A DNA stretch of 64,000 bases from Rosistilla ulvae (lineage in GTDB: Bacteria > Planctomycetota > Planctomycetia > Pirellulales > Pirellulaceae): contig NZ_CP036261.1 in assembly GCF_007741475.1 (NCBI RefSeq), positions 6,573,798 to 6,637,797 on the forward strand, in the 5' to 3' direction. The notes below the pieces were generated by a model. It saw nothing but the letters and a program-made list of their open reading frames with translations. It had not been told where the DNA came from and did not search any database. The stretch's first letter is position 1. Each line of letters starts with the position of its first letter. Both the position numbers and the translations under genes were made by a program. Below are positions 1 through 64,000 of the stretch, piece by piece.

Positions 1-839
1 CCTGCGAAGAAGACGCGAGTGAACTCTTGCTCCTGCTTGAGATGTGCAAGTATTGCGTCCGCTACGATCCCGCCCAGAAATTCATAGCCTTCGTTATTAA
101 AGTGACAGTTTTTCGGAAGCTGGTACTTCCCTAGTTCTGGAAACACGCCTGCGTACAAATCGACGATCGGAATCTCGCGTTGTTGCATCAGTTTCGCCGC
201 AATCGCGTTGGTTCGTTCCGAAGCACCTTTGACGTATTCATTTGCACCAGGCGGCACGGGCGTGGTATTGACCCAGACAATCTTAGCGTCTGTCTGCTCA
301 AGTCGCGTGGTGATTTGTGTTAAACGTTTTCGATACTCCTCGTCGGGCGTTCCTCGATCATGAATGCCGAAATTGAACGTGATCAAATCCCAATGCCCGT
401 CCCCCAGCCAAGTGTTGAGTTTGTCGACCCCCACCTTCGTTGGTCCGCAATTGGCGGGTGCACGATGCACGTTGACTTTACCGTCCAATATACGACGTAC
501 AGGCATCGTGCAACCCCGAGACACTGAATCCCCAATAATGAGCACTCGCGGCAATCCAGGGACGTCTTCGACGTAGTCCCATGCTGTTGATCTCCCCGCT
601 TTCTTGTCAGCCAAGTAACGCGGATAATAGAAGCCGCCCAGATTGTCCTTCAGGACGTTTTCCCACTTCCGTTGCTCGACTGACATTTCACCGACAATCG
701 AATCATCGACGCTAGATTTACTCCCGGCATCGAGCTGTTTTTGGCTACTGGGTTCGTTGGCATACTCGTCTGCATGCACATCCGACAGTAGCGATGACAT
801 GCAAAGCAATGTTGTGAAAACGATAACTGTATTCTTCAT
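1..839 (-). CDS. SGNH/GDSL-type hydrolase, C-terminus cut off by the window edge
   Basis: The reading frame opens with ATG at 839 and runs open to base 1, giving 279 residues without a stop, so the gene continues outside the window. The N-terminus (MKNTVIVFTTLLCMSSLLS) looks like a signal peptide, implying export. A block I motif GDSVS lies near residues 103-107 (S105 the presumed nucleophile), FNFGIHD near 155-161 resembles block III, and CHFNNEGY near 245-252 resembles block V with H246 as the catalytic histidine. The usual Asp of the DxxH motif is not obvious (KNCH here), so activity is uncertain. Family members are esterases or carbohydrate deacetylases; no substrate can be named. Upstream is a decayed transposase. 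Confidence 0.75.
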   Translation of the reverse strand, partial: MKNTVIVFTTLLCMSSLLSDVHADEYANEPSSQKQLDAGSKSSVDDSIVGEMSVEQRKWENVLKDNLGGFYYPRYLADKKAGRSTAWDYVEDVPGLPRVLIIGDSVSRGCTMPVRRILDGKVNVHRAPANCGPTKVGVDKLNTWLGDGHWDLITFNFGIHDRGTPDEEYRKRLTQITTRLEQTDAKIVWVNTTPVPPGANEYVKGASERTNAIAAKLMQQREIPIVDLYAGVFPELGKYQLPKNCHFNNEGYEFLGGIVADAILAHLKQEQEFTRVFFA

Positions 840-1138
840 TATTTGCCCTAGGTGATTGTCTCTTGCGTGGAACCTGTGCGATTGCTTGGGATATTTGCGA
901 CGGACTGGCGACGGCGGTTTTGGCAGCTAGCTGTAACCATCATTCAAGTTGCGAGTTTCGAATTACCCAATATATAGTAATTCCCGGGGAGAACTATTTT
1001 TTGACGGTTTTCATTCGGAGCGGGTGACGCGTTCCCGAGCTTGAGCAGACCTACAAAGTGTTTGAATTCGTAGGACTTGCAGCGTAGTAGTCTCCGTCGA
1101 GGTTAACGGAGTTGGACTCAACCTACGGAGAGACGACT
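840..1138. other. Intergenic region between SGNH hydrolase and transposase relic
   Basis: This stretch holds the presumed promoter region of the leftward SGNH hydrolase gene and the left flank of the ISAs1-type relic. I see no credible ORF, RNA gene or terminator in it. The exact left end of the insertion element is not recognisable by eye. Confidence 0.4.
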
Positions 1139-2117
1139 GTGAAAGTTCCCGCTGCAGAGAGTTTGCTGTCTGTTTCGGCAGCAATCCCGACTATCGCGGG
1201 CGAAAGGGACGACGCCATTCTTTAGCTGCCATGCTGGCGGCGATCATTTGTGGACTTTCAACCCGGGCAAAAGGATGCACTGCGATTGCTCAATGGTAAC
1301 ACGATCAAGAACCGGAGTTTTGGCATTCGATTGGCTTCGGAAGAAGGCCGCCTACATCAACTTGCTGTAGGGATGCCTTGCTTGGTTTGCCGTCAGAGAC
1401 GCTGGAGAATGCAGTCCGAGCGTGGGTGACGGAGTACCTTACAGCTGTTTCTGGCGAACTTCGTCCCGTCGCACTCGATATCAAGACGCTCTGTGGAACC
1501 TTGCAGCCTCACGGGCAAAGCATCCACTTTCAGTCGATTCAATACGGCCACTGGCGGCGTGCTCGCTCAAGCGCGCATGCAAGGCCAAACCAATGAACAT
1601 AAAGCGGCGATGCGGTTGTTGCGACGCATTGCCTTGGAAGGCCGGCTGGTGACCGGCGACGCGATGTTTTGCCATCGGGATATCTGAAGACAGATTACGG
1701 ACTCTGGTGGCGATTATCTGATCGCAGTGAAAGACAATCAACCAGAACTGCAGGAGACGCTCGAGTCGGAATTCAGGTCCGGCCGCCCCCCCCTGGAGCG
1801 AGGCGTTCGGCAACAGCAGCTTGAGGTTCATCGCACCGTGGACAAAGGGCATGGTCGCGCGGAAATCCGCGTAATCGAAACCAGCAACCGTCTTGTGGGC
1901 TCGGTCGATTAGCCCGGCGTTGCGCAAGCGATTCGCCTCACGCGGACTCGCATTCTCGGTGGCGGACGCAATCGGAGTCAGGAACGATTTCCGGGCAGGT
2001 CGATACCCACCCTCCGCGTCCAGCAGGCGATACTGGCACCACCAGAAAACATGTTCCGGCCCCGTTTTGTGCACGCTGCCTCCGTTCTCATGGATTGGCA
2101 GGATGAAGGGGCAGAAT
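1139..2117 (+). pseudogene. Decayed ISAs1-family transposase
   Basis: Fragments in several rightward frames align in order with an ISAs1/H-repeat transposase. They are an N-terminal part from GTG 1139 (VKVPAAESLLSVSAAI), LAAMLAAIICG and CTAIAQW around 1227-1291, VALDIKTLCGTLQ around 1470-1505, then TNEHKAAMRLLRRIALEGR and VTGDAMFCHRDI. The frame opened at 1493 continues past an in-frame TGA at 1685-1687 into DYLIAVKDNQPELQETLES. It meets TAG at 1910-1912 where the family has Trp (DW-PG), then runs on as GVAQAIRLTRTR to a stop at 2117. At least one frameshift (about 1500) and several nonsense changes make it inactive. The element ends were not identified. Confidence 0.8.
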
Positions 2118-2129
2118 AATCATCCTGCC
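2097..2129. repeat. 10-bp perfect inverted repeat at the end of the transposase relic
   Basis: GGCAGGATGA (2097-2106) and TCATCCTGCC (2120-2129) are exact reverse complements separated by 13 bases that include the last codons of the degenerate transposase frame. It could be a hairpin or part of an old element end; no matching copy was found left of the relic. There is no T-run after it, so a terminator role is not supported. Confidence 0.5.
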
Positions 2130-2285
2130 GTGATTAAGAGTCGGCTGCCGCGCTGGAGCTATAACGCCGGAAAAAACGCATTCTTCTCCCCAGGACGTTG
2201 CTCTGGGCTGAAGCAGAGCCCCCCTCTTTGGGACGCAGGGGGCTGTGGCGTTGAGATCCGATGGGATTTACCAGCGGGCGCACGA

Positions 2286-2332
2286 AAAAAGCCCTTGAGC
2301 GACCAGGTTGTTCCTAGACTCAAGGGCTTTTT
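2286..2332 (-). terminator. Rho-independent terminator downstream of the tRNA gene
   Basis: AAAAAGCCCTTGAG (2286-2299) pairs perfectly with CTCAAGGGCTTTTT (2319-2332) around a 19-base loop. Read leftwards, the GC-rich stem is followed by a T-run (complement of the A-run at 2285-2290), as expected for the leftward tRNA gene that ends 10 bases away. The structure also has a T-run on the plus strand and could work in both directions. Confidence 0.85.
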
Positions 2333-2341
2333 GCTTTGCAG

Positions 2342-2415
2342 TAGCGGCAGAGGGACTCGAACCCCCGACACGCGGATTATGATTCCGCTGCTCTAACCGG
2401 CTGAGCTATGCCGCC
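2342..2415 (-). tRNA. tRNA with CAT anticodon (elongator Met likely; Ile2 possible)
   Basis: The leftward strand folds as a complete 74-nt cloverleaf without encoded CCA. The acceptor arm GGCGGCA pairs with TGCCGCT (a G-U at the first pair), the D arm holds AGCTCAGCCGGTTAGAGC, the anticodon stem is GCGGA/TCCGC around loop ATCATAA, and the T arm contains GGTTCGAGTCC. The anticodon is CAT. The first pair and anticodon stem do not fit initiator tRNA, so this is an elongator Met tRNA or the lysidine-modified Ile2 tRNA; sequence alone does not decide. A terminator follows directly. Confidence 0.95.
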
Positions 2416-2552
2416 AAGTTGTTTCAAGGCAATGGTTTACATCCAATCGACCGGCAACGCAAGCGGGGCCTGCCGATGTGGATAACTCCCAAAACCTCGC
2501 AGATTGTATATCGCCATTTCCGATTGGGAAAGCCACCTCAATGAGCAAAAAA

Positions 2553-4220
2553 TTACCGATCCGGTTCGCTGCTCCCCTGACGCAACAGGTTGAAATATTG
2601 CTCGGTATGCTCTCGCTCGGCTCGCGGAAGCGGACGATCCTCCAACGGGTCGCTCTCCTCCTGCATCGCGTTGATCACCGCACTCTTGATCTCCTCCCGC
2701 GTCACCCCTTTGCGATTGGGGCCGTTGGCAAATCCGGCGGCGATTCCGCTGCCGTTTTTCGGTTTGGTGCGGACCTGCGATTCGTAGTTCCCCGTCTCGG
2801 TCTCCTCCTCGGGACGGTCGCCTTTGCCTCCTTCCCCTTCGCCCATTCCGTCGCCGCCATCGCCTTTGCCTCCACCCTTGCCGGGAAACTGCCCCGATCC
2901 CTGGCACTGCTGGCAGCCACTGCCCTGACAGCTCTGGCACCGCATCTGCTGCTTGGCTTGCGACAATTGGTCCATCATCTCTTCCAATTGATCCATCTCG
3001 TTCTGCATCTCGCCTAGCTCTTCGGCCAGCTGTTCCAAGGACTCCGCCGCACTCGACGCGTCCCCTTTTTGCATCGCCTCTTTTGCTTGAGCTAGCCCCT
3101 CAGCCATCTGCTGCATCTGTTGCATTTGCTGGTCCATCTGTTGCATCTGCTGCAACTCCTTCTCCAGCTTCTCGGCATCCTCGCTGCGGCCTTCCTGCTT
3201 GGCTTGGTCGATTTTCTTTTGCAGATCCTGCTTCGCCTGTTCGTGCTTTTCGACAGCCTTCTCGATCGCTTCCTGCATCTTGGCGATCTGATTCTCCAGC
3301 TGCTTCTGTTCGGCTTTGGTCATCGTGCCATCGTTGAGCTTCTTGACCAGTTTCTTGATCTCGTCTTCCGCTTTCCCCAGTTCCCCGCGCTGCATCGCCG
3401 ACGCCAATTTGTCAGCCGGGCCGCGCTGCATATCCTTTAAACCGGCCAACTGCTTCCGCATCTCCTCCTTCGAACCCATCTGATCGCGGCGCTCTTGCAG
3501 CTGCTTCTTGATATCGTTGAGAGCGACCATCGCCTGCTTCTGATCCATGTCCTTGCGCTGCCCCAGTTGATCCAAATCGGCTTCGATCTTCTTGAACAGA
3601 TCGCCGGCATCTTTGAGTCCCTGGGCTTCGGCGCGTTTGCGTCGGATCGCGAGCTTTTTCTTCAGCTCTTCCGCGGCGGTTTTGATCTGCTGTTGCGATG
3701 CGGTGTCGACACTCGCTTGAGCTTGGTTGTCCTGCGTCGCATCGGGAATGAACAGCAACACGGCCATCACAGCACAGGGAGCCAGTGGTAGCAGCGCGAT
3801 CCGTTGCACGCGGTGGCGAAATTGCTCCGACACGTCCAACTTCTCCGCTCGGCGAGCCGCATCGGCCAAGAGCGCCTTGCCGATCTCTGAATCGAGTTCA
3901 GCTTCGCTCATCGACAGCGAACTACTGATCCGCTCCTTGAGCCCAAACTGTTGATCGATCGCGATCGCTGCGTCGTTCATGCTCGGCGCAGTCCACCGCG
4001 TCACCACGCCGGCGATCACCACCGCTGCGGCAACCGCGGCAGCCAACCACGACAGTCGCCAGGTATCCAAGTCGAACGACAGTGCCCACAGCTTCGGCAC
4101 CGCCAGGGCCAACAGAGCGATACACAAGGCGGCAAAGAGCGACCAGCAGAAAATGCTTGCAAACTTTTGCAGCATCAACCGTCGGCGGACGCGAGCAACT
4201 TGATGGCGAACGTGGTCCAT
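2553..4220 (-). CDS. Three-helix membrane protein with long coiled coil and a DnaJ-like cysteine pair
   Basis: ATG at 4220 gives 555 residues. Two hydrophobic helices lie near residues 20-45 and 54-76 and a third near 145-165. A long charged Lys/Glu/Gln-rich coiled coil (about 185-420) follows. CQSCQGSG and CQQCQGSG sit in tandem near residues 426-441, two CxxCxGxG units of the kind that pair to hold zinc in DnaJ, followed by a Gly/Asp/Glu-rich linker and a conserved-looking C-terminal tail ending in SSEPDR. The architecture resembles DUF4175-like membrane proteins of planctomycetes, a weak family call. The function is unknown; a structural or assembly role at the inner membrane is inference. 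Palindromic repeats lie upstream of its start. Confidence 0.7.
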   Translation of the reverse strand: MDHVRHQVARVRRRLMLQKFASIFCWSLFAALCIALLALAVPKLWALSFDLDTWRLSWLAAAVAAAVVIAGVVTRWTAPSMNDAAIAIDQQFGLKERISSSLSMSEAELDSEIGKALLADAARRAEKLDVSEQFRHRVQRIALLPLAPCAVMAVLLFIPDATQDNQAQASVDTASQQQIKTAAEELKKKLAIRRKRAEAQGLKDAGDLFKKIEADLDQLGQRKDMDQKQAMVALNDIKKQLQERRDQMGSKEEMRKQLAGLKDMQRGPADKLASAMQRGELGKAEDEIKKLVKKLNDGTMTKAEQKQLENQIAKMQEAIEKAVEKHEQAKQDLQKKIDQAKQEGRSEDAEKLEKELQQMQQMDQQMQQMQQMAEGLAQAKEAMQKGDASSAAESLEQLAEELGEMQNEMDQLEEMMDQLSQAKQQMRCQSCQGSGCQQCQGSGQFPGKGGGKGDGGDGMGEGEGGKGDRPEEETETGNYESQVRTKPKNGSGIAAGFANGPNRKGVTREEIKSAVINAMQEESDPLEDRPLPRAEREHTEQYFNLLRQGSSEPDR

Positions 4221-4392
4221 GATCGGATTCCTAGGATAAGCAGCGTTTCCGGCGGCCTACGCAACGACTCGACCACCGACGGATCGCAGCGGCGGGAAAG
4301 AGCCGCGGCGAACACATACCGAATTCTAGCAGTTGTGGAGAGATCTCGGTGAGGAAATTTTGAGTCGCCCAAACGCGGCTCAATCGGCCCTC

Positions 4393-4849
4393 GTCGTTTA
4401 ACCGCGTGGGCAACGCCCCGCGCGTCCGTGCGAGCCAGAAGCGAACCCCAATTCACCCCCAGGACGCGCGGCCCGATGGGCACGCGGTTAAACGAAGAAT
4501 CCCGGCGACGCCCCCCGTCGTTTAACCGCGTGGGCAACGCCCCGCGCGTCCATGCGAGACAGAACCGCCGCCAGAAGACATGTCGCAGCAGGACGCGCGG
4601 CCCGATGGGCACGCGGTTAAACGAAGAATCCCGCGACAGCCAACTCCCATCGTTTAACCGCGTGGGCAACGCCCCGCGCGTCCATGCAAGCCAGAACCGC
4701 AACCCAAAGCAGGCGTCGCACCGAAGCCCCGCGGCCAGAAGACATGTCGCACCGAGACGCGCGGCCCGATGGGCACGCGGTTAAACGAAAGCGTCCCGGC
4801 GACGATCCCCATCGTTTAACCGCGTGGGCAACGCCCCGCGCGTCCATGC
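4393..4849. repeat. Seven alternating REP-like palindromic units (A-B-A-B-A-B-A)
   Basis: Four direct units A start at 4395, 4519, 4651 and 4813, and three units B start at 4462, 4591 and 4755, strictly alternating. Each core is 33 bases. A reads CGTTTAACCGCGTG, then GGCAACGCC, then CCGCGCGTCC (A1, A2, A3 and A4 agree in this core). B is its reverse complement in both outer arms but has CCCGATGGG in the centre. B3 has one base changed at its left edge (GAGACGCG). Each unit can fold alone into a GC-rich hairpin and each A can pair with a neighbouring B. Spacers are 24-71 bases; a CCAGAAGACATGTCGCA segment recurs at about 4571 and 4735. No gene lies inside. Confidence 0.9.
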
Positions 4850-4887
4850 AAGACAAAACCGCGGCGGGGCTTGAGCGGGCTTCTAAA

Positions 4888-6150
4888 CTAAAAAACTTCC
4901 AACAACTGATCGTCGGCATCGAAGCGGATCGGTTCGGGCGGATGGACGATCTGCAAGTTCGGCCGATCGGCGACTTGGTCCCAGTAGGCTTCGGAGCACA
5001 TCACCTCGGAGATCTCCAGCGTGTTGGGAGCCCACATCCAGCGAACGTCCGCCGGCGCGACCAGTCCCGCTTGCGTGATCGCCGCCGCCAAGACTTCGCG
5101 ATCGGTTGCGAAATGGATCGGTACCATCGCCGCGGTCACGTGGCCGCCGGTCAGGCAATTGATTCGCGTCGCGACGGGATCCATCTGATCGACGAGTCGC
5201 TGATGGCAATATTCGGCGATCCCGACGCCGGTCGCATTCCCGGCCGTCGCTGCGGTGAGGCCGCGGGCGTAGATCTGATGGATCTTGGGAAACTCGTCCT
5301 CGCGAGCGACGTGGTCGTTGTATTTGCGGCCGACGATGTTCGTGTCCATCCCGGCACCACTGATGTCCTTGCCGATCTTGTCGACGATCAATAGATCGGC
5401 GCGATCGAAGGGGAGGGCGGGCATCATCGCGCGGGCTCGCAGCAGCAGTTTCCGTTCATGCGATTCAAACTGTTGTGGCTCGACCGCTTGGATCGCTGCG
5501 GTCTCGTCGTACCCGTTCTCCAGGATTGCGACCCCAAGTGCGATCGGGCAACGATTCAAAACCTCACCGGCTACGCTGCGAATGATCTGGCCGAAGCTGA
5601 AGTTCTGGATCGCTTGATGGTAGACCACCGCGCCGTTGCGTTTGCCCAAACCGATCAACAGCATCTTCATCAGCCCGCTCTCGATCTCGCCGACAAATCG
5701 CGTGTGCGGCTTGATCCGATTGCAGACGATCACATGATCGGCGGTCGAAGCGTGTCGGTCGAAGTGGACGTCAAAACCCTCTTTCGCCTGAGCGACGACG
5801 ATCGTCTCCATGCTGCTGCGGATCTCGCAGCCCATCGCCGCGTCGGTCACGCCGTATCGTCCCAACAGGGCCGCCTGCCCTTCGGCGGTCCCGCCACCGT
5901 GGCTGCCCATCGCGGGAACGATAAAGGGGACGCCGCCCAAGGATTTGACGTAGTCGACGATTGCTCGAACGATCTCGGCGATGTTGGCGATCCCACGACT
6001 GCCAACCGAAATCGCAACGCTCTGCCCCGGACGAATCTTCGCCGCCAGCGACGATCCACTCAATTGGTTCGCCACCGCAGACGAGATCGAAGCAACGCGC
6101 GTGTCGTCAAACGTTTGACGAACGCGGAACATGCGAGGGAATTCAGACAT
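4888..6150 (-). CDS. LarA-like lactate racemase-domain protein (DUF2088 family)
   Basis: From ATG 6150 this encodes 420 residues (MSEFPRMFRVRQTF); a TTG 36 bases upstream is a less likely start. Motifs include AMGSHGGGTAEGQ (about 82-94), RIKPHTRFVGEIESG (about 147-161) and KMLLIGLGKRNGA. These match the histidine- and lysine-bearing segments of the LarA N-terminal family, whose founder is lactate racemase with a nickel-pincer cofactor. This branch (SHGG, IKPHT) is distant from canonical LarA, so racemization of lactate itself should not be assumed; an epimerase or racemase acting on another 2-hydroxyacid is inference. The cofactor-maturation gene larC lies 16 kb away on the same strand, beyond the giant gene, which supports cofactor use. 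No signal peptide is seen. Confidence 0.8.
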   Translation of the reverse strand: MSEFPRMFRVRQTFDDTRVASISSAVANQLSGSSLAAKIRPGQSVAISVGSRGIANIAEIVRAIVDYVKSLGGVPFIVPAMGSHGGGTAEGQAALLGRYGVTDAAMGCEIRSSMETIVVAQAKEGFDVHFDRHASTADHVIVCNRIKPHTRFVGEIESGLMKMLLIGLGKRNGAVVYHQAIQNFSFGQIIRSVAGEVLNRCPIALGVAILENGYDETAAIQAVEPQQFESHERKLLLRARAMMPALPFDRADLLIVDKIGKDISGAGMDTNIVGRKYNDHVAREDEFPKIHQIYARGLTAATAGNATGVGIAEYCHQRLVDQMDPVATRINCLTGGHVTAAMVPIHFATDREVLAAAITQAGLVAPADVRWMWAPNTLEISEVMCSEAYWDQVADRPNLQIVHPPEPIRFDADDQLLEVF

Positions 6151-6315
6151 CGTTCGCCAAACAGCCTTTCGTTGATGGAGATTCAATCGTGGTGCCGACG
6201 ACAGCAGATTCGTTCGGCGCGATCCCGCTTTAGGATAAAGCGCATTCTCCCATCATCCGAGGATCTCCTCAACGGTCCCTGCGTGGCTCACCGCAAACCT
6301 GATGCCGCACTGCGT

Positions 6316-9300
6316 TCACCTTGGTCCCACATGGCCCAGCAACGCACCATTCCACTTGTCGAGCCCTAATCGGCCGGCTTCAAACAACAGCTCCAACAAC
6401 TGCGTTTCCTCGTCGTCATCATCGTCCAAATTCGAGTGATCGAAGAAAAACGCATCAACCTCCTGGGACTCGAGCGGATTTGCCAGATCACGCTCCGGCA
6501 AAGCGAACGAATCACCTATCAAGGATTGCTGGTGGTCCACAGTCCACGCTGGCTCCACCAATCCTTGGGATGCAACGAGCGGTGCCCAAGGGTTCAAGGC
6601 TGCTGCGGCAAGACTTTCGCTCTCGCCCACTTCCCCAAAGTTCCTGCGGTTCAGTGCATTGAGGACACGGAGCGCGTCGAGGGGCGTGCTGTTTCCATCG
6701 CCGGTGACATCATAGTATCGATGATCCGTTCCTCCTTCGGGCTGCGGCAGCTTCACGTCGCCCATGCCACTGATCCGATTCAAACGATTGATGATTTGTA
6801 GTGCATCCAGCGGCGTAACGAGGCCATCGTGATTGACATCCCAAACCAACACCGGATTGCTCCAAGGTGTCGACGTTTGGACGTTCAGCAAGCGGACGCC
6901 GTGCTGAACTTGATGCACCAACCCGCCATCGACAAGCACGGGAGGTTGGACGGTCCATTCGCCCGAAAATTCGAACTCGGTCCCTGTTTCAAAGGTTAGA
7001 TCGTCCGGTAATCCGGCCAATGCGTCCCCGTCCAGACGAATCGGGAATTGCCCGGTCGAACCGATCGAGAGGCGTTGTTGGTTGCCCGCCGCGTCGATCG
7101 AATCGCTGAAGAACAGATGTTCTTCGTTCAATTCGCTGGAAAATTCGGTCGCCGGCGACTCGGGTTCCAATTGAGCGACGAGTCGCAGGGGGGAGTTCTC
7201 CGAGGCCGCGTACACTTGAAACTCTGAAATCGGTGACGACGTCCCTTGCGATGGATCCGATTCGACCGACAACAGATAACGTCGCGCCGTCGATTCCAAC
7301 GGTGTCGACACGACACGCGTCGTTGGGGGCGTCGTGTCGACCATCCAACGTTCGCTGTACGTTCCGGTGCCAGCCAAGCCGTCAGTGGATCGTACGCCGC
7401 TGAGATCGATACTCAACCGATACGCCCCTTCGTCGGCGGTCGCGCTGCGAAGCCCCGAAATCGTCAAGATGAAGGCGTCGGCCGATGCGTCGATCGTCAG
7501 CCCCGCGGGCAGCGGAACCGCAGTATCGTCGCGCCACAGCGTCAGCACGTCGCGGGTGAGTGTTTCGGGCCGAATCGGTTTCGCAAACGTGACCGAAAAC
7601 GCGTCGATCGCCGTCGCGCGAATGGTGGGTTTGAATCCCGAAGTCTCGACGACGGTCGGAGGCAAAAGGTTGGTAAATGCGTCGGGCAACGGAAAATCTG
7701 TCGTGTTGCCAGCGTTATCGATCAGCCGTCCCGATAGTTCGTTGCGGCCTTCGGAGGGAAGCCGCAGCGGAATCGAGAACTGTCGATCGTTTAGCGTCCC
7801 ACGGAACAGTTCGTCTCCCGTGTATTCGTTTTCGATAACCAAGGTCAGGCCGTTTTCGTCGACGGTGCCGCTGAAGACCGCATTGGCCGCCGACGTCGAG
7901 GTCCCGTCGGTCGCCGGTTCCACGGCAAGCGCCATGTCGGTGGGAACCGTGGGCGAAACGAGATCGATCGTCCAAGTCGTCGACAAAGAGCCCGAGCCGC
8001 TGTTTCCGGCAAGATCTTGGATTTCGGAGCCATGGATTGTGAACGTGAAGTCAGCGATCTGCGGGTCGGCGATAAAGCCTTGGACCCAGTTGATGCCAGC
8101 GATCCGGTAGACGTTGTCGCCGCGGTCCTCGATGGTCACTCGGCTGTCCCCCGCGATCAAGTTCTCCGCCGCGCCGTCGCGGACCAACCGGAGATCGTCG
8201 ACGCCGAGGCTGGTCAGATCGACTGGCTCAGAGAATTGCACGTCGATCCGTTGGACTACGATGTTGCGTGGATTGGTCGGCGGGGCGAAAAGGTCGGTAA
8301 TTTGGGGTGCGGTGGTGTCGAGCGTCCAGATTTTGGATGTTGAACCAAAACCGAAGAGACCATCGAGATCGATCAACCGCGCTGCATCGATGCTCACCTG
8401 ATAGTCGCCGTCGGTTGCGGTCAACGCGTTGAGACCAGAGACCTCGTAGAGCCCCTCGCTAACCAGGTGGAACGAAGCCGACGAGAGATCGATCGGATTG
8501 CCATCGCGTTGGATCGAGAGAGCCGTTTGCAGCGACGCAAGCTGAACCGATTCGGTGACCTGGATCTGGAAGCTGTCGACTGCCGTCGTCGCAATCGCCG
8601 ATGGAAGGCCGGAGACTTCGATCACCGCTGGTGCCGCTTCCCCTTTGACCCACGTCAGCGAAGCGACTCCCTGGGCTGGGTTTTGCGAAAGATCGCGGAC
8701 CGACGCCAGCTCGATATGCAGTTCGTAGACGGCGTCGTCGGCGGTCAGGGCACCGAGTCCGGAGAGCCGGAGCGTCGGATTCAAATTCGCCGAGATCGCG
8801 AGCGTCGGCGTGTCCAACGGAACGCCGTTTTTCAACAGCGTGATCGCGTCGCGCAGGAGCGTTGCCGGATCGATTGGTTCGTCGAAATGCACGTCGATGA
8901 CATCGATCGCACGATCGGTTGGATTCGGACTGACACCGCTAAACCGTTCAACAACCGGTCCCTGTCGATCGCCGTTGGAATAGACGAACTGGTATTCGCC
9001 GGTGCTGTCAAAATCGAGCAGATGGACGACGTTTTCGTATACCGGTCGTTTTCCAAGACCGATGAAGGTGCGGTCGGTCTGCCAGAAATTTTCCGACGCC
9101 AACAGACTGCCGTCGGAACGTCGAATCCCGATCAACTCATGATTACCGTCACTGGGGTCTTGCAATCGCAAGTATCCCCAACCGTCGGGCATCGTCGCCG
9201 AGACATCGACGACCAGGCTCCAGGGCGATGCGTTCGGATCGAACTGAGCATCGCTACCGAGCTGCACTTCCTGGACGCTACCATCGGACAGATAGAGCGT

Positions 9301-12300
9301 ATCGGGAAGGTCTTGCACGTCGGGAATATCGTTGACCAGGAAGTCGGACAGCCGGTCGTCGACTCCCGAAGCGGTAGCCTGCACCGGGCGGATCAATTCG
9401 TGAATCTCGACGCTCTTGACCAGACTTAAATCAGGGCGACCAAAGTCGGAGATGTGTTCGAAGCTCGCTTCGTATTCGGTAAACAATCCCTGCAACGAGG
9501 CTTCTAGTTGCCACTGGGCGATCGCCAGTTCTCCGCCAGCGAGATCGCCGATCTCCGCAGTCAGCGTCCGTTGGGCAGGTTCACCGTTGACGCTGGTGCC
9601 GACGATTTCGAAATCGATCAGCAGGCCTTTTTCATTTTCGATGATCTTCGGCTGGGCCGATTCGATCCGCAGGTCGCGTGCAATTCCGACGCCATGATTG
9701 CGAACTTGCGCCCCCAGGGTAAAAATCTCCGCTGGTTCGACCGCATCGGTGAACGGGTCATCGCTGACAACATCGCGCTGTAAAAAGTAATCCAACACCA
9801 ACTCGGGTTGGGGCAAGACGGTGATCGCTGTCGGCAGCAGCGTTTCTTTAACGGTCAAACCAAATTGGTCATATTGGAAACTTCCAGCGACAAAATATTC
9901 CGTTGCGCCAAGCGGTGCTGCTTCGGTCGAAGGGACGATCAACCAGGTCGTTGTACCATCGCCTCCAATCCCGATCGTGGCCGAACCGCCGTTTATATCG
10001 AAGCCTTCCGAAGCAATCACCTGCACACCAAACAATTCCGAAACATCGTTGCCCGTGCGATCCAGAACCACGACTTCCGCAATCACAGCATTCAGCGGAG
10101 AAGTAGTCTGATTGGCAATGCCTAGCGTCGCCTGGAATCCCTGGCGTGTCTGCACCACGTCCTGGGTGATCTGCAGTCGAACGGCAGCGCAAACGCCATC
10201 GTCAGAATGCCCGTTCATCGCATTCAGCAGCTCGAGCACGGTATCGTCGATCGCCGAGTCCAACGCCGCCATCGACTGCTCACCAAACTCGCTGTAAGCC
10301 GTCTCCGCTTCCTGCATCAGGCCCCCCCAATGCTTCAGATCGATAAAGTCGCCATTGGCGCCCTCAGGCAGATCCTCTGTCGTAAAGACCCCCGCGTCCC
10401 AATAGTCGATGCTGCGATTAATACGGTCGACAAAACGATCCACCTCTTCATCACTGACGGCATCGGGCCGATGGGCGTGATCGATTAAAAGTTGGCGATC
10501 GTCAGACGAGATTCGCTGAAAATTTTCGGTCGCATTCAGCGTGAGCGACTTCACATCGGCCACCCAGCTCAAGCGTTCCAACGACTGCGAGACACCGATA
10601 AACTCAGCGCTGCCATAAAGGTACTGTTCCGGCGCGGAGAAGGCTTGATAGAAATCGAGTAACTCTTGTAGCCGCGAGGCCGCCACTTGAACGGCTGGCC
10701 CCACCGCGGCCGCTTCGCCCTCGAGCGGAGTTACCGGCGCGGAAGGACCAAATCCAAACAAGCCGGCGCATTTCGTAAGCAGCGGATAGAGGCTGTCATA
10801 AGCATCCCAAGCGGTCAACACGCCACGGGCCGCCATTCCCCATGGAGAGGGAAATAATGCGACAAACCCCAATGCGGTTTTAGTTAATGATTTGGCATCG
10901 TTCTTGTCAAACGAGTCGTTGCCAGCGACGGCATCGGCAACATCTTGAACCGAGTCTCCGAACCCCATCGCCATCGTTATCTCACCAGCAAACGGGATTT
11001 TGCCGATCAAATAGTCGCGTGCCTGTTCTCCGACCTCCTCCAAACATGCGTCACAAGAGGAAGGAGCTTGGGGAATCGCCGGAGGTGGACCGGAAAATAC
11101 CGGATCAGGAGGCAAGCCTGGAGGCACGCCGTCGCCTGTTTTCCCTCCAAAAGACGGACCGCCTGCGCTCGGACCGCTACCAAGACCAGTGCCAACAAAC
11201 GTTCCACCTCCGCCGGGCGAATGTGCCCCCCCTCCAGGAGCACAGTTTCCGTCGACGCCGATGACAGCGATCGGGACGCGTTTCCATACGCCATTGGGAC
11301 CGCATTCATAACGATAGATCGTATAGCCGTCGATATGGCAATCCGCATCGGGCAAGCTTCCCGCTGACTCGCCTTCGGGTGGAGGCCCGGCAACCACGCG
11401 GCGCGTGACACGAACTGGAATCGTTGCAGTCGAACGAGCCGGCAAGATCGGAATCTCGTTGACCAGGGGGGCGATCTCGTAATACGGATGTTCATCAAAA
11501 AAGATTTCGACAGCTTCGGCCTGAATGAATCCCTCGTTGGTGTATTTCACCTCAAATGTTTGTGTATCTCCGGGATTGCTGAGTGCGGACAGGTCGATGT
11601 TTGATTCGACCACCACAACCGGGGCGGGAACGTTGGTCTCGAAGACAGCTTCAATCGTTACGCGAGTCCGGTCTTCGACCTCAACCTCTTCGACCGTCCA
11701 CGTATACTCAACGAAGTTTCGGGAAATGAAGATTTGTTCGTCGGCAACATCGCCAGCCGGAATCTCCAACAACACTTCGTTGGGATCGTGGCTATCCGCA
11801 CTGACCTGGACAATGTATTTGCCGCGTGGAACGTCGGAAAATCGAATCGCTCCGTCGTCGTCAACCGTCACCGTGCCCGCCGATTCCCCAGCTGCTCTGG
11901 CCGCTACTGCGGCGTTGGTTGCCACCAATGCTCTCGTGATGGCATCTCGCAATTCGATCGCGGCGTCGCGGACGGTAGGAGCCCCCTCGGCAAAGTAGAA
12001 AAGTTCGTCGACGACTGTCACACGCAACTCTCCCACGGTTTCCGCAGTCGCTCTGAAATCAAAATCAACAGCAATATCTCCCGCTTCGCTACTGGCGACG
12101 ATCGAACCGCGATAGCTTCCCAGTTCCAGATCGATCGACGGTTGCAACATCAGGGTGACAGTGAGCTTATCGCCCGCGGGAAGATTCTCGATCGTTCGCC
12201 CCGAGATCACCGACATCCACGGTGCCTCTGCGGGCAGGAACAGTTCGATCGGTCCCGAGTCGGCAACGCCACGGTTCTCGATTACCAGTTCAACGCTTGT

Positions 12301-15300
12301 CTGTTCGCCGACAACCATACTTGTTTCCAGCGTCGATTGCTCGAACGCCAACGACGCCTGCGGGGCGATGACGTCGACGGTGATCGGGATCTCCAGCGCC
12401 GGAGCTTCGTTGGTGCTCACACGAAGTACAAATTGGCTGGCCCCCTGATCCGCGGATAGATCGGTCAGGTCGTACGTCAGGTCAAACGATCCAGACGCTG
12501 CGACGTTGGAGGCGGGAACCGATGGGGTGACCGATAATCCGCTGGCGACATCAACCGTCGTGATCGAGAGGCCTGTCAGTGGAAGATCGGCCAAATTGCG
12601 GATCGTGATCGATTGCGTTGTCGAGCTGCCAGCAGGCAAGCCAATGAAATCGAAACCGGCCGTGGGAACCAGGCCATGCAAATCAAAAGTGTCTTGCGAC
12701 ATCGGCGCCGACAACGCGGGATGGGATGCAGCGACGGCATACCGCCCCGCTTCGCCCGACAGCGGAGTGAAGAGGGTTTGGAAGTTGCCGTTCGCGTCGG
12801 TCCTTGCATCCAGCGTTCGCGTTGTCCCACGCACTGTGATGTGGACCACGACGTCGACCAACGCCGCTGGCGTGCCGTCAGTGTTGGCGGCGCTGCCAGC
12901 AAGTGTCACTGCGGTTCCTGCGGCGGCACTTTCGATCTCCGCAGAAACTGTGGCGGTGTACGACGGTCGGAGCAAAATGGGCGTCGGTGAAACAAACCGA
13001 TTGTTGGCATCGATCCCCTCGCGAAGCGTTTGCTCGCCGTCGACTTCGACGATCACCCAGAATTCCCCTGGCGTATCGGGGAAAGTCACCGGCACGCTTC
13101 TCCCGTTGCTCGCATCGACCGACAGCGGCCCCGAGAAGCGATGTTCCGCCAACAACGTGTCATTTCCAAATTGCGGATCGGACGACAAATAGATCCGTTC
13201 GGTCCAACCGTCGGTTGCCGCCGCGATGCCCAAGTTCGCCACCGACCAATGCAGCGTCGGCCGCGATCCGGGATCGATCTCCGCCGGTATTTCCAGCGAC
13301 GCGACGACGAGATCGGGCAAGTCCAAATCGGAAACGATCACGTTGACCAAGCCGGAATTGAAGCCGTCGGCCGCGGCGGTCACTTGCACGTTTTGATCGC
13401 CATCGGCGACGCTATCCTCCAATCCCTGAACAGCCACCGTGGCCGAGCGTTCTCCAGCGGCAATCGTCACTGTTGCGGGGACCGCTAGCTCGCCGCTGTC
13501 ATCGGCTAGCAAGGATACCACCAACGCGCCGGAGGTATCGGTGTTGCGTGATACCGTCAACGTGGCGATACCGTTTTCGGAGATCACCCCACGGTCGATC
13601 CAAGCCGACAGGGTGGGTCCGTCGTTGTCCAACAGCGAGACATTGGCGATGACCGCGGCGTCGGCGATCGCAGCCGAGTTAAAATCGGTAACCGGCGCGG
13701 CCATCACCGCGATCGATCGCGCGGCATCGACGTCGCTGTTCTCGATTGCAAGCATCGAGAACTGTGCCGATCGCGCGCCAGCGGGGATCGTCAACGTCGG
13801 CAAAACAAACAAACCCGCCGCGTCGGAATTCAGCAAAACGTGAACCGGTTGATCGCGGACGGCGTCCAGAGTGATCGTGCCGATCGCATCGTCCCCTTCA
13901 GCCATCGTCGACGGGATGTCGATCTGCAGCGTTGGAACATCCGACGCGGGAACATTCAGATCAGCCCGTCCCGCGACGTAGCCGGCCGATTTGCCGTCGA
14001 TCACGATCGTACCGGCCGACTCAAAGATCGAATCGTCCGTTACGGTGGCCGTCACATCGACGCTCGTTTGCCCCGCAGGGATCAGCACCGCCGCGGGGAA
14101 ATCGATTTGATTCGATGGCGTGGCCGTGATCCGAACGACCACGTCCGATGTGCCAAGACCGTTGTGCGAGACCGTCAAGGTGGTCGAGTCCCCTTCGAGA
14201 ACGTTCGTTTCCGAAAGCGTTGCGGTGATCGTCGCCCGATCGCGATCGATCACATCGAAGCTTGCCTCCGCAACATCGAAATCGGTTGCCGTTGCCGAGA
14301 TCTGGACCGCTCGATCGCCATCGACGATGGCATCTTCGCTGGCCGACACATAAAACGTCACCCGGCTGCGACCGGCGGGAATGATCACTTCGCGGGGATA
14401 ATCGATCTGGTTTGCAACATCGGCTTGCAAGCTTACCGACAGGGGGTGAGCGGTGGAGCCGTTGCGAACCAGCGTGATCCGAGCCTGTGCTCCCCCCTCT
14501 TCAATCTCGGTCGACGTGCTGATAAACGACAACAACGTCCGTACATCGCTGGCTGTTGTCGCGACAAAGTGGTTTGTTTCGTCCGATTCGTAGATCGAAT
14601 CGGTCGCGTCGACTTCGACCACAAAATAGACGTCGCCAGCAAAACTGCCGGCGGGCAATTGAAATGTTTCGGTCCGCGTGGCGGTGGAGCTCCCCGCCGC
14701 CAAATCTTCGTCGTGAGTGAACAGCCCCAACAATTGTCGGTTCTGTCCCGAGCTGGAATCGGCGATGTAGACGCGTTCAACCCAGCCGCCCGGTGCGGGC
14801 ACCGCCCCAACGTTTTCGGTCCGCCAAGCGACCGAAAACTCAGCTTCGGGATCGATCTGCGTCGGTGCAACCATCGATTCCACCGGGACAACCAGATCGG
14901 GCAGCGGCGCTGGGCCGATCTGCCAAGGCGTCGCCGACTGTGTCAGATTATTGTCGTCCAAGACGAACTCAAACAGATCGTTGCGGAAATCGGTTTGCAC
15001 AAACAGATGGTACGGACCGGCCAATCGCTGAGACAACGACACCGTCAATTCAGCGTCATAGGTCTGATTGGCGGACAACGGCACATCGCGCACAAAGTTG
15101 CCGAGCACGATATCGTCGAAGTCATTGATCGTATCGTTGGCCGACAAGATCACGCGGTCGACCCAGCTTGTCGCATCGGTCGCCGCGGTGCCAAAGTTGC
15201 CGACGGTCCACGAAACGGTTACCTGTTCCCCCGCGGAAACCGGCGATGGCAAATCGATCGCCGAGACGACAAGATCGGGAACCGAGAGTTCGTCGGAAAC

Positions 15301-18300
15301 CGTCACATCGAGCCGATATTGCCCCTTAATCCCCTCGCCACCGATCCCCACGACGACCGCATAAAAGACTCCCGAATCGGTCGCAGTGAACCGCGCCACG
15401 TCGGCCCCTGTCGGTACGGGATTCACTGAGACGACGTTCCCGTCGGCATCGCGAATCTCGATTAACGGCTCCAAAGTGCTCCAGGCCGGAGTTTGAGCGC
15501 GAGCCAAAATCGTCTCTCCCGCCTCGATCACACCGAGTTGGAAGTAGTCCTCGTCGACGTTCCCCGACTGTCCCGCCATCACGGTTCCAACCATCGAACC
15601 ATAACGTGAACTGTCGTCGCCGGACAACGCGAGCAGATCGGCGTTGGAGCGGGTATCGTTGGAGTAGTTTTGATCCGTTTCGATGCTGGAGGAGCGATGC
15701 AAATTGACTCGAACATCGTACTGACCCGCCCCAGCATATCGTTGCACCATAACAAAATAGGTGCCGTCGGTGGGGACCTCCATACCACTCAAATAGCCAG
15801 TGAGATCGGGACCGCTACCGTTATAGTCGCTACCGATCGAAACCACGCGCATTCCATCTTCATGCATCTTGTACAGAAACACTGAGGGCCGGAAACCATC
15901 GCTTTGCGGCTGAACCCATACATCGACGCTGTCCCCAGTCAATGCATCAAAGCTCCACCAATCTTGATCGCTGGTTGGATCGATCGCACCAAACCCAATC
16001 TCACTGCGCAGCCAACCGGTTCCGTTGGTATCGGCTTCGAATCCCAACGGCGTCGCTTTGCCATACTCGCCATTGTCGCGGCCTTCGAAGACACCTTCTT
16101 CGGGAATTGCGTCGACGGTGAAGGTGCGAACAAAATCACCGCCAGCGGTATTGTCGAGATCGCCATCCAATGCGTTGCCCAAGACATCGGTCACGGCGTC
16201 GTCGATCGTCAGCCGATGTTGCCCATCGACTAGCGGACCATCGAGAACCGCAAAGCTAACCTCAAACGCGTCGCTGTCGTATCCGTGGCTCAAGTTGTAA
16301 AGTACATCGTCCCCAGTATCGAGCACGCCATCCTCACCCGCACCACGCAATTCGAGCGTCGCAGCGGACAGCGTTTCGGTGTCAATCGATTCACTAAAAG
16401 AAACGGTAAAAGTGCTGACCAGTTGATCGAGCACGGCCTCCTCTTCGGGCAAACGGCTGACGCCCGCAACCGTCGGCGGTACCAAGTCGCCGATCTCGAC
16501 AGAAAGCAAATACTGCGACAGCATCCCGCCACCGGAAACCGTCGGCGCCCCCGGCTCGGCTGGCACTTCGACGATCCCATAGAGACTCCGCGACTCGTAG
16601 GTCGTGTACCAACTGACATTGGATGAAAATGCGGCATGATTATAGGAGTTTGGATACCCCGGGCCCCAGATTGTGAAATCAACGTCCGAACCGTCGCTCC
16701 ACTGGAACGTTCCCTCACTGGCGACGTCGTTTAAACCGATCCATCTGTTTCCGCCAAAGGTATGATAAAGCAGTCGGGTTTGTTCAGCGTTATCGATCGA
16801 CGCCAAGTGGCCTCCGGCTGCCACAGCCGCCGCTTCCGCATCATTCCAGCCCGAAGCTTGATCGGTAAGCGTAAAACGGCTGCCATCAATCACGGCGGTG
16901 TTGGCCCAAACACGTGCGTAATAGGTACCGTCGCTGGCAAGCGTCCCGTGAAAGATCGCATCGCTGGTATCATCGTCCGGAATAACGGTGCCATCCGCTG
17001 AAACAATTTCCACCGACGGTTCCAGGATCGACCACTCGGGCAACGACGAAGCATCGACGGTGAGAGTCGTACCGGCATTGAGATGACCTAGCTGGTAGTA
17101 GTCGACGTCTCCCTGCTCGGTGATCGTTCCCACGATGCTGGCAGATCTTACGGTGCCGGTTTCGTCAAATGTCAATGCGTTGGCACCACCAATAGAACGA
17201 TTACCATTGTTTTCGTCACGTTCTATTTGGTGACCACGATTGACGTTGATGCGAACCTCATATTGGCTTCCAACGTGATAAATATTGGTTTGCATGCGAA
17301 CGTAGTACGTGCCGTCAGCAGGCAACAGCACGTCCGCGATGTATGCCGTGTTCCCCGGACCACTAGGAGCGTAGTCGCTGTCGAGTGCGACCAAGCCTGA
17401 GCCGTCTTCACGCATCTGGTACAAGGTGAGATAGGGCAAGAAAACACTTCCTTGCGGCTGAACCCATACATCGACGCTGTCGCCAGCCAATGCATCGAAG
17501 CTCCACCAATCTTGATCGCCGCGCGGATCGATCACACCAAACCCAATCTCGCTGCGCAGCCAACCGGTTCCATTCGTATCGGCTTCCAGCGACAGCGGCG
17601 TCGCCTTGCCGTATTCGCCATTGTCGCGGCCTTCGAAGACACCTCCTTCGGGAACTGCGTCGACGGTGAAGCTGAGAACAAAATCACCGCCGGTGGTACT
17701 GTCACCGTCGCCATCCAACGCGTTGCCCAAGGCATCGGTCACGTCGTCACCGATAGTGAAGCGGTGCAAGCCTTCCAATATCGGACCATCGTGGACCGTG
17801 AAACTAACCTCAAACGCGTCGCTGTCGTATCCGTGGCTCAAGTTGTATAGTACATCGTCCCCAGTATCGAGCACGCCATCCTCACCCGCACCACGCAATT
17901 CGAGCGGCGCAGCGGACAGCGTTTCGGTGTCAATCGATTCACTAAAAGAAACGGTAAAAGTGCTGACCAGTTGATCGAGCACGCCCTCCTCTTCGGGCAA
18001 ACGGCTGACGCTCGCAACCGTCGGCGGAACCAAGTCGCCGATCTCGACAGAAAGCAAATACTGCGACAGCATCCCGCCACCGGAAACCGTTGGCGCCCCC
18101 GGCTCCGCTGGCACTTCAATGATCCCCTGAAGGCTGCGAGACTCGTAGGTCGTGTACCAACTGACATTGGATGAAAATGCGGCATGATCATAGGAGTTTG
18201 GATACCCCGGGCCCCAGATTGTGAAATCAACGTCCGAACCGTCGCTCCACTGGAACGTTCCCTCACTGGCGACGTCGTTTAAACCGATCCACTTGTTTCC

Positions 18301-21300
18301 ACCAAAGGTATCGTAAAGCAAGCGAGTTTGCGCAGCGTTATCGATCGACGCCAAGTGCCCTCCGGAAGCAACAGCAGCCGCTTCCGCATCATTCCAGCCC
18401 GAAGCTTGATCGGTAAGCGTAAAACGGCTGCCATCGATCACGGCGGTGTTGGCCCAAACGCGTGCATAGTAGGTGCCGTCGTTGACAAGCGCCCCGTGAA
18501 AGATCGCATCGCTGGCATCATCGTCCGGAACAACCGTACCGTCCGCGGAAACAACTTCCACCGTCGCTTCGAGGATCGACCAATCAGGCAATAACGAAGC
18601 ATCGACCGTGAGCGTCGTACCGGCATTAAGATGACCTAGCTGGTAGTAGTCGACGTCTCCCTGCTCCGTGATCGTTCCCGCAATATCGACCGAACGCACG
18701 GAACTATCCTCAGAAAACACCAGAGGGTCGGCGCCGCCAATCGATCGATTGGCATCGCCGACATCGGTTTCGATTGCATGGCTGCGATTCACATTCACCC
18801 GGACATCGTACTGACCCGCCCCAGCATATCGCTGCACCATAACAAAATAGGTGCCGTCGGTGGGGACCTCGATGCCACTCAAATAGCCAGTGAGATTGGG
18901 ACCGCTACCGTAATAATCGCTACCGATCGAAACCACGCGAGTTCCATCTTCATGCATCTGGTACAGAAACACTGAGGGGCGGAAACCATCGCTTTGCGGT
19001 TGAACCCAAACATCGACGCTGTCCCCAGCCGACGCATCGAAGCTCCACCAATCTTCGTCGCTGCTTGGATCGATCGCACCAAACCCGATCTCGCTGCGCA
19101 GCCAACCGGTTCCATTCGTATCGGCTTCCAGCGACAGCGGCGTCGCCTTGCCGTATTCGCCATTGTCGCGGCCTTCGAAGACACCTCCTTCGGGAACTGC
19201 GTCGACGGTGAAGCTGAGAACAAAATCACCGCCGGTGGTACTGTCACCGTCGCCATCCAACGCGTTGCCCAAGGCATCGGTCACGTCGTCACCGATAGTG
19301 AAGCGGTGCAAGCCTTCCAATATCGGACCATCGTGGACCGTGAAACTAACCTCAAACGCGTCGCTGTCGTATCCGTGGCTCAAGTTGTATAGTACATCGT
19401 CCCCAGTATCGAGCACGCCATCCTCACCCGCACCACGCAATTCGAGCGGCGCAGCGGACAGCGTTTCGGTGTCAATCGATTCACTAAAAGAAACGGTAAA
19501 AGTGCTGACCAGTTGATCGAGCACGCCCTCCTCTTCGGGCAAACGGCTGACGCTCGCAACCGTCGGCGGAACCAAGTCGCCGATCTCGACAGAAAGCAAA
19601 TACTGCGACAGCATCCCGCCACCGGAAACCGTTGGCGCCCCCGGCTCCGCTGGCACTTCAATGATCCCCTGAAGGCTGCGAGACTCGTAGGTCGTGTACC
19701 AACTGACATTGGATGAAAATGCGGCATGATCATAGGAGTTTGGATACCCCGGGCCCCAGATTGTGAAATCAACGTCCGAACCGTCGCTCCACTGGAACGT
19801 TCCCTCACTGGCGACGTCGTTTAAACCGATCCACTTGTTTCCACCAAAGGTATCGTAAAGCAAGCGAGTTTGCGCAGCGTTCTCGATCGACGCCAAATGA
19901 CCTCCGGAAGCAACAGCAGCCGCTTCCGCATCATTCCAGCCCGAAGCTTGATCGGTAAGCGTAAAACGGCTGCCATCGATCACGGCGGTGTTGGCCCAAA
20001 CACGTGCATAGTAGGTACCGTCGCTGGCAAGCGCCCCGCGAAAGATCGCATCGCTTGCATCATCGTCCAGAACAACCGTACCGTCCGCGGAAACAACTTC
20101 CACCGTCGCTTCGAGGATCGACCAATCAGGCAATAACGAAGCATCGACCGTGAGCGTCGTACCGGCATTGAGATGACCTAGCTGGTAGTAGTCGACGTCT
20201 CCCTGCTCCGTGATCGTTCCCGCAATATCGACCGAACGCACGGAACTATCCTCAGAAAACACCAGAGGGTCGGCGCCGCCAATCGATCGATTGGCATCGC
20301 CGACATCGGTTTCGATTGCATGGCTGCGATTCACATTCACCCGGACATCGTACTGACCCGCCCCAGCATATCGCTGCACCATAACAAAATAGGTGCCGTC
20401 GGTGGGGACCTCGATGCCACTCAAATAGCCAGTGAGATTGGGACCGCTACCGTAATAATCGCTACCGATCGAAACCACGCGAGTTCCATCTTCATGCATC
20501 TGGTACAGAAACACTGAGGGGCGGAAACCATCGCTTCGCGGTTGAACCCACACATCGACGCTGTCCCCAGCCGACGCATCGAAGCTCCACCAATCTTCGT
20601 CGCTGCTTGGATCGATCGCACCAAACCCAATCTCGCTGCGAAGCCAACCGGTTCCATTTGTATCGGCTTCCAGCGACAGCGGCGTCGCCTTGCCATATTC
20701 GCCATTGTCGCGGCCTTCGAAGACACCTGCTACGGGAACTGCGTCGACGATGAAGGTACGGTTGTATCCCGCGCCACTCTCCATCGCGTTGCCGACCTGG
20801 TCGGTGACCGTACTGGAGATAGCAAAACTGTAAGTGCCGTTGTCGAGTGGTCCATCGGTGATTTCAAAATCAATCCGCTTGGCAGCATCGTCGTAGTTGA
20901 AATCCAGATCGTATCGAACATCGTCCGTCGTGTTAAACTGACCATCCGCGCCCCAACTGCGAAGATCGAAGACCGTCTCCGAGAGCGAACCGACCAGCAG
21001 AGCTTCCGTGAAGTCGATCGAAAACGTGGAGAACAAGGTGTCTGAGTTTGGCTGCCCCCCAGGCAAGCGATCGAAGCTTGCGACACGCGGGGGCACGGTG
21101 TCGTTAATTGTCGCGGTGACCGCATACTGTGAATTGGGGCCCTCGCCCGATTCCGCGCTGACGCGGATGAAATACTCGGAGTCGACTAACGTGGTGCCAT
21201 CGAACGACGCGTGCGAGGCATTGGTGTCGATGACCGGCGTGCCGGTGGCGTCGAGCAGTTCGACATTTGGCGACAAATCGCTCCATTCGGGGACCACCGA

Positions 21301-21963
21301 ATCGATCGAAACCGCTTGCCCAGCGTTCATGAAACCGATCCCAAAAAGATCCTCATCCCGGTTGGTCCCATCGGTTGCGGAAATCGTGCCGGCGATCATC
21401 CCCGACAAGGTATTTCCCGCGATGGCCAATTCGATCGGATCGGCATAATAAATCGAATCGTTTCGTTGATTTGGGTCCGATTCAAACGCAAGGTTGCGGG
21501 CGATGATCGCGTCGATCTGGTAATCGCCCGACGTAGAGGCGTTGTCCCCCACGATCTCGATAAAGTAGGTACCGCTCGAATCGATCGACAGCGTCGATGT
21601 CAGGCTTGAATGCCCCGGCCCCGAATCGCGATCTTGGGCGATAACAGTGCCCGCGCTGTTGCGGACATAAATTTCTGGATCGACTCCCGACCCCAAATCG
21701 CTCACGCTGACCGAGACTCGATCGCCAGCGAACGCTGCGAAACGAAAGAAATCGGATTCCCCCGCTTGCAACTCCGCCTCGACGCTGCCACGAATCAGCG
21801 ACGGAACGGCCGTGGAAACTTGTAGCGACAGCTCGTTTGCCAAATCCCGCGTGTCGTTCGGCTCGGATTCGAGATCCGCCGCTAACAGCCGCCGGTCCTC
21901 TAATTGCTGAGCCTGTAACTTCCGACGCTTGACGAGTCGTTTTGACGATCGTTTGCCATACAC
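6316..21963 (-). CDS. Giant surface protein (5215 aa): PPC-like, C-type-lectin-like, CARDB, Calx-beta-like and dockerin domains
   Basis: GTG at 21963 follows a good ribosome site (AGAGGTGAG at 21968-21976). The basic N-terminus ends in LEDRRLLAAD (residues 21-30), the planctomycete export-type motif. A PPC-like domain follows (about 33-160), then three near-identical 514-516-residue units (414-927, 928-1441, 1442-1957) and a partial fourth. Each full unit holds PPC-like segments, a cysteine-free C-type-lectin-like domain (GGHLASI, WIGLND, EGTFQWSDGS, WGPGYP) and an Ig-like module. Then come CARDB modules (about 2225-2340, 2350-2470, 2885-2990) around Calx-beta-like repeats (2470-2880), a Gly/Pro linker near 3590, a Cys-bearing helical segment near 3620-3745, many Ig-like modules, and two dockerin calcium loops (DVNHDGLVTPLD, DVTGDGNSTPLD; about 5036-5100). 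A cell-surface adhesin or matrix role is inferred. Confidence 0.9.
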   Translation of the reverse strand: MYGKRSSKRLVKRRKLQAQQLEDRRLLAADLESEPNDTRDLANELSLQVSTAVPSLIRGSVEAELQAGESDFFRFAAFAGDRVSVSVSDLGSGVDPEIYVRNSAGTVIAQDRDSGPGHSSLTSTLSIDSSGTYFIEIVGDNASTSGDYQIDAIIARNLAFESDPNQRNDSIYYADPIELAIAGNTLSGMIAGTISATDGTNRDEDLFGIGFMNAGQAVSIDSVVPEWSDLSPNVELLDATGTPVIDTNASHASFDGTTLVDSEYFIRVSAESGEGPNSQYAVTATINDTVPPRVASFDRLPGGQPNSDTLFSTFSIDFTEALLVGSLSETVFDLRSWGADGQFNTTDDVRYDLDFNYDDAAKRIDFEITDGPLDNGTYSFAISSTVTDQVGNAMESGAGYNRTFIVDAVPVAGVFEGRDNGEYGKATPLSLEADTNGTGWLRSEIGFGAIDPSSDEDWWSFDASAGDSVDVWVQPRSDGFRPSVFLYQMHEDGTRVVSIGSDYYGSGPNLTGYLSGIEVPTDGTYFVMVQRYAGAGQYDVRVNVNRSHAIETDVGDANRSIGGADPLVFSEDSSVRSVDIAGTITEQGDVDYYQLGHLNAGTTLTVDASLLPDWSILEATVEVVSADGTVVLDDDASDAIFRGALASDGTYYARVWANTAVIDGSRFTLTDQASGWNDAEAAAVASGGHLASIENAAQTRLLYDTFGGNKWIGLNDVASEGTFQWSDGSDVDFTIWGPGYPNSYDHAAFSSNVSWYTTYESRSLQGIIEVPAEPGAPTVSGGGMLSQYLLSVEIGDLVPPTVASVSRLPEEEGVLDQLVSTFTVSFSESIDTETLSAAPLELRGAGEDGVLDTGDDVLYNLSHGYDSDAFEVSFTVHDGPILEGLHRFTIGDDVTDALGNALDGDGDSTTGGDFVLSFTVDAVPEGGVFEGRDNGEYGKATPLSLEADTNGTGWLRSEIGFGAIDPSSDEDWWSFDASAGDSVDVWVQPQSDGFRPSVFLYQMHEDGTRVVSIGSDYYGSGPNLTGYLSGIEVPTDGTYFVMVQRYAGAGQYDVRVNVNRSHAIETDVGDANRSIGGADPLVFSEDSSVRSVDIAGTITEQGDVDYYQLGHLNAGTTLTVDASLLPDWSILEATVEVVSADGTVVPDDDASDAIFHGALVNDGTYYARVWANTAVIDGSRFTLTDQASGWNDAEAAAVASGGHLASIDNAAQTRLLYDTFGGNKWIGLNDVASEGTFQWSDGSDVDFTIWGPGYPNSYDHAAFSSNVSWYTTYESRSLQGIIEVPAEPGAPTVSGGGMLSQYLLSVEIGDLVPPTVASVSRLPEEEGVLDQLVSTFTVSFSESIDTETLSAAPLELRGAGEDGVLDTGDDVLYNLSHGYDSDAFEVSFTVHDGPILEGLHRFTIGDDVTDALGNALDGDGDSTTGGDFVLSFTVDAVPEGGVFEGRDNGEYGKATPLSLEADTNGTGWLRSEIGFGVIDPRGDQDWWSFDALAGDSVDVWVQPQGSVFLPYLTLYQMREDGSGLVALDSDYAPSGPGNTAYIADVLLPADGTYYVRMQTNIYHVGSQYEVRINVNRGHQIERDENNGNRSIGGANALTFDETGTVRSASIVGTITEQGDVDYYQLGHLNAGTTLTVDASSLPEWSILEPSVEIVSADGTVIPDDDTSDAIFHGTLASDGTYYARVWANTAVIDGSRFTLTDQASGWNDAEAAAVAAGGHLASIDNAEQTRLLYHTFGGNRWIGLNDVASEGTFQWSDGSDVDFTIWGPGYPNSYNHAAFSSNVSWYTTYESRSLYGIVEVPAEPGAPTVSGGGMLSQYLLSVEIGDLVPPTVAGVSRLPEEEAVLDQLVSTFTVSFSESIDTETLSAATLELRGAGEDGVLDTGDDVLYNLSHGYDSDAFEVSFAVLDGPLVDGQHRLTIDDAVTDVLGNALDGDLDNTAGGDFVRTFTVDAIPEEGVFEGRDNGEYGKATPLGFEADTNGTGWLRSEIGFGAIDPTSDQDWWSFDALTGDSVDVWVQPQSDGFRPSVFLYKMHEDGMRVVSIGSDYNGSGPDLTGYLSGMEVPTDGTYFVMVQRYAGAGQYDVRVNLHRSSSIETDQNYSNDTRSNADLLALSGDDSSRYGSMVGTVMAGQSGNVDEDYFQLGVIEAGETILARAQTPAWSTLEPLIEIRDADGNVVSVNPVPTGADVARFTATDSGVFYAVVVGIGGEGIKGQYRLDVTVSDELSVPDLVVSAIDLPSPVSAGEQVTVSWTVGNFGTAATDATSWVDRVILSANDTINDFDDIVLGNFVRDVPLSANQTYDAELTVSLSQRLAGPYHLFVQTDFRNDLFEFVLDDNNLTQSATPWQIGPAPLPDLVVPVESMVAPTQIDPEAEFSVAWRTENVGAVPAPGGWVERVYIADSSSGQNRQLLGLFTHDEDLAAGSSTATRTETFQLPAGSFAGDVYFVVEVDATDSIYESDETNHFVATTASDVRTLLSFISTSTEIEEGGAQARITLVRNGSTAHPLSVSLQADVANQIDYPREVIIPAGRSRVTFYVSASEDAIVDGDRAVQISATATDFDVAEASFDVIDRDRATITATLSETNVLEGDSTTLTVSHNGLGTSDVVVRITATPSNQIDFPAAVLIPAGQTSVDVTATVTDDSIFESAGTIVIDGKSAGYVAGRADLNVPASDVPTLQIDIPSTMAEGDDAIGTITLDAVRDQPVHVLLNSDAAGLFVLPTLTIPAGARSAQFSMLAIENSDVDAARSIAVMAAPVTDFNSAAIADAAVIANVSLLDNDGPTLSAWIDRGVISENGIATLTVSRNTDTSGALVVSLLADDSGELAVPATVTIAAGERSATVAVQGLEDSVADGDQNVQVTAAADGFNSGLVNVIVSDLDLPDLVVASLEIPAEIDPGSRPTLHWSVANLGIAAATDGWTERIYLSSDPQFGNDTLLAEHRFSGPLSVDASNGRSVPVTFPDTPGEFWVIVEVDGEQTLREGIDANNRFVSPTPILLRPSYTATVSAEIESAAAGTAVTLAGSAANTDGTPAALVDVVVHITVRGTTRTLDARTDANGNFQTLFTPLSGEAGRYAVAASHPALSAPMSQDTFDLHGLVPTAGFDFIGLPAGSSTTQSITIRNLADLPLTGLSITTVDVASGLSVTPSVPASNVAASGSFDLTYDLTDLSADQGASQFVLRVSTNEAPALEIPITVDVIAPQASLAFEQSTLETSMVVGEQTSVELVIENRGVADSGPIELFLPAEAPWMSVISGRTIENLPAGDKLTVTLMLQPSIDLELGSYRGSIVASSEAGDIAVDFDFRATAETVGELRVTVVDELFYFAEGAPTVRDAAIELRDAITRALVATNAAVAARAAGESAGTVTVDDDGAIRFSDVPRGKYIVQVSADSHDPNEVLLEIPAGDVADEQIFISRNFVEYTWTVEEVEVEDRTRVTIEAVFETNVPAPVVVVESNIDLSALSNPGDTQTFEVKYTNEGFIQAEAVEIFFDEHPYYEIAPLVNEIPILPARSTATIPVRVTRRVVAGPPPEGESAGSLPDADCHIDGYTIYRYECGPNGVWKRVPIAVIGVDGNCAPGGGAHSPGGGGTFVGTGLGSGPSAGGPSFGGKTGDGVPPGLPPDPVFSGPPPAIPQAPSSCDACLEEVGEQARDYLIGKIPFAGEITMAMGFGDSVQDVADAVAGNDSFDKNDAKSLTKTALGFVALFPSPWGMAARGVLTAWDAYDSLYPLLTKCAGLFGFGPSAPVTPLEGEAAAVGPAVQVAASRLQELLDFYQAFSAPEQYLYGSAEFIGVSQSLERLSWVADVKSLTLNATENFQRISSDDRQLLIDHAHRPDAVSDEEVDRFVDRINRSIDYWDAGVFTTEDLPEGANGDFIDLKHWGGLMQEAETAYSEFGEQSMAALDSAIDDTVLELLNAMNGHSDDGVCAAVRLQITQDVVQTRQGFQATLGIANQTTSPLNAVIAEVVVLDRTGNDVSELFGVQVIASEGFDINGGSATIGIGGDGTTTWLIVPSTEAAPLGATEYFVAGSFQYDQFGLTVKETLLPTAITVLPQPELVLDYFLQRDVVSDDPFTDAVEPAEIFTLGAQVRNHGVGIARDLRIESAQPKIIENEKGLLIDFEIVGTSVNGEPAQRTLTAEIGDLAGGELAIAQWQLEASLQGLFTEYEASFEHISDFGRPDLSLVKSVEIHELIRPVQATASGVDDRLSDFLVNDIPDVQDLPDTLYLSDGSVQEVQLGSDAQFDPNASPWSLVVDVSATMPDGWGYLRLQDPSDGNHELIGIRRSDGSLLASENFWQTDRTFIGLGKRPVYENVVHLLDFDSTGEYQFVYSNGDRQGPVVERFSGVSPNPTDRAIDVIDVHFDEPIDPATLLRDAITLLKNGVPLDTPTLAISANLNPTLRLSGLGALTADDAVYELHIELASVRDLSQNPAQGVASLTWVKGEAAPAVIEVSGLPSAIATTAVDSFQIQVTESVQLASLQTALSIQRDGNPIDLSSASFHLVSEGLYEVSGLNALTATDGDYQVSIDAARLIDLDGLFGFGSTSKIWTLDTTAPQITDLFAPPTNPRNIVVQRIDVQFSEPVDLTSLGVDDLRLVRDGAAENLIAGDSRVTIEDRGDNVYRIAGINWVQGFIADPQIADFTFTIHGSEIQDLAGNSGSGSLSTTWTIDLVSPTVPTDMALAVEPATDGTSTSAANAVFSGTVDENGLTLVIENEYTGDELFRGTLNDRQFSIPLRLPSEGRNELSGRLIDNAGNTTDFPLPDAFTNLLPPTVVETSGFKPTIRATAIDAFSVTFAKPIRPETLTRDVLTLWRDDTAVPLPAGLTIDASADAFILTISGLRSATADEGAYRLSIDLSGVRSTDGLAGTGTYSERWMVDTTPPTTRVVSTPLESTARRYLLSVESDPSQGTSSPISEFQVYAASENSPLRLVAQLEPESPATEFSSELNEEHLFFSDSIDAAGNQQRLSIGSTGQFPIRLDGDALAGLPDDLTFETGTEFEFSGEWTVQPPVLVDGGLVHQVQHGVRLLNVQTSTPWSNPVLVWDVNHDGLVTPLDALQIINRLNRISGMGDVKLPQPEGGTDHRYYDVTGDGNSTPLDALRVLNALNRRNFGEVGESESLAAAALNPWAPLVASQGLVEPAWTVDHQQSLIGDSFALPERDLANPLESQEVDAFFFDHSNLDDDDDEETQLLELLFEAGRLGLDKWNGALLGHVGPR
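16093..20724 (-). repeat. Three tandem coding repeats of 1542/1542/1548 bp inside the giant gene
   Basis: Unit 1 is 19183-20724, unit 2 is 17641-19182 and unit 3 is 16093-17640, each starting at the VFEGRDNGEYGK sequence in protein order. A partial fourth copy follows from 16092 down to roughly 15640. Units 1 and 2 are identical over long stretches (for example 17606-18300 against 19148-19842). Unit 3 has diverged more in its first third, and all are in frame. Sequence identity at synonymous sites indicates recent duplication or ongoing gene conversion. Confidence 0.93.
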
Positions 21964-21967
21964 CTAG

Positions 21968-21976
21968 CTCACCTCT
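21968..21976 (-). promoter_or_regulatory. Ribosome binding site that fixes the GTG start of the giant gene
   Basis: Leftward AGAGGTGAG ends four bases before the GTG at 21963 (core AGGTG about seven bases away). No ATG with comparable context lies nearby in frame, and the resulting N-terminus carries the expected basic region and LEDRRLLAA motif. Confidence 0.65.
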
Positions 21977-22222
21977 GCTCAATCCGGGGACGCAATACAG
22001 TCAACTGCAACGCCGACAGCATACCCACCACAATGGTGCAAAACACCATGGCCGCAAGGGGCCCACCCGGAAATTCCGTTTCTTAACATGAGCCATCAGC
22101 CGGAACGCTATCGCATCCCGCTCGCCGAGGGACCGCTCGCCAGCGTACCAAGCGGTAGAATTGCCTCGACACAGAAACAGACTTGCCCTGAAACACAGCG
22201 GAAACACAGATGCGATCCATCA

Positions 22223-22246
22223 TGCCCCGCGAGAGGTGGCGGGGCA
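22223..22246 (-). terminator. GC-rich hairpin after larC, possible terminator
   Basis: TGCCCCGC (22223-22230) pairs with GCGGGGCA (22239-22246) around an 8-base loop, 15 bases past the larC stop. No T-run follows on the leftward strand, so intrinsic termination is only possible, not shown. The rest of 21964-22260 shows no gene; it should also hold the promoter of the giant gene. Confidence 0.4.
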
Positions 22247-22260
22247 GAAGAGACGAACAA

Positions 22261-23478
22261 TTAGCTTGGCGGCAACAGCGCGGCAGGATCGAAGGCCTTT
22301 GTTGCGGCGTCTCGGATGGCGTGAACTGTCGCTTTTTTCTCGGCCGCCAGCTGACGGAGCGATTCGTGTTCGGGGGTGAATCGCCACTGCGATGAAGGGA
22401 GCCAAGCACATTTGCCTTGCACGCTGCCGAACGAGGTTTCCACAGCGTGCGGCCGACGAATCAATTTCGTCCGCCGCGCGTCCCAGCTACGAACGCCAAT
22501 TGCCGACGAACAGCTGAGTAAAACGCTCTCGACCGTCGCGGCCAAGCTGGGGTCGGCCAGCACGGTGATTTTGACGCCGCTGCGGCCCTTCTTCATCACC
22601 GTCGGTGTTTGGTAGACGTCCAATGCGCCGGCATCAAACAACTGGTCGACGCACCACGCCAACTCTTCAGCCGTCGAATCGTCGACGTTTGTCTCGGTGA
22701 TCACGATCTGATCGGTTTCGAACTGACCGGCAGCTTGTCCAGCGGACGGTTGGCCAGCGGTGTCGCTGTCGCCGATCAGCACGCGCAAGATATTCGCTTG
22801 CTTCTCCAGATCCATCGTCCCCGAACCGCAACCGATCGCGGAGATCTTCATCGCGGGAATCGGGCCAAACGCTTTGCAGGTCGTCTTCAGAATCGCCGCT
22901 CCGGTCGGCGTCGTCAGCTCCGCCTGAATGTCGCTCGGTGCGATCGGAATCCCGGCCAGCAGCAGCGCGGTCGCGGGAGCGGGAACGCCGACGCGGCCGT
23001 GGGCGATCTGGATCGTTCCGCCGCCGGTGGGAACTGGCGACGCCTCGACTCGCTCAATACCTAGTTCGGTCAGGGCGATCGCAACGCCGGTTATATCGGC
23101 GATCGAATCGATGGCGCCGACTTCGTGGAAATGGACTTTTTCGAGCGTCGAGCCGTGAACCTGCGCCTCCGCTTCGCCTAAATTACGAAAAATCAGCTTG
23201 GCCACATCGCGAGCTTCGGCCGAAATATCCCCTTTATCGAGCATCGCTTCGATGTGATGGAGATGCCGATGAGCATGCTCTGGCGGATGCGTGATCGTGA
23301 CCTGCGTCGCGCGAAACCCGTATTTCTTAATGTTTTCCGCGGTAATCGAGATCTCGCCGAGCCCCATCGATCGAACACCGGCTTGGATTCGGTCGATACT
23401 GGCCCCGGCGTCGATCAGCGCCCCCAGGGTCATATCACCACTGATTCCGCTGGTGCAGTCGAAGTATGCGATACGCAA
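22261..23478 (-). CDS. larC: Nickel-pincer cofactor biosynthesis protein LarC
   Basis: The product (405 aa) begins MRIAYFDCTSGISGDM, the typical LarC N-terminus, and carries KVHFHEVGAIDSIADITG (about 114-131), ASPVPTGGGTIQIAHG and the C-terminal TNVDDSTAEE region. LarC is the nickel insertase that completes the pyridinium-dithiocarboxylate pincer cofactor of LarA-type enzymes in the cytoplasm. The start is TTG at 23478, supported by AGGAG seven bases upstream and by the family N-terminus. LarB and LarE are not visible in the window. The LarA-like gene at 4888-6150 is the obvious client; the giant surface-protein gene separates the two. Length fits a full LarC without a frameshift. Confidence 0.92.
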   Translation of the reverse strand: MRIAYFDCTSGISGDMTLGALIDAGASIDRIQAGVRSMGLGEISITAENIKKYGFRATQVTITHPPEHAHRHLHHIEAMLDKGDISAEARDVAKLIFRNLGEAEAQVHGSTLEKVHFHEVGAIDSIADITGVAIALTELGIERVEASPVPTGGGTIQIAHGRVGVPAPATALLLAGIPIAPSDIQAELTTPTGAAILKTTCKAFGPIPAMKISAIGCGSGTMDLEKQANILRVLIGDSDTAGQPSAGQAAGQFETDQIVITETNVDDSTAEELAWCVDQLFDAGALDVYQTPTVMKKGRSGVKITVLADPSLAATVESVLLSCSSAIGVRSWDARRTKLIRRPHAVETSFGSVQGKCAWLPSSQWRFTPEHESLRQLAAEKKATVHAIRDAATKAFDPAALLPPS

Positions 23479-23485
23479 AGAAAAG

Positions 23486-23490
23486 CTCCT
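23486..23490 (-). promoter_or_regulatory. Shine-Dalgarno AGGAG that supports the TTG start of larC
   Basis: AGGAG lies seven bases before the TTG at 23476-23478. No in-frame ATG close by would keep the conserved MRIAYFDC start, so this site decides the start codon. Confidence 0.75.
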
Positions 23491-23623
23491 GGTAAAATGG
23501 CGTTGCAGTTAAATCAAGAACGGATAAAATGTGCAGCCCTTGATGAACCGAAGAAACATCAGACTGCCAACGGCACGCAGTGTAAACCGTTGCTAGCATA
23601 ATATTGTTAAGAAAGTTGGATCC

Positions 23624-23776
23624 ATGAAAGTTGTAAGCTCGATCGGCACGCTGAAGAATCGTCACCCCGACTGCCAAGTCGTCAAGCGTCGTGGCCGAAT
23701 CTACGTGATTTGCAAAAGCAATCCGAAGTTCAAGGTCCGCCAAGGTGGTGCGAAGTCCAAGAAGGCTCGCCGCTAA
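23624..23776 (+). CDS. rpmJ: 50S ribosomal protein L36
   Basis: A 50-codon ORF starts at ATG 23624 ([20 protein letters not shown]) and ends with the basic tail [12 protein letters not shown]. Spacing and residues match L36 of the large ribosomal subunit. Canonical zinc-binding L36 has a C-C-C-H ligand set; here the aligned positions read H14, C17, C30 and F36. Two cysteines remain, one ligand is His and the last is lost, so zinc binding is doubtful. The length is above the usual 37-38 residues because of a longer N-terminal turn and a basic C-terminal tail. Its stop codon overlaps that of the convergent EVE-domain gene. A weak AAGAAAG lies upstream. Confidence 0.9.
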
Positions 23777-24252
23777 GCTTTGTTTTTGGCCGCTTCGGCC
23801 ATCTTCAACACGACCTCAAATTCCGATTCGGTGACCGGCTGGACACTCAATCGGCTTCCTTTGCGGAGCAGTTCCATCTGCTCCAGTTGGGGTTCGTTGC
23901 GCATCTGCGAAAGCGTCACTGGCTGCTCAAACGCTTTGTCTAACTGCACGTCGACCATAAACCAGCGCGGGTTCTCGGGGCTGCTCTTCGGGTCGTAATA
24001 CTTGCTGCCCGAATCCCACGCGAAGTGATCGGGATAGGCTCCCTTGGCAATCTTGGCAGTTCCCACAACCGCGGGGTCTTTCCCACCCGAGTGGTAGAAG
24101 AGAACGCGATCCCCTTTCTTAAAGTCATCGCGCATCATATTGCGAGCCTGGTAATTGCGGACGCCTTCCCAGCAGGTCGTCTTCCGCTTCTCTTTCGCCA
24201 GATCTTCGATCGAATAGGTTCCCGGTTCGGTCTTCATCAGCCAGTACTTCAT
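23773..24252 (-). CDS. EVE-domain protein (thymocyte nuclear protein 1-like)
   Basis: ATG 24252 gives 159 residues: [18 protein letters not shown] at the N-terminus, then [13 protein letters not shown] (about 28-40) and [12 protein letters not shown] (about 45-56), the hallmark segments of the EVE (PUA-like) domain. The whole protein is one domain, as in the typical bacterial homologues of about 150 residues. EVE domains bind modified nucleobases in DNA or RNA; the ligand here is not known. The gene converges on rpmJ with overlapping stop codons (TAG 23773-23775 against TAA 23774-23776), so the two transcripts must overlap. Confidence 0.9.
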
Positions 24253-24612
24253 GCGTGTTCCCTACAGAATGTTCGTGAAACGATAAATTGACCAGTATTG
24301 TCAACGCGGTGGCGATGATAGTTCAAGGGCGGATCGGGATGATGAGTAAATTAGTGTGGCGGCGAAACGGCGGCAAATGTTTACTCCCCAGTCTGTAGCG
24401 CTAGAATAGTGAATAGCAGGCATTCTGGGGGACAGCGATTGGACATGCGGCTTGAGTGGAACTTTTGCGCTTTCTGGATGGAGACGCGATCGTACCGCGT
24501 TCCTGCAGAAAGGGAATTTTTGCTCCACCCGCCAGCTGAGAAAAATGCTACGTTCCCGTTTGGTGGCTCGAAGGGATACACTGCACCTCCCAACCGTGAA
24601 AGAGGGTGAGAA
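24253..24612. other. Divergent intergenic region (EVE gene / DUF1571 gene)
   Basis: The 360 bases separate two divergent genes and should carry both promoters. Short ORFs here show no recognisable protein features. No hairpin with a T-run or RNA gene was noticed. Confidence 0.35.
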
Positions 24613-25521
24613 ATGCGACGACAATCGCGACAACAAGAAACAAGCATCACGATGATTGCACTGCTGCTGATCGGCCTGCTGCCGACACTGGCAACCGCCG
24701 AGGATTCGGCGAGCCTCGAAACCGCCCCAGCCAAAAAAGCGACAGCTGCGCCGACGTCGGCGCACCCGCTGGACCGCGTGATCGAGATCGCGACCAAGGG
24801 GCTGCAGCGAACCGATGAAGAAATCAAAGAGTATTCGTGCCTGCTGATCAAGCGCGAACGGATCGACGGCGAACTGACGGCTCGACAGTACATGCAAGCC
24901 AAAGTCCGCCACCGCCATTTTGCCGACGGCAAGTTGGTCACACCGATGAGCGTCTACCTGAAGTTCCTCAAGCCGAGCGAACTGGCCGGCCGCGAAGTGT
25001 TGTACGTCGAAGGCGAACGCGACGGCAACGTCTTGGCGCGGCGCGGTGGGCCACGCTTGGCAAACATCACCGTCGAGTTAAACCCCAAGGGTTCCTGGGC
25101 GATGCAGGGGAACCTGCACCCGATCACCGAATTTGGTTTCCGCAACCTGATCTTCCGGTTGATCGAGAACATGCGCGACAGTCGCCAAACGAGCGATGTC
25201 GATGTCAAGTTCTACGACAATGCGAAACTGGGAGACCGGGAATGCGAACACATTCAAGTCACGCAGACCGATCCCAACTCGACTGCCGATTACCATATCG
25301 CGCGGATTTTCATCGACAAGGAAATGCAGGTCCCTGTCTACTTCGCCTCCTACGATTGGCCGGAAACCGAAGGTAGCGAACCGTTGCTGAAGGAAGAGTA
25401 CATCTTTGCCAACGTCGACCTGAATCCGAACTTCGTCGCGATGGACTTCGATGCCGAAAATCCCGATTACGCTTTCGAACCGATCGCATCGGAAGAGTCG
25501 TTGGCGCAGGTCAAACCCTAA
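24613..25521 (+). CDS. Exported DUF1571-family protein
   Basis: ATG 24613 follows GAGGGTGAGAA, a fair ribosome site. The 302-residue product has a basic N-terminus and hydrophobic core (MIALLLIGLLPTLATAE), a probable signal peptide cleaved near residue 30. The mature part contains YSCLLIKRERIDG (about 76-88), VYLKFLKPSELAGREVLYVEG and the C-terminal YIFANVDLNPNF segment, matching DUF1571, a family common in planctomycetes with a fold likened to LolA-type lipoprotein carriers. The biochemical role is unknown; a periplasmic lipid- or lipoprotein-binding function is inference. Repeats follow downstream. Confidence 0.78.
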   Translation: MRRQSRQQETSITMIALLLIGLLPTLATAEDSASLETAPAKKATAAPTSAHPLDRVIEIATKGLQRTDEEIKEYSCLLIKRERIDGELTARQYMQAKVRHRHFADGKLVTPMSVYLKFLKPSELAGREVLYVEGERDGNVLARRGGPRLANITVELNPKGSWAMQGNLHPITEFGFRNLIFRLIENMRDSRQTSDVDVKFYDNAKLGDRECEHIQVTQTDPNSTADYHIARIFIDKEMQVPVYFASYDWPETEGSEPLLKEEYIFANVDLNPNFVAMDFDAENPDYAFEPIASEESLAQVKP

Positions 25522-25559
25522 GAAGCAGCGCCTCGCAATTCGCAGCAGCCTCCGCGCCA

Positions 25560-26300
25560 CTTCACCCGCCCGACGCCCCTCCCGGAACGACGCTGCGCTC
25601 GTTCCACCTTCCCCGGCAAACTGCGTTTGGGGAGCGGTGAAGTACGCCACAAATTCACCCGCCCGGCGGAGCTGAGAGGGTCGAAAAACCAGCGTTTTGC
25701 GAGTTTTCAGGGGAGGGCCATCTCCGGGATCAAACGCCTGCGGATTTACCGCCCGATGCCCCTCCCGGAACAACGCTGCGCTCGTTCCATCCTCCCCGGC
25801 AAACTGCGTTTGGGGAGCGGTGAAGTGCGTCACAAATTCACCCACCCGGCGGAGCTGGGAGGGTCGGAAAACCAGCGTTTAGCAAGTTTTTCGGGGAGGG
25901 CAGTCCCCCAGGATCGAACACCTGCGGATTCACCGCCCGACGCCCCTCCCGGAACGACGCTGCGCTCGTTCCACCCTCCCCGGCAAACTGCGTTTGGGGA
26001 GGGTGAAGTACGTCACCAATTCACCCGCCCGGCGGAGCTGGGAGGGTCGGAAAACGTGCGTTTAGCAAGTTTTTCGGGGAGGGCAGTCCCCTTGGATCGA
26101 ACACCTGCGGATTTACCGCCCGACGCCCCTCCCGGAACGACGCTGCACTCGTTCCACCCTCCCCGGCAAACTGCGTTTTGGGAGGGTGTAGTGCGTCACA
26201 AATTCACCCGCCCGGCGGAGCTGGGAGGGTCGGAAAACGAGCGTTTAGCAAGTTTTTCGGGGAGGGCAGTCCCCTTGGATCGAACACCTGCGGATTCAGT
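25560..26300. repeat. Four tandem intergenic repeats with a period of about 183 bp
   Basis: Copies begin near 25571, 25754, 25938 and 26121 (spacing 183, 184, 183), each opening CGACGCCCCTCCCGGAACGA or a one-base variant. Each contains AACGA-CGCTGCGC-TCGTT, the palindrome CTCCCC-GGCAAACTGCGTTT-GGGGAG, and an A-rich stretch before GGGGAGGGC. An ORF reads through them but is an artefact of the repeat. The last copy ends close to the 3' end of the hydrolase gene. They look like a family of structured intergenic elements rather than a CRISPR. Confidence 0.9.
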
Positions 26301-26309
26301 GCATACGGC

Positions 26310-27302
26310 TCAGGGCAGCGGGTTGCGTTGGCCGTCGTCCGCGAAGGCGCCGGTCTCCAGAAACCGCAGCGTCAACTCTTGGACGTCTTTGTCGTCCATC
26401 AAAAACGAATGCAACACCGGCACGATCACAAAGTCGTTCGCTCCAGAGAGCTTCGCCTCTTCAACGCTGACGATCAGATCGCTGTCACCATCGACTAAGG
26501 GATTGCGAAATCGTCCCATCTCAAACGCGCCGGCAATGATCCCAAACTCGCATGGCGGCGTCGCCAGATGTTGCTGCAGTTCGTCCCAATTGATCCCCAA
26601 CTGCACGCCGCTGGTTCCGGTGATGATTTCGAACACCGTTGTCGACTGCAACCGCTTGGCGATCTGAGCGCCTTGATTCGGCGGCCCCTGCATCACAAAT
26701 CGGCCCAGTCGATCCAAGACGCCCGCCGGATCGCCCTCGGTTTGCCAGTCGCCGATTGCATGCCGGGCGACGATGTTCCCCATGCTGTGCCCGACCAGAT
26801 CGATCTGCGGTTGGCCGGGCAGGCTCTCGATCAACCCTCGCAGCGCGCGAGCGTGCTGGCTGACCGGAGCGCGTGTGCTCGCATAGCCGAAGTGGATGAC
26901 TGTCGCCGGCGTTTCCTTTTCGATCCGTTTTCCTAAGGAGGCAAACGAGCGATGGGTCCGCATCAGACCGTGCAGACAAATGACGACTCGCTGCGGTGGC
27001 TCGGGCCAAGGACCGTCGCTAACGATCTCCGCCAACCGCGCGTCGCAGGCCTCTCGCGAGCCGGAGAAGTGGCGAATGTTCGATGGATTCAGCAGGCGGC
27101 ACTGATCGGTCAATTTGTTCTGCTGGATTCGCCAACCGTACCACCAACGCAGATCGGTCCAGAACTGGACGCCTCCCAAGGTCGGAAGCTTCAAATTCGC
27201 GACAAACCCTGCGGATTCAGGAACCGGTTCGTCGGCGTGGTTGGTGGATTGGTTCATGATCGCGACCAGCAATATCAGCCAGATTGAGAACTTCGTACGC
27301 AT
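26310..27302 (-). CDS. Exported alpha/beta hydrolase (lipase/PGAP1-like)
   Basis: ATG 27302 gives 330 residues with an N-terminal hydrophobic signal (FSIWLILLVAIMNQS). The oxyanion-side HG motif is CLHGLMRTHRSF (about 108-119), and the nucleophile elbow GHSMG is near 168-172 with a following NIVARHAIGDW helix. NQGAQIAKR and the C-terminal PVLHSFLMDD, with a likely catalytic His, complete an alpha/beta-hydrolase pattern. Members include lipases and esterases; the substrate is unknown. The protein is probably periplasmic. It converges on the 183-bp repeats and diverges from the next gene. Confidence 0.78.
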   Translation of the reverse strand: MRTKFSIWLILLVAIMNQSTNHADEPVPESAGFVANLKLPTLGGVQFWTDLRWWYGWRIQQNKLTDQCRLLNPSNIRHFSGSREACDARLAEIVSDGPWPEPPQRVVICLHGLMRTHRSFASLGKRIEKETPATVIHFGYASTRAPVSQHARALRGLIESLPGQPQIDLVGHSMGNIVARHAIGDWQTEGDPAGVLDRLGRFVMQGPPNQGAQIAKRLQSTTVFEIITGTSGVQLGINWDELQQHLATPPCEFGIIAGAFEMGRFRNPLVDGDSDLIVSVEEAKLSGANDFVIVPVLHSFLMDDKDVQELTLRFLETGAFADDGQRNPLP

Positions 27303-27436
27303 TTCAGTCTCCTTGATATGGGATTCTCAATGAAGAGCCCATCCAAAGCGAGAGGGTTTGCTGGCCAAGATCTTTCGGTAGAATCCGAACAGCTCGATGA
27401 TCTTTTCAAAGCCCCACTGTCTCGCCGGAGTCCCCT

Positions 27437-28198
27437 ATGAGCGAAGCCCCGTATCAATCCCAACCAGCCGATTCGTTTGCCCCACCCAAGTCTTCGGGCA
27501 GCTGTTGGCTCTACGGTTGCCTCGGATCGATCGCCCTGCTGTCCATCTTAGTGGTCTGCGGCGGCGTGGGGACCTATTGGTTTGTAAACAATCAGATCCA
27601 GAAATACACCTCCGAAACCGCCGCCGATCTGCCCGTCGTCGAGATCGGCGAAGAGCGACTGGCCGAGCTCGAATCGCGGGTCGACGGTTTCAAGACCGCG
27701 GTGGAAGCCGAATCGACGCCGCCCGAACTGATCCTGACCGCCGACGAGATCAACGCGATGATCGCCAAGCAGGATGACCTCCGCGGCCGCGTGTTTGTGA
27801 AAATCGCCGACGGGCAAGTCGAAGGCGATGTCAGCATCCCGGTCGCCGGACGATTCTTTAACGGTTCGGCCACCTTCGATGTCAAACTGGTCGACGGCAT
27901 GCTGTTCGTCAACTTGAAAGCCGCCACGATCAAAGGCGAACCGGTTCCCGATATGGCGATCGAAGCGATCGGCAAAGAGAACTTGGCGAAAGAGCTGAAC
28001 ACAGATCCCGATATGGCAAAATTTATTAGGAGCTTGGACAGCGTCCGCATCGAAGGTGATAAGATCATCCTGTCGCCAAAGGTCGCCGCCCCGGAAGAAG
28101 CCGCCGGCCAGCCCGACGCATCGACCGAACCGGCCGACGATTCGCAGCCAGCCGATGCGGCCAGCGACGAACCGGCGGCCGCTGTGCAAAACGATTGA
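27437..28198 (+). CDS. Single-pass membrane protein of unknown function
   Basis: ATG 27437 gives 253 residues: a polar N-terminus, one transmembrane helix (GCLGSIALLSILVVCGGVGT, about 27-46) and a soluble domain with LILTADEINAMIAKQ near 97-111. The tail is acidic and rich in Pro, Ala and Asp. The LTADEINAMI segment faintly recalls YpmS/DUF2140-type extracytoplasmic proteins, which I would not rely on. It precedes the DUF58/VWA gene pair on the same strand by 97 bases and may be cotranscribed with it. No catalytic motif is visible. Confidence 0.65.
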   Translation: MSEAPYQSQPADSFAPPKSSGSCWLYGCLGSIALLSILVVCGGVGTYWFVNNQIQKYTSETAADLPVVEIGEERLAELESRVDGFKTAVEAESTPPELILTADEINAMIAKQDDLRGRVFVKIADGQVEGDVSIPVAGRFFNGSATFDVKLVDGMLFVNLKAATIKGEPVPDMAIEAIGKENLAKELNTDPDMAKFIRSLDSVRIEGDKIILSPKVAAPEEAAGQPDASTEPADDSQPADAASDEPAAAVQND

Positions 28199-28295
28199 TC
28201 TCGATCGATAGCACTCGGCGGTTGGCGAAGTCCAAAAACGATTGCCGCCCCAAAAGTCCATGACGCCGGCAGACCGTCGGTTGGGAGAGTTTTGA

Positions 28296-29189
28296 TTGAA
28301 TACCACCGCAACCGCCACGCCTTTGTTATCGCCCGAGATGCTGGGGCGGTTGGAGCGGATGGAATTGGTCAGCCGCAAGGTCTTCCGCGGCCGGATGAAA
28401 GGGGAACGACGCAGTCGCCGCAAAGGGCAGAGCGTTGAATTCGCCGACTTCCGCAACTACGTCCCCGGTGACGACCTGCGGTTCATCGACTGGAACATGT
28501 ACGCGCGGCTGGACAAGTTGTTCCTGAAACTGTTCCTGGAAGAGGAAGACCTGCATTTCTATGCGTTGATCGATGCCAGCGCGTCGATGAGCTTTGGCGA
28601 TCCGACGAAACTACACGTCGCCAAACAGCTGGCCGCCGCGCTCGGTTACGTCGGCATGTGCCGCGCCGACCGCGTCCGTGTCGCCGCACTGGGACCGCCC
28701 GGTGCCGCCGCGCCAACGCTGCGTGGCAAAGCCAGCCTGTGGAAGATGCTGAACTACTTGGATACCGTCCAACCGGTTCACAACGTTTCGCTGGCCGACG
28801 GCGTCAAAGATTTTGTCCTCCGCAATCCAGGAACCGGGATCGTCGTCCTGCTGACCGATCTTATGGACAAGCAGGGCTACGAAGCCGCCTTGCGGATGTT
28901 GCTGGGACGCCGAATGGACGTCTTTGTCGTCCACATTTTGGCTCCCGAAGAGATCGATCCACCGCTGCAGGGCGACCTGAAGCTGATCGATGTCGAAGAC
29001 GCTGACGAAGCCGAAGTGACGGTCAACGGAGCGCTGCTGCAACGCTACAAACAAACCGTCGACGCGTTCATCGATCAATCGCGAACCTTCTGCAGCCAAC
29101 GCGACATGACCTATCTGCTGACGCGGACCGACCAGAACATTGAAGAATTGGTCACCAAGTATCTGCGGCAGCGAGGCGTGGTGCGATGA
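28296..29189 (+). CDS. DUF58 family protein (Bat-type cluster)
   Basis: The start is TTG 28296, supported by GGGAGAG seven bases upstream; ATG at 28338 is an alternative. Of 297 residues, DFRNYVPGDDLRFIDWNMYA (51-70) is the DUF58 signature and LIDASASMSFG (91-101) is a DxSxS metal-site motif of its von Willebrand A-like fold. DUF58 proteins usually sit beside MoxR ATPases and BatA-type VWA proteins. Here the next gene is that VWA protein, overlapping by four bases (ATGA), so the two are translationally coupled. The MoxR partner is not in the window. The role, probably envelope stress or protein-complex assembly, is inferred from family context. Confidence 0.9.
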   Translation: MNTTATATPLLSPEMLGRLERMELVSRKVFRGRMKGERRSRRKGQSVEFADFRNYVPGDDLRFIDWNMYARLDKLFLKLFLEEEDLHFYALIDASASMSFGDPTKLHVAKQLAAALGYVGMCRADRVRVAALGPPGAAAPTLRGKASLWKMLNYLDTVQPVHNVSLADGVKDFVLRNPGTGIVVLLTDLMDKQGYEAALRMLLGRRMDVFVVHILAPEEIDPPLQGDLKLIDVEDADEAEVTVNGALLQRYKQTVDAFIDQSRTFCSQRDMTYLLTRTDQNIEELVTKYLRQRGVVR

Positions 29190-31165
29190 ACTTTTTGCCC
29201 GCGCTACATCCTTGGCAATGGGGCCTGTTGGGGCTGATCCCGATCGGCATCATCCTGCTCTATTTCCTGAAGCTTCGCCGCCAACCGATCGAAGTCCCCA
29301 GCACCTTTCTGTGGACTCGCACGATCGAAGACATGCACGTCAACAGCCTGTTGCAGCGGTTGCGGCGAAACCTGTTGCTGTTTCTGCAACTGCTGTTCAT
29401 CGCGCTGGCGGCACTGGCGCTGCTGCGTCCGGGCTGGCAAGCGAGCAGCGAGAGCGGCCGTAGGATGGTGTTGTTGTTGGATGCTTCGGCCAGCATGCAG
29501 TCGACCGACGTCAAACCGTCGCGTTTCGAACAGGCCAAGGAACTGTTGGGTCAACAGATCGACAACATGGATGGCAGCGATTCGGCGATGCTGATCGCGT
29601 TCAGCGATGAACCCGACGTATTGCAAGGCTTTACGTCCGACCGACGCCGGTTGCGCGATGCCTTGGATTTAGCGCAGCCGACCAATCGGACGACCAACAT
29701 GCTCGATTCACTGAAAGCCGCGGCGGGGTTGGCGAATCCAAACCGCACCAGCCAAGCAGCCGATGTGAACGACATCCAGGTCGCCGACGCGCTCCCCGCG
29801 ACGCTGTACATCTACAGCGACGGACGGGTCGGTGCGATCAACGATTTCGACCTGGGAAACCTCACGCCCAAGTTCATCCCGATCGGATCGGGGAGCGCCA
29901 ACAACATGGCGATCACCGCCTTTAGCGCCGAACGGAATCCCGAGGATCCGTCGCAGGTTCAAGCCTTTGCGACGATCGCCAACCTCGGCTCGCAGCCGCA
30001 ATCGGTCACGGCGACGTTAACCCGCGATGGTGAATTCCTGGATGCCTCGGCGATCGAACTAGCACCTGGAGAAGAAGAGGGACTCTCGTTCGCGCTGCAG
30101 ATCGATGACGACGCCGGCTTGAAATTGAGCCTCGATCAATCGGACGACTTGGCGATCGATAACGTCGCCTACACCGGACTCTCGCCGCTGCACAGCGTCG
30201 CCGTGCTGGTTGTCACGCCGGGAAACGAACCGCTGAAGACGGCGATGCAAACGCCTCGCGCATCGCGATTGGGGAGGCTGGAGTTCGTCGAGCCAAGCTA
30301 CCTCGAAACGGAGGAATACAAAAAGAGAGCGGCCGACGGCAGCGACGACCTGATCGTCTACGACCGCTGCGCCCCCGAGACGATGCCACTGGCCAGCACT
30401 TGGTTTATCGGCAGCCTGCCGCCACAAGATTGGGAAGCGGGCGACCTGTCGTCGGCGGTGTTTGTGGTCGACGTCGATCGGACCCATCCGATCATGCGGT
30501 TCTTAGAATTGTTTGCGATCAAAATTGTCGAAGGCAAGACGCTGACCGGGCCGGCGGGAACGCAGACTCTGATGACCAGCGATTCGGGACCGATCTTGGC
30601 CTTGGCCTCCCGACGCGGCTACCAAGACCTGGTGCTCGGTTTTGAGATCGCTTCGCAAAGCGAGGATGGAGGCGAAGCTTACAACACCGACTGGCCGATC
30701 CAACGCAGCTGGCCGGTCTTCGTTTACAACGTCTTGCGATATTTGGGCGGAGCGATCGACACGACCGGCGCGCCATCGTACCGCCCGGGGCAACCGATCA
30801 CGCTGCGAACGGAAAACCGATTGACCGAAGTTGAATTGCGTTTGCCGTCGGGCGAGACCGAAACGCTGACCGCCGGTGTCGGTGGTCAGACTGGATTTTC
30901 GGATACCGAAGCGGTTGGGCTGTACCAGTTGTTCGCTGGCGATCGCCTGCTGCAGATGTTCACCGTCAATCTGTTTGACGCTCAGGAGAGCAAGATCCCC
31001 GCGACCGAAACGATCGAGTTGGGGTACGAAACCGCCGAGACGATCGCTGGCGAGCAGAACCGCCTCAGCGAAGCATGGCGATGGATCTTGCTGGCCGCTC
31101 TGCTGTTATTGGTGATCGAATGGATCACGTACAGCCGCCGCGTCTGGGTCCCTGCCCGCAGTTGA
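29186..31165 (+). CDS. BatA-like membrane protein with VWA domain
   Basis: The 659-residue product has two N-terminal helices (about 11-30 and 62-80). A VWA domain opens with LLLDASASMQS (97-107, DxSxS metal site), a long periplasmic region follows, and a C-terminal helix (WILLAALLLLVIEWITYSRR) lies near 633-652. The N-terminal BatA layout (LHPWQWGLLGLIP, then RRQPIEVPSTFLW) is typical. The ATG overlaps the DUF58 stop by four bases. With DUF58 this forms the core of a Bat/MoxR-type module; the function is not established in planctomycetes. The missing DxxT segments were not checked residue by residue. Confidence 0.88.
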   Translation: MNFLPALHPWQWGLLGLIPIGIILLYFLKLRRQPIEVPSTFLWTRTIEDMHVNSLLQRLRRNLLLFLQLLFIALAALALLRPGWQASSESGRRMVLLLDASASMQSTDVKPSRFEQAKELLGQQIDNMDGSDSAMLIAFSDEPDVLQGFTSDRRRLRDALDLAQPTNRTTNMLDSLKAAAGLANPNRTSQAADVNDIQVADALPATLYIYSDGRVGAINDFDLGNLTPKFIPIGSGSANNMAITAFSAERNPEDPSQVQAFATIANLGSQPQSVTATLTRDGEFLDASAIELAPGEEEGLSFALQIDDDAGLKLSLDQSDDLAIDNVAYTGLSPLHSVAVLVVTPGNEPLKTAMQTPRASRLGRLEFVEPSYLETEEYKKRAADGSDDLIVYDRCAPETMPLASTWFIGSLPPQDWEAGDLSSAVFVVDVDRTHPIMRFLELFAIKIVEGKTLTGPAGTQTLMTSDSGPILALASRRGYQDLVLGFEIASQSEDGGEAYNTDWPIQRSWPVFVYNVLRYLGGAIDTTGAPSYRPGQPITLRTENRLTEVELRLPSGETETLTAGVGGQTGFSDTEAVGLYQLFAGDRLLQMFTVNLFDAQESKIPATETIELGYETAETIAGEQNRLSEAWRWILLAALLLLVIEWITYSRRVWVPARS

Positions 31166-31359
31166 TCGAAGTCGATGGTCCCCTAATGGAGCCGGGCGCA
31201 TCGACCGGATTGTCGTGCCCCGTGGGCAACCCAAGATCCTTTTGCAGCCTCCGGTGCCTGGACGGTGTTGGGGTTTTGACTTACCTTGAATCGTGACTTT
31301 ACGAATCAACAGGACGGTCAAGCGAACCTGCCGTCGCGCCCCCGCAGGAACTCCCGTCG

Positions 31360-33816
31360 ATGCAGTGCATCCAATCCATTGGACTTCTCCCGGCGTCGAT
31401 CCGCGTGTTGGCGATCGCTGCGGCGCTCTCGATCGGACTGCCTTCGATCGATGCGTCCGAATCGCTGACCCCGCTGGGACGCGAGACGACCGATCGCCAA
31501 GGCGACCTGCAACGGCGGCTGCTCGAATCGGGACTGGCGGCGGTTGCCGAGACGATCTGCCGCCAGCATCTAGCCGACGCCAAGCCGGGATCCGATGAAT
31601 CGGCCACGTGGACGATTCGGTTGAGCAATGCGATGCTGCAACGCGGGATCGAACAGCGACCGATCGATCCGGCCGTCTGGGACCGCTCCTCCAATTTGTT
31701 AGAGAGTTGGCTTGTCGGATATGAAACCAGCCGCCGCGCCGACTGGATTCGATTGGCCCGCGCGATGGTCGACTTCCGTCGCAGCCAGACCGCCACGCTC
31801 AGCGTGCTCGCTTCGCCCGAGAGCTCGCCATTGCGACTAGCTGCGTTGGCGGCGATCCGCGATTGCGAAGACCGTTTGACTCAGTTAGCCGATGCGCTGC
31901 AAGAGACGATCCCGCTGGCCGATTTGAAACGGGACGACCGCTTGGCCCCGGCGGCTGAGTTGCGCGTGGTGCAGGGAACCGTCCAACGCCAATTGGTGCG
32001 AACCCTCTTGGCCCGAGCCGATCTCTATCCGCCCGACAGCGACGATGCCTTGGCGGCGGCGGCTGATGCGGCCGCGCAAGCCGAGACGCTGCTTCGCAAA
32101 ACACCCGCCGACGACCCAAGCTTTGGCGACGTCGTGCGGTTGTTGGCCGAATCGTGGCTGCGCGTTGACGATACGCACAAAGCGGCCCTCGCCTTGCGGC
32201 CGCTGTTGCCAGCCAACGAATCGGAAGAGGGCGATCCAACGCCCTCGACAGCTGCCGCTTCGATTTGGGACATCGTCCCCGAAACCGGGGCAATGCTGAT
32301 CCGGATCGCGATCGCTGAGGGAAAGCGTGGCGAGGCTCAACAGTGGTTGGACGCTTATTTCCAGCCCGACGATTACACCAAGACCGTCCGCGCCGCTCCG
32401 CCGACGCTCGACCTGGCTCGGTTGGAATTCTTGCTCTCGGGGAAAAATCCCGATGTCCAATCGGCAGCCGACTGGGCCGAAGCGATCGAAGCGCGGCACG
32501 GTGCCTTTTATGGACGGATGGCGAGTTTGCGGCTGATCGATCTCGGCGATTCCGGCGAGGCAGCCGATCCGCGCGTGATGGCGACTGCGGCGGCGGCGAT
32601 GTTGCGTCGCGGTGAGTTTGCCGCAGCGGCGGGTCAGTATGCCGAAGCCGCCAACCGCGAAGCGAAAGGCGGCGAGGCGGAATCTGCGTTCCAACATCGG
32701 CTGCAATCCGGAGCCGCCTATCGCAAAGCGGGCGACTTGGACGCGGCGAGCCAACAGCTGGCCCAAGCCGGCGAAGGACTGACCTCACATCGCTTGGCTC
32801 AGGCGGCTCATTTGCAAGCTGCGTTTTTGTTGGTCGAAGCGGGGTGGGAGGGAGACTCGCCACGACAGCGGCGGTATCAGAAGCTGCTAGAAACCCAATT
32901 GCGACTGTGGCCCGAGGGAGCTCAAACGCCGCAAGCCCGGCAGATGCTGAGCCAGCTGTTTGAGAACCGCCAGGCCTGGGCCGATGCCGCGAGGCTGTGG
33001 ACTCTGGCGGCAGGCGATTCGACGCGAGCAGCCAGCCTGTGGCGGAAGGCGTTACGAACAGAGAAGGAACCGGATCAACAAGCAGACTTGCTGAAGGAAG
33101 CCATTGCTCAATTACCAGCCGATGGCGAGCAAGCGTTATTGGTCGCGCTGTGGGGAGACCGAACGGTCGTGTTGAAGTTCGGTTGGGACGCGCTCAACCA
33201 ACAGCTCGGCCAAGCGGAGTTTCCCGCGGCCGATAAGGCTCGGTTTGCCGTAGCGCTCGCTCAACTGCGACTCGGTAAAACGAGCACCCTCGACCTGGAC
33301 TTCTTGTCAGCGAATCCCGATAAGCCGTGGCCGCTGGATCTAATCGATTGCTTGGGTCGCGACGCACAGCAGCATTCGGTCGATCGAAAACGCTTGGGAG
33401 ACGTGATTCTGGCGGTCGCCAATCGCATCGCGAGTGAAACGCGATCCTTGCCCGATCAGCTAGCGATTCTCAAGGCGCTGGTCGCCAGCGAGCAATCGAA
33501 CCGGGCGATGGAAGTGATCGGGCAGTTCCCCGAACCACGATCGGGAAGCCTCGCTCGAGAGCTGGCTCAGATGTTGCTGCACAGCGACGGGCCGGATGAT
33601 CGTCGGCAGGGGATTGAGCGGATGTTGCAGTACGGCCGCGGGATGAAGAAGGGGAGCGACGATTGGTTCGCCGTTCAGCTGGAAATTTGCCAGGCCTATC
33701 TCACGGTCAACGACTCGCAAGCCGCGGCGAAGCTGGCAAACTATCTGCTGTTAACGTCGCCGCCGAGCGATCCGCAGCAGCTGGCGCGGCTGCGGGAATT
33801 TGCCCAAGCGGATTAG
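31360..33816 (+). CDS. Exported TPR-like repeat protein of unknown function
   Basis: ATG 31360 (AGGAA upstream) gives 818 residues with a signal peptide (VLAIAAALSIGLPSIDA, cleavage near 33). The rest is Ala/Leu/Gln-rich and helical with degenerate tetratricopeptide-like units, for example GEFAAAAGQYAEAANREA and AYRKAGDLDAASQQLAQAG near 420-480. No enzyme motif is seen. It follows the VWA gene by 194 bases and could be the periplasmic TPR component often found in Bat clusters; this is inference. Its TAG stop overlaps the TAA of the convergent barrel gene (33813-33816). Confidence 0.75.
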   Translation: MQCIQSIGLLPASIRVLAIAAALSIGLPSIDASESLTPLGRETTDRQGDLQRRLLESGLAAVAETICRQHLADAKPGSDESATWTIRLSNAMLQRGIEQRPIDPAVWDRSSNLLESWLVGYETSRRADWIRLARAMVDFRRSQTATLSVLASPESSPLRLAALAAIRDCEDRLTQLADALQETIPLADLKRDDRLAPAAELRVVQGTVQRQLVRTLLARADLYPPDSDDALAAAADAAAQAETLLRKTPADDPSFGDVVRLLAESWLRVDDTHKAALALRPLLPANESEEGDPTPSTAAASIWDIVPETGAMLIRIAIAEGKRGEAQQWLDAYFQPDDYTKTVRAAPPTLDLARLEFLLSGKNPDVQSAADWAEAIEARHGAFYGRMASLRLIDLGDSGEAADPRVMATAAAAMLRRGEFAAAAGQYAEAANREAKGGEAESAFQHRLQSGAAYRKAGDLDAASQQLAQAGEGLTSHRLAQAAHLQAAFLLVEAGWEGDSPRQRRYQKLLETQLRLWPEGAQTPQARQMLSQLFENRQAWADAARLWTLAAGDSTRAASLWRKALRTEKEPDQQADLLKEAIAQLPADGEQALLVALWGDRTVVLKFGWDALNQQLGQAEFPAADKARFAVALAQLRLGKTSTLDLDFLSANPDKPWPLDLIDCLGRDAQQHSVDRKRLGDVILAVANRIASETRSLPDQLAILKALVASEQSNRAMEVIGQFPEPRSGSLARELAQMLLHSDGPDDRRQGIERMLQYGRGMKKGSDDWFAVQLEICQAYLTVNDSQAAAKLANYLLLTSPPSDPQQLARLREFAQAD

Positions 33817-35564
33817 CGTGAGAAGCCCATGAAGAAGCTGAAGACCTGGCGATCGTCGGTGTCGGCGTGGGCGACGGGGAAGGCAAAGTCGAAGGCCAGC
33901 GGAGCAGGTCCCAAGGCGGGCATGCTGACGCGGAAACCAAAACCGGGAGCGACGCGGAAGTTCTCGCGTTTGATCTCGATCTCACGTTCGACCGTACCGT
34001 AATCGACAAACACGACGCCCTTGGTGGCATCATCGGCGGTCAACGGGAACTGGTATTCGACCGATCCCAACACGCTCAAACGACCACCGACCTGAACGTT
34101 GTCTGAACCGCTGGTGATAACGGGGCTAGCACCGCGGAAATCGAAACCACGCATGGTGCTGTAACCACCGGCGAAGAAATTCTCGAAGATCGGCGTGTCC
34201 GCGCCGCTAAAGCCAACGCTATTGGTGACCGCAATCGTATGACGCCCCGAGTGATCGGCACGCTCGCGAAGCAGGTAGTAGTTCCTCAGATCGGCTTGGA
34301 TCCGCGAGTAGTCGTACGATCCAAAGGTTTGTTCAAACGTCACTTCAAACAGATGCCCTTCGGTCGGCGCGAATGGGATATCGCGGGTATCATGCGACAA
34401 GCGGACGCTGCCCGAATAGAGTTCGTGGTTGCCAACGTATTGATCGACGTAAGGAATTCCGGGGACGCGAACATCGCCAAAGTCGACGTTTTCGGCGCGG
34501 ATCGCTGTCGAGAGCGACAGTTCATTGGTAACGCGATAGCCCAGTTGGACACGGCCACCTAAACGCGATTCATCCCAGTCGCGGTACTGACGGTCGAACA
34601 AGAAGCCTTGCACCGAAAGACTCAACGGCAGGTATCCAAACAGATACGGTTGGCCAAACGACATCATGTAACGCTGGAAATCGCTACCGGGAACAGCTTC
34701 CAAACGGAAGGTTTGCCCGGCACCGCGGAAGGCGTATCCGGAGAACAAGTCTTGGAAGCTGCGCGGAAATCGCAAGATGTCAAAGTTGCGTTCGTCCAAC
34801 ACGATCTGACCGGTCACACCGGCGTCGCTGTTGACGGCACCACCGACCATAAACCGACCGGTTCGGGCGGGCGTCACGAAGACGTCGACGGGGACGGTTC
34901 GCACGCGAGGCATCACCAACGGCGGCGGCTCGTTCGACAGCGGGTCGACAAAGTTCGGATTGATCGGTTCGATCGGCGCGCCGATCATGCCGGGCTGCGG
35001 TGCAACGGGAGGCTGACCAAACGTCTGCTGGTTCGGGACAACAGGCTGGTTGTTGTAGTTTTGGTAGTCGGCCGGCGGAGCTGGCAGACCATAGTTGGGT
35101 GCTGGTTGCACTTGAGCTTGGTAACCGCCAACACCGTTCTGTGCAACGCGAGGATCGGTTGCGGTGGTTCCATAGGCACCGCCAGCGGTGGCCGCTTGGG
35201 GTTGCACCAACGGGGGCTGGACATTTTGGCCGCTGACCGGGACGGGGCCACGCGTGAAGCCTCCGCCACCAGGGGATGGTGTGGGAGCCGACGTTGCAAC
35301 GCCAGGAGGTACCGAGAAACCGGAGTCTTGGCCACGGATCGTTAGCGGTTCTTCCGCGGCGATGGCGGGTGTCGAACTGTCGGCCGCAGGCGCGGCGTCG
35401 GTCGGTGGCGTGATCCCTAACTTGCTGAAATCGACAGCGTCGGGAGGAGAATCGCTGGTGGCAACGTTCTGCTGGCGCAGATGGGCGCAACCGCTAAACG
35501 CCAAACATGCCAACAGGCACAGCCCAGCTGCGATGTTCGATGGAGCAGAAAGAGAACGATTCAT
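33813..35564 (-). CDS. BamA/TamA-type outer membrane barrel with lipoprotein signal (barrel half of a split BamA)
   Basis: ATG 35564 gives 583 residues; ATG 35702 would add 46 residues ahead of the signal and is less likely. The N-terminus MNRSLSAPSN... LAFSGCAHLR has a lipobox with C26. A Pro/Gln/Gly-rich linker (about 30-210) follows, then VPVDVFVTPARTGRFMVGG, which matches the last POTRA5 strand and barrel entry of BamA. GQIVLDERNFD, QRYMMSFGQPYLFG and GGYSTMRGFDFRG (the conserved RGF loop) lie in the barrel, which ends FSFFMGFSR. Role: insertion of outer membrane proteins. The POTRA domains are in the gene 127 bases upstream. Confidence 0.85.
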   Translation of the reverse strand: MNRSLSAPSNIAAGLCLLACLAFSGCAHLRQQNVATSDSPPDAVDFSKLGITPPTDAAPAADSSTPAIAAEEPLTIRGQDSGFSVPPGVATSAPTPSPGGGGFTRGPVPVSGQNVQPPLVQPQAATAGGAYGTTATDPRVAQNGVGGYQAQVQPAPNYGLPAPPADYQNYNNQPVVPNQQTFGQPPVAPQPGMIGAPIEPINPNFVDPLSNEPPPLVMPRVRTVPVDVFVTPARTGRFMVGGAVNSDAGVTGQIVLDERNFDILRFPRSFQDLFSGYAFRGAGQTFRLEAVPGSDFQRYMMSFGQPYLFGYLPLSLSVQGFLFDRQYRDWDESRLGGRVQLGYRVTNELSLSTAIRAENVDFGDVRVPGIPYVDQYVGNHELYSGSVRLSHDTRDIPFAPTEGHLFEVTFEQTFGSYDYSRIQADLRNYYLLRERADHSGRHTIAVTNSVGFSGADTPIFENFFAGGYSTMRGFDFRGASPVITSGSDNVQVGGRLSVLGSVEYQFPLTADDATKGVVFVDYGTVEREIEIKRENFRVAPGFGFRVSMPALGPAPLAFDFAFPVAHADTDDRQVFSFFMGFSR

Positions 35565-35691
35565 ATATATGCCCGGTTTCAGTCCCGAAAGCGTTTCACT
35601 GCGCGTGGCTGGAAATAGCACGATGAGGTCTCTGTAGGAAAGACCGTGAAATCGTGCGACACCAGTTCGCGGAATGTCGTTAAAAAACGTC

Positions 35692-37104
35692 TTAGTATTC
35701 ATCCGCAGCCGCTTCCAGATCGACCAGCTTGGGTTGTTCGACAACAATTCGCGGAACTGCGCCTTCGGCCGGATTGGTAATAAAAATCTGCGTCGACTTC
35801 AGCAGGCGTTCGCTGCGGTCCAACTTCTTGCGATCGAGCATCTCGCCGGGAGCGAACTCCAAACGGTTTTCGACCACATGTTCGGCCACCAGATGGTCGT
35901 CGCCGTCGACATGGATACGAATCTCACCACACTTGTACTGGTCACCCTCAGCAATCCGATAGACCAAATCGAGCTGCCCCGGTTCGTCCAACACGGTCGG
36001 CCGCGGTTGCACATCGGCAAAGATAAAACCAACCGATCCCAAACCGTAGCGGATCTCGGTCACATCGGCCTGCAGTTTGCCGCGATCGAAGGCGTCGCCC
36101 GGCTTCAATCGCAAACGCTCTTTCAGACTGGCCGTATCGACAAATTGATTTCCGATCAATTCGACATTGCGAACGTAATAGCGAGGGCCTTCTTTGACCA
36201 CAAACCGCAAGTTCAGATACTTGCCCGTCTCGTCGTATCGCATCATCTTGCCGACCTCCGCTTCGAAGAAGCCCAGGTCGCGGTAGTAGCTGGTTAGTTT
36301 TTCGAGATCTTGCTGCAGGATGTCCATCTTGGCGCGGTTGCCAAAATTGAAGATTCCCAAAAACGCTTCGCGGCTTTTGATGATCTTTTCCAACCGGGCC
36401 GAACTGACAAACGTATTGCCGACGATCTCGATCGAACCAATCCGTTCCAAAGGCCCTTCGTTGATCCGATAGATCACCGCGTTGGGATATCCGGTCTTGC
36501 CGATCACCGTTTCGATCGTGGCCTGGTTAAACCCTTCCTCGTGATAATAATCGACAAGCCGTGAGCGAGCCGATTCGATCGAGAACTGGTTCAACGGATC
36601 ACCGGGTGCGATCCCCGCACGGCCTTTGAGTTCGCGGTCGTTGATACCGCGGTTGCCAGCGAATTCGATCGCTTGAACGATCGGTCGTTCCTGCACGACA
36701 AACGTTACATGAACGCCTTCGGGCTTTTCGACAATCTCCGGCTGAATGTGCTCGAAGGCACCAAACTTGTGCAACCGGCGAACATCTTCCATGACCAAAT
36801 TGAAGTCGTAGACGCGACCTTCGCGCGTCTGCACCTTGGCCATAATGCGATTCAAACCGACGCTACGGTTTCCTTTCACCGCAACGCTCGCCACCAATTG
36901 ATCGCCGGTCTCGCGCTGAACGCGCATCGATCCCTGCTGAAACATATGGTCGCGGAACTTTGGTTTTTCGACGCCTGGAGGTGCGGGCGCATTGCCCCCA
37001 CCGCCTCCCATGCCGCCACCAAATTGCCCGTGAGCAACCGATAACGACGCGAAGACGCAGATTAGACATAGGCTTCGGCGAAGCATGTTCACTCTCTGAC
37101 GCAT
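35692..37104 (-). CDS. Five-POTRA periplasmic protein (POTRA half of a split BamA)
   Basis: ATG 37104 is preceded by GGAAAGGA. The 470-residue product has a signal peptide (SLCLICVFASLSVAHGQ) and a Gly/Pro linker. Five successive POTRA domains end in or begin with VVQERP, FAGNRGI/RINEGP, IVGNTFV/VVKEGP, LIGNQFV/RIAEGD and a fifth to about 460. The frame stops at ADEY without any barrel. In usual BamA the fifth POTRA runs directly into the barrel; here that junction sequence is found in the next gene downstream. Both genes have their own export signals, so this is unlikely to be a sequencing frameshift. Role: substrate docking for outer membrane protein assembly. Confidence 0.87.
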   Translation of the reverse strand: MRQRVNMLRRSLCLICVFASLSVAHGQFGGGMGGGGGNAPAPPGVEKPKFRDHMFQQGSMRVQRETGDQLVASVAVKGNRSVGLNRIMAKVQTREGRVYDFNLVMEDVRRLHKFGAFEHIQPEIVEKPEGVHVTFVVQERPIVQAIEFAGNRGINDRELKGRAGIAPGDPLNQFSIESARSRLVDYYHEEGFNQATIETVIGKTGYPNAVIYRINEGPLERIGSIEIVGNTFVSSARLEKIIKSREAFLGIFNFGNRAKMDILQQDLEKLTSYYRDLGFFEAEVGKMMRYDETGKYLNLRFVVKEGPRYYVRNVELIGNQFVDTASLKERLRLKPGDAFDRGKLQADVTEIRYGLGSVGFIFADVQPRPTVLDEPGQLDLVYRIAEGDQYKCGEIRIHVDGDDHLVAEHVVENRLEFAPGEMLDRKKLDRSERLLKSTQIFITNPAEGAVPRIVVEQPKLVDLEAAADEY

Positions 37105-37598
37105 GGATTCCTTTCCTCTGCGTAATTCAATCACGGATCCCAAAATCAAGCCGAGGCCTTCAACGCCCCGCCAGCGGCGAAAACCGCGCGGTTTTACGAT
37201 CCGGCTCGCCTCGAAATTCAGACTCATTGTGGTTAACTAACCAATTCGGGCTTGTCGTCACAAGCCGAGTTCTGCAGGCAGTTGCCCGTAGAATCGTTAA
37301 TATCGATAGAATCCGACCGCCAGCAAAACAATGAATTCCTAAATAGAGTCGCTTTGAGCATTATTTCTTGCTTAATTGAGCTGTTCGTTGTCGCCGGTTT
37401 CCGATAACCAGGAATGAGGGAGTTCTCGGCTGGGAGCATTGCAGCGAGGACGTGACACGACTTTTAGCAGGCGGTTTTCGAGAGTAACACAATCATTCGA
37501 CTATAAATTTCCAACTATCACGTCCTCGTCGGGTGCCAGCAAACCCGGTCGCAGGAACACCCAGTCTTTCACAGACACCAAACCAAGGAGGGGAGGTC
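37105..37598. other. Divergent intergenic region with an 11-bp inverted repeat
   Basis: The 494 bases separate the split-bamA operon from a rightward gene. CGAGGACGTGA (37445-37455) and TCACGTCCTCG (37518-37528) are exact reverse complements 62 bases apart, upstream of the rightward start at 37599. They could be paired operator half-sites or stem arms. The stretch 37470-37520 is AT-richer than its surroundings. No ORF is supported. Confidence 0.4.
37586..37596 (+). promoter_or_regulatory. Strong Shine-Dalgarno deciding the start at 37599
   Basis: AGGAGGGGAGG ends two bases before ATG 37599, with its first AGGAGG eight bases away. It favours this ATG over an in-frame start 66 bases upstream, and the product then begins with a clean signal peptide. 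Confidence 0.75.
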
Positions 37599-38570
37599 AT
37601 GAGGTGGTCCATCGCGAAGGCCGTTACAATCGGCTTAGTATTGCTATCAAACATCGCTGTCGCTCAGCCGCTAGCTGAGGAGAGTCTGATTCTCTCGACC
37701 CAGTGCGGTCGATTCCATCTGGTCCTCGGCCGGATCAAGTTGGATTGCTTTCATTACAAGAAAGTCCGACTGCACCAAGTGCCAGCCGAACCAAGCGAAG
37801 ATGAAGAGTTTCTCTTTGTGACCGCCAACCACGGCACTCCCTCGCTGCACTACGTCCGCCATCTCGGACGATCCAAGGTGACGATCGATACGACGCAGAG
37901 CGATTGCGTGCGGATCGAATCGACGCGGCAGCTTCCCGCCGATCAGATCGAAACGCTACTGATTCAACAACAGGCAAGCGGCCCGATCGAGATCACCCAT
38001 GCGGTCGGTGAACAGAGCCAACAGATTCAAACAGCTAGCTTCTGGCATCTGATCGTCGAAGAACCCCAGTTGTTTGAAACGCATGTCGTCCCACTGTTGT
38101 CGCTGATGCTCGATCGCTATCAGCTGGATGAATTTGCCGATGCGATCGACAAGCGGTTGCGAGCCCAGGCGACGCGGTCGCCAGCGATCACCAAGGCAAC
38201 GGTTGAACAAGCGGTCGGGCAACTGGCAGCTCCCGACCGCCGCCAGCGGCTTGCGGCGCAGCGGCAACTGGCATCCGCAGGCGTGGGAATCTTGCCGCTG
38301 CTGGCTCAAATCGACAACAAGCGGTTGGACACCGAACAACTTCAATTGATCGGCAAGCTGAAGCAGCATCTGGCGGTCGATCGCCACGACACGCCCGACC
38401 GCGTCGCTGCCTGGTTAGCGACCGACCGCGGCTATTGGGTTCGGATCTCCCAACACTGGACACCGCAGCAGCGCGGTGATGCCCATCGCTATCTGGTCGC
38501 AACGTGCGGCCGAGGTCTCGATGTCGATCCCAGCGCGGTCGCGGTGCGAGCGCCGATCACAGGCCACTGA
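37599..38570 (+). CDS. Exported protein of unknown function
   Basis: The 323-residue product begins MRWSIAKAVTIGLVLLSNIAVAQ, a signal peptide. The mature part has an N-terminal beta-rich region (CGRFHLVLGRIKLDCFHYKK, LFVTANHGTPSLHYVRH) and a helical C-terminal half with QAVGQLAAPDRRQRLAAQRQLAS resembling HEAT-type repeats. Two cysteine-bearing segments occur near the N-terminus. I do not recognise a family. The gene stands alone, converging on the ammonium transporter gene, with a terminator for the latter in between. Confidence 0.65.
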   Translation: MRWSIAKAVTIGLVLLSNIAVAQPLAEESLILSTQCGRFHLVLGRIKLDCFHYKKVRLHQVPAEPSEDEEFLFVTANHGTPSLHYVRHLGRSKVTIDTTQSDCVRIESTRQLPADQIETLLIQQQASGPIEITHAVGEQSQQIQTASFWHLIVEEPQLFETHVVPLLSLMLDRYQLDEFADAIDKRLRAQATRSPAITKATVEQAVGQLAAPDRRQRLAAQRQLASAGVGILPLLAQIDNKRLDTEQLQLIGKLKQHLAVDRHDTPDRVAAWLATDRGYWVRISQHWTPQQRGDAHRYLVATCGRGLDVDPSAVAVRAPITGH

Positions 38571-38618
38571 GCGACAGAGCGCCTGCGGTAACGAGAACCG
38601 AAGAGAGGAGACCGTTAC

Positions 38619-38666
38619 AAAAAAAGAGGCATGCGGCTGCGTTGAAATAAACGCCGCCGATGCCTC
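38619..38666 (-). terminator. Rho-independent terminator of the ammonium transporter gene
   Basis: Read leftwards, GAGGCAT-CG-GCGGC (38666-38653) pairs with GCCGC-ATGCCTC (38637-38626), leaving a two-base bulge and a 15-base loop, and is followed by seven Ts (38625-38619). It begins 60 bases past the transporter stop codon. Confidence 0.85.
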
Positions 38667-38725
38667 GGAGAATGCGATCGCGACGACCGATCGGCTATGC
38701 CAGCCGATCGGCCCTCTCGAATCGA

Positions 38726-40165
38726 TCAGTTCAACACGTACGCTTCTTCGCCGTGCAGCGAGATGTCGAGTCCCTGTTCTTCGTCGTTCGCTTCGACACG
38801 CAGACCGATCGTCATCTTGATCAGCAGCAGCAACACGATGCTGCCGATACCGGCGTAGACGTAGGTGACGACAACCGCGGCGACCTGTCCGGCCAACACG
38901 TTGCCCCCTTCCAACAGCCCCAACTTGGCTCCGTCGCCGATATTCCAACAGGCGCGGGTTGCGAAGAGTCCCGTCAGGACAGCTCCCACCGTGCCGCCGA
39001 CTCCGTGAACGCCAAACGCATCCAACGCATCGTCGTAGCGGAAGATATGCTTCAACTTGGCACACGACCAATAACAAGCGACACCCGCGATCGCTCCCAT
39101 GATCAGCGCCGGCATCGGGTTCACAAATCCCGCCGCTGGAGTGATGCAAACGAGTCCTGCCACAGCGCCGCTGCTGGCACCAAGAACCGTCGGCTTGCCG
39201 CGCAACAGCCACTCGCAAGCGGCCCAAGCGACCGCGCCGGCGGCGGCGGAGAAGTGCGTGACGGCAAACGCGCTGCTGGTCATTGCGTCGGACGCCAATT
39301 CGCTGCCGGCGTTGAAGCCGAACCAACCGAACCACAACATCGCCGAACCGACAGCGGTGAAGGTCAAGTTATGTGGCGGCAACGGCAACTTTCCAAATCC
39401 CATCCGCGGACCGATCATGATCGCCGCAACCAGCGCCGAGATTCCGCTGCTGATATGGACCACGGTCCCTCCGGCGAAATCGAGTGCGCCCCCCAAGATC
39501 GCTTGATCGCCGTCGTAGGCCAAGATTCCGCCGTCCCAAACCCAGTGAGTCAGCGGACAATAGATAAACGTTCCCCAGAGGACCGAATAGACGACCATCG
39601 CACTGAACTTCATCCGCTCGGCAAATGCACCGCAGATCAGCGCTGGCGTGATGATAAAGAACATCCCTTGGAACAACATGTGGGTCAGCCGTGGGACCTC
39701 GCCCTCCATCGGCGTGAAAGGAGCGCCGGCGGCTTCGTCCCAGGTCCGCGAGACATTGTTCATCATCAGATATTCGCCGTTGCCGATCAGATGCGACAGA
39801 TAGCTGTCACCCGGCGTGCCACCAAAGGCTAACGAATACCCATACAGTGACCAGATTACCGTCATCAGCCCCATCAGAAAAATGCACTGCATCATCACGC
39901 TCAACACATTCTTCCGGCGGACCAGCCCGCCGTAGAACAGGGCCAGGCCGGGAGCGGTCATGAACAGCACCAACGCACAGGATGTCAACATCCACGCGTT
40001 ATGACCGGCCATCGCGGCCGCGTCGATGCTCGCTTGCATCTGGTCCAACGTGGCGGCGCTGTAGGCGGTAGTGTCCGGTGGCGGCGCAGCCTCTTGGCCA
40101 ACGCAGATCGTTGCCGCGCAGGACAACATAAGGAAACACAAAATTTGCTGGGGGAAACGGATCAC
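38726..40165 (-). CDS. amt: Ammonium transporter (Amt/MEP/Rh family)
   Basis: GTG 40165 gives 479 residues starting with a probable cleavable signal (QQILCFLMLSCAATICVGQ). About eleven transmembrane helices follow. Signature segments include FYGGLVRRKNVLSVMMQC, GAFAERMKFSAM, DFAGGTVVHISSG (pore His), WFGWFGFNAGSELASD and AFGVHGVGGTVGAVLTG (second pore His). The role is uptake of ammonium/ammonia across the inner membrane. The length is normal for prokaryotic Amt with a signal sequence. No GlnK/PII gene adjoins it, unlike the common amtB-glnK pairing, so its control must come from elsewhere. A terminator lies just downstream. Confidence 0.95.
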   Translation of the reverse strand: MIRFPQQILCFLMLSCAATICVGQEAAPPPDTTAYSAATLDQMQASIDAAAMAGHNAWMLTSCALVLFMTAPGLALFYGGLVRRKNVLSVMMQCIFLMGLMTVIWSLYGYSLAFGGTPGDSYLSHLIGNGEYLMMNNVSRTWDEAAGAPFTPMEGEVPRLTHMLFQGMFFIITPALICGAFAERMKFSAMVVYSVLWGTFIYCPLTHWVWDGGILAYDGDQAILGGALDFAGGTVVHISSGISALVAAIMIGPRMGFGKLPLPPHNLTFTAVGSAMLWFGWFGFNAGSELASDAMTSSAFAVTHFSAAAGAVAWAACEWLLRGKPTVLGASSGAVAGLVCITPAAGFVNPMPALIMGAIAGVACYWSCAKLKHIFRYDDALDAFGVHGVGGTVGAVLTGLFATRACWNIGDGAKLGLLEGGNVLAGQVAAVVVTYVYAGIGSIVLLLLIKMTIGLRVEANDEEQGLDISLHGEEAYVLN

Positions 40166-40530
40166 TTCTCGCCTCTTCTGTCTCGATTAGGGGTTGGAAA
40201 CTAAGCGCCTGGACGATGACAGAATCCACATTGCCGCCTTTCCCCCAACAAAACAGAGGAACAATTGAATTCTTCATGCATCCGCCAGTGCAATCGGAAA
40301 CGTCGCTGCGGATCGCACGCGACGCATCGACGCCAAAATGGTAGTTGATCCGGTAACGTTTTGGGAGTGCCACGCCTTGACATGGGGCCTGGTTCCTTCG
40401 CTGCAGGGGGTTTGGGGAGGAATGGGGAGACATTCGCCAAACGATCCTCGCAAGCAAAGAACATCGCTCGGGGCTCCACTGCGGCAGCACTGGGAGGTTA
40501 GAATGCTCTCTTTGAGCGATTCCCCCCAGC
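40166..40530. other. Divergent intergenic region (amt / Ser-Thr kinase)
   Basis: The 365 bases must carry promoters for both genes. I looked for a sigma-54 element ahead of amt (TGGCAC-N5-TTGC) and did not find a convincing one. No ORF or RNA gene is supported. Confidence 0.35.
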
Positions 40531-42408
40531 ATGTCAGCGATCATGATCGATTTCGAACACCTCGGACCATACAAAGTTCTCGACAAGCTGGGGCAGGGGG
40601 GCATGGGGGCCGTCTACCGAGGGGAGCATGCCAAGTCGCAGGAGCGTGTTGCGATCAAGGTGATCGCCCCGCAGATCGCCGACCAACCTCGCTTTCGTCG
40701 TCGCTTTGCCACCGAGATCGAAACGCTTAAAAAACTGAATCATCCGAACATCGTGCGGCTGATCGGTTACGGCGAAGAGGAGGGGCATCTGTTCTATTCG
40801 ATGGAACTGGTCGATGGCCCCAGTTTGCAGCAGCAGATCCGCTCGCTCAAACGACTCCCTTGGCGCGACGTCGTCCGTTACGGGATCGACATCTGCGGAG
40901 CACTCAAGCACGCCCACGATTTTGGCGTGATCCACCGCGATCTAAAACCGGCCAACCTGTTGATCGCGGAAGATCAATCGATGAAGTTGACCGATTTTGG
41001 AATCGCCAAACTGTGGTTGGGGGACGACATGACCGCCGTCGGCGCGATGCTGGGTACCGCCGACTACATGGCTCCCGAGCAAGCCGGCGATGGCCCGATC
41101 ACTCCGCGAACCGATTTGTACGCGTTGGGAAATGTTCTGTATGCATGCTTGGCCGGTCGTCCGCCTTTTGCCGGCAAAGACCTGACGCGAGTCATAACAA
41201 GCCTACACACCGACCCACCACCACCGCTCGATTTGATCCTCCCCGAATTGCCGATGGAGCTCGTTTCGTTGATCCACCAGTTATTGGAGAAGGGGCCGAA
41301 AGATCGACCTCCGACGGCACTGGCGGTTGGAAATCGGTTGCGAGCGATCTTGGCCGACGACCTGCAAATCGGTTCGCTGACCTTCGACGCCGACCGGCCG
41401 ACGATCGACAACGCCCCGACACTTGGTGCCGGCGCCGATGAGTCGTTGGACCTAGGGGCTCCCTCGTTGATTCCGACCGATCAGCGGCCGACGCTCGACG
41501 CGACAAATCACCCCGACGGTGGGACCGGCAGCCAGTTCGGTTTTGAAGATACGATCAACTCCGAGGTCCAGGAATTTCCCGAAGCGGCGACGCTCGCTCC
41601 GCTGACCCATTTCCGCACCGTCGACCAAGAGGAACGCAACCGCGCGTCGGCCCCGCTAACGTCCGACGCTCAAGAGTCGACGCCGCGCGAGAGCCTGCTG
41701 TCGATCCTGCTGCTGATCGGTTTGCTGCTGCTGTTGGTGACCGCCGCGCTTTGGATGATGCAACCACCGTCTGCCGAATCGCTGTACAACAAGATCAGCG
41801 AAGCGGAGGATTTTGGCGACGTCGACAATGCGGCTGGCGCGATCAAACAATTCCTCGCTCAGTACCCCGACGACTACCGCGCCGAAGAGGTCTCTGCGCT
41901 GGCCGACCAGATCGATTCGGATCGCGTCTTCCGACGCTTGCGGGTGCGGGCTCGGTTCAAGGGGGGAATCGAACAACTCGAACCGGCCGAACAGGCATTT
42001 GTCGAAGCGATGCTGTTGCGGGAAGAAAACCCCGCCGAGGCACGTGAGTTGTTGGAGGATTGGTTGATCGTCTTCAGCCACGCCGACCATCGCGACCGAT
42101 CGGTCGCCCGTTTGATCCCCATCGTGCGTCAGGAAATCCAACCGCTCAAAGATTCAAAGGGCAAGCAAGCCAACACGCAGGCTCAACAACTGCGAGCCTG
42201 GATCGACGGCTCGCTGACGCGACTCGATCCCGATCGGCATCGAGAGTTCTTGGAAAGCGTGATCCGGCTGTACGCCGATAAATCGTGGGCGGAAGAAGAG
42301 ATCCGGCGGACCCAAGATCTGCTGGGCGCCGCGGGGCCCGACGGCGTTCCCGCCGAGCGATTTGCGCCGGTTGAACCGCCGGCAACGGAAGCTGTCGACG
42401 CCGAATGA
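40531..42408 (+). CDS. Transmembrane serine/threonine protein kinase
   Basis: The 625-residue product has a complete kinase domain: GQGGMGAVY loop (21-29), VAIKVI with K43, HRDLKPANLL with D137, DFG at 155-157, GTADYMAPEQ (175-184) and DLYALG. After an acidic, low-complexity juxtamembrane stretch (about 285-385) comes one transmembrane helix (389-410). A helical extracytoplasmic part of some 215 residues follows, without PASTA or WD repeats, including tetratricopeptide-like PAEARELLEDWLIV. It is an active-looking Hanks-type kinase that may sense an envelope signal; targets are unknown. An in-frame ATG at residue 5 is an equally possible start. Confidence 0.93.
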   Translation: MSAIMIDFEHLGPYKVLDKLGQGGMGAVYRGEHAKSQERVAIKVIAPQIADQPRFRRRFATEIETLKKLNHPNIVRLIGYGEEEGHLFYSMELVDGPSLQQQIRSLKRLPWRDVVRYGIDICGALKHAHDFGVIHRDLKPANLLIAEDQSMKLTDFGIAKLWLGDDMTAVGAMLGTADYMAPEQAGDGPITPRTDLYALGNVLYACLAGRPPFAGKDLTRVITSLHTDPPPPLDLILPELPMELVSLIHQLLEKGPKDRPPTALAVGNRLRAILADDLQIGSLTFDADRPTIDNAPTLGAGADESLDLGAPSLIPTDQRPTLDATNHPDGGTGSQFGFEDTINSEVQEFPEAATLAPLTHFRTVDQEERNRASAPLTSDAQESTPRESLLSILLLIGLLLLLVTAALWMMQPPSAESLYNKISEAEDFGDVDNAAGAIKQFLAQYPDDYRAEEVSALADQIDSDRVFRRLRVRARFKGGIEQLEPAEQAFVEAMLLREENPAEARELLEDWLIVFSHADHRDRSVARLIPIVRQEIQPLKDSKGKQANTQAQQLRAWIDGSLTRLDPDRHREFLESVIRLYADKSWAEEEIRRTQDLLGAAGPDGVPAERFAPVEPPATEAVDAE

Positions 42409-42413
42409 AACGG

Positions 42414-42439
42414 CAGCGGCACTTCAGCCACTGCCGCTG
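42414..42439. terminator. Hairpin between convergent kinase and phosphodiesterase genes
   Basis: CAGCGGCA (42414-42421) pairs with TGCCGCTG (42432-42439) around a 10-base loop, six bases past the kinase stop and 46 before the phosphodiesterase stop. There is no T-run, so its role as terminator is tentative. Confidence 0.35.
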
Positions 42440-42485
42440 TCACCCTTCGTCGTTGCCAGCGATCGTCGTTGCCCTGCGGATGCGA

Positions 42486-43313
42486 CTATCGCGTCTCGGT
42501 CGTCAGCGACTCGCGAATCAGCGCGGGGCGATTGGTCGTGATCCCCATCGCGCCAAGCTTTTGAAAGTAGCGTGCGTCGTCGGGCGAATCGACAGTCCAA
42601 ACGTGGAACTCTTCCATTCCGCGGCTCTTCAATTGAGCAATGAACTCGGGCGTGACAACCTGCCGATTTCCCTGCGTCCCCAAACCGTCGGCACCACAAT
42701 CGCGGATCGTCTGGGCGATCTGGTCGACGCTCGGCCGCCATTTGCCGCTGTTGGCATCCTTCTTGTAACTGGTCAACCAGTGCGTCCGCACCGTCGGCAA
42801 CAGCTCTTTGCAACGCGCGACCGTATCGCTGTTGAAGCAGATGATCAGGACTTGATCCAAAGGTATGTTGAGTTCTTCCAACTGATGTTTCAGAGGCAGA
42901 ACGATCTCGGGGCCAACTTTTAATTCGACGACAAACAGCTTGCCGGCCGGAATGGCTTTCCAGACGTCGGCGAAAGTCGGCAGCGGTTCGCCCGCAAACC
43001 GAGCATCTTTCCAGGCGCCGTATTCGAGTTCGCGCAGTTGTTCCAACGACGAATCGGAGACCTTCAATCGGCGACCGCCGGTCCGCTGGGTATCTCGGTC
43101 GTGGATGCACACGATCTGACCGTCGGTCGTCAGATAGAAGTCCCCTTCGACGCCATCGGCCTGCTGACGCCAAGCTTCCTCAAAAGCGGCGACCGTATTT
43201 TCGGGAGCATCATACGAAGCCCCGCGGTGCCCGACGATCATCTGAGCCCAGAGCGTTGTATCCAGCGAACCACATACAAACAACGCAGCCAACAACCAAC
43301 GTCCGTTTAACAT
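42486..43313 (-). CDS. Exported glycerophosphodiester phosphodiesterase family protein
   Basis: ATG 43313 gives 275 residues with a signal peptide (WLLAALFVCGSLDTTLWA). The GDPD catalytic residues are present: GHRGA (28-32, H29 and R30), ENT (38-40), VEGDFYLTTDGQIV (E56, D58) and HDRDTQRTG (H71). The C-terminal half keeps WTVDSPDDARYFQKLGAMGITT. The enzyme would hydrolyse glycerophosphodiesters to sn-glycerol 3-phosphate and an alcohol in the periplasm, needing a divalent metal. The family also contains phospholipase-like members, so the exact substrate is open. Confidence 0.92.
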   Translation of the reverse strand: MLNGRWLLAALFVCGSLDTTLWAQMIVGHRGASYDAPENTVAAFEEAWRQQADGVEGDFYLTTDGQIVCIHDRDTQRTGGRRLKVSDSSLEQLRELEYGAWKDARFAGEPLPTFADVWKAIPAGKLFVVELKVGPEIVLPLKHQLEELNIPLDQVLIICFNSDTVARCKELLPTVRTHWLTSYKKDANSGKWRPSVDQIAQTIRDCGADGLGTQGNRQVVTPEFIAQLKSRGMEEFHVWTVDSPDDARYFQKLGAMGITTNRPALIRESLTTETR

Positions 43314-43462
43314 TCAATCTCTCGACGTATTTCTAGGATTCGGTATCGAAGCATCGCCCAATCGACGCGCCCCTTCTTCTGCCCCACAGCATACTCGAAC
43401 ACGCCACGACTCGAAATCGCGCAGGCCCCCGATGGCAGATGAAGATCTGATGAATCGGACGA

Positions 43463-43834
43463 TCAGTCGAAGAGCGTGCGGTGCAGGAGCTTTATCCGTT
43501 TCGAGGGAGCCGCTATCTGCTTTCTCGATGCGGTCCGTAAAAGCGCGGGGTTGGTGAACAACAACGCCGCTTGTTCGACCTTCAACTCGGCTGCAATTTG
43601 CAATAACAATCGTCGATCACGTCTCGCCAATCGGTGGACTCGGCACAACCCGTCAAACAATTTGTTAGGCGCATTGTACTCACGTTCCGCGCGGCAGAAC
43701 TTGTGGTAGGCCAGGAACCCCAGACCGATCGCCAGTGCGGGGATACCAATCGCAAACGCGACAGCAAGCGGACTGGCCGATTGGCTCGTTGCCGATTGGA
43801 AATGATTTGCTAAATCGCCAACACGTGTATTCAT
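43463..43834 (-). CDS. Small membrane protein coupled to the HEAT-repeat gene
   Basis: ATG 43834 overlaps the TGA of the upstream gene (ATGA), so translation is coupled and the start is secure. The 123-residue product has one transmembrane helix (AVAFAIGIPALAIGLGFLAY, about 24-43) and a basic, helical cytoplasmic domain containing LARRDRRLLLQIAAELKV and KLLHRTLFD. I do not recognise a family. Overlap with the HEAT-repeat gene suggests the two proteins act together at the membrane, which is inference. Confidence 0.75.
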   Translation of the reverse strand: MNTRVGDLANHFQSATSQSASPLAVAFAIGIPALAIGLGFLAYHKFCRAEREYNAPNKLFDGLCRVHRLARRDRRLLLQIAAELKVEQAALLFTNPALLRTASRKQIAAPSKRIKLLHRTLFD

Positions 43835-45381
43835 ACGATGTAGATCTCCTGCAACCGACCGGTTCCCAAACGGGCAGCGTCGCGAACCGGGCCCGACGGG
43901 GCCTCTTTCAATTCCTCTCGCCACTCGCGTGCGGCGTCTCCTAAAGCGTGCCGCAGAAAAGCGGCGATCTGAATCCGAACGGTTAAATGATCCTGAGCAT
44001 AAATTTGGCGAAGCGCATCGAGCAAACCATCGATCAGCCCCAAGGCGGCCGCCGCTTCGACAGCCCGGCAACGAACATCGATCATCGGGTGCTTGAGCCC
44101 ATCGATCACACTCTGCTCCAATTCGGGATCGATCAAGCCCATCACGGGGGCAAGGTTGGCCAGATCTGCAAAAGTCAAATCGGACTGGGATGCGAGGAAA
44201 GTGGAGACCGACAAGTTAGCCAGCGATTGACGGATCGTCTCCTGCACATGCTCGCAAGGGAAATCGAGTAATTGGATCTGCCGCCACAACAAAATATCGA
44301 AGACCGCTTCGTATCGGGCATCGCTGTCCATCGCGCGAGCGATTTGAATCGCTTCGGACTTGAGGACCGAAAGCGGCAACGGCCCCATCTGACGCAGAAC
44401 CGCCGTTGCAACTCGGAGCGCATCGTCGTCTCCGGTTTCTATCGCTCGGATCGCCGTTTCTCGAACGATCTGCGAATCGGTCGCCAATCGATGGACGACG
44501 TACAATAATGCCGCGCGCTGATCGCCCGCGGTCCCGGCGAAGAGATCTCCGACGGTCTCAAACGCCGCCATCGGCCGCAGACTTTCCAACTGGCGAAGCG
44601 TCCGCGTCGTGGGCGTCGGCCCGACGTGACGCAACAAAGCATCGCGGAATGCTTGATCGTCGCGCGACTTCAAAATCGGCACGACCGGATCGGGAATCCG
44701 ACTCTTGGAAACCCAACCGACCAGCAGATCGATGACGCCACGATTGGGCGAACGCAATAAACGACGCGCCAACGTATCGGCCGATTTGCCGTTTGCGTCG
44801 AGCATCGCCAGCAGTATTGAATCGCTCCAGACCGCCACGTTCAAGAACGCATCGATCAGTTCTTCGCGGTGATGAAAATCGATCGATCGAACCGAAATCG
44901 CCAAGCGTTCCAAGACGGTGCGACGGATCGGCCTGCGATCGTGTTGGTCCCGCACCCCAGCGCCCAACGATTGCGTCATCGACAAGACCGCTTGCAGCGA
45001 GCGTTTCTGCAGCTGGGGATCGGGCGAGGCTTCGGCCAGACGAATCAATTCGGGTAGCGTTTCATGGATGCTCAACTGAGCGGCCACGTCGACAGCCGAT
45101 GCCAGTTGCGAATCGGCCCCCTTCTCCAACGCATTGGTGACAAACATCCCAAATTTGGAACTGCATTCACCAACCAATTGTCGCTCGGCCCCCTTCATCT
45201 CGCCCCACAGACTCAACAGCTCTTCGAATGCAAGATCCGAATCGCGCTGGATCAACGCGGTGATCGAACACCGCCGCGCTCGCGGTCCCGCGGTGCGGAA
45301 TGTTTCCGTCAACACATCGACGGCGGCAACATTAGGCGTACCGCCGAGGTATTCATAGGTTAATGAAAGGCAACTACTCAT
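43831..45381 (-). CDS. HEAT-repeat protein of unknown function
   Basis: From ATG 45381 (MSSCLSLTYEYLGGTPN) the product has 516 residues; the frame is open further upstream (to 45525), so the start is not certain. It is almost wholly helical with HEAT-like repeats, for example RRSITALI-type units near 40-60, GLKHPMIDVRCRAVEAAAAL near 430-450 and VRIQIAAFLRHALGD near 470-485. No catalytic motif or signal peptide is present, so it is probably a cytoplasmic scaffold. Its stop overlaps the next gene's start by four bases. It diverges from the potassium transporter gene. Confidence 0.72.
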   Translation of the reverse strand: MSSCLSLTYEYLGGTPNVAAVDVLTETFRTAGPRARRCSITALIQRDSDLAFEELLSLWGEMKGAERQLVGECSSKFGMFVTNALEKGADSQLASAVDVAAQLSIHETLPELIRLAEASPDPQLQKRSLQAVLSMTQSLGAGVRDQHDRRPIRRTVLERLAISVRSIDFHHREELIDAFLNVAVWSDSILLAMLDANGKSADTLARRLLRSPNRGVIDLLVGWVSKSRIPDPVVPILKSRDDQAFRDALLRHVGPTPTTRTLRQLESLRPMAAFETVGDLFAGTAGDQRAALLYVVHRLATDSQIVRETAIRAIETGDDDALRVATAVLRQMGPLPLSVLKSEAIQIARAMDSDARYEAVFDILLWRQIQLLDFPCEHVQETIRQSLANLSVSTFLASQSDLTFADLANLAPVMGLIDPELEQSVIDGLKHPMIDVRCRAVEAAAALGLIDGLLDALRQIYAQDHLTVRIQIAAFLRHALGDAAREWREELKEAPSGPVRDAARLGTGRLQEIYIV

Positions 45382-45786
45382 CGATCGTCTTTGGGTTGTT
45401 GTGGCTTTGGCGATTCCATCAACAAGGGCTTCGGGAAGCCCGTAGGGGCGCGGACATTTTCCCGACTCAATAGTTATCGCTTTCCCCATCGCTGAAGTTG
45501 ACCTGAGCTTCACCATTGTGCGCAATCGCGCAACTCACCTGCCGTGCAGATCGGAGAACCGTTAGAAACATTAGAAAATCGTGACACACACGGTCTGCCG
45601 CGACGATCGTGGGGAAGCACCGCAATAGCCGACGCAGCCCAAATACGGATAAAGAAACCGCCATTACGGGGGCACGCGACCGCCCCCTGCCACCCCAGCT
45701 ATTTTCCCGGACGGTGCTAAACAAAACGCGCTCGTTCGCAGATAATGCGTCCGGAATTCACTGGACCGCCTGTCAGAGTAAGCTTC
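45382..45786. other. Divergent intergenic region (HEAT-repeat gene / TrkH gene)
   Basis: The 405 bases carry the presumed promoters of both genes; up to 144 of them could be the 5' end of the HEAT gene if an upstream start is used. The leftward frame upstream of 45381 looks unlike the rest of the protein. Nothing else is supported. Confidence 0.35.
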
Positions 45787-47442
45787 ATGAATTATCGTCT
45801 GCTGTGCCGATTGCTGGGCATCGTCTGTGTATTGATCGGTGGTTCGATGCTGTTCAGCCTCCCCTGGGCGCTGCCGGGATTGGCCAATCGAACCGGAGCG
45901 GAGGCACCGGGGATCGAGGCGGTCGAGTGGAACGGCGTTGTGGCACTGCTGGGATCGGTCGCCGTCTGCGCGTTGTTTGGCGCGATTTTGATCCGCACCG
46001 GAAGGTCCAGCAAAGGGGCCGCGCTGTTTCAAAAAGAGGCGATGGCGGTCGTGGGGCTCAGTTGGGTGCTGGCGACGGTTCTCGGAGCGCTGCCGTTTTG
46101 GTTCAGCCGCACGCAGATCCGTCCGGGCGAACCGGTCACCTTCATCGAATCGATGTTCGAGGCACAATCGGGATTCAGCACCACCGGGGCGACGGTGCTG
46201 ACCAATCTGGAAAACCCCGACATGGTCCCGTACTGCATCCTGTTCTGGCGCAGCAGCACCCACTTTCTCGGCGGTCTGGGAATCGTCGTTCTGTTCGTCG
46301 CGATCCTGGGGCAGGGATCTGCCGGCAAAGCGATGATGCGAGCCGAGATGCCGGGGCCGACCAAAGAGGGAAGCATGCCGCGGATGCAAGCGACAGCGTG
46401 GGCCTTCGCCGGAATCTACATCGGTTTGAATCTGATCCTGATCCTGATCTATCGGATCGAAGGGATGTCGATGTTCGACGCCGTCTGCCACGGTTTTGGG
46501 ACGATGGCGACCGGCGGCTTCAGCACCTGGAACGCCAGTCTGGGGCATTTCAATAGCGCGGCGATCGACTACACCACGATCGTATTTATGATCCTCGCCG
46601 GGACAAATTTCACGCTGCTGTATCTGTCGCTCTTCGACAGTCCCCGACGCTTGTTCCGCGATACCGAGTGGCGATTTTATCTCGGCATAATCGGTGTCCT
46701 CTCGGCCCTGATCATCTTCTTTGGGATGCGGCACCACGACGCCGGCTTCGATACGTTCAGCAGTTCGCTGCGATACAGTCTGTTCCAAGTCGTCTCGGTA
46801 ATCACAACAACCGGCTACGGCACCGGCGACTTCGACAACTGGAACAACTTCGGCCGCGGCAGCTTGCTGCTGCTGATGTTTGTCGGCGGTTGTGCGGGCA
46901 GCACCGGCGGCGGACTGAAAGTCATCCGGCACGTGTTGTTCTACAAGATCCTGTTGTTAGAAGTCGAACGCGTGCATCACCCCCGCGTCGTCCGACCGCT
47001 GACGCTGGGGGGCAGCCCGACCGAAGATCAAGAGCTGCGGAAATCGATCCCCGTCTACTTCTGCTTGATCCTGGGGATCTTCATCGCATCGTGGTTGATT
47101 CTGATCACCTTCGAACCCTCCACGACTTGGGGCGCCGACCTGAATCGGATCGCTGCGGTTGCCGAGGTGATGGAGGAGGCCGACCCGGCAGCCGATTCGA
47201 ACGTCACGCGGCGCGAGCTGAAAGAACATACGCTCGATGAAAAACTGCTCGATTGCGCCAGCGCCGTCGCCGCGACGCTGAACAACATCGGCCCCGGATT
47301 GGGCGTCACCGGTCCGACAAAAAACTACGCCGGCTTCAGCCAAGGAGGCAAGCTGTTGTTCGTCTGGCTGATGATGCTCGGACGCGTCGAAGTCTTCAGC
47401 GTCCTAGTCCTACTGATGCCATCGTTCTGGCGCCGTTTTTAA
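45787..47442 (+). CDS. trkH: TrkH-type potassium uptake protein
   Basis: ATG 45787 gives 551 residues with about ten transmembrane helices arranged as four M1-P-M2 units. The four selectivity-loop glycines are seen in [33 protein letters not shown] and LNNIGPGLG. After [15 protein letters not shown] comes a long cytoplasmic or periplasmic stretch with an acidic insert ([20 protein letters not shown]) ahead of the fourth filter. It is the membrane-spanning subunit of a Trk/Ktr K+ uptake system; the cytoplasmic NAD-binding TrkA/KtrA partner is not in the window. A 14-residue longer start is possible but unneeded. Confidence 0.92.
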
Positions 47443-47485
47443 TACGACATCCGCAATCTCGATTGCACCGAATGTTCGAGAAGTT

Positions 47486-47558
47486 AAAACGCAGAGTAAA
47501 GGAGATCGCAGAGGCCGCCGCGACCACAACTCTGCGATCTCTACCACTCTGCGTTTTT
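47486..47558 (+). terminator. Long two-segment hairpin with T-run after trkH
   Basis: AAAACGCAGAGT (47486-47497) pairs with ACTCTGCGTTTT (47546-47557), and GAGATCGCAGAG (47502-47513) with CTCTGCGATCTC (47530-47541). This gives 24 perfect base pairs interrupted by a 4 x 4 internal loop and closed by a 16-base loop. A T-run ends the 3' arm. It lies 44 bases beyond the trkH stop and can act as terminator; its unusual length suggests a mobile or repeated element reused as one. Confidence 0.75.
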
Positions 47559-47699
47559 ATCCTAGCCCGAGCCGAAAACTAGCCCTCGGGGCATCTGCTT
47601 GCTTGATCGGGGCTTCGCGTCGATACTAGAGTCTCACGGTCGCCAACCTCCCATTGGCAAACGCGATTCCCACCTCCAGTCCTGTACGCGGTACTCCAA

Positions 47700-48851
47700 A
47701 TGTCCACCACTTCCGATACTTTTGACCAGCTGATCGCCTGCCGCGAAGACCCCGCTTCGGTGCTGTCGCACTTGGTCGATCACTACCGCACCGAACGACT
47801 GCCACACGAATTGTTCGAAACGCTGAAGCTGCAGACTCGTCTGAAACTCGGCTTGCCACTGTTCAGCACCGACAACGATCCGCCGGCGGGCGAGGAACTG
47901 GATCGGCAGATGGAGATGGGGCTGATCGACGCATGCCGCGAGGTCGGCCAAATGTTGATGCAGGAGGGGCGGATCGCCGAGGGGTGGATGTATCTGCGGC
48001 CAGTCGGCAATCTACCGCTAGTTGCCGAAATGATGCGCGACATCCAACCGAACGAAGAGAACACCGACGACCTGGTCCAAGTGCTGTTGCACGAAGGCGT
48101 CGACATCGCTCGCGGTTATCAGTTGATCCTCGAGAACAACGGTACCTGCAACAGCATCACCACCTTCGAGCAATCGATCATCGGCCGTCCGCCTGCGGAA
48201 CAGCGCCCCGCTGCATCGCTGTTGTTGGATCATGTCTACAACGAACTGGTCGAATCGGTCCGCAGCGACATCGAGCAGCGGGAAGGGACGCCGCCGGAAT
48301 CGAACAACATCGTCGAACTGATCGCCGATCGCGGCTGGTTGTTCTCCGACAACGGCTACCACATCGACACGACTCACCTCGCGTCGACGATCCGATTTGC
48401 GCGCGTCCTAGACGATCCCGCTCAGCTCCGCCGCGCATGGGAGATGACGCAGTACGGCCGCAAATTGAATCGCCAGTTTCAGTATCCCGGCGATGAACCG
48501 TTCGCTGATTTCTACAGCAGCCACGACCTCTATTTTTCGGTCCTGCTGGGAGAGAAGGTCGACGAAGGGATCGCTTACTTTGAACGCAAAGTTCGCAACG
48601 TCGACATGCTGGAAAAGGGGACCGGTCCGATCGAGACCTACGTCGAACTGTTGGACCGTGTCGGTCGCCCAGCCGAAGCGCTCGCCGCGGCGGTGGAGTA
48701 CACTCCCGCAGAAGTCCCCGCGACGCGCGTGGTGCCGCTGATGCTGGAGCTTGCCAAAAAGGGAGCTGGATACGAACCGATCCAGGACTTCTGCAAAGCC
48801 CGCGGCGACCTGCTGGGCTATGCCGCAGCGCTGATCAACCCCACGCAGTGA
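47700..48851 (+). CDS. Cytoplasmic helical protein of unknown function
   Basis: ATG 47700 has no clear ribosome site. The 383 residues have no signal peptide or membrane helix. Segments include FETLKLQTRLKLGLPLF (about 39-55), EGWMYLRPVGNLPLVAEMM (about 94-112), NGTCNSITTFEQSI (about 144-157) and the C-terminal EPIQDFCKARGDLLGYAAAL. The pattern is helical repeat-like in the second half. I do not recognise a family. A tiny membrane-protein gene follows 10 bases later. Confidence 0.7.
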   Translation: MSTTSDTFDQLIACREDPASVLSHLVDHYRTERLPHELFETLKLQTRLKLGLPLFSTDNDPPAGEELDRQMEMGLIDACREVGQMLMQEGRIAEGWMYLRPVGNLPLVAEMMRDIQPNEENTDDLVQVLLHEGVDIARGYQLILENNGTCNSITTFEQSIIGRPPAEQRPAASLLLDHVYNELVESVRSDIEQREGTPPESNNIVELIADRGWLFSDNGYHIDTTHLASTIRFARVLDDPAQLRRAWEMTQYGRKLNRQFQYPGDEPFADFYSSHDLYFSVLLGEKVDEGIAYFERKVRNVDMLEKGTGPIETYVELLDRVGRPAEALAAAVEYTPAEVPATRVVPLMLELAKKGAGYEPIQDFCKARGDLLGYAAALINPTQ

Positions 48852-48861
48852 GCCTTGCGTG

Positions 48862-49065
48862 ATGGTGATTGCAGGCTTTTTATTCATTCTGGCGATACTC
48901 GGCCTCGAATTGGCTATGGGTGTCGCCGTCTTTGGTTTCACCGGCGGCAAGGCGGTTGTGGTCCGCGCCGACGATCCGGGCAAATTCTGGTTTTCGATCG
49001 TCCTCCAACTGATCTTCGGCCTCGCTCTGCCAGCCGCATTGTGCCTTGGAAGCCTGCAGCTGTAA
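48862..49065 (+). CDS. Small two-helix membrane protein
   Basis: ATG 48862 (or GTG 48859) gives 67 residues with helices VIAGFLFILAILGLELAMGV and FSIVLQLIFGLALPAALCL around a short polar loop (RADDPGKFW). It lies 10 bases after the preceding gene on the same strand, probably in its operon. The function is unknown; hydrophobic ORFs this short can arise by chance, but position and start context favour a real gene. Confidence 0.55.
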   Translation: MVIAGFLFILAILGLELAMGVAVFGFTGGKAVVVRADDPGKFWFSIVLQLIFGLALPAALCLGSLQL

Positions 49066-49322
49066 GACCTATTAGCTCTTCGCTAACGCGAAAATCGTAA
49101 GCATTCGACTGCGTTGCGCGGCATTTTGGCGAGCGGCTCCGTTGGCATTGCGAGCTATTAGGATCTTGCATCGGGATTGGCGTGGTTCGTACAATTGATG
49201 GACTCCTTGGGGAAAATCCCCTACCGCGAACATCCAGCTAACGCAGCGGCCCCCACCCCAAGCGAGCCATGCCTGCCGGACAGACTCCTCCCAAATTCTA
49301 AAAGATTCCCACCACGTCGCCG

Positions 49323-51629
49323 ATGCTCAAATCCCCCTCTGTTCCATTGCGGTCACCGCAGCGCGGGATCGCGTTAGCGATCTGTCTGTTGTTCTCAGCA
49401 GCGACATCCGCGGCAGAGGATCCCGCCGCGCTGGTGAAACGCGGCAAACAGTTGTACGTCGCGCAGTGCGCTTCGTGCCACGGCGACCAAGGGCAGGGTG
49501 TTAACGAGCGCTACGAAGAACCGTTGTACGGCGATCTGGCAGCCGAGGATCTAGCCCGCGTGATCCATGAGACGATGCCCGACGAGAAGCCCGAGGAGTG
49601 TGTCGATCAAGACGCGTTGGCGGTCGCCGAATATATGATCGGCCAATTTTATACCGCCGAAGCGCGAGCGAAGAACCAACCGCCGCGGATCACGCTCTCG
49701 CGACTGACCGTGGAACAATACGACAACGTGCTGAGCGACTTGGTCAGCCACAACGATCGGATCCAGCTGCCCAAAGGCAAGCCGGGTTTGAAGGCTCAGT
49801 ACTACAACGCGCGGAACACTAAAGCCGACAAGTTGGTGATCGAGCGAGTCGATCCGAAGATCAAATTCGATTTCGGTCAGGGGAGCCCCGACGAGAAGAT
49901 TGGTAAGGAAGAGTTTTCGATCAACTGGAGCGGATTGGTGATCGCCGACGAGACGGGCGACTACGAATTCACCGTCGCCACTGGCAACGGCGTCAAGTTG
50001 TATGTCAACGACGATCGCAAGCCGTTGATCGATGGCTGGGTCAGCAGCGGCGGAGAACGACGCGAGTTGACCGAATCGATTCATCTGTTGGGAGGCCGCA
50101 GCTATCGGCTGAAGCTAAATTTCTTCAAGCATCGCGACAAATCGGCGTCGGTCGAACTGATGTGGAAACCGCCGCATCGCCCGCGGCAAGTGATCCCGTC
50201 GCGCAGCTTGCGCGATCAATACACGCGCCCGTTGTTTGTCTCGACCACGCCGCTGCCTCCTGACGACGCCAGCTTTGGTTTTCCGCGCGGCACCGCAGTC
50301 TCCAAATCGTGGGACGAAGCGACGACCGCAGCGGCAGTCGACGCGGCAGCGGCGATCGTCGCCCAGATCGACCGACTGGCAAAAACCAAGCCAGACGCTG
50401 CCGACCGCCGCGAAAAGATCATCCAATACTGCGGACAGTTCGTCGAGCGAGCGTTCCGCCGACCGTTGGACGACGAGCAGCGGAAGTTCTTTGTCGAATC
50501 GCAATTTGCCGCAACCGATGAGATCGGCGAAGCGGTGAAGCGATGCGTGATCCTGACGCTCAAATCGCCAAGGTTCTTGTACCCGACAACTCCGTTTGGC
50601 GAAGTCGACAGCTACGACGTGGCATCCCAAATTTCGTTTGGCCTGTGGGATTCGATCCCCGACCAAAGGTTGCTGAAGGTCGCCAAAGATGGCCAACTGA
50701 TGAAACCCGACGCCGTGCGGAAAGAGGTCGTCGCGGCGGTCGGCGACGCGCGGACGCGGGCGAAACTGAGAGGCTTCTTCCGACGCTGGCTTTCGTTGGA
50801 ACGAGCCGAGGAGATGTCGAAGGACAGCGAACAATACCCTCAGTTCTCGCCCGAATTGGTAGCCGACCTGCGGCTTTCGTTGGATCTATTTTTGGAAGAT
50901 GTCTTCTGGGGCGACGCTCCCGATTACCGCCGACTGCTGTTGTCCGACACGATGTACGTCAATCAACGGATCGCCGATTTTTATAAGATCCCGCATCCGA
51001 AGGACAAAGATTCCGACGACGGCGAACGATTTGTCTCGGTCTCGCTGAAGGGAGAACCACGGGCCGGCGTGGTCACGCATCCGTTGGTCCTTTCGGCCTT
51101 GGCGTATCACAACGACACCTCGCCGATCCATCGCGGGGTGTTTGTCACGCGGAACCTGCTGGGACGCGTGCTCAATCCACCGCCGATCGCAACGGTATTC
51201 GAAGCGGCGGCGTTTGATCCACACCTGACGATGCGCGAGAAGGTTTCCGAACTGACCAAGTCGTCGCAGTGCCAAGGTTGCCACCACGTGATCAACCCGC
51301 TCGGATTCAGCTTGGAAAACTACGATGCCGTGGGGCAATATCGAACGACCGAAAAGGATCGCAAGATCGAAGCGGCGTCGGATTACAAATCGGTCTCCGG
51401 AAAAGTCATCCGTCTCGAAGGCGCACGCGACCTGGCGCTGCATGCGGCCGAAAGCGAAGCGGCTCAGAAGGGCTTCATTCGCCAATTGTTTGAACACCTG
51501 ATCAAACAACCCCCGGCCGCCTATGGTGCGGACACGTTGGATCGATTGCACGCCAGCTTTGTCGAGAACAACTTCAACGTCCGCGAGTTGATGGTCGATA
51601 TCGTAACGATCGCCGCGGTGCATCGTTAA
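49323..51629 (+). CDS. Cytochrome c / PA14 / DUF1592-DUF1588-DUF1585 protein
   Basis: The 768-residue product has a signal peptide (IALAICLLFSAATSAA) and a c-type haem site CASCH (49-53). A PA14 domain (about 150-290, KLYVNDDRKPLIDGW) follows, then DUF1595 (about 360-420, QFVERAFRRPLDDEQ), DUF1592 (about 430-555), DUF1588 (about 565-650, THPLVLSALAYHNDTSPIHR) with a second CQGCH near 650, and DUF1585 (about 690-765). This multidomain type is a planctomycete hallmark, exported and thought to act in redox-linked polysaccharide metabolism, though no reaction is proven. PA14 suggests glycan binding. The DUF1552 gene follows by 60 bases. Confidence 0.92.
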   Translation: MLKSPSVPLRSPQRGIALAICLLFSAATSAAEDPAALVKRGKQLYVAQCASCHGDQGQGVNERYEEPLYGDLAAEDLARVIHETMPDEKPEECVDQDALAVAEYMIGQFYTAEARAKNQPPRITLSRLTVEQYDNVLSDLVSHNDRIQLPKGKPGLKAQYYNARNTKADKLVIERVDPKIKFDFGQGSPDEKIGKEEFSINWSGLVIADETGDYEFTVATGNGVKLYVNDDRKPLIDGWVSSGGERRELTESIHLLGGRSYRLKLNFFKHRDKSASVELMWKPPHRPRQVIPSRSLRDQYTRPLFVSTTPLPPDDASFGFPRGTAVSKSWDEATTAAAVDAAAAIVAQIDRLAKTKPDAADRREKIIQYCGQFVERAFRRPLDDEQRKFFVESQFAATDEIGEAVKRCVILTLKSPRFLYPTTPFGEVDSYDVASQISFGLWDSIPDQRLLKVAKDGQLMKPDAVRKEVVAAVGDARTRAKLRGFFRRWLSLERAEEMSKDSEQYPQFSPELVADLRLSLDLFLEDVFWGDAPDYRRLLLSDTMYVNQRIADFYKIPHPKDKDSDDGERFVSVSLKGEPRAGVVTHPLVLSALAYHNDTSPIHRGVFVTRNLLGRVLNPPPIATVFEAAAFDPHLTMREKVSELTKSSQCQGCHHVINPLGFSLENYDAVGQYRTTEKDRKIEAASDYKSVSGKVIRLEGARDLALHAAESEAAQKGFIRQLFEHLIKQPPAAYGADTLDRLHASFVENNFNVRELMVDIVTIAAVHR

Positions 51630-51692
51630 CGACAGACCGATCGGCTGGATCGAACGCTACAAAAACGCAAACCCTTTCGAAAGGATCGTGTG

Positions 51693-53018
51693 ATGAATCA
51701 TCGAAACCTAGGACGTCGAGAACTGTTGCGCAAGCTGGGTGTCTCGGCTGCCGCGATTCCGTTTTTGAGCAATCTGCCCAGCATCGCGTCGGCTGAAAAA
51801 GTGAACCGCCGCAAGCAGCGACTGGTGATCATGTTCAGCCCCAACGGGACGATCCCCGATGAATTCTGGCCCGATCAAGAGGGTTCCGACTTTGAGCTGA
51901 AACGCATCCTCGCTCCGCTGGAACCCTACAAAGATCGACTGCTGACGCTGCACGGCATCTGCAACAAAGTCAAGGGTGACGGCGACAGCCACATGCGTGG
52001 GATGAGTTGCCTGTTGACGGGAACGCATCTGTTTCCGGGAAACATCCAAGGCGGTTCGCACACGCCGGCCGGCTGGGCTAGCGGTATTTCGATCGATCAA
52101 GAGATCAAAAACTTTCTGCAGAGCAATCCCGAAACGCAGACCCGATTCGGCGAACTGCTGTTTGGCGTCAACGTCGGCGACCGCGCCGATCCTTGGACTC
52201 GGCTCAGCTACGCCGGCCCCAACAAACCTGTCGCACCGATCGAAGATCCCTACCGGATGTTCGAAAAGATGTACGGACGCGTCGAGGACCAGGCGACGAT
52301 TCGCAGCGTCTTGGACAGCGTGCAAGAAGACCTTCGCCGCGTCCGCGGGCTGATCAGCCGCGAGGACCGCCGTCTGTTGGACGAACACGAATCGTTTGTC
52401 CGCGAGATGGAGAAGGAACTAAAAGCCGGCGGCAAGCAGACCTACGCCGTCAGCGTTCCCGAACTGGAATCGGGAGTCAAAAACGAAAACGACAACGCGC
52501 CGCTGCTGGGCAAGATGCAGATCGAATTGATGGTCAACGGTCTGGCCAACGACATGAATCGCGTCGCGGTGCTGCAGTACACCAAAAGCGTTGGCGGTGC
52601 CCGGATGAACTGGCTGGGGATCGACGAGAACCACCACTCGCTGTCGCACGAACCGGACGACAACAAAGCCGCCAAAGAAAAGTTGGTGAAGATCAACACA
52701 TGGTTCTGCGAGCAACTGGTTTATCTAGCCAAGCGGCTCGACGAAACGCCCGAACCGGGTGGTCAGGGATCGCTGTTAGACAACACAACGATCGTCTGGA
52801 CAAACGAACTGGGCAAGGGGAACTCTCACACGCTGAACAACATCCCATTTGTGATGCTCGGCGGCGGGCTGGGCTTCAAAATGGGCCGCTCGCTGAAATA
52901 CAACAAACAGAACCACAATCGTTTGTTGGCAGCGATCGCCAATGGAATGGGACACGAAATCACTACTTTTGGAGATCCCAATTTGTGTGGCGATGGCGTG
53001 TTGACCGACTTATCATAA
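51693..53018 (+). CDS. DUF1552 protein with Tat-like signal
   Basis: ATG 51693 (a GTG lies one codon earlier) gives 441 residues. The N-terminus [20 protein letters not shown] carries a twin-arginine-type motif, so folded export is likely. Typical DUF1552 segments are [14 protein letters not shown] (about 48-61), [19 protein letters not shown] (about 87-105), [10 protein letters not shown] and [22 protein letters not shown]1552 genes nearly always follow DUF1592-type cytochromes in planctomycetes, as here; the proteins resemble sulfatase/phosphatase-type folds but the activity is unknown. Confidence 0.92.
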
Positions 53019-53086
53019 ACGTGCATTCACACAACAGCGTTCATAAGAAGAACGAATCCAATACCCCAACATAGGATTTTCATATC

Positions 53087-54550
53087 GTGCAGAATCAAGG
53101 CACTCATCGCCGCTCGTTCATCAAGACCTCCGCAGCGGTTGCTGCGGCTGCGTCGGTCATCCAAGCTCCCGCCCCAGCCCGTGCAGCTGGCAGCAACGAA
53201 CGTCTGCGGATCGGTTTCATCGGTCCCGGCGGCCGCGGTTTCGGAGCCCATGTGAAGAAGCTGGCTCAGCTGCACAAAGATGGTGCGAACATCGAACTTG
53301 TCGCTTTGGCCGAAGTCTATTCGGTGCAGCGCGATCGCGTCGCCGACTACATCGAAACGGAAACCGGATTCAAGCCGGCCAAATACGTCGACTATCGCGA
53401 GATGATCGAGAAGGAGAATCTCGACGCCGTGGCGATCGGTACTCCCGACCACTGGCACGCCAAGCAGACGATCGACGCTCTGGAAGCAGGCTTGCACGTC
53501 TACTGCGAAAAACCGATGACCAAGACGGTGGAAGAATCGCTGAAGGTCGTCGACGCGTGGCGTAAGTCGGGCAAGGTGATGCAGGTCGGCGTTCAATCGA
53601 CCAGCTTGCCGGTATGGGACGAAGTTCGCAACTTGCTGCAAGACGGCAAGCTTGGCAAGGTCTTGATGTACCAGACCGAATACTTCCGCAACTCAGCTCA
53701 AGGCCAATGGCGATACTACAAGCTTGAACCTGAAATGACGCCAACCAATGTCGATTGGAAGCGTTGGCTCGGATCCGACGAAGGCTTGGCCGAAGAGATC
53801 CCCTTCGACCGCGCTGTCTACAAGCAATGGCGTCGTTTCTGGCCGTTTGGATCGGGCATGTACACCGATCTATTCGTCCATCGCACCACCGCGATGTTGA
53901 AGGCGACCGGCCTGCGATTCCCCGCCCGTGTTGTCGGTGCGGGTGGATTGTACATGGAATACGATGGACGCGATGTTCCCGACGTGGCGACCGTCGCCGC
54001 CGATTTCCCCGAAGGTGTCCACGGTCTGGTCAACGCCACGATGTGCAACCAGGAAACTCGAATCCAACAACTGATCCGTGGACACAACGGATCGTTTGTG
54101 TTCGGCAACGGCGAACAATTCGACGGCTTCGACTTCGTTCCCGAGCGATCGCAGGTGACGCGAATCCGCGATCAAAAGACCGAACGGATCGCAACGAAGC
54201 CTGTCGCCGACACGACTTACGCTCACTTCAAGAACTGGATCGAAGCGTGTGCGGCGGAAGAACCGATGCAGTGCAACAACACACCCGAACTGGGAGCCGC
54301 GGCGATCGCTGTCGTCACTCTGGGTGCTCGCAGCTACCGCGAGGGTTCGGTCTTCTTCTTCGATGGCGATTCGGGCAAGATCAGCACGACCGATCCGGGC
54401 TGGGCAGCCAGCTGGGAAAAACTGTCGGCTGCACGCGCACCAGTCAAACACATTCCGGGCTGGCGTGCTGGCGATACCGGCAGCGTGTTGGAAGAGCCGG
54501 AATACATGAAGCTGGGCGGCCCTTGGGTCGACGGCAAAGACCCCGCTTAA
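53087..54550 (+). CDS. Tat-exported Gfo/Idh/MocA family oxidoreductase
   Basis: GTG 53087 follows AGGA ten bases upstream. The 487-residue product starts with THRRSFIKTSAAVAAAASV, a twin-arginine signal. The NAD(P)-binding fold is seen in LRIGFIGPGGRGFG (about 40-53), AIGTPDHWHAKQTIDALEAG (about 118-137) and VYCEKPM (about 140-146, catalytic-site Lys). The rest matches the Gfo/Idh/MocA C-terminal sheet domain. Exported members act on sugars or glycosides using tightly bound cofactor, which explains Tat export. It follows the DUF1552 gene by 68 bases and likely belongs to the same unit. Confidence 0.93.
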   Translation: MQNQGTHRRSFIKTSAAVAAAASVIQAPAPARAAGSNERLRIGFIGPGGRGFGAHVKKLAQLHKDGANIELVALAEVYSVQRDRVADYIETETGFKPAKYVDYREMIEKENLDAVAIGTPDHWHAKQTIDALEAGLHVYCEKPMTKTVEESLKVVDAWRKSGKVMQVGVQSTSLPVWDEVRNLLQDGKLGKVLMYQTEYFRNSAQGQWRYYKLEPEMTPTNVDWKRWLGSDEGLAEEIPFDRAVYKQWRRFWPFGSGMYTDLFVHRTTAMLKATGLRFPARVVGAGGLYMEYDGRDVPDVATVAADFPEGVHGLVNATMCNQETRIQQLIRGHNGSFVFGNGEQFDGFDFVPERSQVTRIRDQKTERIATKPVADTTYAHFKNWIEACAAEEPMQCNNTPELGAAAIAVVTLGARSYREGSVFFFDGDSGKISTTDPGWAASWEKLSAARAPVKHIPGWRAGDTGSVLEEPEYMKLGGPWVDGKDPA

Positions 54551-54563
54551 TCGCGACCAAGGT

Positions 54564-57131
54564 TTACGTTGTCGAGGTGGCCGGTTTAGGCAAATCCGGC
54601 CCCTCGACCGCCTTGGCGATCTGACGAATCTCTTCGATGCTAGCCAACAGCAAGGCTTCGTCTCCTTGCTTGGCGGCTTCTTCTAATTGCCGCGACGGTT
54701 CGGTGAACTGAGGGAATCCCACGGTTCCGCCGGTTCCCTTCAGCGCGTGGGCGTGGCGTGCGACCGCGTCGTAATCGCCCGTCTGGATCGCTTGCTGCAG
54801 TTCGCCGACACAGTGATCCAACCCGTCGACAAATTGCGCGACGACCTGCTGAAATTCAGGAAGATCCATCGGCAGACTCGATCGGATTCGACCGCTGACA
54901 CGCTCCTTGGCTGGCGATGCCGCGACCGCAATCGGTTGCGACGTCGACTTGCTAGTGCTCTGCTTGGCATCGCCAACGCCGTGCAATTCTTGCAACAGTT
55001 TGATCAATTCGTCGATGTTCACTGGTTTCGCGAGGAACGCGGTACAACCGACATCGAAGCAACGACGGCGATCCTCTTCCAGCGCGTTTCCGGTGAGCGC
55101 CACGATGGGAGTCTCGACGCCACGCTTCCGCAGTTCGGTCGTTGCACTGTAGCCGTCCATGACCGGCATCTGCATGTCCATCAAGATCACGTCGTACTGC
55201 GTTTCGGCTGCCATATCGATCGCGACTTGACCGTTTTCGGCGGTTTCGACAGTCATCCCCGCTTTGCGACAAACGACTTCCAACAATTGGACGTTGGCGG
55301 GCGTATCGTCGACGATCAAGATCTTGCCTGGTCGGACACTGGCGATGCCCTGATCGGCGGCTGCGCGTTGACGGCTGCGCAAGACCGCGGCGGCCTCTTC
55401 GCCCGACACCATCCGAACGCCATCCAACGATCCAACATCGATCAATACGCTGAACACACTCCCTTCGCCGGGACTGCTGACCACGGTGATCCCGCCTCCC
55501 ATCGCTTCGGCAAATTTCTTGCTGATCGAAAGTCCCAAACCGGTGCCTCCGAACCGCCGCGTGACCGAGCTATCGGCCTGTACAAATGGGCTGAAGATTC
55601 GCTGCAATTGCTGATCGTCCATCCCGATTCCGGTATCGATGACATCGAAACGCATCTGCGGCCCCGCATCGCCGCCCAGCACAACAAAGCTAACGCGGAC
55701 ACCACCCGACTCGGTAAACTTCACCGCATTACCGACCAGATTGATCAAGATCTGTCGCAGACGCGTCGGATCGGTTTGAATTGTTTCGGGGATCTCGCCA
55801 GCGGCGCTGGAGGACAATTGAATGCCTTGATCGTTCGCCTTGCCCGTCAACACCGTCACCACTTCGTTGACGATTTGGAATGGCGAACAATCACGAATCT
55901 CCAACTGGACGCCAGCCGATTCGATCTTCGACAGATCCAACACGTCGTTGATCAATTCGACCAAATGATTGCCGCTGGAATAGATCGTGTCGAGGTATTC
56001 CAGCTGCCGATCGGGATCGTGTTCCAAACCGCGACGCAGGACGTCGGTGAAGCCGACGATGGCGTTCATCGGCGTGCGAATCTCGTGGCTCATGTTCGCC
56101 AGGAATTGACTCTTGGTTTCGTTCGCCAATTCCGCGGCGTCTTTGGCGATCGCCAGTTCGCGTTTGTGATCTTCCAGCGTCGTGATGTCCTTGAACGTGA
56201 CCATCACCCCTTGGCAAGTCCCTTCGCTAGTCTGAATCGGCGTGCTGTTGACGCTAAAGATGCAGCGTTTGCCTTCGACCTCGATCCCCAACAAACGGTT
56301 CGACAACGCCGCACCGCGACGGAGTGTTTCGGTCCAGGGGAGCGCGTTGTCATCTTCGGCGATCCAGTTCAAATCCGACGCGCTCTGTCCCAACAACTGC
56401 CGCTGGCTCATTTTCAGATCGGCTTGGATCACCGGGTTAGCCAACAACACGCGATACTCCAGATCCAACAGCACCAGCCCCACGCCAAGGTTGTCCAACA
56501 CATCGCGGACGTGCGTCGGGACCGCTCCCGAAGCATCCAATTGTTTCAGGATCATTCCTAAAAACAGATAGAACTGAATAAAGCAGGCAGGTGCGACGAG
56601 GATCAGGACAAGTTTCCAGGGCTCGATTCCAAGAAACGGTTTGTAGGGTTCGAATGCGATCTCCAGTTCCGCCCACTTGTCCGAGCGTTGATAAACCGGC
56701 AACACCATCTGACGGTCGGTCGACAACACCTGACCATTACGACGTTCCAACAGCCTCGAATCCCACTTGCTAGCATGCTCACCGGCAGCTGCGTGCAGCG
56801 TTCCATTCGGCTTTCTCAGTCCGATCGAAATGATATCGGGCTGGCGGCGAACGATACCTTCCAACAAGGCCTTCAACCCCTCGCGATTCCCGGAAGAGAT
56901 CAGTGTCGTGGCACTCATTGCAAGCGCTTCGGTAAAGCTCGCTCGGCCTTCCATCGTGGTGACATACGGGTTCGGAAAAACCTGCAGCGTCAACGTACCG
57001 ATAAAGCTGACCATCACCATCGCGACCAGCGCAGCAACGATCCGCACGCGTGTCGGCAATCGCTCTGCCAACCAACGAAATGGTCGCAACAGCCTATTAA
57101 GGATGGTTTTTAGTGTGCTGAACATAAGCAT
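54564..57131 (-). CDS. Hybrid sensor histidine kinase with receiver and Hpt domains
   Basis: The 855-residue product has two membrane helices (about 31-50 and 172-194) bracketing a periplasmic sensor. A PAS domain (about 205-320) follows, then HisKA with SQFLANMSHEIRTPMNAI (H349), an ATPase domain with N468, DTGIGM (499-504) and GTGLGLSI (529-536), and a receiver domain with D652 (ILMDMQMPVMDG). A C-terminal Hpt domain ends the protein (HAHALKGTGG, H795). This is a complete His-Asp-His phosphorelay lacking its final response regulator. It diverges from the TolC/SecA-like operon, 269 bases away, which suggests but does not show regulation. Start ATG 57131 or 57125. Confidence 0.93.
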   Translation of the reverse strand: MLMFSTLKTILNRLLRPFRWLAERLPTRVRIVAALVAMVMVSFIGTLTLQVFPNPYVTTMEGRASFTEALAMSATTLISSGNREGLKALLEGIVRRQPDIISIGLRKPNGTLHAAAGEHASKWDSRLLERRNGQVLSTDRQMVLPVYQRSDKWAELEIAFEPYKPFLGIEPWKLVLILVAPACFIQFYLFLGMILKQLDASGAVPTHVRDVLDNLGVGLVLLDLEYRVLLANPVIQADLKMSQRQLLGQSASDLNWIAEDDNALPWTETLRRGAALSNRLLGIEVEGKRCIFSVNSTPIQTSEGTCQGVMVTFKDITTLEDHKRELAIAKDAAELANETKSQFLANMSHEIRTPMNAIVGFTDVLRRGLEHDPDRQLEYLDTIYSSGNHLVELINDVLDLSKIESAGVQLEIRDCSPFQIVNEVVTVLTGKANDQGIQLSSSAAGEIPETIQTDPTRLRQILINLVGNAVKFTESGGVRVSFVVLGGDAGPQMRFDVIDTGIGMDDQQLQRIFSPFVQADSSVTRRFGGTGLGLSISKKFAEAMGGGITVVSSPGEGSVFSVLIDVGSLDGVRMVSGEEAAAVLRSRQRAAADQGIASVRPGKILIVDDTPANVQLLEVVCRKAGMTVETAENGQVAIDMAAETQYDVILMDMQMPVMDGYSATTELRKRGVETPIVALTGNALEEDRRRCFDVGCTAFLAKPVNIDELIKLLQELHGVGDAKQSTSKSTSQPIAVAASPAKERVSGRIRSSLPMDLPEFQQVVAQFVDGLDHCVGELQQAIQTGDYDAVARHAHALKGTGGTVGFPQFTEPSRQLEEAAKQGDEALLLASIEEIRQIAKAVEGPDLPKPATSTT

Positions 57132-57400
57132 CTATCGTGGGAATTGAATCCGACCGAACGCCCCAAACCGACACTCCAGGGATCCAGGAGCTTGGGAAAC
57201 GTTACGTCACCGCAACGAACAGCGCAACCAAATGGGGAGTTCCGAACGGATGCCTTCCCCAAGATCCGAACGACTTCAACGGTTGCGGTGACTTTCCCGA
57301 TTATCGCAACCTGCTGGATTGTTCGGAGAATCGGACTTGGATCTGGCCAGCTCTAACATCTCTAGGCAATCCGGTTGTTCGGGATGGTCAGATTGATCCG

Positions 57401-59782
57401 ATGTTGACTGAGACGAACGTGAACCGACATCCGGCCTCACTCACAGGCGTTTCCGTGCAGAAGATCCCATTCAGTCGCTCGATCCAAACGATCAGCCGGC
57501 ATTGCGTTATCGCAATGGGGATTGTTACGCCATGGATGAATGTCGCCGCGGAACCGCCCCAACGGTTGCCTCGAATGGTGGCCACAGGGATCGAACCGGC
57601 CGCCGATGTTCCCCAACGCCTACCGACACCAAGTCTTAGCCCGACAGATTCGGAAGAACCACGGGTGATCGGTGAGACTCCCGAACCGGCGAACCTGCCG
57701 CGGGTCCCCGGCCCTGCGGTGAACCCGGTGCCCTCGGTCGCACCAGCCACTCGCACCCCATTGCCCCTTCGCTTGCCTCCGGCAAGCCCTGCGCCGACGC
57801 CACGACGGTTGCCGCACACGAAACCGGTGGCGGAACCAAACGAAGAGCAATCCGCAACGATCACCGAGCCGGAGCCGATTGGAGCGCCTGCGCCGAACGG
57901 ACCATCCGATCCACCCAGCTTGCGTCCTCAATCGAATCCTCCGCAATCGATTGGTTCGCAAAAGAACTCACCAACCGGCAGCGAGCCAATCCGCCTGGTG
58001 GAGCCCGACGTCGATAGCGCCAGCGAAGAACCAACACCGAGTTCCTATCCTTCGACCGGCATGTCACTGGAACTGCCTCGGCAACCGCGGCCGGCCGTTG
58101 CAACGCCGACGCTCAAGATCGCTGGCCATCACGCGCTCCCCGACCAGCTGCCGCCGATGTGGTGGAACGCGGAAGTTCGGCAATCGGTGGGCATCGGTCC
58201 GGCAACGCTGCCGATCTCGATCGATCGGTTGGTGCAATCCGCTTTGGCCAACTCCACACAAATCCAATCGCTACTTACCGAACCACGGATACGGCGGGCA
58301 ACGGTCGCTGTCGAACAGGCCCAGTTCGATTGGCAGTCATTTGTCGAATCGCAATTCGATGATAAAAGCGACCCGATCGGAAGCATCTTGACGACCGGTT
58401 CGGCAGACGGTCGGTTTGAAGACAAAACATGGTCGGCCGCGGCGGGACTGCGTCAAACAAACCGAATCGGCGGCAAACTGGAACTGGCGCAGAACGGCGG
58501 TCACCAACGCAATAACTCGCAATTTTTGATCCCCAATCCACAGGGGACAACACGGCTGGAAGTCAACTACACCCAACCGCTGCTCAGTGGCGCCGGTCGG
58601 TTTGTCAACGAGAGCCGGATCGTGCTGGCACAGCTCGATTACCGGGCCACCAACGATCGCACGCAGGCTCAGATCCAAGACCATCTGATCGATGTCACCA
58701 ACGCCTATTGGGAACTTTATCTGGGGCGCAGCCATCTGCTGCAACGCCGCAAGCTGCTCGAAAGCGCTCGCCAAATCTACGACACGTTGCGGGCCCGCGA
58801 AGGGGTCGACGTGTTGCAGCGTCAAATTTTGCGAGCCCAGGTTGCGGTCACCGGCCGCGAAGCGGAAGTGATTCGCGCCCAGACAGAGATCCGCAATTCG
58901 CAATCCCGGCTGCGACGTTTGATCAACGATCCCGAACTGGTCGCCGCGATGCAACTGGAATGGACACCCCAAGACCAACCGTTAGACTTCCGCATCGACA
59001 TCTCGGCCAGCGCGTCGGCGCAGATCGCCCTCGCCTCGCGACCGGAGATTGCCGAAGCGATGCGACGCGTCAAAGCACTTTCGGTGCAAGCGGATGTGGC
59101 GCGCAACGAGATCCTGCCGCGGTTGGATCTGTTGTTGCGAACCTACGTCGCCGGACTGGAAGACAATGCCGACACCTTGGGATCGTGGAACCGTCAATGG
59201 ACCGATGGCCGGCCAACCTATGGAGTCGGCATGTTGTATGAGTTCCCGATCGGAAACCGCGCGGCCAAGGGACGCCTGAAACGCAGCCGCTTGGAACTGA
59301 CCCGCGAGATCCTCGACTTCGAATCGACGATCGAACAGACCTTGTTGGAAGTCGATATTGCGGTCCGCGAAACCCAAACCGCCTATCGCGAAATGGTCAG
59401 CAAACAGAATGCAGTTTTTGCGGCCGCGGCAGAAGTGCAATTCCTCGACGAACGCTGGCGCACGCTGCCGACTCAGCAAGACTCCGCCGTGTTGCTGCTG
59501 GAAAATCTGCTCGACGCCCAGCAGAGGTTGGGGAACGAAGAAGCCGCCTACGCCACGGCTCAAGTAACCTATGCCCTCTCCTGGATTTCGCTGCGTCGAG
59601 CCATGGGGACGCTGTTGTCGATGGATCAGGAACCGATCGCTGAAATCCCATCCCCTGGGGCTCCGGATGCTGCGGTATTTGAGGATCCAGCAGCAACGTC
59701 GGATGAACAACCGGTGCGTTTGCCAGCGACCGCGCGAGCTATCTACGATCGCCATCGACAGCCGGGAGCCATGTTGCGATGA
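57401..59782 (+). CDS. TolC-like outer membrane efflux protein with Pro-rich N-terminal extension
   Basis: From ATG 57401 the product has 793 residues; the frame is open to GTG 57137 but only the later start gives a signal-like N-terminus (CVIAMGIVTPWMNVAA, cleavage near 53). A Pro/Arg/Thr-rich extension (about 55-250) precedes the TolC fold (about 270-750), which has two coiled repeats, for example ARAQTEIRNSQSRLRRLINDP-like and TLLEVDIAVRETQTAYREMV segments, and barrel strands such as RTYVAGLEDN. It would form the outer membrane channel of a tripartite exporter. Its TGA overlaps the ATG of the SecA-like gene (ATGA). Confidence 0.85.
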   Translation: MLTETNVNRHPASLTGVSVQKIPFSRSIQTISRHCVIAMGIVTPWMNVAAEPPQRLPRMVATGIEPAADVPQRLPTPSLSPTDSEEPRVIGETPEPANLPRVPGPAVNPVPSVAPATRTPLPLRLPPASPAPTPRRLPHTKPVAEPNEEQSATITEPEPIGAPAPNGPSDPPSLRPQSNPPQSIGSQKNSPTGSEPIRLVEPDVDSASEEPTPSSYPSTGMSLELPRQPRPAVATPTLKIAGHHALPDQLPPMWWNAEVRQSVGIGPATLPISIDRLVQSALANSTQIQSLLTEPRIRRATVAVEQAQFDWQSFVESQFDDKSDPIGSILTTGSADGRFEDKTWSAAAGLRQTNRIGGKLELAQNGGHQRNNSQFLIPNPQGTTRLEVNYTQPLLSGAGRFVNESRIVLAQLDYRATNDRTQAQIQDHLIDVTNAYWELYLGRSHLLQRRKLLESARQIYDTLRAREGVDVLQRQILRAQVAVTGREAEVIRAQTEIRNSQSRLRRLINDPELVAAMQLEWTPQDQPLDFRIDISASASAQIALASRPEIAEAMRRVKALSVQADVARNEILPRLDLLLRTYVAGLEDNADTLGSWNRQWTDGRPTYGVGMLYEFPIGNRAAKGRLKRSRLELTREILDFESTIEQTLLEVDIAVRETQTAYREMVSKQNAVFAAAAEVQFLDERWRTLPTQQDSAVLLLENLLDAQQRLGNEEAAYATAQVTYALSWISLRRAMGTLLSMDQEPIAEIPSPGAPDAAVFEDPAATSDEQPVRLPATARAIYDRHRQPGAMLR

Positions 59783-61707
59783 GGCTGTTGCACAACCGCT
59801 GTCGGTCGACCCCATCGCTCCGCGACCTGCCGAACCACGTCGCCGCGATTCGCGATGCCCAATCGGCAATCCAACGATCCGATCGTGAAACGCTGCGAGC
59901 TCATACGTTGCAGCTGCGCGAGTTTGTGCAGCGTGGAGCGGAGGTTGCTAGCCCCAAAGTGCTTGCCTTGGGAGGAGCCCTCGTTTGCGAAGCGGTCGCC
60001 CAAGTGCTGGGCAAATCTCTGTACGATGTTCAGCTGACCGCTGGCATCATCCTGGCGCATGGCGCGGTCGCCGAGATGCAGACCGGCGAAGGCAAGACGC
60101 TGTCGGGCTTGATGCCCGCCGTGCTCCACGCCTTGTCTGGCCGCGGCGTTCATGTCGCCACGCCCAACACCTACCTAGCGACACGCGATTTCGAGACGCT
60201 GCGCCCCGTGATCGAACATCTGGGGCTGACCGCCGGTTGTCTGAGCGACGACGCCGACCATGGCCAGCGCGCTGCCGCCTATGAATGCGATATCACCTAT
60301 GCCCCTGGATACGCGTTTGGCTTTGATTATCTACGCGATCAAATGGCGTTGCGGTCGACGGCCGGAGGTCGCTTGGGAGACCAATTGCGACAACGTCTTC
60401 GCGGCGCAGCGAGCGAGACGCAGTTGCTGCAGCGCGGCCGGCACTGCGCGATTCTCGACGAAATCGATCACGTGCTGGTCGACGATGCGACCAGTCCGTT
60501 GATCCTCAGCGCCGCCGGGGATCGCGAAGCCCCCGACGCAGCAATCCATCAAGCGGCGAAGCAAATCGCTGCAACGCTCTCGGCAGAAGAACATTTCCAG
60601 ATCGCCCCCGATGGCAGCGGTCTGGAACTGCTGCCCGCCGGAATCGAAGCGATCTACGACGATTCAGCCCCCACCGGCGACCCACAACTGCGACGCGCGT
60701 GGCACGAATACGTCCATCTGGCGCTCCGCGCCACTCACCAATTCCATCGCGATGTGCATTACATCGTGACCGCGGACAAGGTCCGCATCATCGACGCTTC
60801 CACCGGCAGGGTCTTCGACGATCGAACCTGGAACGATGGCCAGCATCAAGCGATCGAAGCCAAGGAGGGCTTGCGGATCACGACCGAACAGACAGCGCTG
60901 GCGCGGATCACGCGTCAACGTTTCTACCGCATGTACGATGTGTTGTGTGGAATGACGGGAACGGCTGCCGGATGCGCCGCGGAGCTGAACGAGTTCTATC
61001 ACCTGTCGGTCGTTGAGGTCCCCTTGCGCGTGCCAAGTCGCCGGCGGACACTCGCATCGGTTCGCTGTACCGACATCCAGGAAAAGCGAAACCGCATCGT
61101 CGATGAAGCGCGAAATTGTCAACGGCGCGGGCAACCGGTTCTGATCGGAACCCATTCGATTGCCGAAAGCCAACAACTGGCCGAACGGTTCGAAACCGAA
61201 GGCCTTCGATTCGAACTGCTGAACGGAAAACAAGACGCCGACGAAGCGGAGATCATCGCCGCCGCAGGCCGTTGCGGAGCGATCACGATCGCAACCAACC
61301 TGGCGGGACGCGGAACCGACATCCACTTGGATGCGGATGCCGCCGCGGCCGGCGGGCTGCACGTGATCATCACCCAGCACCATGCAATCGATCGCGTCGA
61401 TCGCCAACTGATCGGCCGTTCCGCCCGCCAAGGCGATCCCGGAAGCGTCCGTTTTTATTATGCCCTGGATGATCCGCTGATTCGCCAAGCCCCTTGGATC
61501 GCGCGTTGGCTAGAACGCCAGATCGCCAATCCGAGCGATCACAGCGATCGCGACTCGCAGCGTCTGGCCAACATGATCGCCAAGCTACAGGTCCAGCACC
61601 AACGGCGACAAGCGAGCCTCCGCCGCGATCTTTTGCAAAAGGATCTGGCCACGCAGAACTTGATCGTCAAACCGCGTACCCGAAGTGCACAAGGTATCGA
61701 AAAATGA
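59779..61707 (+). CDS. Shortened SecA-like ATPase in an exporter operon
   Basis: The 642 residues hold SecA motor motifs: DVQLTAGIILAHG (83-95), Walker A MQTGEGKT (100-107), AFGFDYLRDQM (179-189), Walker B ILDEIDHVLVDDATSPLILS (225-244), a preprotein-crosslinking-type insert, TNLAGRGTDI and QLIGRSARQGDPGSVRFYYA in the second motor lobe. Normal SecA is about 840-900 residues; this one ends within the helical scaffold and lacks the wing, the rest of the scaffold and the C-terminal zinc linker. Substitutions (DEIDH for DEVDS, GRSARQ for GRSGRQ) mark a divergent paralogue rather than the housekeeping SecA. Both ends overlap neighbours by four bases. Confidence 0.9.
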   Translation: MRLLHNRCRSTPSLRDLPNHVAAIRDAQSAIQRSDRETLRAHTLQLREFVQRGAEVASPKVLALGGALVCEAVAQVLGKSLYDVQLTAGIILAHGAVAEMQTGEGKTLSGLMPAVLHALSGRGVHVATPNTYLATRDFETLRPVIEHLGLTAGCLSDDADHGQRAAAYECDITYAPGYAFGFDYLRDQMALRSTAGGRLGDQLRQRLRGAASETQLLQRGRHCAILDEIDHVLVDDATSPLILSAAGDREAPDAAIHQAAKQIAATLSAEEHFQIAPDGSGLELLPAGIEAIYDDSAPTGDPQLRRAWHEYVHLALRATHQFHRDVHYIVTADKVRIIDASTGRVFDDRTWNDGQHQAIEAKEGLRITTEQTALARITRQRFYRMYDVLCGMTGTAAGCAAELNEFYHLSVVEVPLRVPSRRRTLASVRCTDIQEKRNRIVDEARNCQRRGQPVLIGTHSIAESQQLAERFETEGLRFELLNGKQDADEAEIIAAAGRCGAITIATNLAGRGTDIHLDADAAAAGGLHVIITQHHAIDRVDRQLIGRSARQGDPGSVRFYYALDDPLIRQAPWIARWLERQIANPSDHSDRDSQRLANMIAKLQVQHQRRQASLRRDLLQKDLATQNLIVKPRTRSAQGIEK

Positions 61708-62612
61708 GCATCTCCAATACGTTCGTCCAGATCGGGCTGGTCTCGTTGGTTCTGACGGGGACCATCGTCAGCGGCGCCCATGCCCAGGAATCGAACTCCG
61801 CGATCGAAGGTATCATCGAGCCCTATCAAACGATCCAAATCCCTGCGACCGAAGTCGGCACGCTGGCTCGCATCGACGTTCGCGAAGGGGACAAGGTCCG
61901 AAAAGGACAGACGTTGGCACAGGTCGACGATCGCGTCTTGCAGGCCTCGCTGGCCGCGGCTCGCGTCGCCAAAGATGCCAAAGGGAACCTTCGCGTTGCA
62001 CAGGCGGAACGCGATGTGAAACGTCGCCAACTGGCCTGCCTGGAAGAACTGCGGAATCGCGGCAACGCGACGCAGCGCGAGACCGATCGAGCCCTCGCCG
62101 ATTTCGAATCGTCCGATGCGCGTTTGCAAGCGGTCAACGAAGACCTTGAGATCCGCCGTTTTGAATACGAACGGATTTTGGCGCAGATCGAAAAACGTGT
62201 GCTGCAATCTCCCATCGACGGCGTGGTCGCAAACATCAACAAAGATGCGGGAGAGTTTGTCGCGCCGACCGATCCGATCGTGATGACGATCGTTCAACTG
62301 GATATCGTGCACGCAATCTTCTCGCTGCCAATCTCGGCCGTCAGTACGATTGTGCCGGGCAAAACCGTTCGCATCACCGTCGGACTGAACGACCTGCCAG
62401 CCCAGGGTGTGGTCGAAACGATCGCCCCGATCGCCGATGCCAAAAGCGGAACGGTCCGCGTCAAGATTCGGGTCGCCAACCAAAACGGACGCATCTTCAG
62501 CGGCAGCAGTTGCCGCTGGGAGATCGATGCCAACACGCCCAATCAAATTACCAGCGTCCCCAGTCGCGGAGCGATCATGGCCGAAGCGACTCGCAAAATG
62601 AAAGACCGTTAA
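61704..62612 (+). CDS. Periplasmic adaptor protein (HlyD/RND membrane-fusion family)
   Basis: ATG 61704 overlaps the SecA-like stop (ATGA). The 302-residue product has a signal peptide (IGLVSLVLTGTIVSGAHAQ). A split lipoyl domain follows (IEPYQTIQIPATEVG to KVRKGQTLAQVDD and QSPIDGVVANINKDAGEFV), with a short coiled-coil hairpin (about 80-155) between its halves, then a beta-barrel domain (DIVHAIFSLPISAVS, GVVETIAPIADAKSGTVRV). It would bridge inner and outer membrane parts of an exporter with the TolC-like protein. No inner membrane transporter follows directly; instead a second, membrane-anchored adaptor does. Confidence 0.9.
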   Translation: MSISNTFVQIGLVSLVLTGTIVSGAHAQESNSAIEGIIEPYQTIQIPATEVGTLARIDVREGDKVRKGQTLAQVDDRVLQASLAAARVAKDAKGNLRVAQAERDVKRRQLACLEELRNRGNATQRETDRALADFESSDARLQAVNEDLEIRRFEYERILAQIEKRVLQSPIDGVVANINKDAGEFVAPTDPIVMTIVQLDIVHAIFSLPISAVSTIVPGKTVRITVGLNDLPAQGVVETIAPIADAKSGTVRVKIRVANQNGRIFSGSSCRWEIDANTPNQITSVPSRGAIMAEATRKMKDR

Positions 62613-62635
62613 CGCCAGCAGAGCCACAAACCGGC

Positions 62636-64000
62636 ATGACTTCCATCGTCGACGCACCATCGAATCACCCCAACCGCGGCAGCCTGTCGACGGCCGGCGA
62701 CGCCGCGCTTTCGAACGCGGGTGAATCGCAAGCGTTGGCGGCGGCGTTGGAGTTGATGATCCAAATGGAAGCGATCGACGATCTCTCGTCAGCGGCGACG
62801 GTTGCCGGCGACGTGATCGGCGAATTCTGTCGGGCGCGGCGCGTTGTCGTCGGTTGGTGCCGCGACGGCACACCGACCTGCGAAGTGATCGCGGACACCG
62901 ACGCGACGGCCCACGACCCCGCCAGTCCTATCCATCGCAAGCTGCAGTTCGCGTTGGACGAGATCATCGTTCGCGGACAGACGGTCGAACTGGACGTTCC
63001 GGCGAATCTTGGCCAACCCTCGGCAGCACTCGCTCTGCGCCAGTTTGCGTTGGCGGTCGGTTGCACCCGATTGGCCGGATCGCCGTTGTCCGATGCCACA
63101 GGTCAGATCCGCGGCGCGTGGTTGTTTATCGATCCGGCCGAACAGATTGAATCCTTGCGGACGCCCCATCTGATCGATTCGTTGTCGCGTCCCCTGGGCG
63201 CTCGTCTGGCAACGATCTGGCGTCATCAGCCGGGCAGACTCGATCGCGCCCTCGATACGGTTCGCGATGCGTTTACGAACAGCCGCGGATCGGTTGCGAT
63301 CGCTGGTTTGATGGTGCTGTTGTTTGTGATGCTGTTTCCTATCCACTACTCCGTTCGCTGCGATTGTGCATTGCAGCCGGTGTCGCGTCGCTTGATCGCC
63401 GCGCCGTTTGACGGATCGCTGGAAAAGTCGTTTGTCGACCCGGGCGACCTAATCGACGAGGGAGCCCTGTTGGCGCGGATCAGCGCCCGCGAACTGAACT
63501 GGGAACGGGCCGGGCTGCAGGCAGAACTGAATCGATCCAACAAAGAGCGACAGGTCTCGCTGGCCAAACAAGACTATGCAGCCTCCCAGATCGCGCAGCT
63601 CGATTCGCAACAGGTCGCCCACCGGTTGCAGATGATCGAAAGCCGGATCGAACATCTCGATATCCGCAGCCCCTTCAAGGGTGTTGTGATCGCGGGCGAC
63701 ATCAAAGAGGTCGAAGGGGCCCCGTTGGAAACAGGGCAGACGTTGTTCGAGATCGCCCCGGTCGGCGAGATGATTGTCGAACTGAGGATCCCCGAAGCGG
63801 ATTTTGCCTACGTGCGTCCTCAGATGCCAGTCCGTTTACGGTTGCATGCCTTTCCGACTCAACGGATCGAAGGCGTTGTGGAACAAGTGCATCCCAAAGC
63901 CGAAGTGATCGACAACGAAAATGTGTTTGTCGCCAAGATCCGCATCGAAGATCCGCACGCTATCTATCGTCCTGGAATGCATGGCCGCGCGTCGATCCAA
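62636..64000 (+). CDS. Membrane-anchored HlyD-type adaptor with GAF-like N-terminal domain (continues past window)
   Basis: ATG 62636 starts 455 codons that remain open at the window end. Residues 30-195 form a cytoplasmic alpha/beta domain resembling GAF (for example VVVGWCRDG, CTRLAGSPLSDATGQIRGAWL). One transmembrane helix follows (about 219-238, VAIAGLMVLLFVMLFPIHYS), then a lipoyl-type half (LIAAPFDGSLEKSFVDPGDLIDEG), a coiled-coil hairpin (about 285-340), the second lipoyl half (DIRSPFKGVVIAGD) and a barrel (about 375-455). The adaptor part faces the periplasm. The GAF-like call is weak and there is no signal peptide, so the N-terminus is likely cytosolic. It belongs to the TolC/SecA-like operon. 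Confidence 0.82.
   Translation, partial: MTSIVDAPSNHPNRGSLSTAGDAALSNAGESQALAAALELMIQMEAIDDLSSAATVAGDVIGEFCRARRVVVGWCRDGTPTCEVIADTDATAHDPASPIHRKLQFALDEIIVRGQTVELDVPANLGQPSAALALRQFALAVGCTRLAGSPLSDATGQIRGAWLFIDPAEQIESLRTPHLIDSLSRPLGARLATIWRHQPGRLDRALDTVRDAFTNSRGSVAIAGLMVLLFVMLFPIHYSVRCDCALQPVSRRLIAAPFDGSLEKSFVDPGDLIDEGALLARISARELNWERAGLQAELNRSNKERQVSLAKQDYAASQIAQLDSQQVAHRLQMIESRIEHLDIRSPFKGVVIAGDIKEVEGAPLETGQTLFEIAPVGEMIVELRIPEADFAYVRPQMPVRLRLHAFPTQRIEGVVEQVHPKAEVIDNENVFVAKIRIEDPHAIYRPGMHGRASIQ

Follow-up and report, generated by a model that had tools for sequence, protein, structure and literature searches.

A truncated-SecA, HlyD and M50 operon of Rosistilla ulvae as a candidate exporter of LExRxLL surface proteins

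The operon that runs past the end of the 64,000-nucleotide stretch of Rosistilla ulvae DNA analysed here (the window) is probably one of several exporters of the type reported by Kamneva, Poudel and Ward in 2015 (PMC4452313), and comparison of sequences suggests that their cargo consists of surface proteins, often of giant size, with an N-terminal LExRxLL motif. What is new here is the cargo assignment; the locus type itself has been known since 2015. The assignment draws on gene order, on the co-occurrence and adjacency of motif and operon genes, on conserved ATPase and metalloprotease residues and on the weakly hydrophobic N-termini of most candidate cargo proteins.

Results

The window operon

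The initial annotation described a TolC-like channel, a SecA-like ATPase and two HlyD-type adaptors in direct succession, and the gene coordinates bear this out, the junctions being an overlap of 4 bases, a second overlap of 4 bases and then a gap of 23 bases.

57137..59782, + strand: TolC-family outer-membrane channel (Pfam OEP, E 9.3e-25, in two stretches)
59779..61707, + strand: truncated SecA-like ATPase, 642 aa (Pfam SecA_DEAD, 4.8e-86; P-loop_SecA; SecA_PP_bind)
61704..62612, + strand: periplasmic HlyD/RND-type adaptor, 302 aa (Pfam HlyD_D23, 1.8e-18; HlyD_3)
62636..64000, running on to 64075, + strand: HlyD adaptor of the GAF-HlyD orthologous group, 479 aa (Pfam HlyD_D23, 1e-19; HlyD_3)

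The TolC-like protein has 881 aa if it starts at the GTG at 57137, or 793 aa from the ATG at 57401 that was chosen initially, and it shares 49% identity over 495 columns with its orthologue at locus L053. The 302-aa adaptor scores 139.6 bits against RND_mfp, above the cut-off of 94.9, and its N-terminus reads as signal-peptide-like. The membrane adaptor had been given a GAF-like head; it is indeed of the HlyD family, but the window protein has no GAF match, even at E<=5, and GAF is present only in some of its orthologues (L036, 3e-10; L104, 3.4e-4).

The operon had been expected to continue beyond the window, possibly with a membrane peptidase, and it does: the second HlyD gene ends at 64075, 75 bases outside, and the next gene, which begins at 64080 (80 bases past the window; L007), encodes an M50-HlyD fusion of 724 aa. 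Profile searches of the five operon genes found no ABC transporter family among them. The order TolC-SecA-HlyD-GAF/HlyD-M50 was found in 21 of the 80 loci fetched by M50 similarity, many of which lie on short contigs, and this recurrence argues that the arrangement in the window is not due to chance. A survey of gene neighbourhoods, named as a test in the initial annotation, found the genes kept together in many genomes, the exception being family f3, where SecA and M50 are mostly apart.

The truncated SecA

The 642-aa protein consists of NBD1, the preprotein-crosslinking domain and NBD2, followed by only the first part of the scaffold helix. The wing and C-terminal linker are absent, as was first noticed: SecA_SW (wing/scaffold) is not among the Pfam matches listed, and the SecA profile ends early, covering B. 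subtilis SecA to about residue 608 only. The two-helix finger, which we take to lie beyond this point, should therefore be missing too. An alignment of 28 truncated SecAs confirmed that the Walker A/B, GRGTDI and RQGDPGS motifs are retained, with invariant residues at G103, G105, K106 and T107 (Walker A), D227-E228, G510-R511-G512 and I515 (GRGTDI), and R550, G552 and G555 (RQGDPGS). The protein is not the housekeeping SecA. Far from having a single SecA, the genome encodes six homologues, one housekeeping SecA of 1232 aa and five short ones, and in a SecA tree the window protein falls outside the canonical clade.

In an AlphaFold model (pLDDT 85.9) the protein is SecA-folded throughout; Foldseek gives SecA 1tf5 as its best match (E 1.2e-47), with TMq 0.86 to 6itc_A, and by sequence the protein is closest to the SecA and SecA2 families. 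These observations would suit an accessory Sec pathway in which the truncated SecA feeds cargo into SecYEG and HlyD, TolC and M50 act later, in outer-membrane passage, trimming or anchoring. We consider this reading unlikely: all eight SecA and SecA2 models among the matches listed score under their curated cut-offs, the window protein lacks the regions noted above, and most cargo N-termini are without a hydrophobic core. TIGR00963 (NCBIfam secA) gives 502.5 bits against a cut-off of 800, and the SecA2 models give 412 against 930 (TIGR03714), 412.7 against 725 (TIGR04221), 499.2 against 1085 (TIGR04397) and 350.7 against 1100 (NF012136).

Since a single canonical planctomycete SecA may yield two separate matches, we dropped the count of extra SecA copies by match number and used open-frame length instead. 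Among the matches listed, a truncated SecA (frame <800 aa) occurs in at least 39 of 57 Planctomycetota genomes with the M50-HlyD fusion; the 138 genomes without it show a single frame of <800 aa among the matches listed, in G026, and this one is canonical in the tree. Two SecA matches in another genome without M50, G013, have frames of 831 and 906. In Gammaproteobacteria, 10 of the 19 stretches fetched have a truncated SecA next to M50, and 2 of 14 further M50-positive genomes contain one. Truncated SecA is not universal in M50 loci: it is absent from G405, which has M50 (on a contig of 4.1 Mb) and LEPR-XLL, and from the Thalassospira plasmid locus. Such loci also fit an accessory Sec pathway, as the housekeeping SecA may serve there.

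Candidate cargo proteins

The candidate cargo class carries an N-terminal LExRxLL motif (LEPR-XLL, Planc_extracel), is often giant and mostly lacks a hydrophobic signal peptide, a hydrophobic peak of 2.0 being reached by only 4 of 56 candidate cargo N-termini versus 45 of 61 adaptors. The class A signal, a basic stretch followed by LExRxLLA, is scattered through planctomycete genomes, and the class B signal, LE[D/P/E]R[I/V/L]L[F/Y]SA.P, is less basic and is the operon-linked kind in Planctomycetota. A planctomycete extracellular N-terminal motif (PF07595) was reportedly described by Studholme in 2004 and is said to have been regarded since then as an export signal. Passages of the literature on this motif name no exporter, and the main text of the paper cited on it mentions neither SecA nor HlyD. 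PMC8567305 gives 52 motif genes for Tuwongella immobilis. In the open-licence PMC literature we found no link between the LExRxLL signal and the SecA/HlyD/M50 locus.

No candidate cargo gene adjoins the window operon. One candidate lies elsewhere in the window.

6316..21963, - strand: 5215-aa protein with N-terminal LEDRRLLA, candidate LExRxLL cargo (PF07595 match; no link to the window operon)

This protein has CARDB, C-type lectin, Ig-like and PPC domains, and its PF07595 match scores 31.8 bits in the genome search and 24.1 bits in the protein scan (cut-off 25.5). The likeliest dedicated candidate cargo of the window operon is an unlinked 2539-aa LEDRVLFSATP protein (L231:5461-13080), by analogy with the LEPRLLFSATP genes that adjoin the orthologous operons at L053 and L059.

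Co-occurrence of the fusion and the motif

We sampled 195 Planctomycetota genomes, in which M50-HlyD is present in 57 and absent from 138. LEPR-XLL (NF012209, E<=0.01) was found in 24 of the 57 M50-positive genomes, spanning 12 families, versus 1 of the 138 M50-negative ones (p = 4.6e-14, Fisher, relatedness ignored). The corresponding counts were 28/57 versus 1/138 for at least two class-A matches, 23/57 versus 2/138 for class B and 9/57 versus 2/138 for PF07595. Two exceptions look like chance, the motif standing at residue 679 of 952 in G087 and antisense to a called gene in G040. Within family f24, LEPR-XLL occurs in 2/2 M50-positive versus 0/15 M50-negative genomes (p = 0.007), and within family f4 in 5/6 versus 0/2 (p = 0.11). 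PF07595 and NF012209, found in 11 and 25 of the 195 genomes, were too narrow as sole markers, and we therefore built two motif alignments (A4 and A5). All A5 rows and some A4 rows come from M50-locus neighbours or M50-positive genomes, so that their sensitivity may lean to M50-positive genomes; NF012209 and PF07595 are independent markers. By all four models, 12 of the 57 M50-positive genomes have no motif, and 13 of the 138 M50-negative ones have some motif, that of G094 being real-looking.

Among 232 gammaproteobacterial genomes, LEPR-XLL (E<=0.001) was present in 16 of 29 M50-positive versus 2 of 203 other genomes (p = 4.7e-15, Fisher, relatedness ignored). The count of 29 includes one fragment (G343) and leaves out M50 matches of 118 bits and below; most of the left-out matches listed cover the HlyD part only, and those of G211, G230, G374 and G413 extend into the M50 part. 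When these four and G398 were counted as positive, the figures became 16/34 versus 2/198 (p = 1.4e-13). Fifteen of the 16 double-positive genomes have the high-scoring M50 subtype, by a cut set after the scores were seen. The two genomes with LEPR-XLL and without M50 are G396 and G273; in the latter no SecA at all was found, and it is therefore probably incomplete. Finally, 10 of 13 further genomes picked for M50 (nine of them Verrucomicrobiota) contain LEPR-XLL, versus 0 of 14 control genomes. PF07595 at E<=1 had matches in 5 of 14 control genomes, 0 above cut-off.

Local linkage

LExRxLL genes adjoin many operons, in Planctomycetota, in Gammaproteobacteria and on alphaproteobacterial plasmids. 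A motif ORF was found in 18/34 TolC-bearing loci and 21/80 of all loci, versus 3/20 control windows (p = 0.006), and strict class B in 18/80 M50 loci versus 0/20 control windows. M50 and LEPR-XLL share one contig in 9 of the 16 double-positive gammaproteobacterial genomes, and in G256, G298 and G405, with contigs of 1.9 to 4.4 Mb, the two matches are just 11 to 34 kb apart. The 9/16 is the unbiased figure: about half of the fetched gammaproteobacterial stretches were chosen for a shared LEPR/M50 contig, and the adjacency seen there (L191-L194, L197, L206 and L210) serves as illustration. At L197 the candidate cargo gene lies inside the operon. Of the plasmid giants whose N-terminus was read, 5/6 have the motif, three being named LEPR-XLL by NCBI; the Alisedimentitalea plasmid giant lacks it at the annotated start.

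Local linkage as a general rule was rejected. In 20 M50 loci (16 of family f3 and 4 of f4) a strict regex found local motif genes in 0/20, and a loose one in 3/20, two of them spurious-looking, versus 3/20 control windows (class-A genes). Another 16 M50 loci had motif neighbours in 4.

The f3 and f4 loci, like the window operon with no cargo gene beside it, could be taken to favour a T1SS-like or signalling module of the sort that Kamneva et al. described without a cargo, in which case the association with LExRxLL would reflect a shared surface lifestyle or ancestry, and the main Fisher tests ignore relatedness. However, the same association appears in Planctomycetota, in Gammaproteobacteria, within f24 and in the Verrucomicrobiota-rich extra genomes, and the alphaproteobacterial plasmids, the direct adjacency and the cargo gene within an operon speak against this explanation, which we regard as improbable.

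The M50-HlyD fusion

Residues H206, E207 and H210, together with N300, N302, L304 and D308, are invariant in 39 M50-HlyD sequences, and Foldseek with the M50 model returned HlyD-type adaptor proteins only among the best 50 rows. The N-terminus has a weak likeness to PqqD in Pfam (2/38, best E 0.075) and no PDB profile match. A RiPP-like system, in which M50 trims a small modified peptide that exits via HlyD and TolC, would account for the matches of 39/39 M50 proteins to the daptide metalloprotease model and of 38/39 to the YydH/LiaK model (E<=0.01), and for the NCBI names PqqD family protein and PqqD family peptide modification chaperone given to some of them, but it is very improbable, as the members listed score under the curated cut-off of 300 (152.6, 162.1, 176.3) and the gene that recurs nearby encodes a giant protein. 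The M50 protein gives 162.1 bits with NF041824 (cut-off 300) and 34.4 with NF058609 (cut-off 225).

Discussion

A dedicated export system is still the best reading of the genes around the truncated SecA, as initially proposed; the system was also called undescribed, and this does not stand. Kamneva, Poudel and Ward (PMC4452313) report a secondary SecA_DEAD protein without SecA_SW beside HlyD, GAF-HlyD, M50 and sometimes OEP genes. Their text discusses a T1SS-like role, suggests SecA as the ATPase and M50 as a possible membrane pore, and describes the wider biological role as completely unknown. The main text does not mention cadherin, giant, adhesin, DUF4347 or hemolysin, and uses 'substrate' once, in a general sentence on T1SS.

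For the LExRxLL exporter we infer both export and its direction. Recognition of the cargo N-terminus would take place from the cytosolic side, perhaps by the small domain at the N-terminal end of the M50-HlyD fusion. The truncated SecA would act as motor and feed in the unfolded chain; in loci without it, a different motor, for example the housekeeping SecA, might do so. The M50-HlyD fusion and the GAF-HlyD adaptor would form the core of the inner-membrane passage, HlyD and TolC would lead the cargo onward to the surface, and the signal may be cut off at the M50 active site. More tentatively, such systems could form a separate diderm secretion class, common to Planctomycetota, Verrucomicrobiota and Proteobacteria, whose cargo has an N-terminal LExRxLL signal but no Sec signal peptide and which works without an ABC pump; a truncated SecA would drive giant proteins, in a single step, through a conduit of intramembrane protease and HlyD and through TolC.

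The proposal joins two orphan observations, the SecA/HlyD/M50 locus, left without a known role in the 2015 report, and the planctomycete N-terminal motif of 2004. If it is true, it supplies an exit route for many of the largest surface proteins in bacteria, the motif predicts cargo, and an open question becomes testable by simple deletion and reporter assays.

With the locus of Kamneva et al. (PMC4452313), as described there, the window operon shares a SecA_DEAD protein without SecA_SW that is separate from the housekeeping SecA, HlyD and M50 neighbours, and overlapping phyla; the cargo class, the N-terminal signal and the co-occurrence tests are added here. The known motif PF07595 / LEPR-XLL (NF012209) is here the signal on the proposed cargo. 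Type I secretion (HlyB-HlyD-TolC) uses a C-terminal signal, and LapBCE handles giant adhesins. The window operon resembles it in its HlyD adaptor and TolC-type channel and in very large surface proteins as proposed cargo, and differs in having no ABC transporter and in a proposed signal that is N-terminal, not C-terminal. In the accessory Sec system of Gram-positive bacteria, SecA2, a dedicated SecA paralogue, serves large adhesins. The exporter proposed here would resemble that system (SecA2/SecY2) in having its own SecA paralogue for large surface proteins; the window operon differs in that its five genes include no SecY2, its SecA has a shorter domain set, and it brings TolC and HlyD parts.

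Gene content of the operon and its truncated SecA

The operon at the right end of the window reads, in window numbering:
TolC-type channel
642-residue SecA-like ATPase
periplasmic HlyD adaptor
second HlyD adaptor, ending at 64075, past the edge (contig of the same genome)
M50 peptidase-HlyD fusion (M50-HlyD), 724 residues, starting beyond the edge at 64080

The first four genes are joined as the initial annotation described, by two 4-base overlaps and then a 23-base gap, and its expectation that the operon continues past 64000, maybe with a membrane peptidase, is borne out by the M50-HlyD gene.

Six SecA_DEAD proteins are encoded in the R. ulvae genome, one housekeeping (1232 residues) and five short (585-690 residues). 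A tree of 59 rows with no root other than the midpoint puts the housekeeping SecA together with ten other canonical SecAs (support 100/100), and the 762-residue SecA of genome G026 also falls inside that clade. The window SecA pairs with a Rubripirellula relative from locus L053 (100/98); both belong to a clade of 22 rows (100/100), of which the SecA from L010, a second copy of the operon in the same genome, is also a member. The window SecA thus stands in another clade than the 1232-residue protein and is not the genome's only SecA, an outcome by which the initial annotation would have been refuted. Three further short SecA genes of this genome form a separate clade, closer to canonical SecA:
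L008:7101-9173
L011:8506-10263
L009:8087-9937
One of them is directly followed by M50-HlyD and two have no M50 in the fetched stretch.

The predicted structure of the window SecA superposes on SecA, with a TMq of 0.86 to substrate-engaged SecA (6itc). Since B. subtilis SecA is matched by its profile no further than about residue 608, the wing and C-terminal parts are missing, as initially annotated; the lost region presumably includes the two-helix finger. The ATPase motifs, also said to be kept, are conserved in 28 of 28 aligned truncated SecAs.

NCBI annotates some truncated SecAs as 'prepilin peptidase' (L236:16177-18093, L237:17059-19083) or 'DEAD/DEAH box helicase' (L238 and L243). At one gammaproteobacterial locus the gene in the SecA position (L208:11016-12923) scores no more than 135 bits against the model of truncated SecA and is perhaps a degenerate or diverged SecA. 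The planctomycete G013, without M50-HlyD, has two SecA matches (C158:116671-118482 and C142:57226-58671, in frames of 831 and 906 residues).

Distribution of the locus

Taken as marker of the system, M50-HlyD turned up in 57 of 195 Planctomycetota genomes; for Gammaproteobacteria the count is 29 of 232 (after dropping matches of 118 bits and below). The best 80 of 301 related loci from a scan of genome contigs, many of which end early, contain M50 (79), GAF-HlyD (77), HlyD (61), TolC (34) and truncated SecA (29), and 21 keep the complete window gene order. R. ulvae itself has five M50 loci, with TolC in the fetched stretch of the window, L010 and L035 (a third copy) and none in that of L009 and L033. 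Truncated SecA adjoins M50 in 10 of 19 fetched gammaproteobacterial stretches and is present in 2/14 further-tested M50-positive gammaproteobacterial genomes. Loci L210 (G352), L198 (G405) and L239 (Thalassospira), with a giant neighbour and M50/HlyD but without truncated SecA, are a possible SecA-less subtype.

The LExRxLL signal co-occurs with M50-HlyD

The N-terminal signal of the proposed cargo, LExRxLL, was searched with models NF012209 (LEPR-XLL) and PF07595 and with alignments of class A (A4; a basic stretch, then LExRxLLA) and class B (A5; LE[D/P/E]R[I/V/L]L[F/Y]SA.P). Among the 195 Planctomycetota genomes, LEPR-XLL occurs in 25, of which 24, from 12 families, are M50-positive; in the exception, G087, the motif lies at residue 679 of 952. 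Class A was detected in 48 (37 with M50), at least two class-A matches in 29 (28 with M50) and class B in 25 (23 with M50), and any of the four models in 45/57 M50-positive versus 13/138 M50-negative genomes. Within family f24, LEPR-XLL is found in 2/2 M50-positive versus 0/15 M50-negative genomes. At E<=0.001, 18 of 232 Gammaproteobacteria carry it, 16 with M50 (exceptions G273 and G396). It is also present in 10 of 13 further genomes picked for M50 (9/13 Verrucomicrobiota) versus 0/14 controls. The large tests ignore relatedness; the same pattern recurs in separate phyla.

Candidate cargo genes adjoin many TolC-type operons

Many planctomycete operons have, next to TolC and divergent from it, a large class-B gene. 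Among the best 80 of 301 loci, a regex-detected motif ORF is present at 18/34 TolC-bearing loci and 21/80 overall, versus 3/20 control windows from other genomes; for strict class B the counts are 18/80 versus 0/20. Of the 16 gammaproteobacterial genomes having both M50 and LEPR-XLL, 9 carry the two on the same contig, and the giant gene follows, precedes or lies within the operon in stretches L191-L194, L197, L206 (by eye) and L210. Thirteen alphaproteobacterial plasmid records matched; in nine of the ten examined, the nearest large upstream gene is a frame of >2500 residues. Three of these nine giants are named LEPR-XLL by NCBI, and 5/6 plasmid giant N-termini read carry the motif. For another 20 M50 loci (16 from family f3, 4 from f4) the strict regex found no motif nearby, against 3/20 control windows, all class A, and motif neighbours occur at only 4/16 loci of another M50 set. 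Linkage is therefore a feature of Proteobacteria and of those TolC-type operons that have class-B cargo; genes of class A are scattered through genomes.

In five alphaproteobacterial plasmid loci (L236, L238, L239, L240, L243) a small DUF3467 gene, a candidate dedicated chaperone, lies upstream of HlyD and M50; in four of the five the giant gene directly precedes it.

Within R. ulvae, the divergent neighbour at L010 exceeds 2600 residues, has DUF4347, RTX and cadherin domains and begins with an LEDRVMFDG motif, and the protein adjoining L035 carries LEDRILYSA. Searched with PF07595 (planctomycete extracellular motif), the genome yields 40 matches at E<=1; 12 exceed the cut-off and many lie in giant frames, among them:
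window 6316-21963, 5215-residue protein
No cargo gene is adjacent to the window operon. The genome has three class-B matches. Two adjoin the other TolC operons; the third, a 2539-residue protein with LEDRVLFSATP, is unlinked. As TolC operons and class-B proteins both number three, the unlinked protein may belong to the window operon. A hybrid histidine kinase-like gene, recognised by sequence reading (54564-57131, divergent from TolC), stands at the position that the cargo gene has in several orthologous operons and is a possible regulator.

A hydrophobic peak of 2.0 is reached by 4/56 motif N-termini versus 45/61 HlyD adaptors; class-A N-termini are strongly basic and class-B mostly less so. 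One contig of a Verrucomicrobiales MAG, the genome of L106, holds LEPR-XLL frames of 18,544 and 16,801 residues (G197:C57:111702-167891).

A proposed mechanism and its precedents

That the module is functionally linked with LExRxLL proteins we regard as very probable, and an export role as likely. Truncated SecA, where present, would be the natural motor, a role to which we give slightly better than even chances; the cargo linkage is firmer, because several otherwise complete-looking loci have no truncated SecA. Signal trimming by the M50 active site is plausible, as the metal-binding positions are invariant in 39/39 sequences and all 39 match a daptide metalloprotease model, below cut-off wherever a score is shown. 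Reading of the cargo signal could fall to the M50 N-terminal domain; the likeness of this domain to PqqD is weak, and several such proteins are named PqqD family by NCBI.

The open-licence PMC literature yielded no paper joining the LExRxLL signal to the locus. In the excerpts available, PMC8567305 repeats the view of Studholme 2004 that the motif is a novel export signal and counts 52 carriers in Tuwongella immobilis, PMC10868602 notes that a Vibrio has a giant LEPR-XLL protein, those of PMC10952558 and PMC10066038 hold nothing bearing on the exporter, and three places in PMC8277102 with SecA or M50 describe no SecA-driven tripartite exporter. The system was initially called undescribed, wrongly, because the available parts of Kamneva et al. 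2015 (PMC4452313) already describe this locus type, leaving its biological role unknown; they propose SecA as the source of ATPase activity and the M50 protein as a possible membrane pore.
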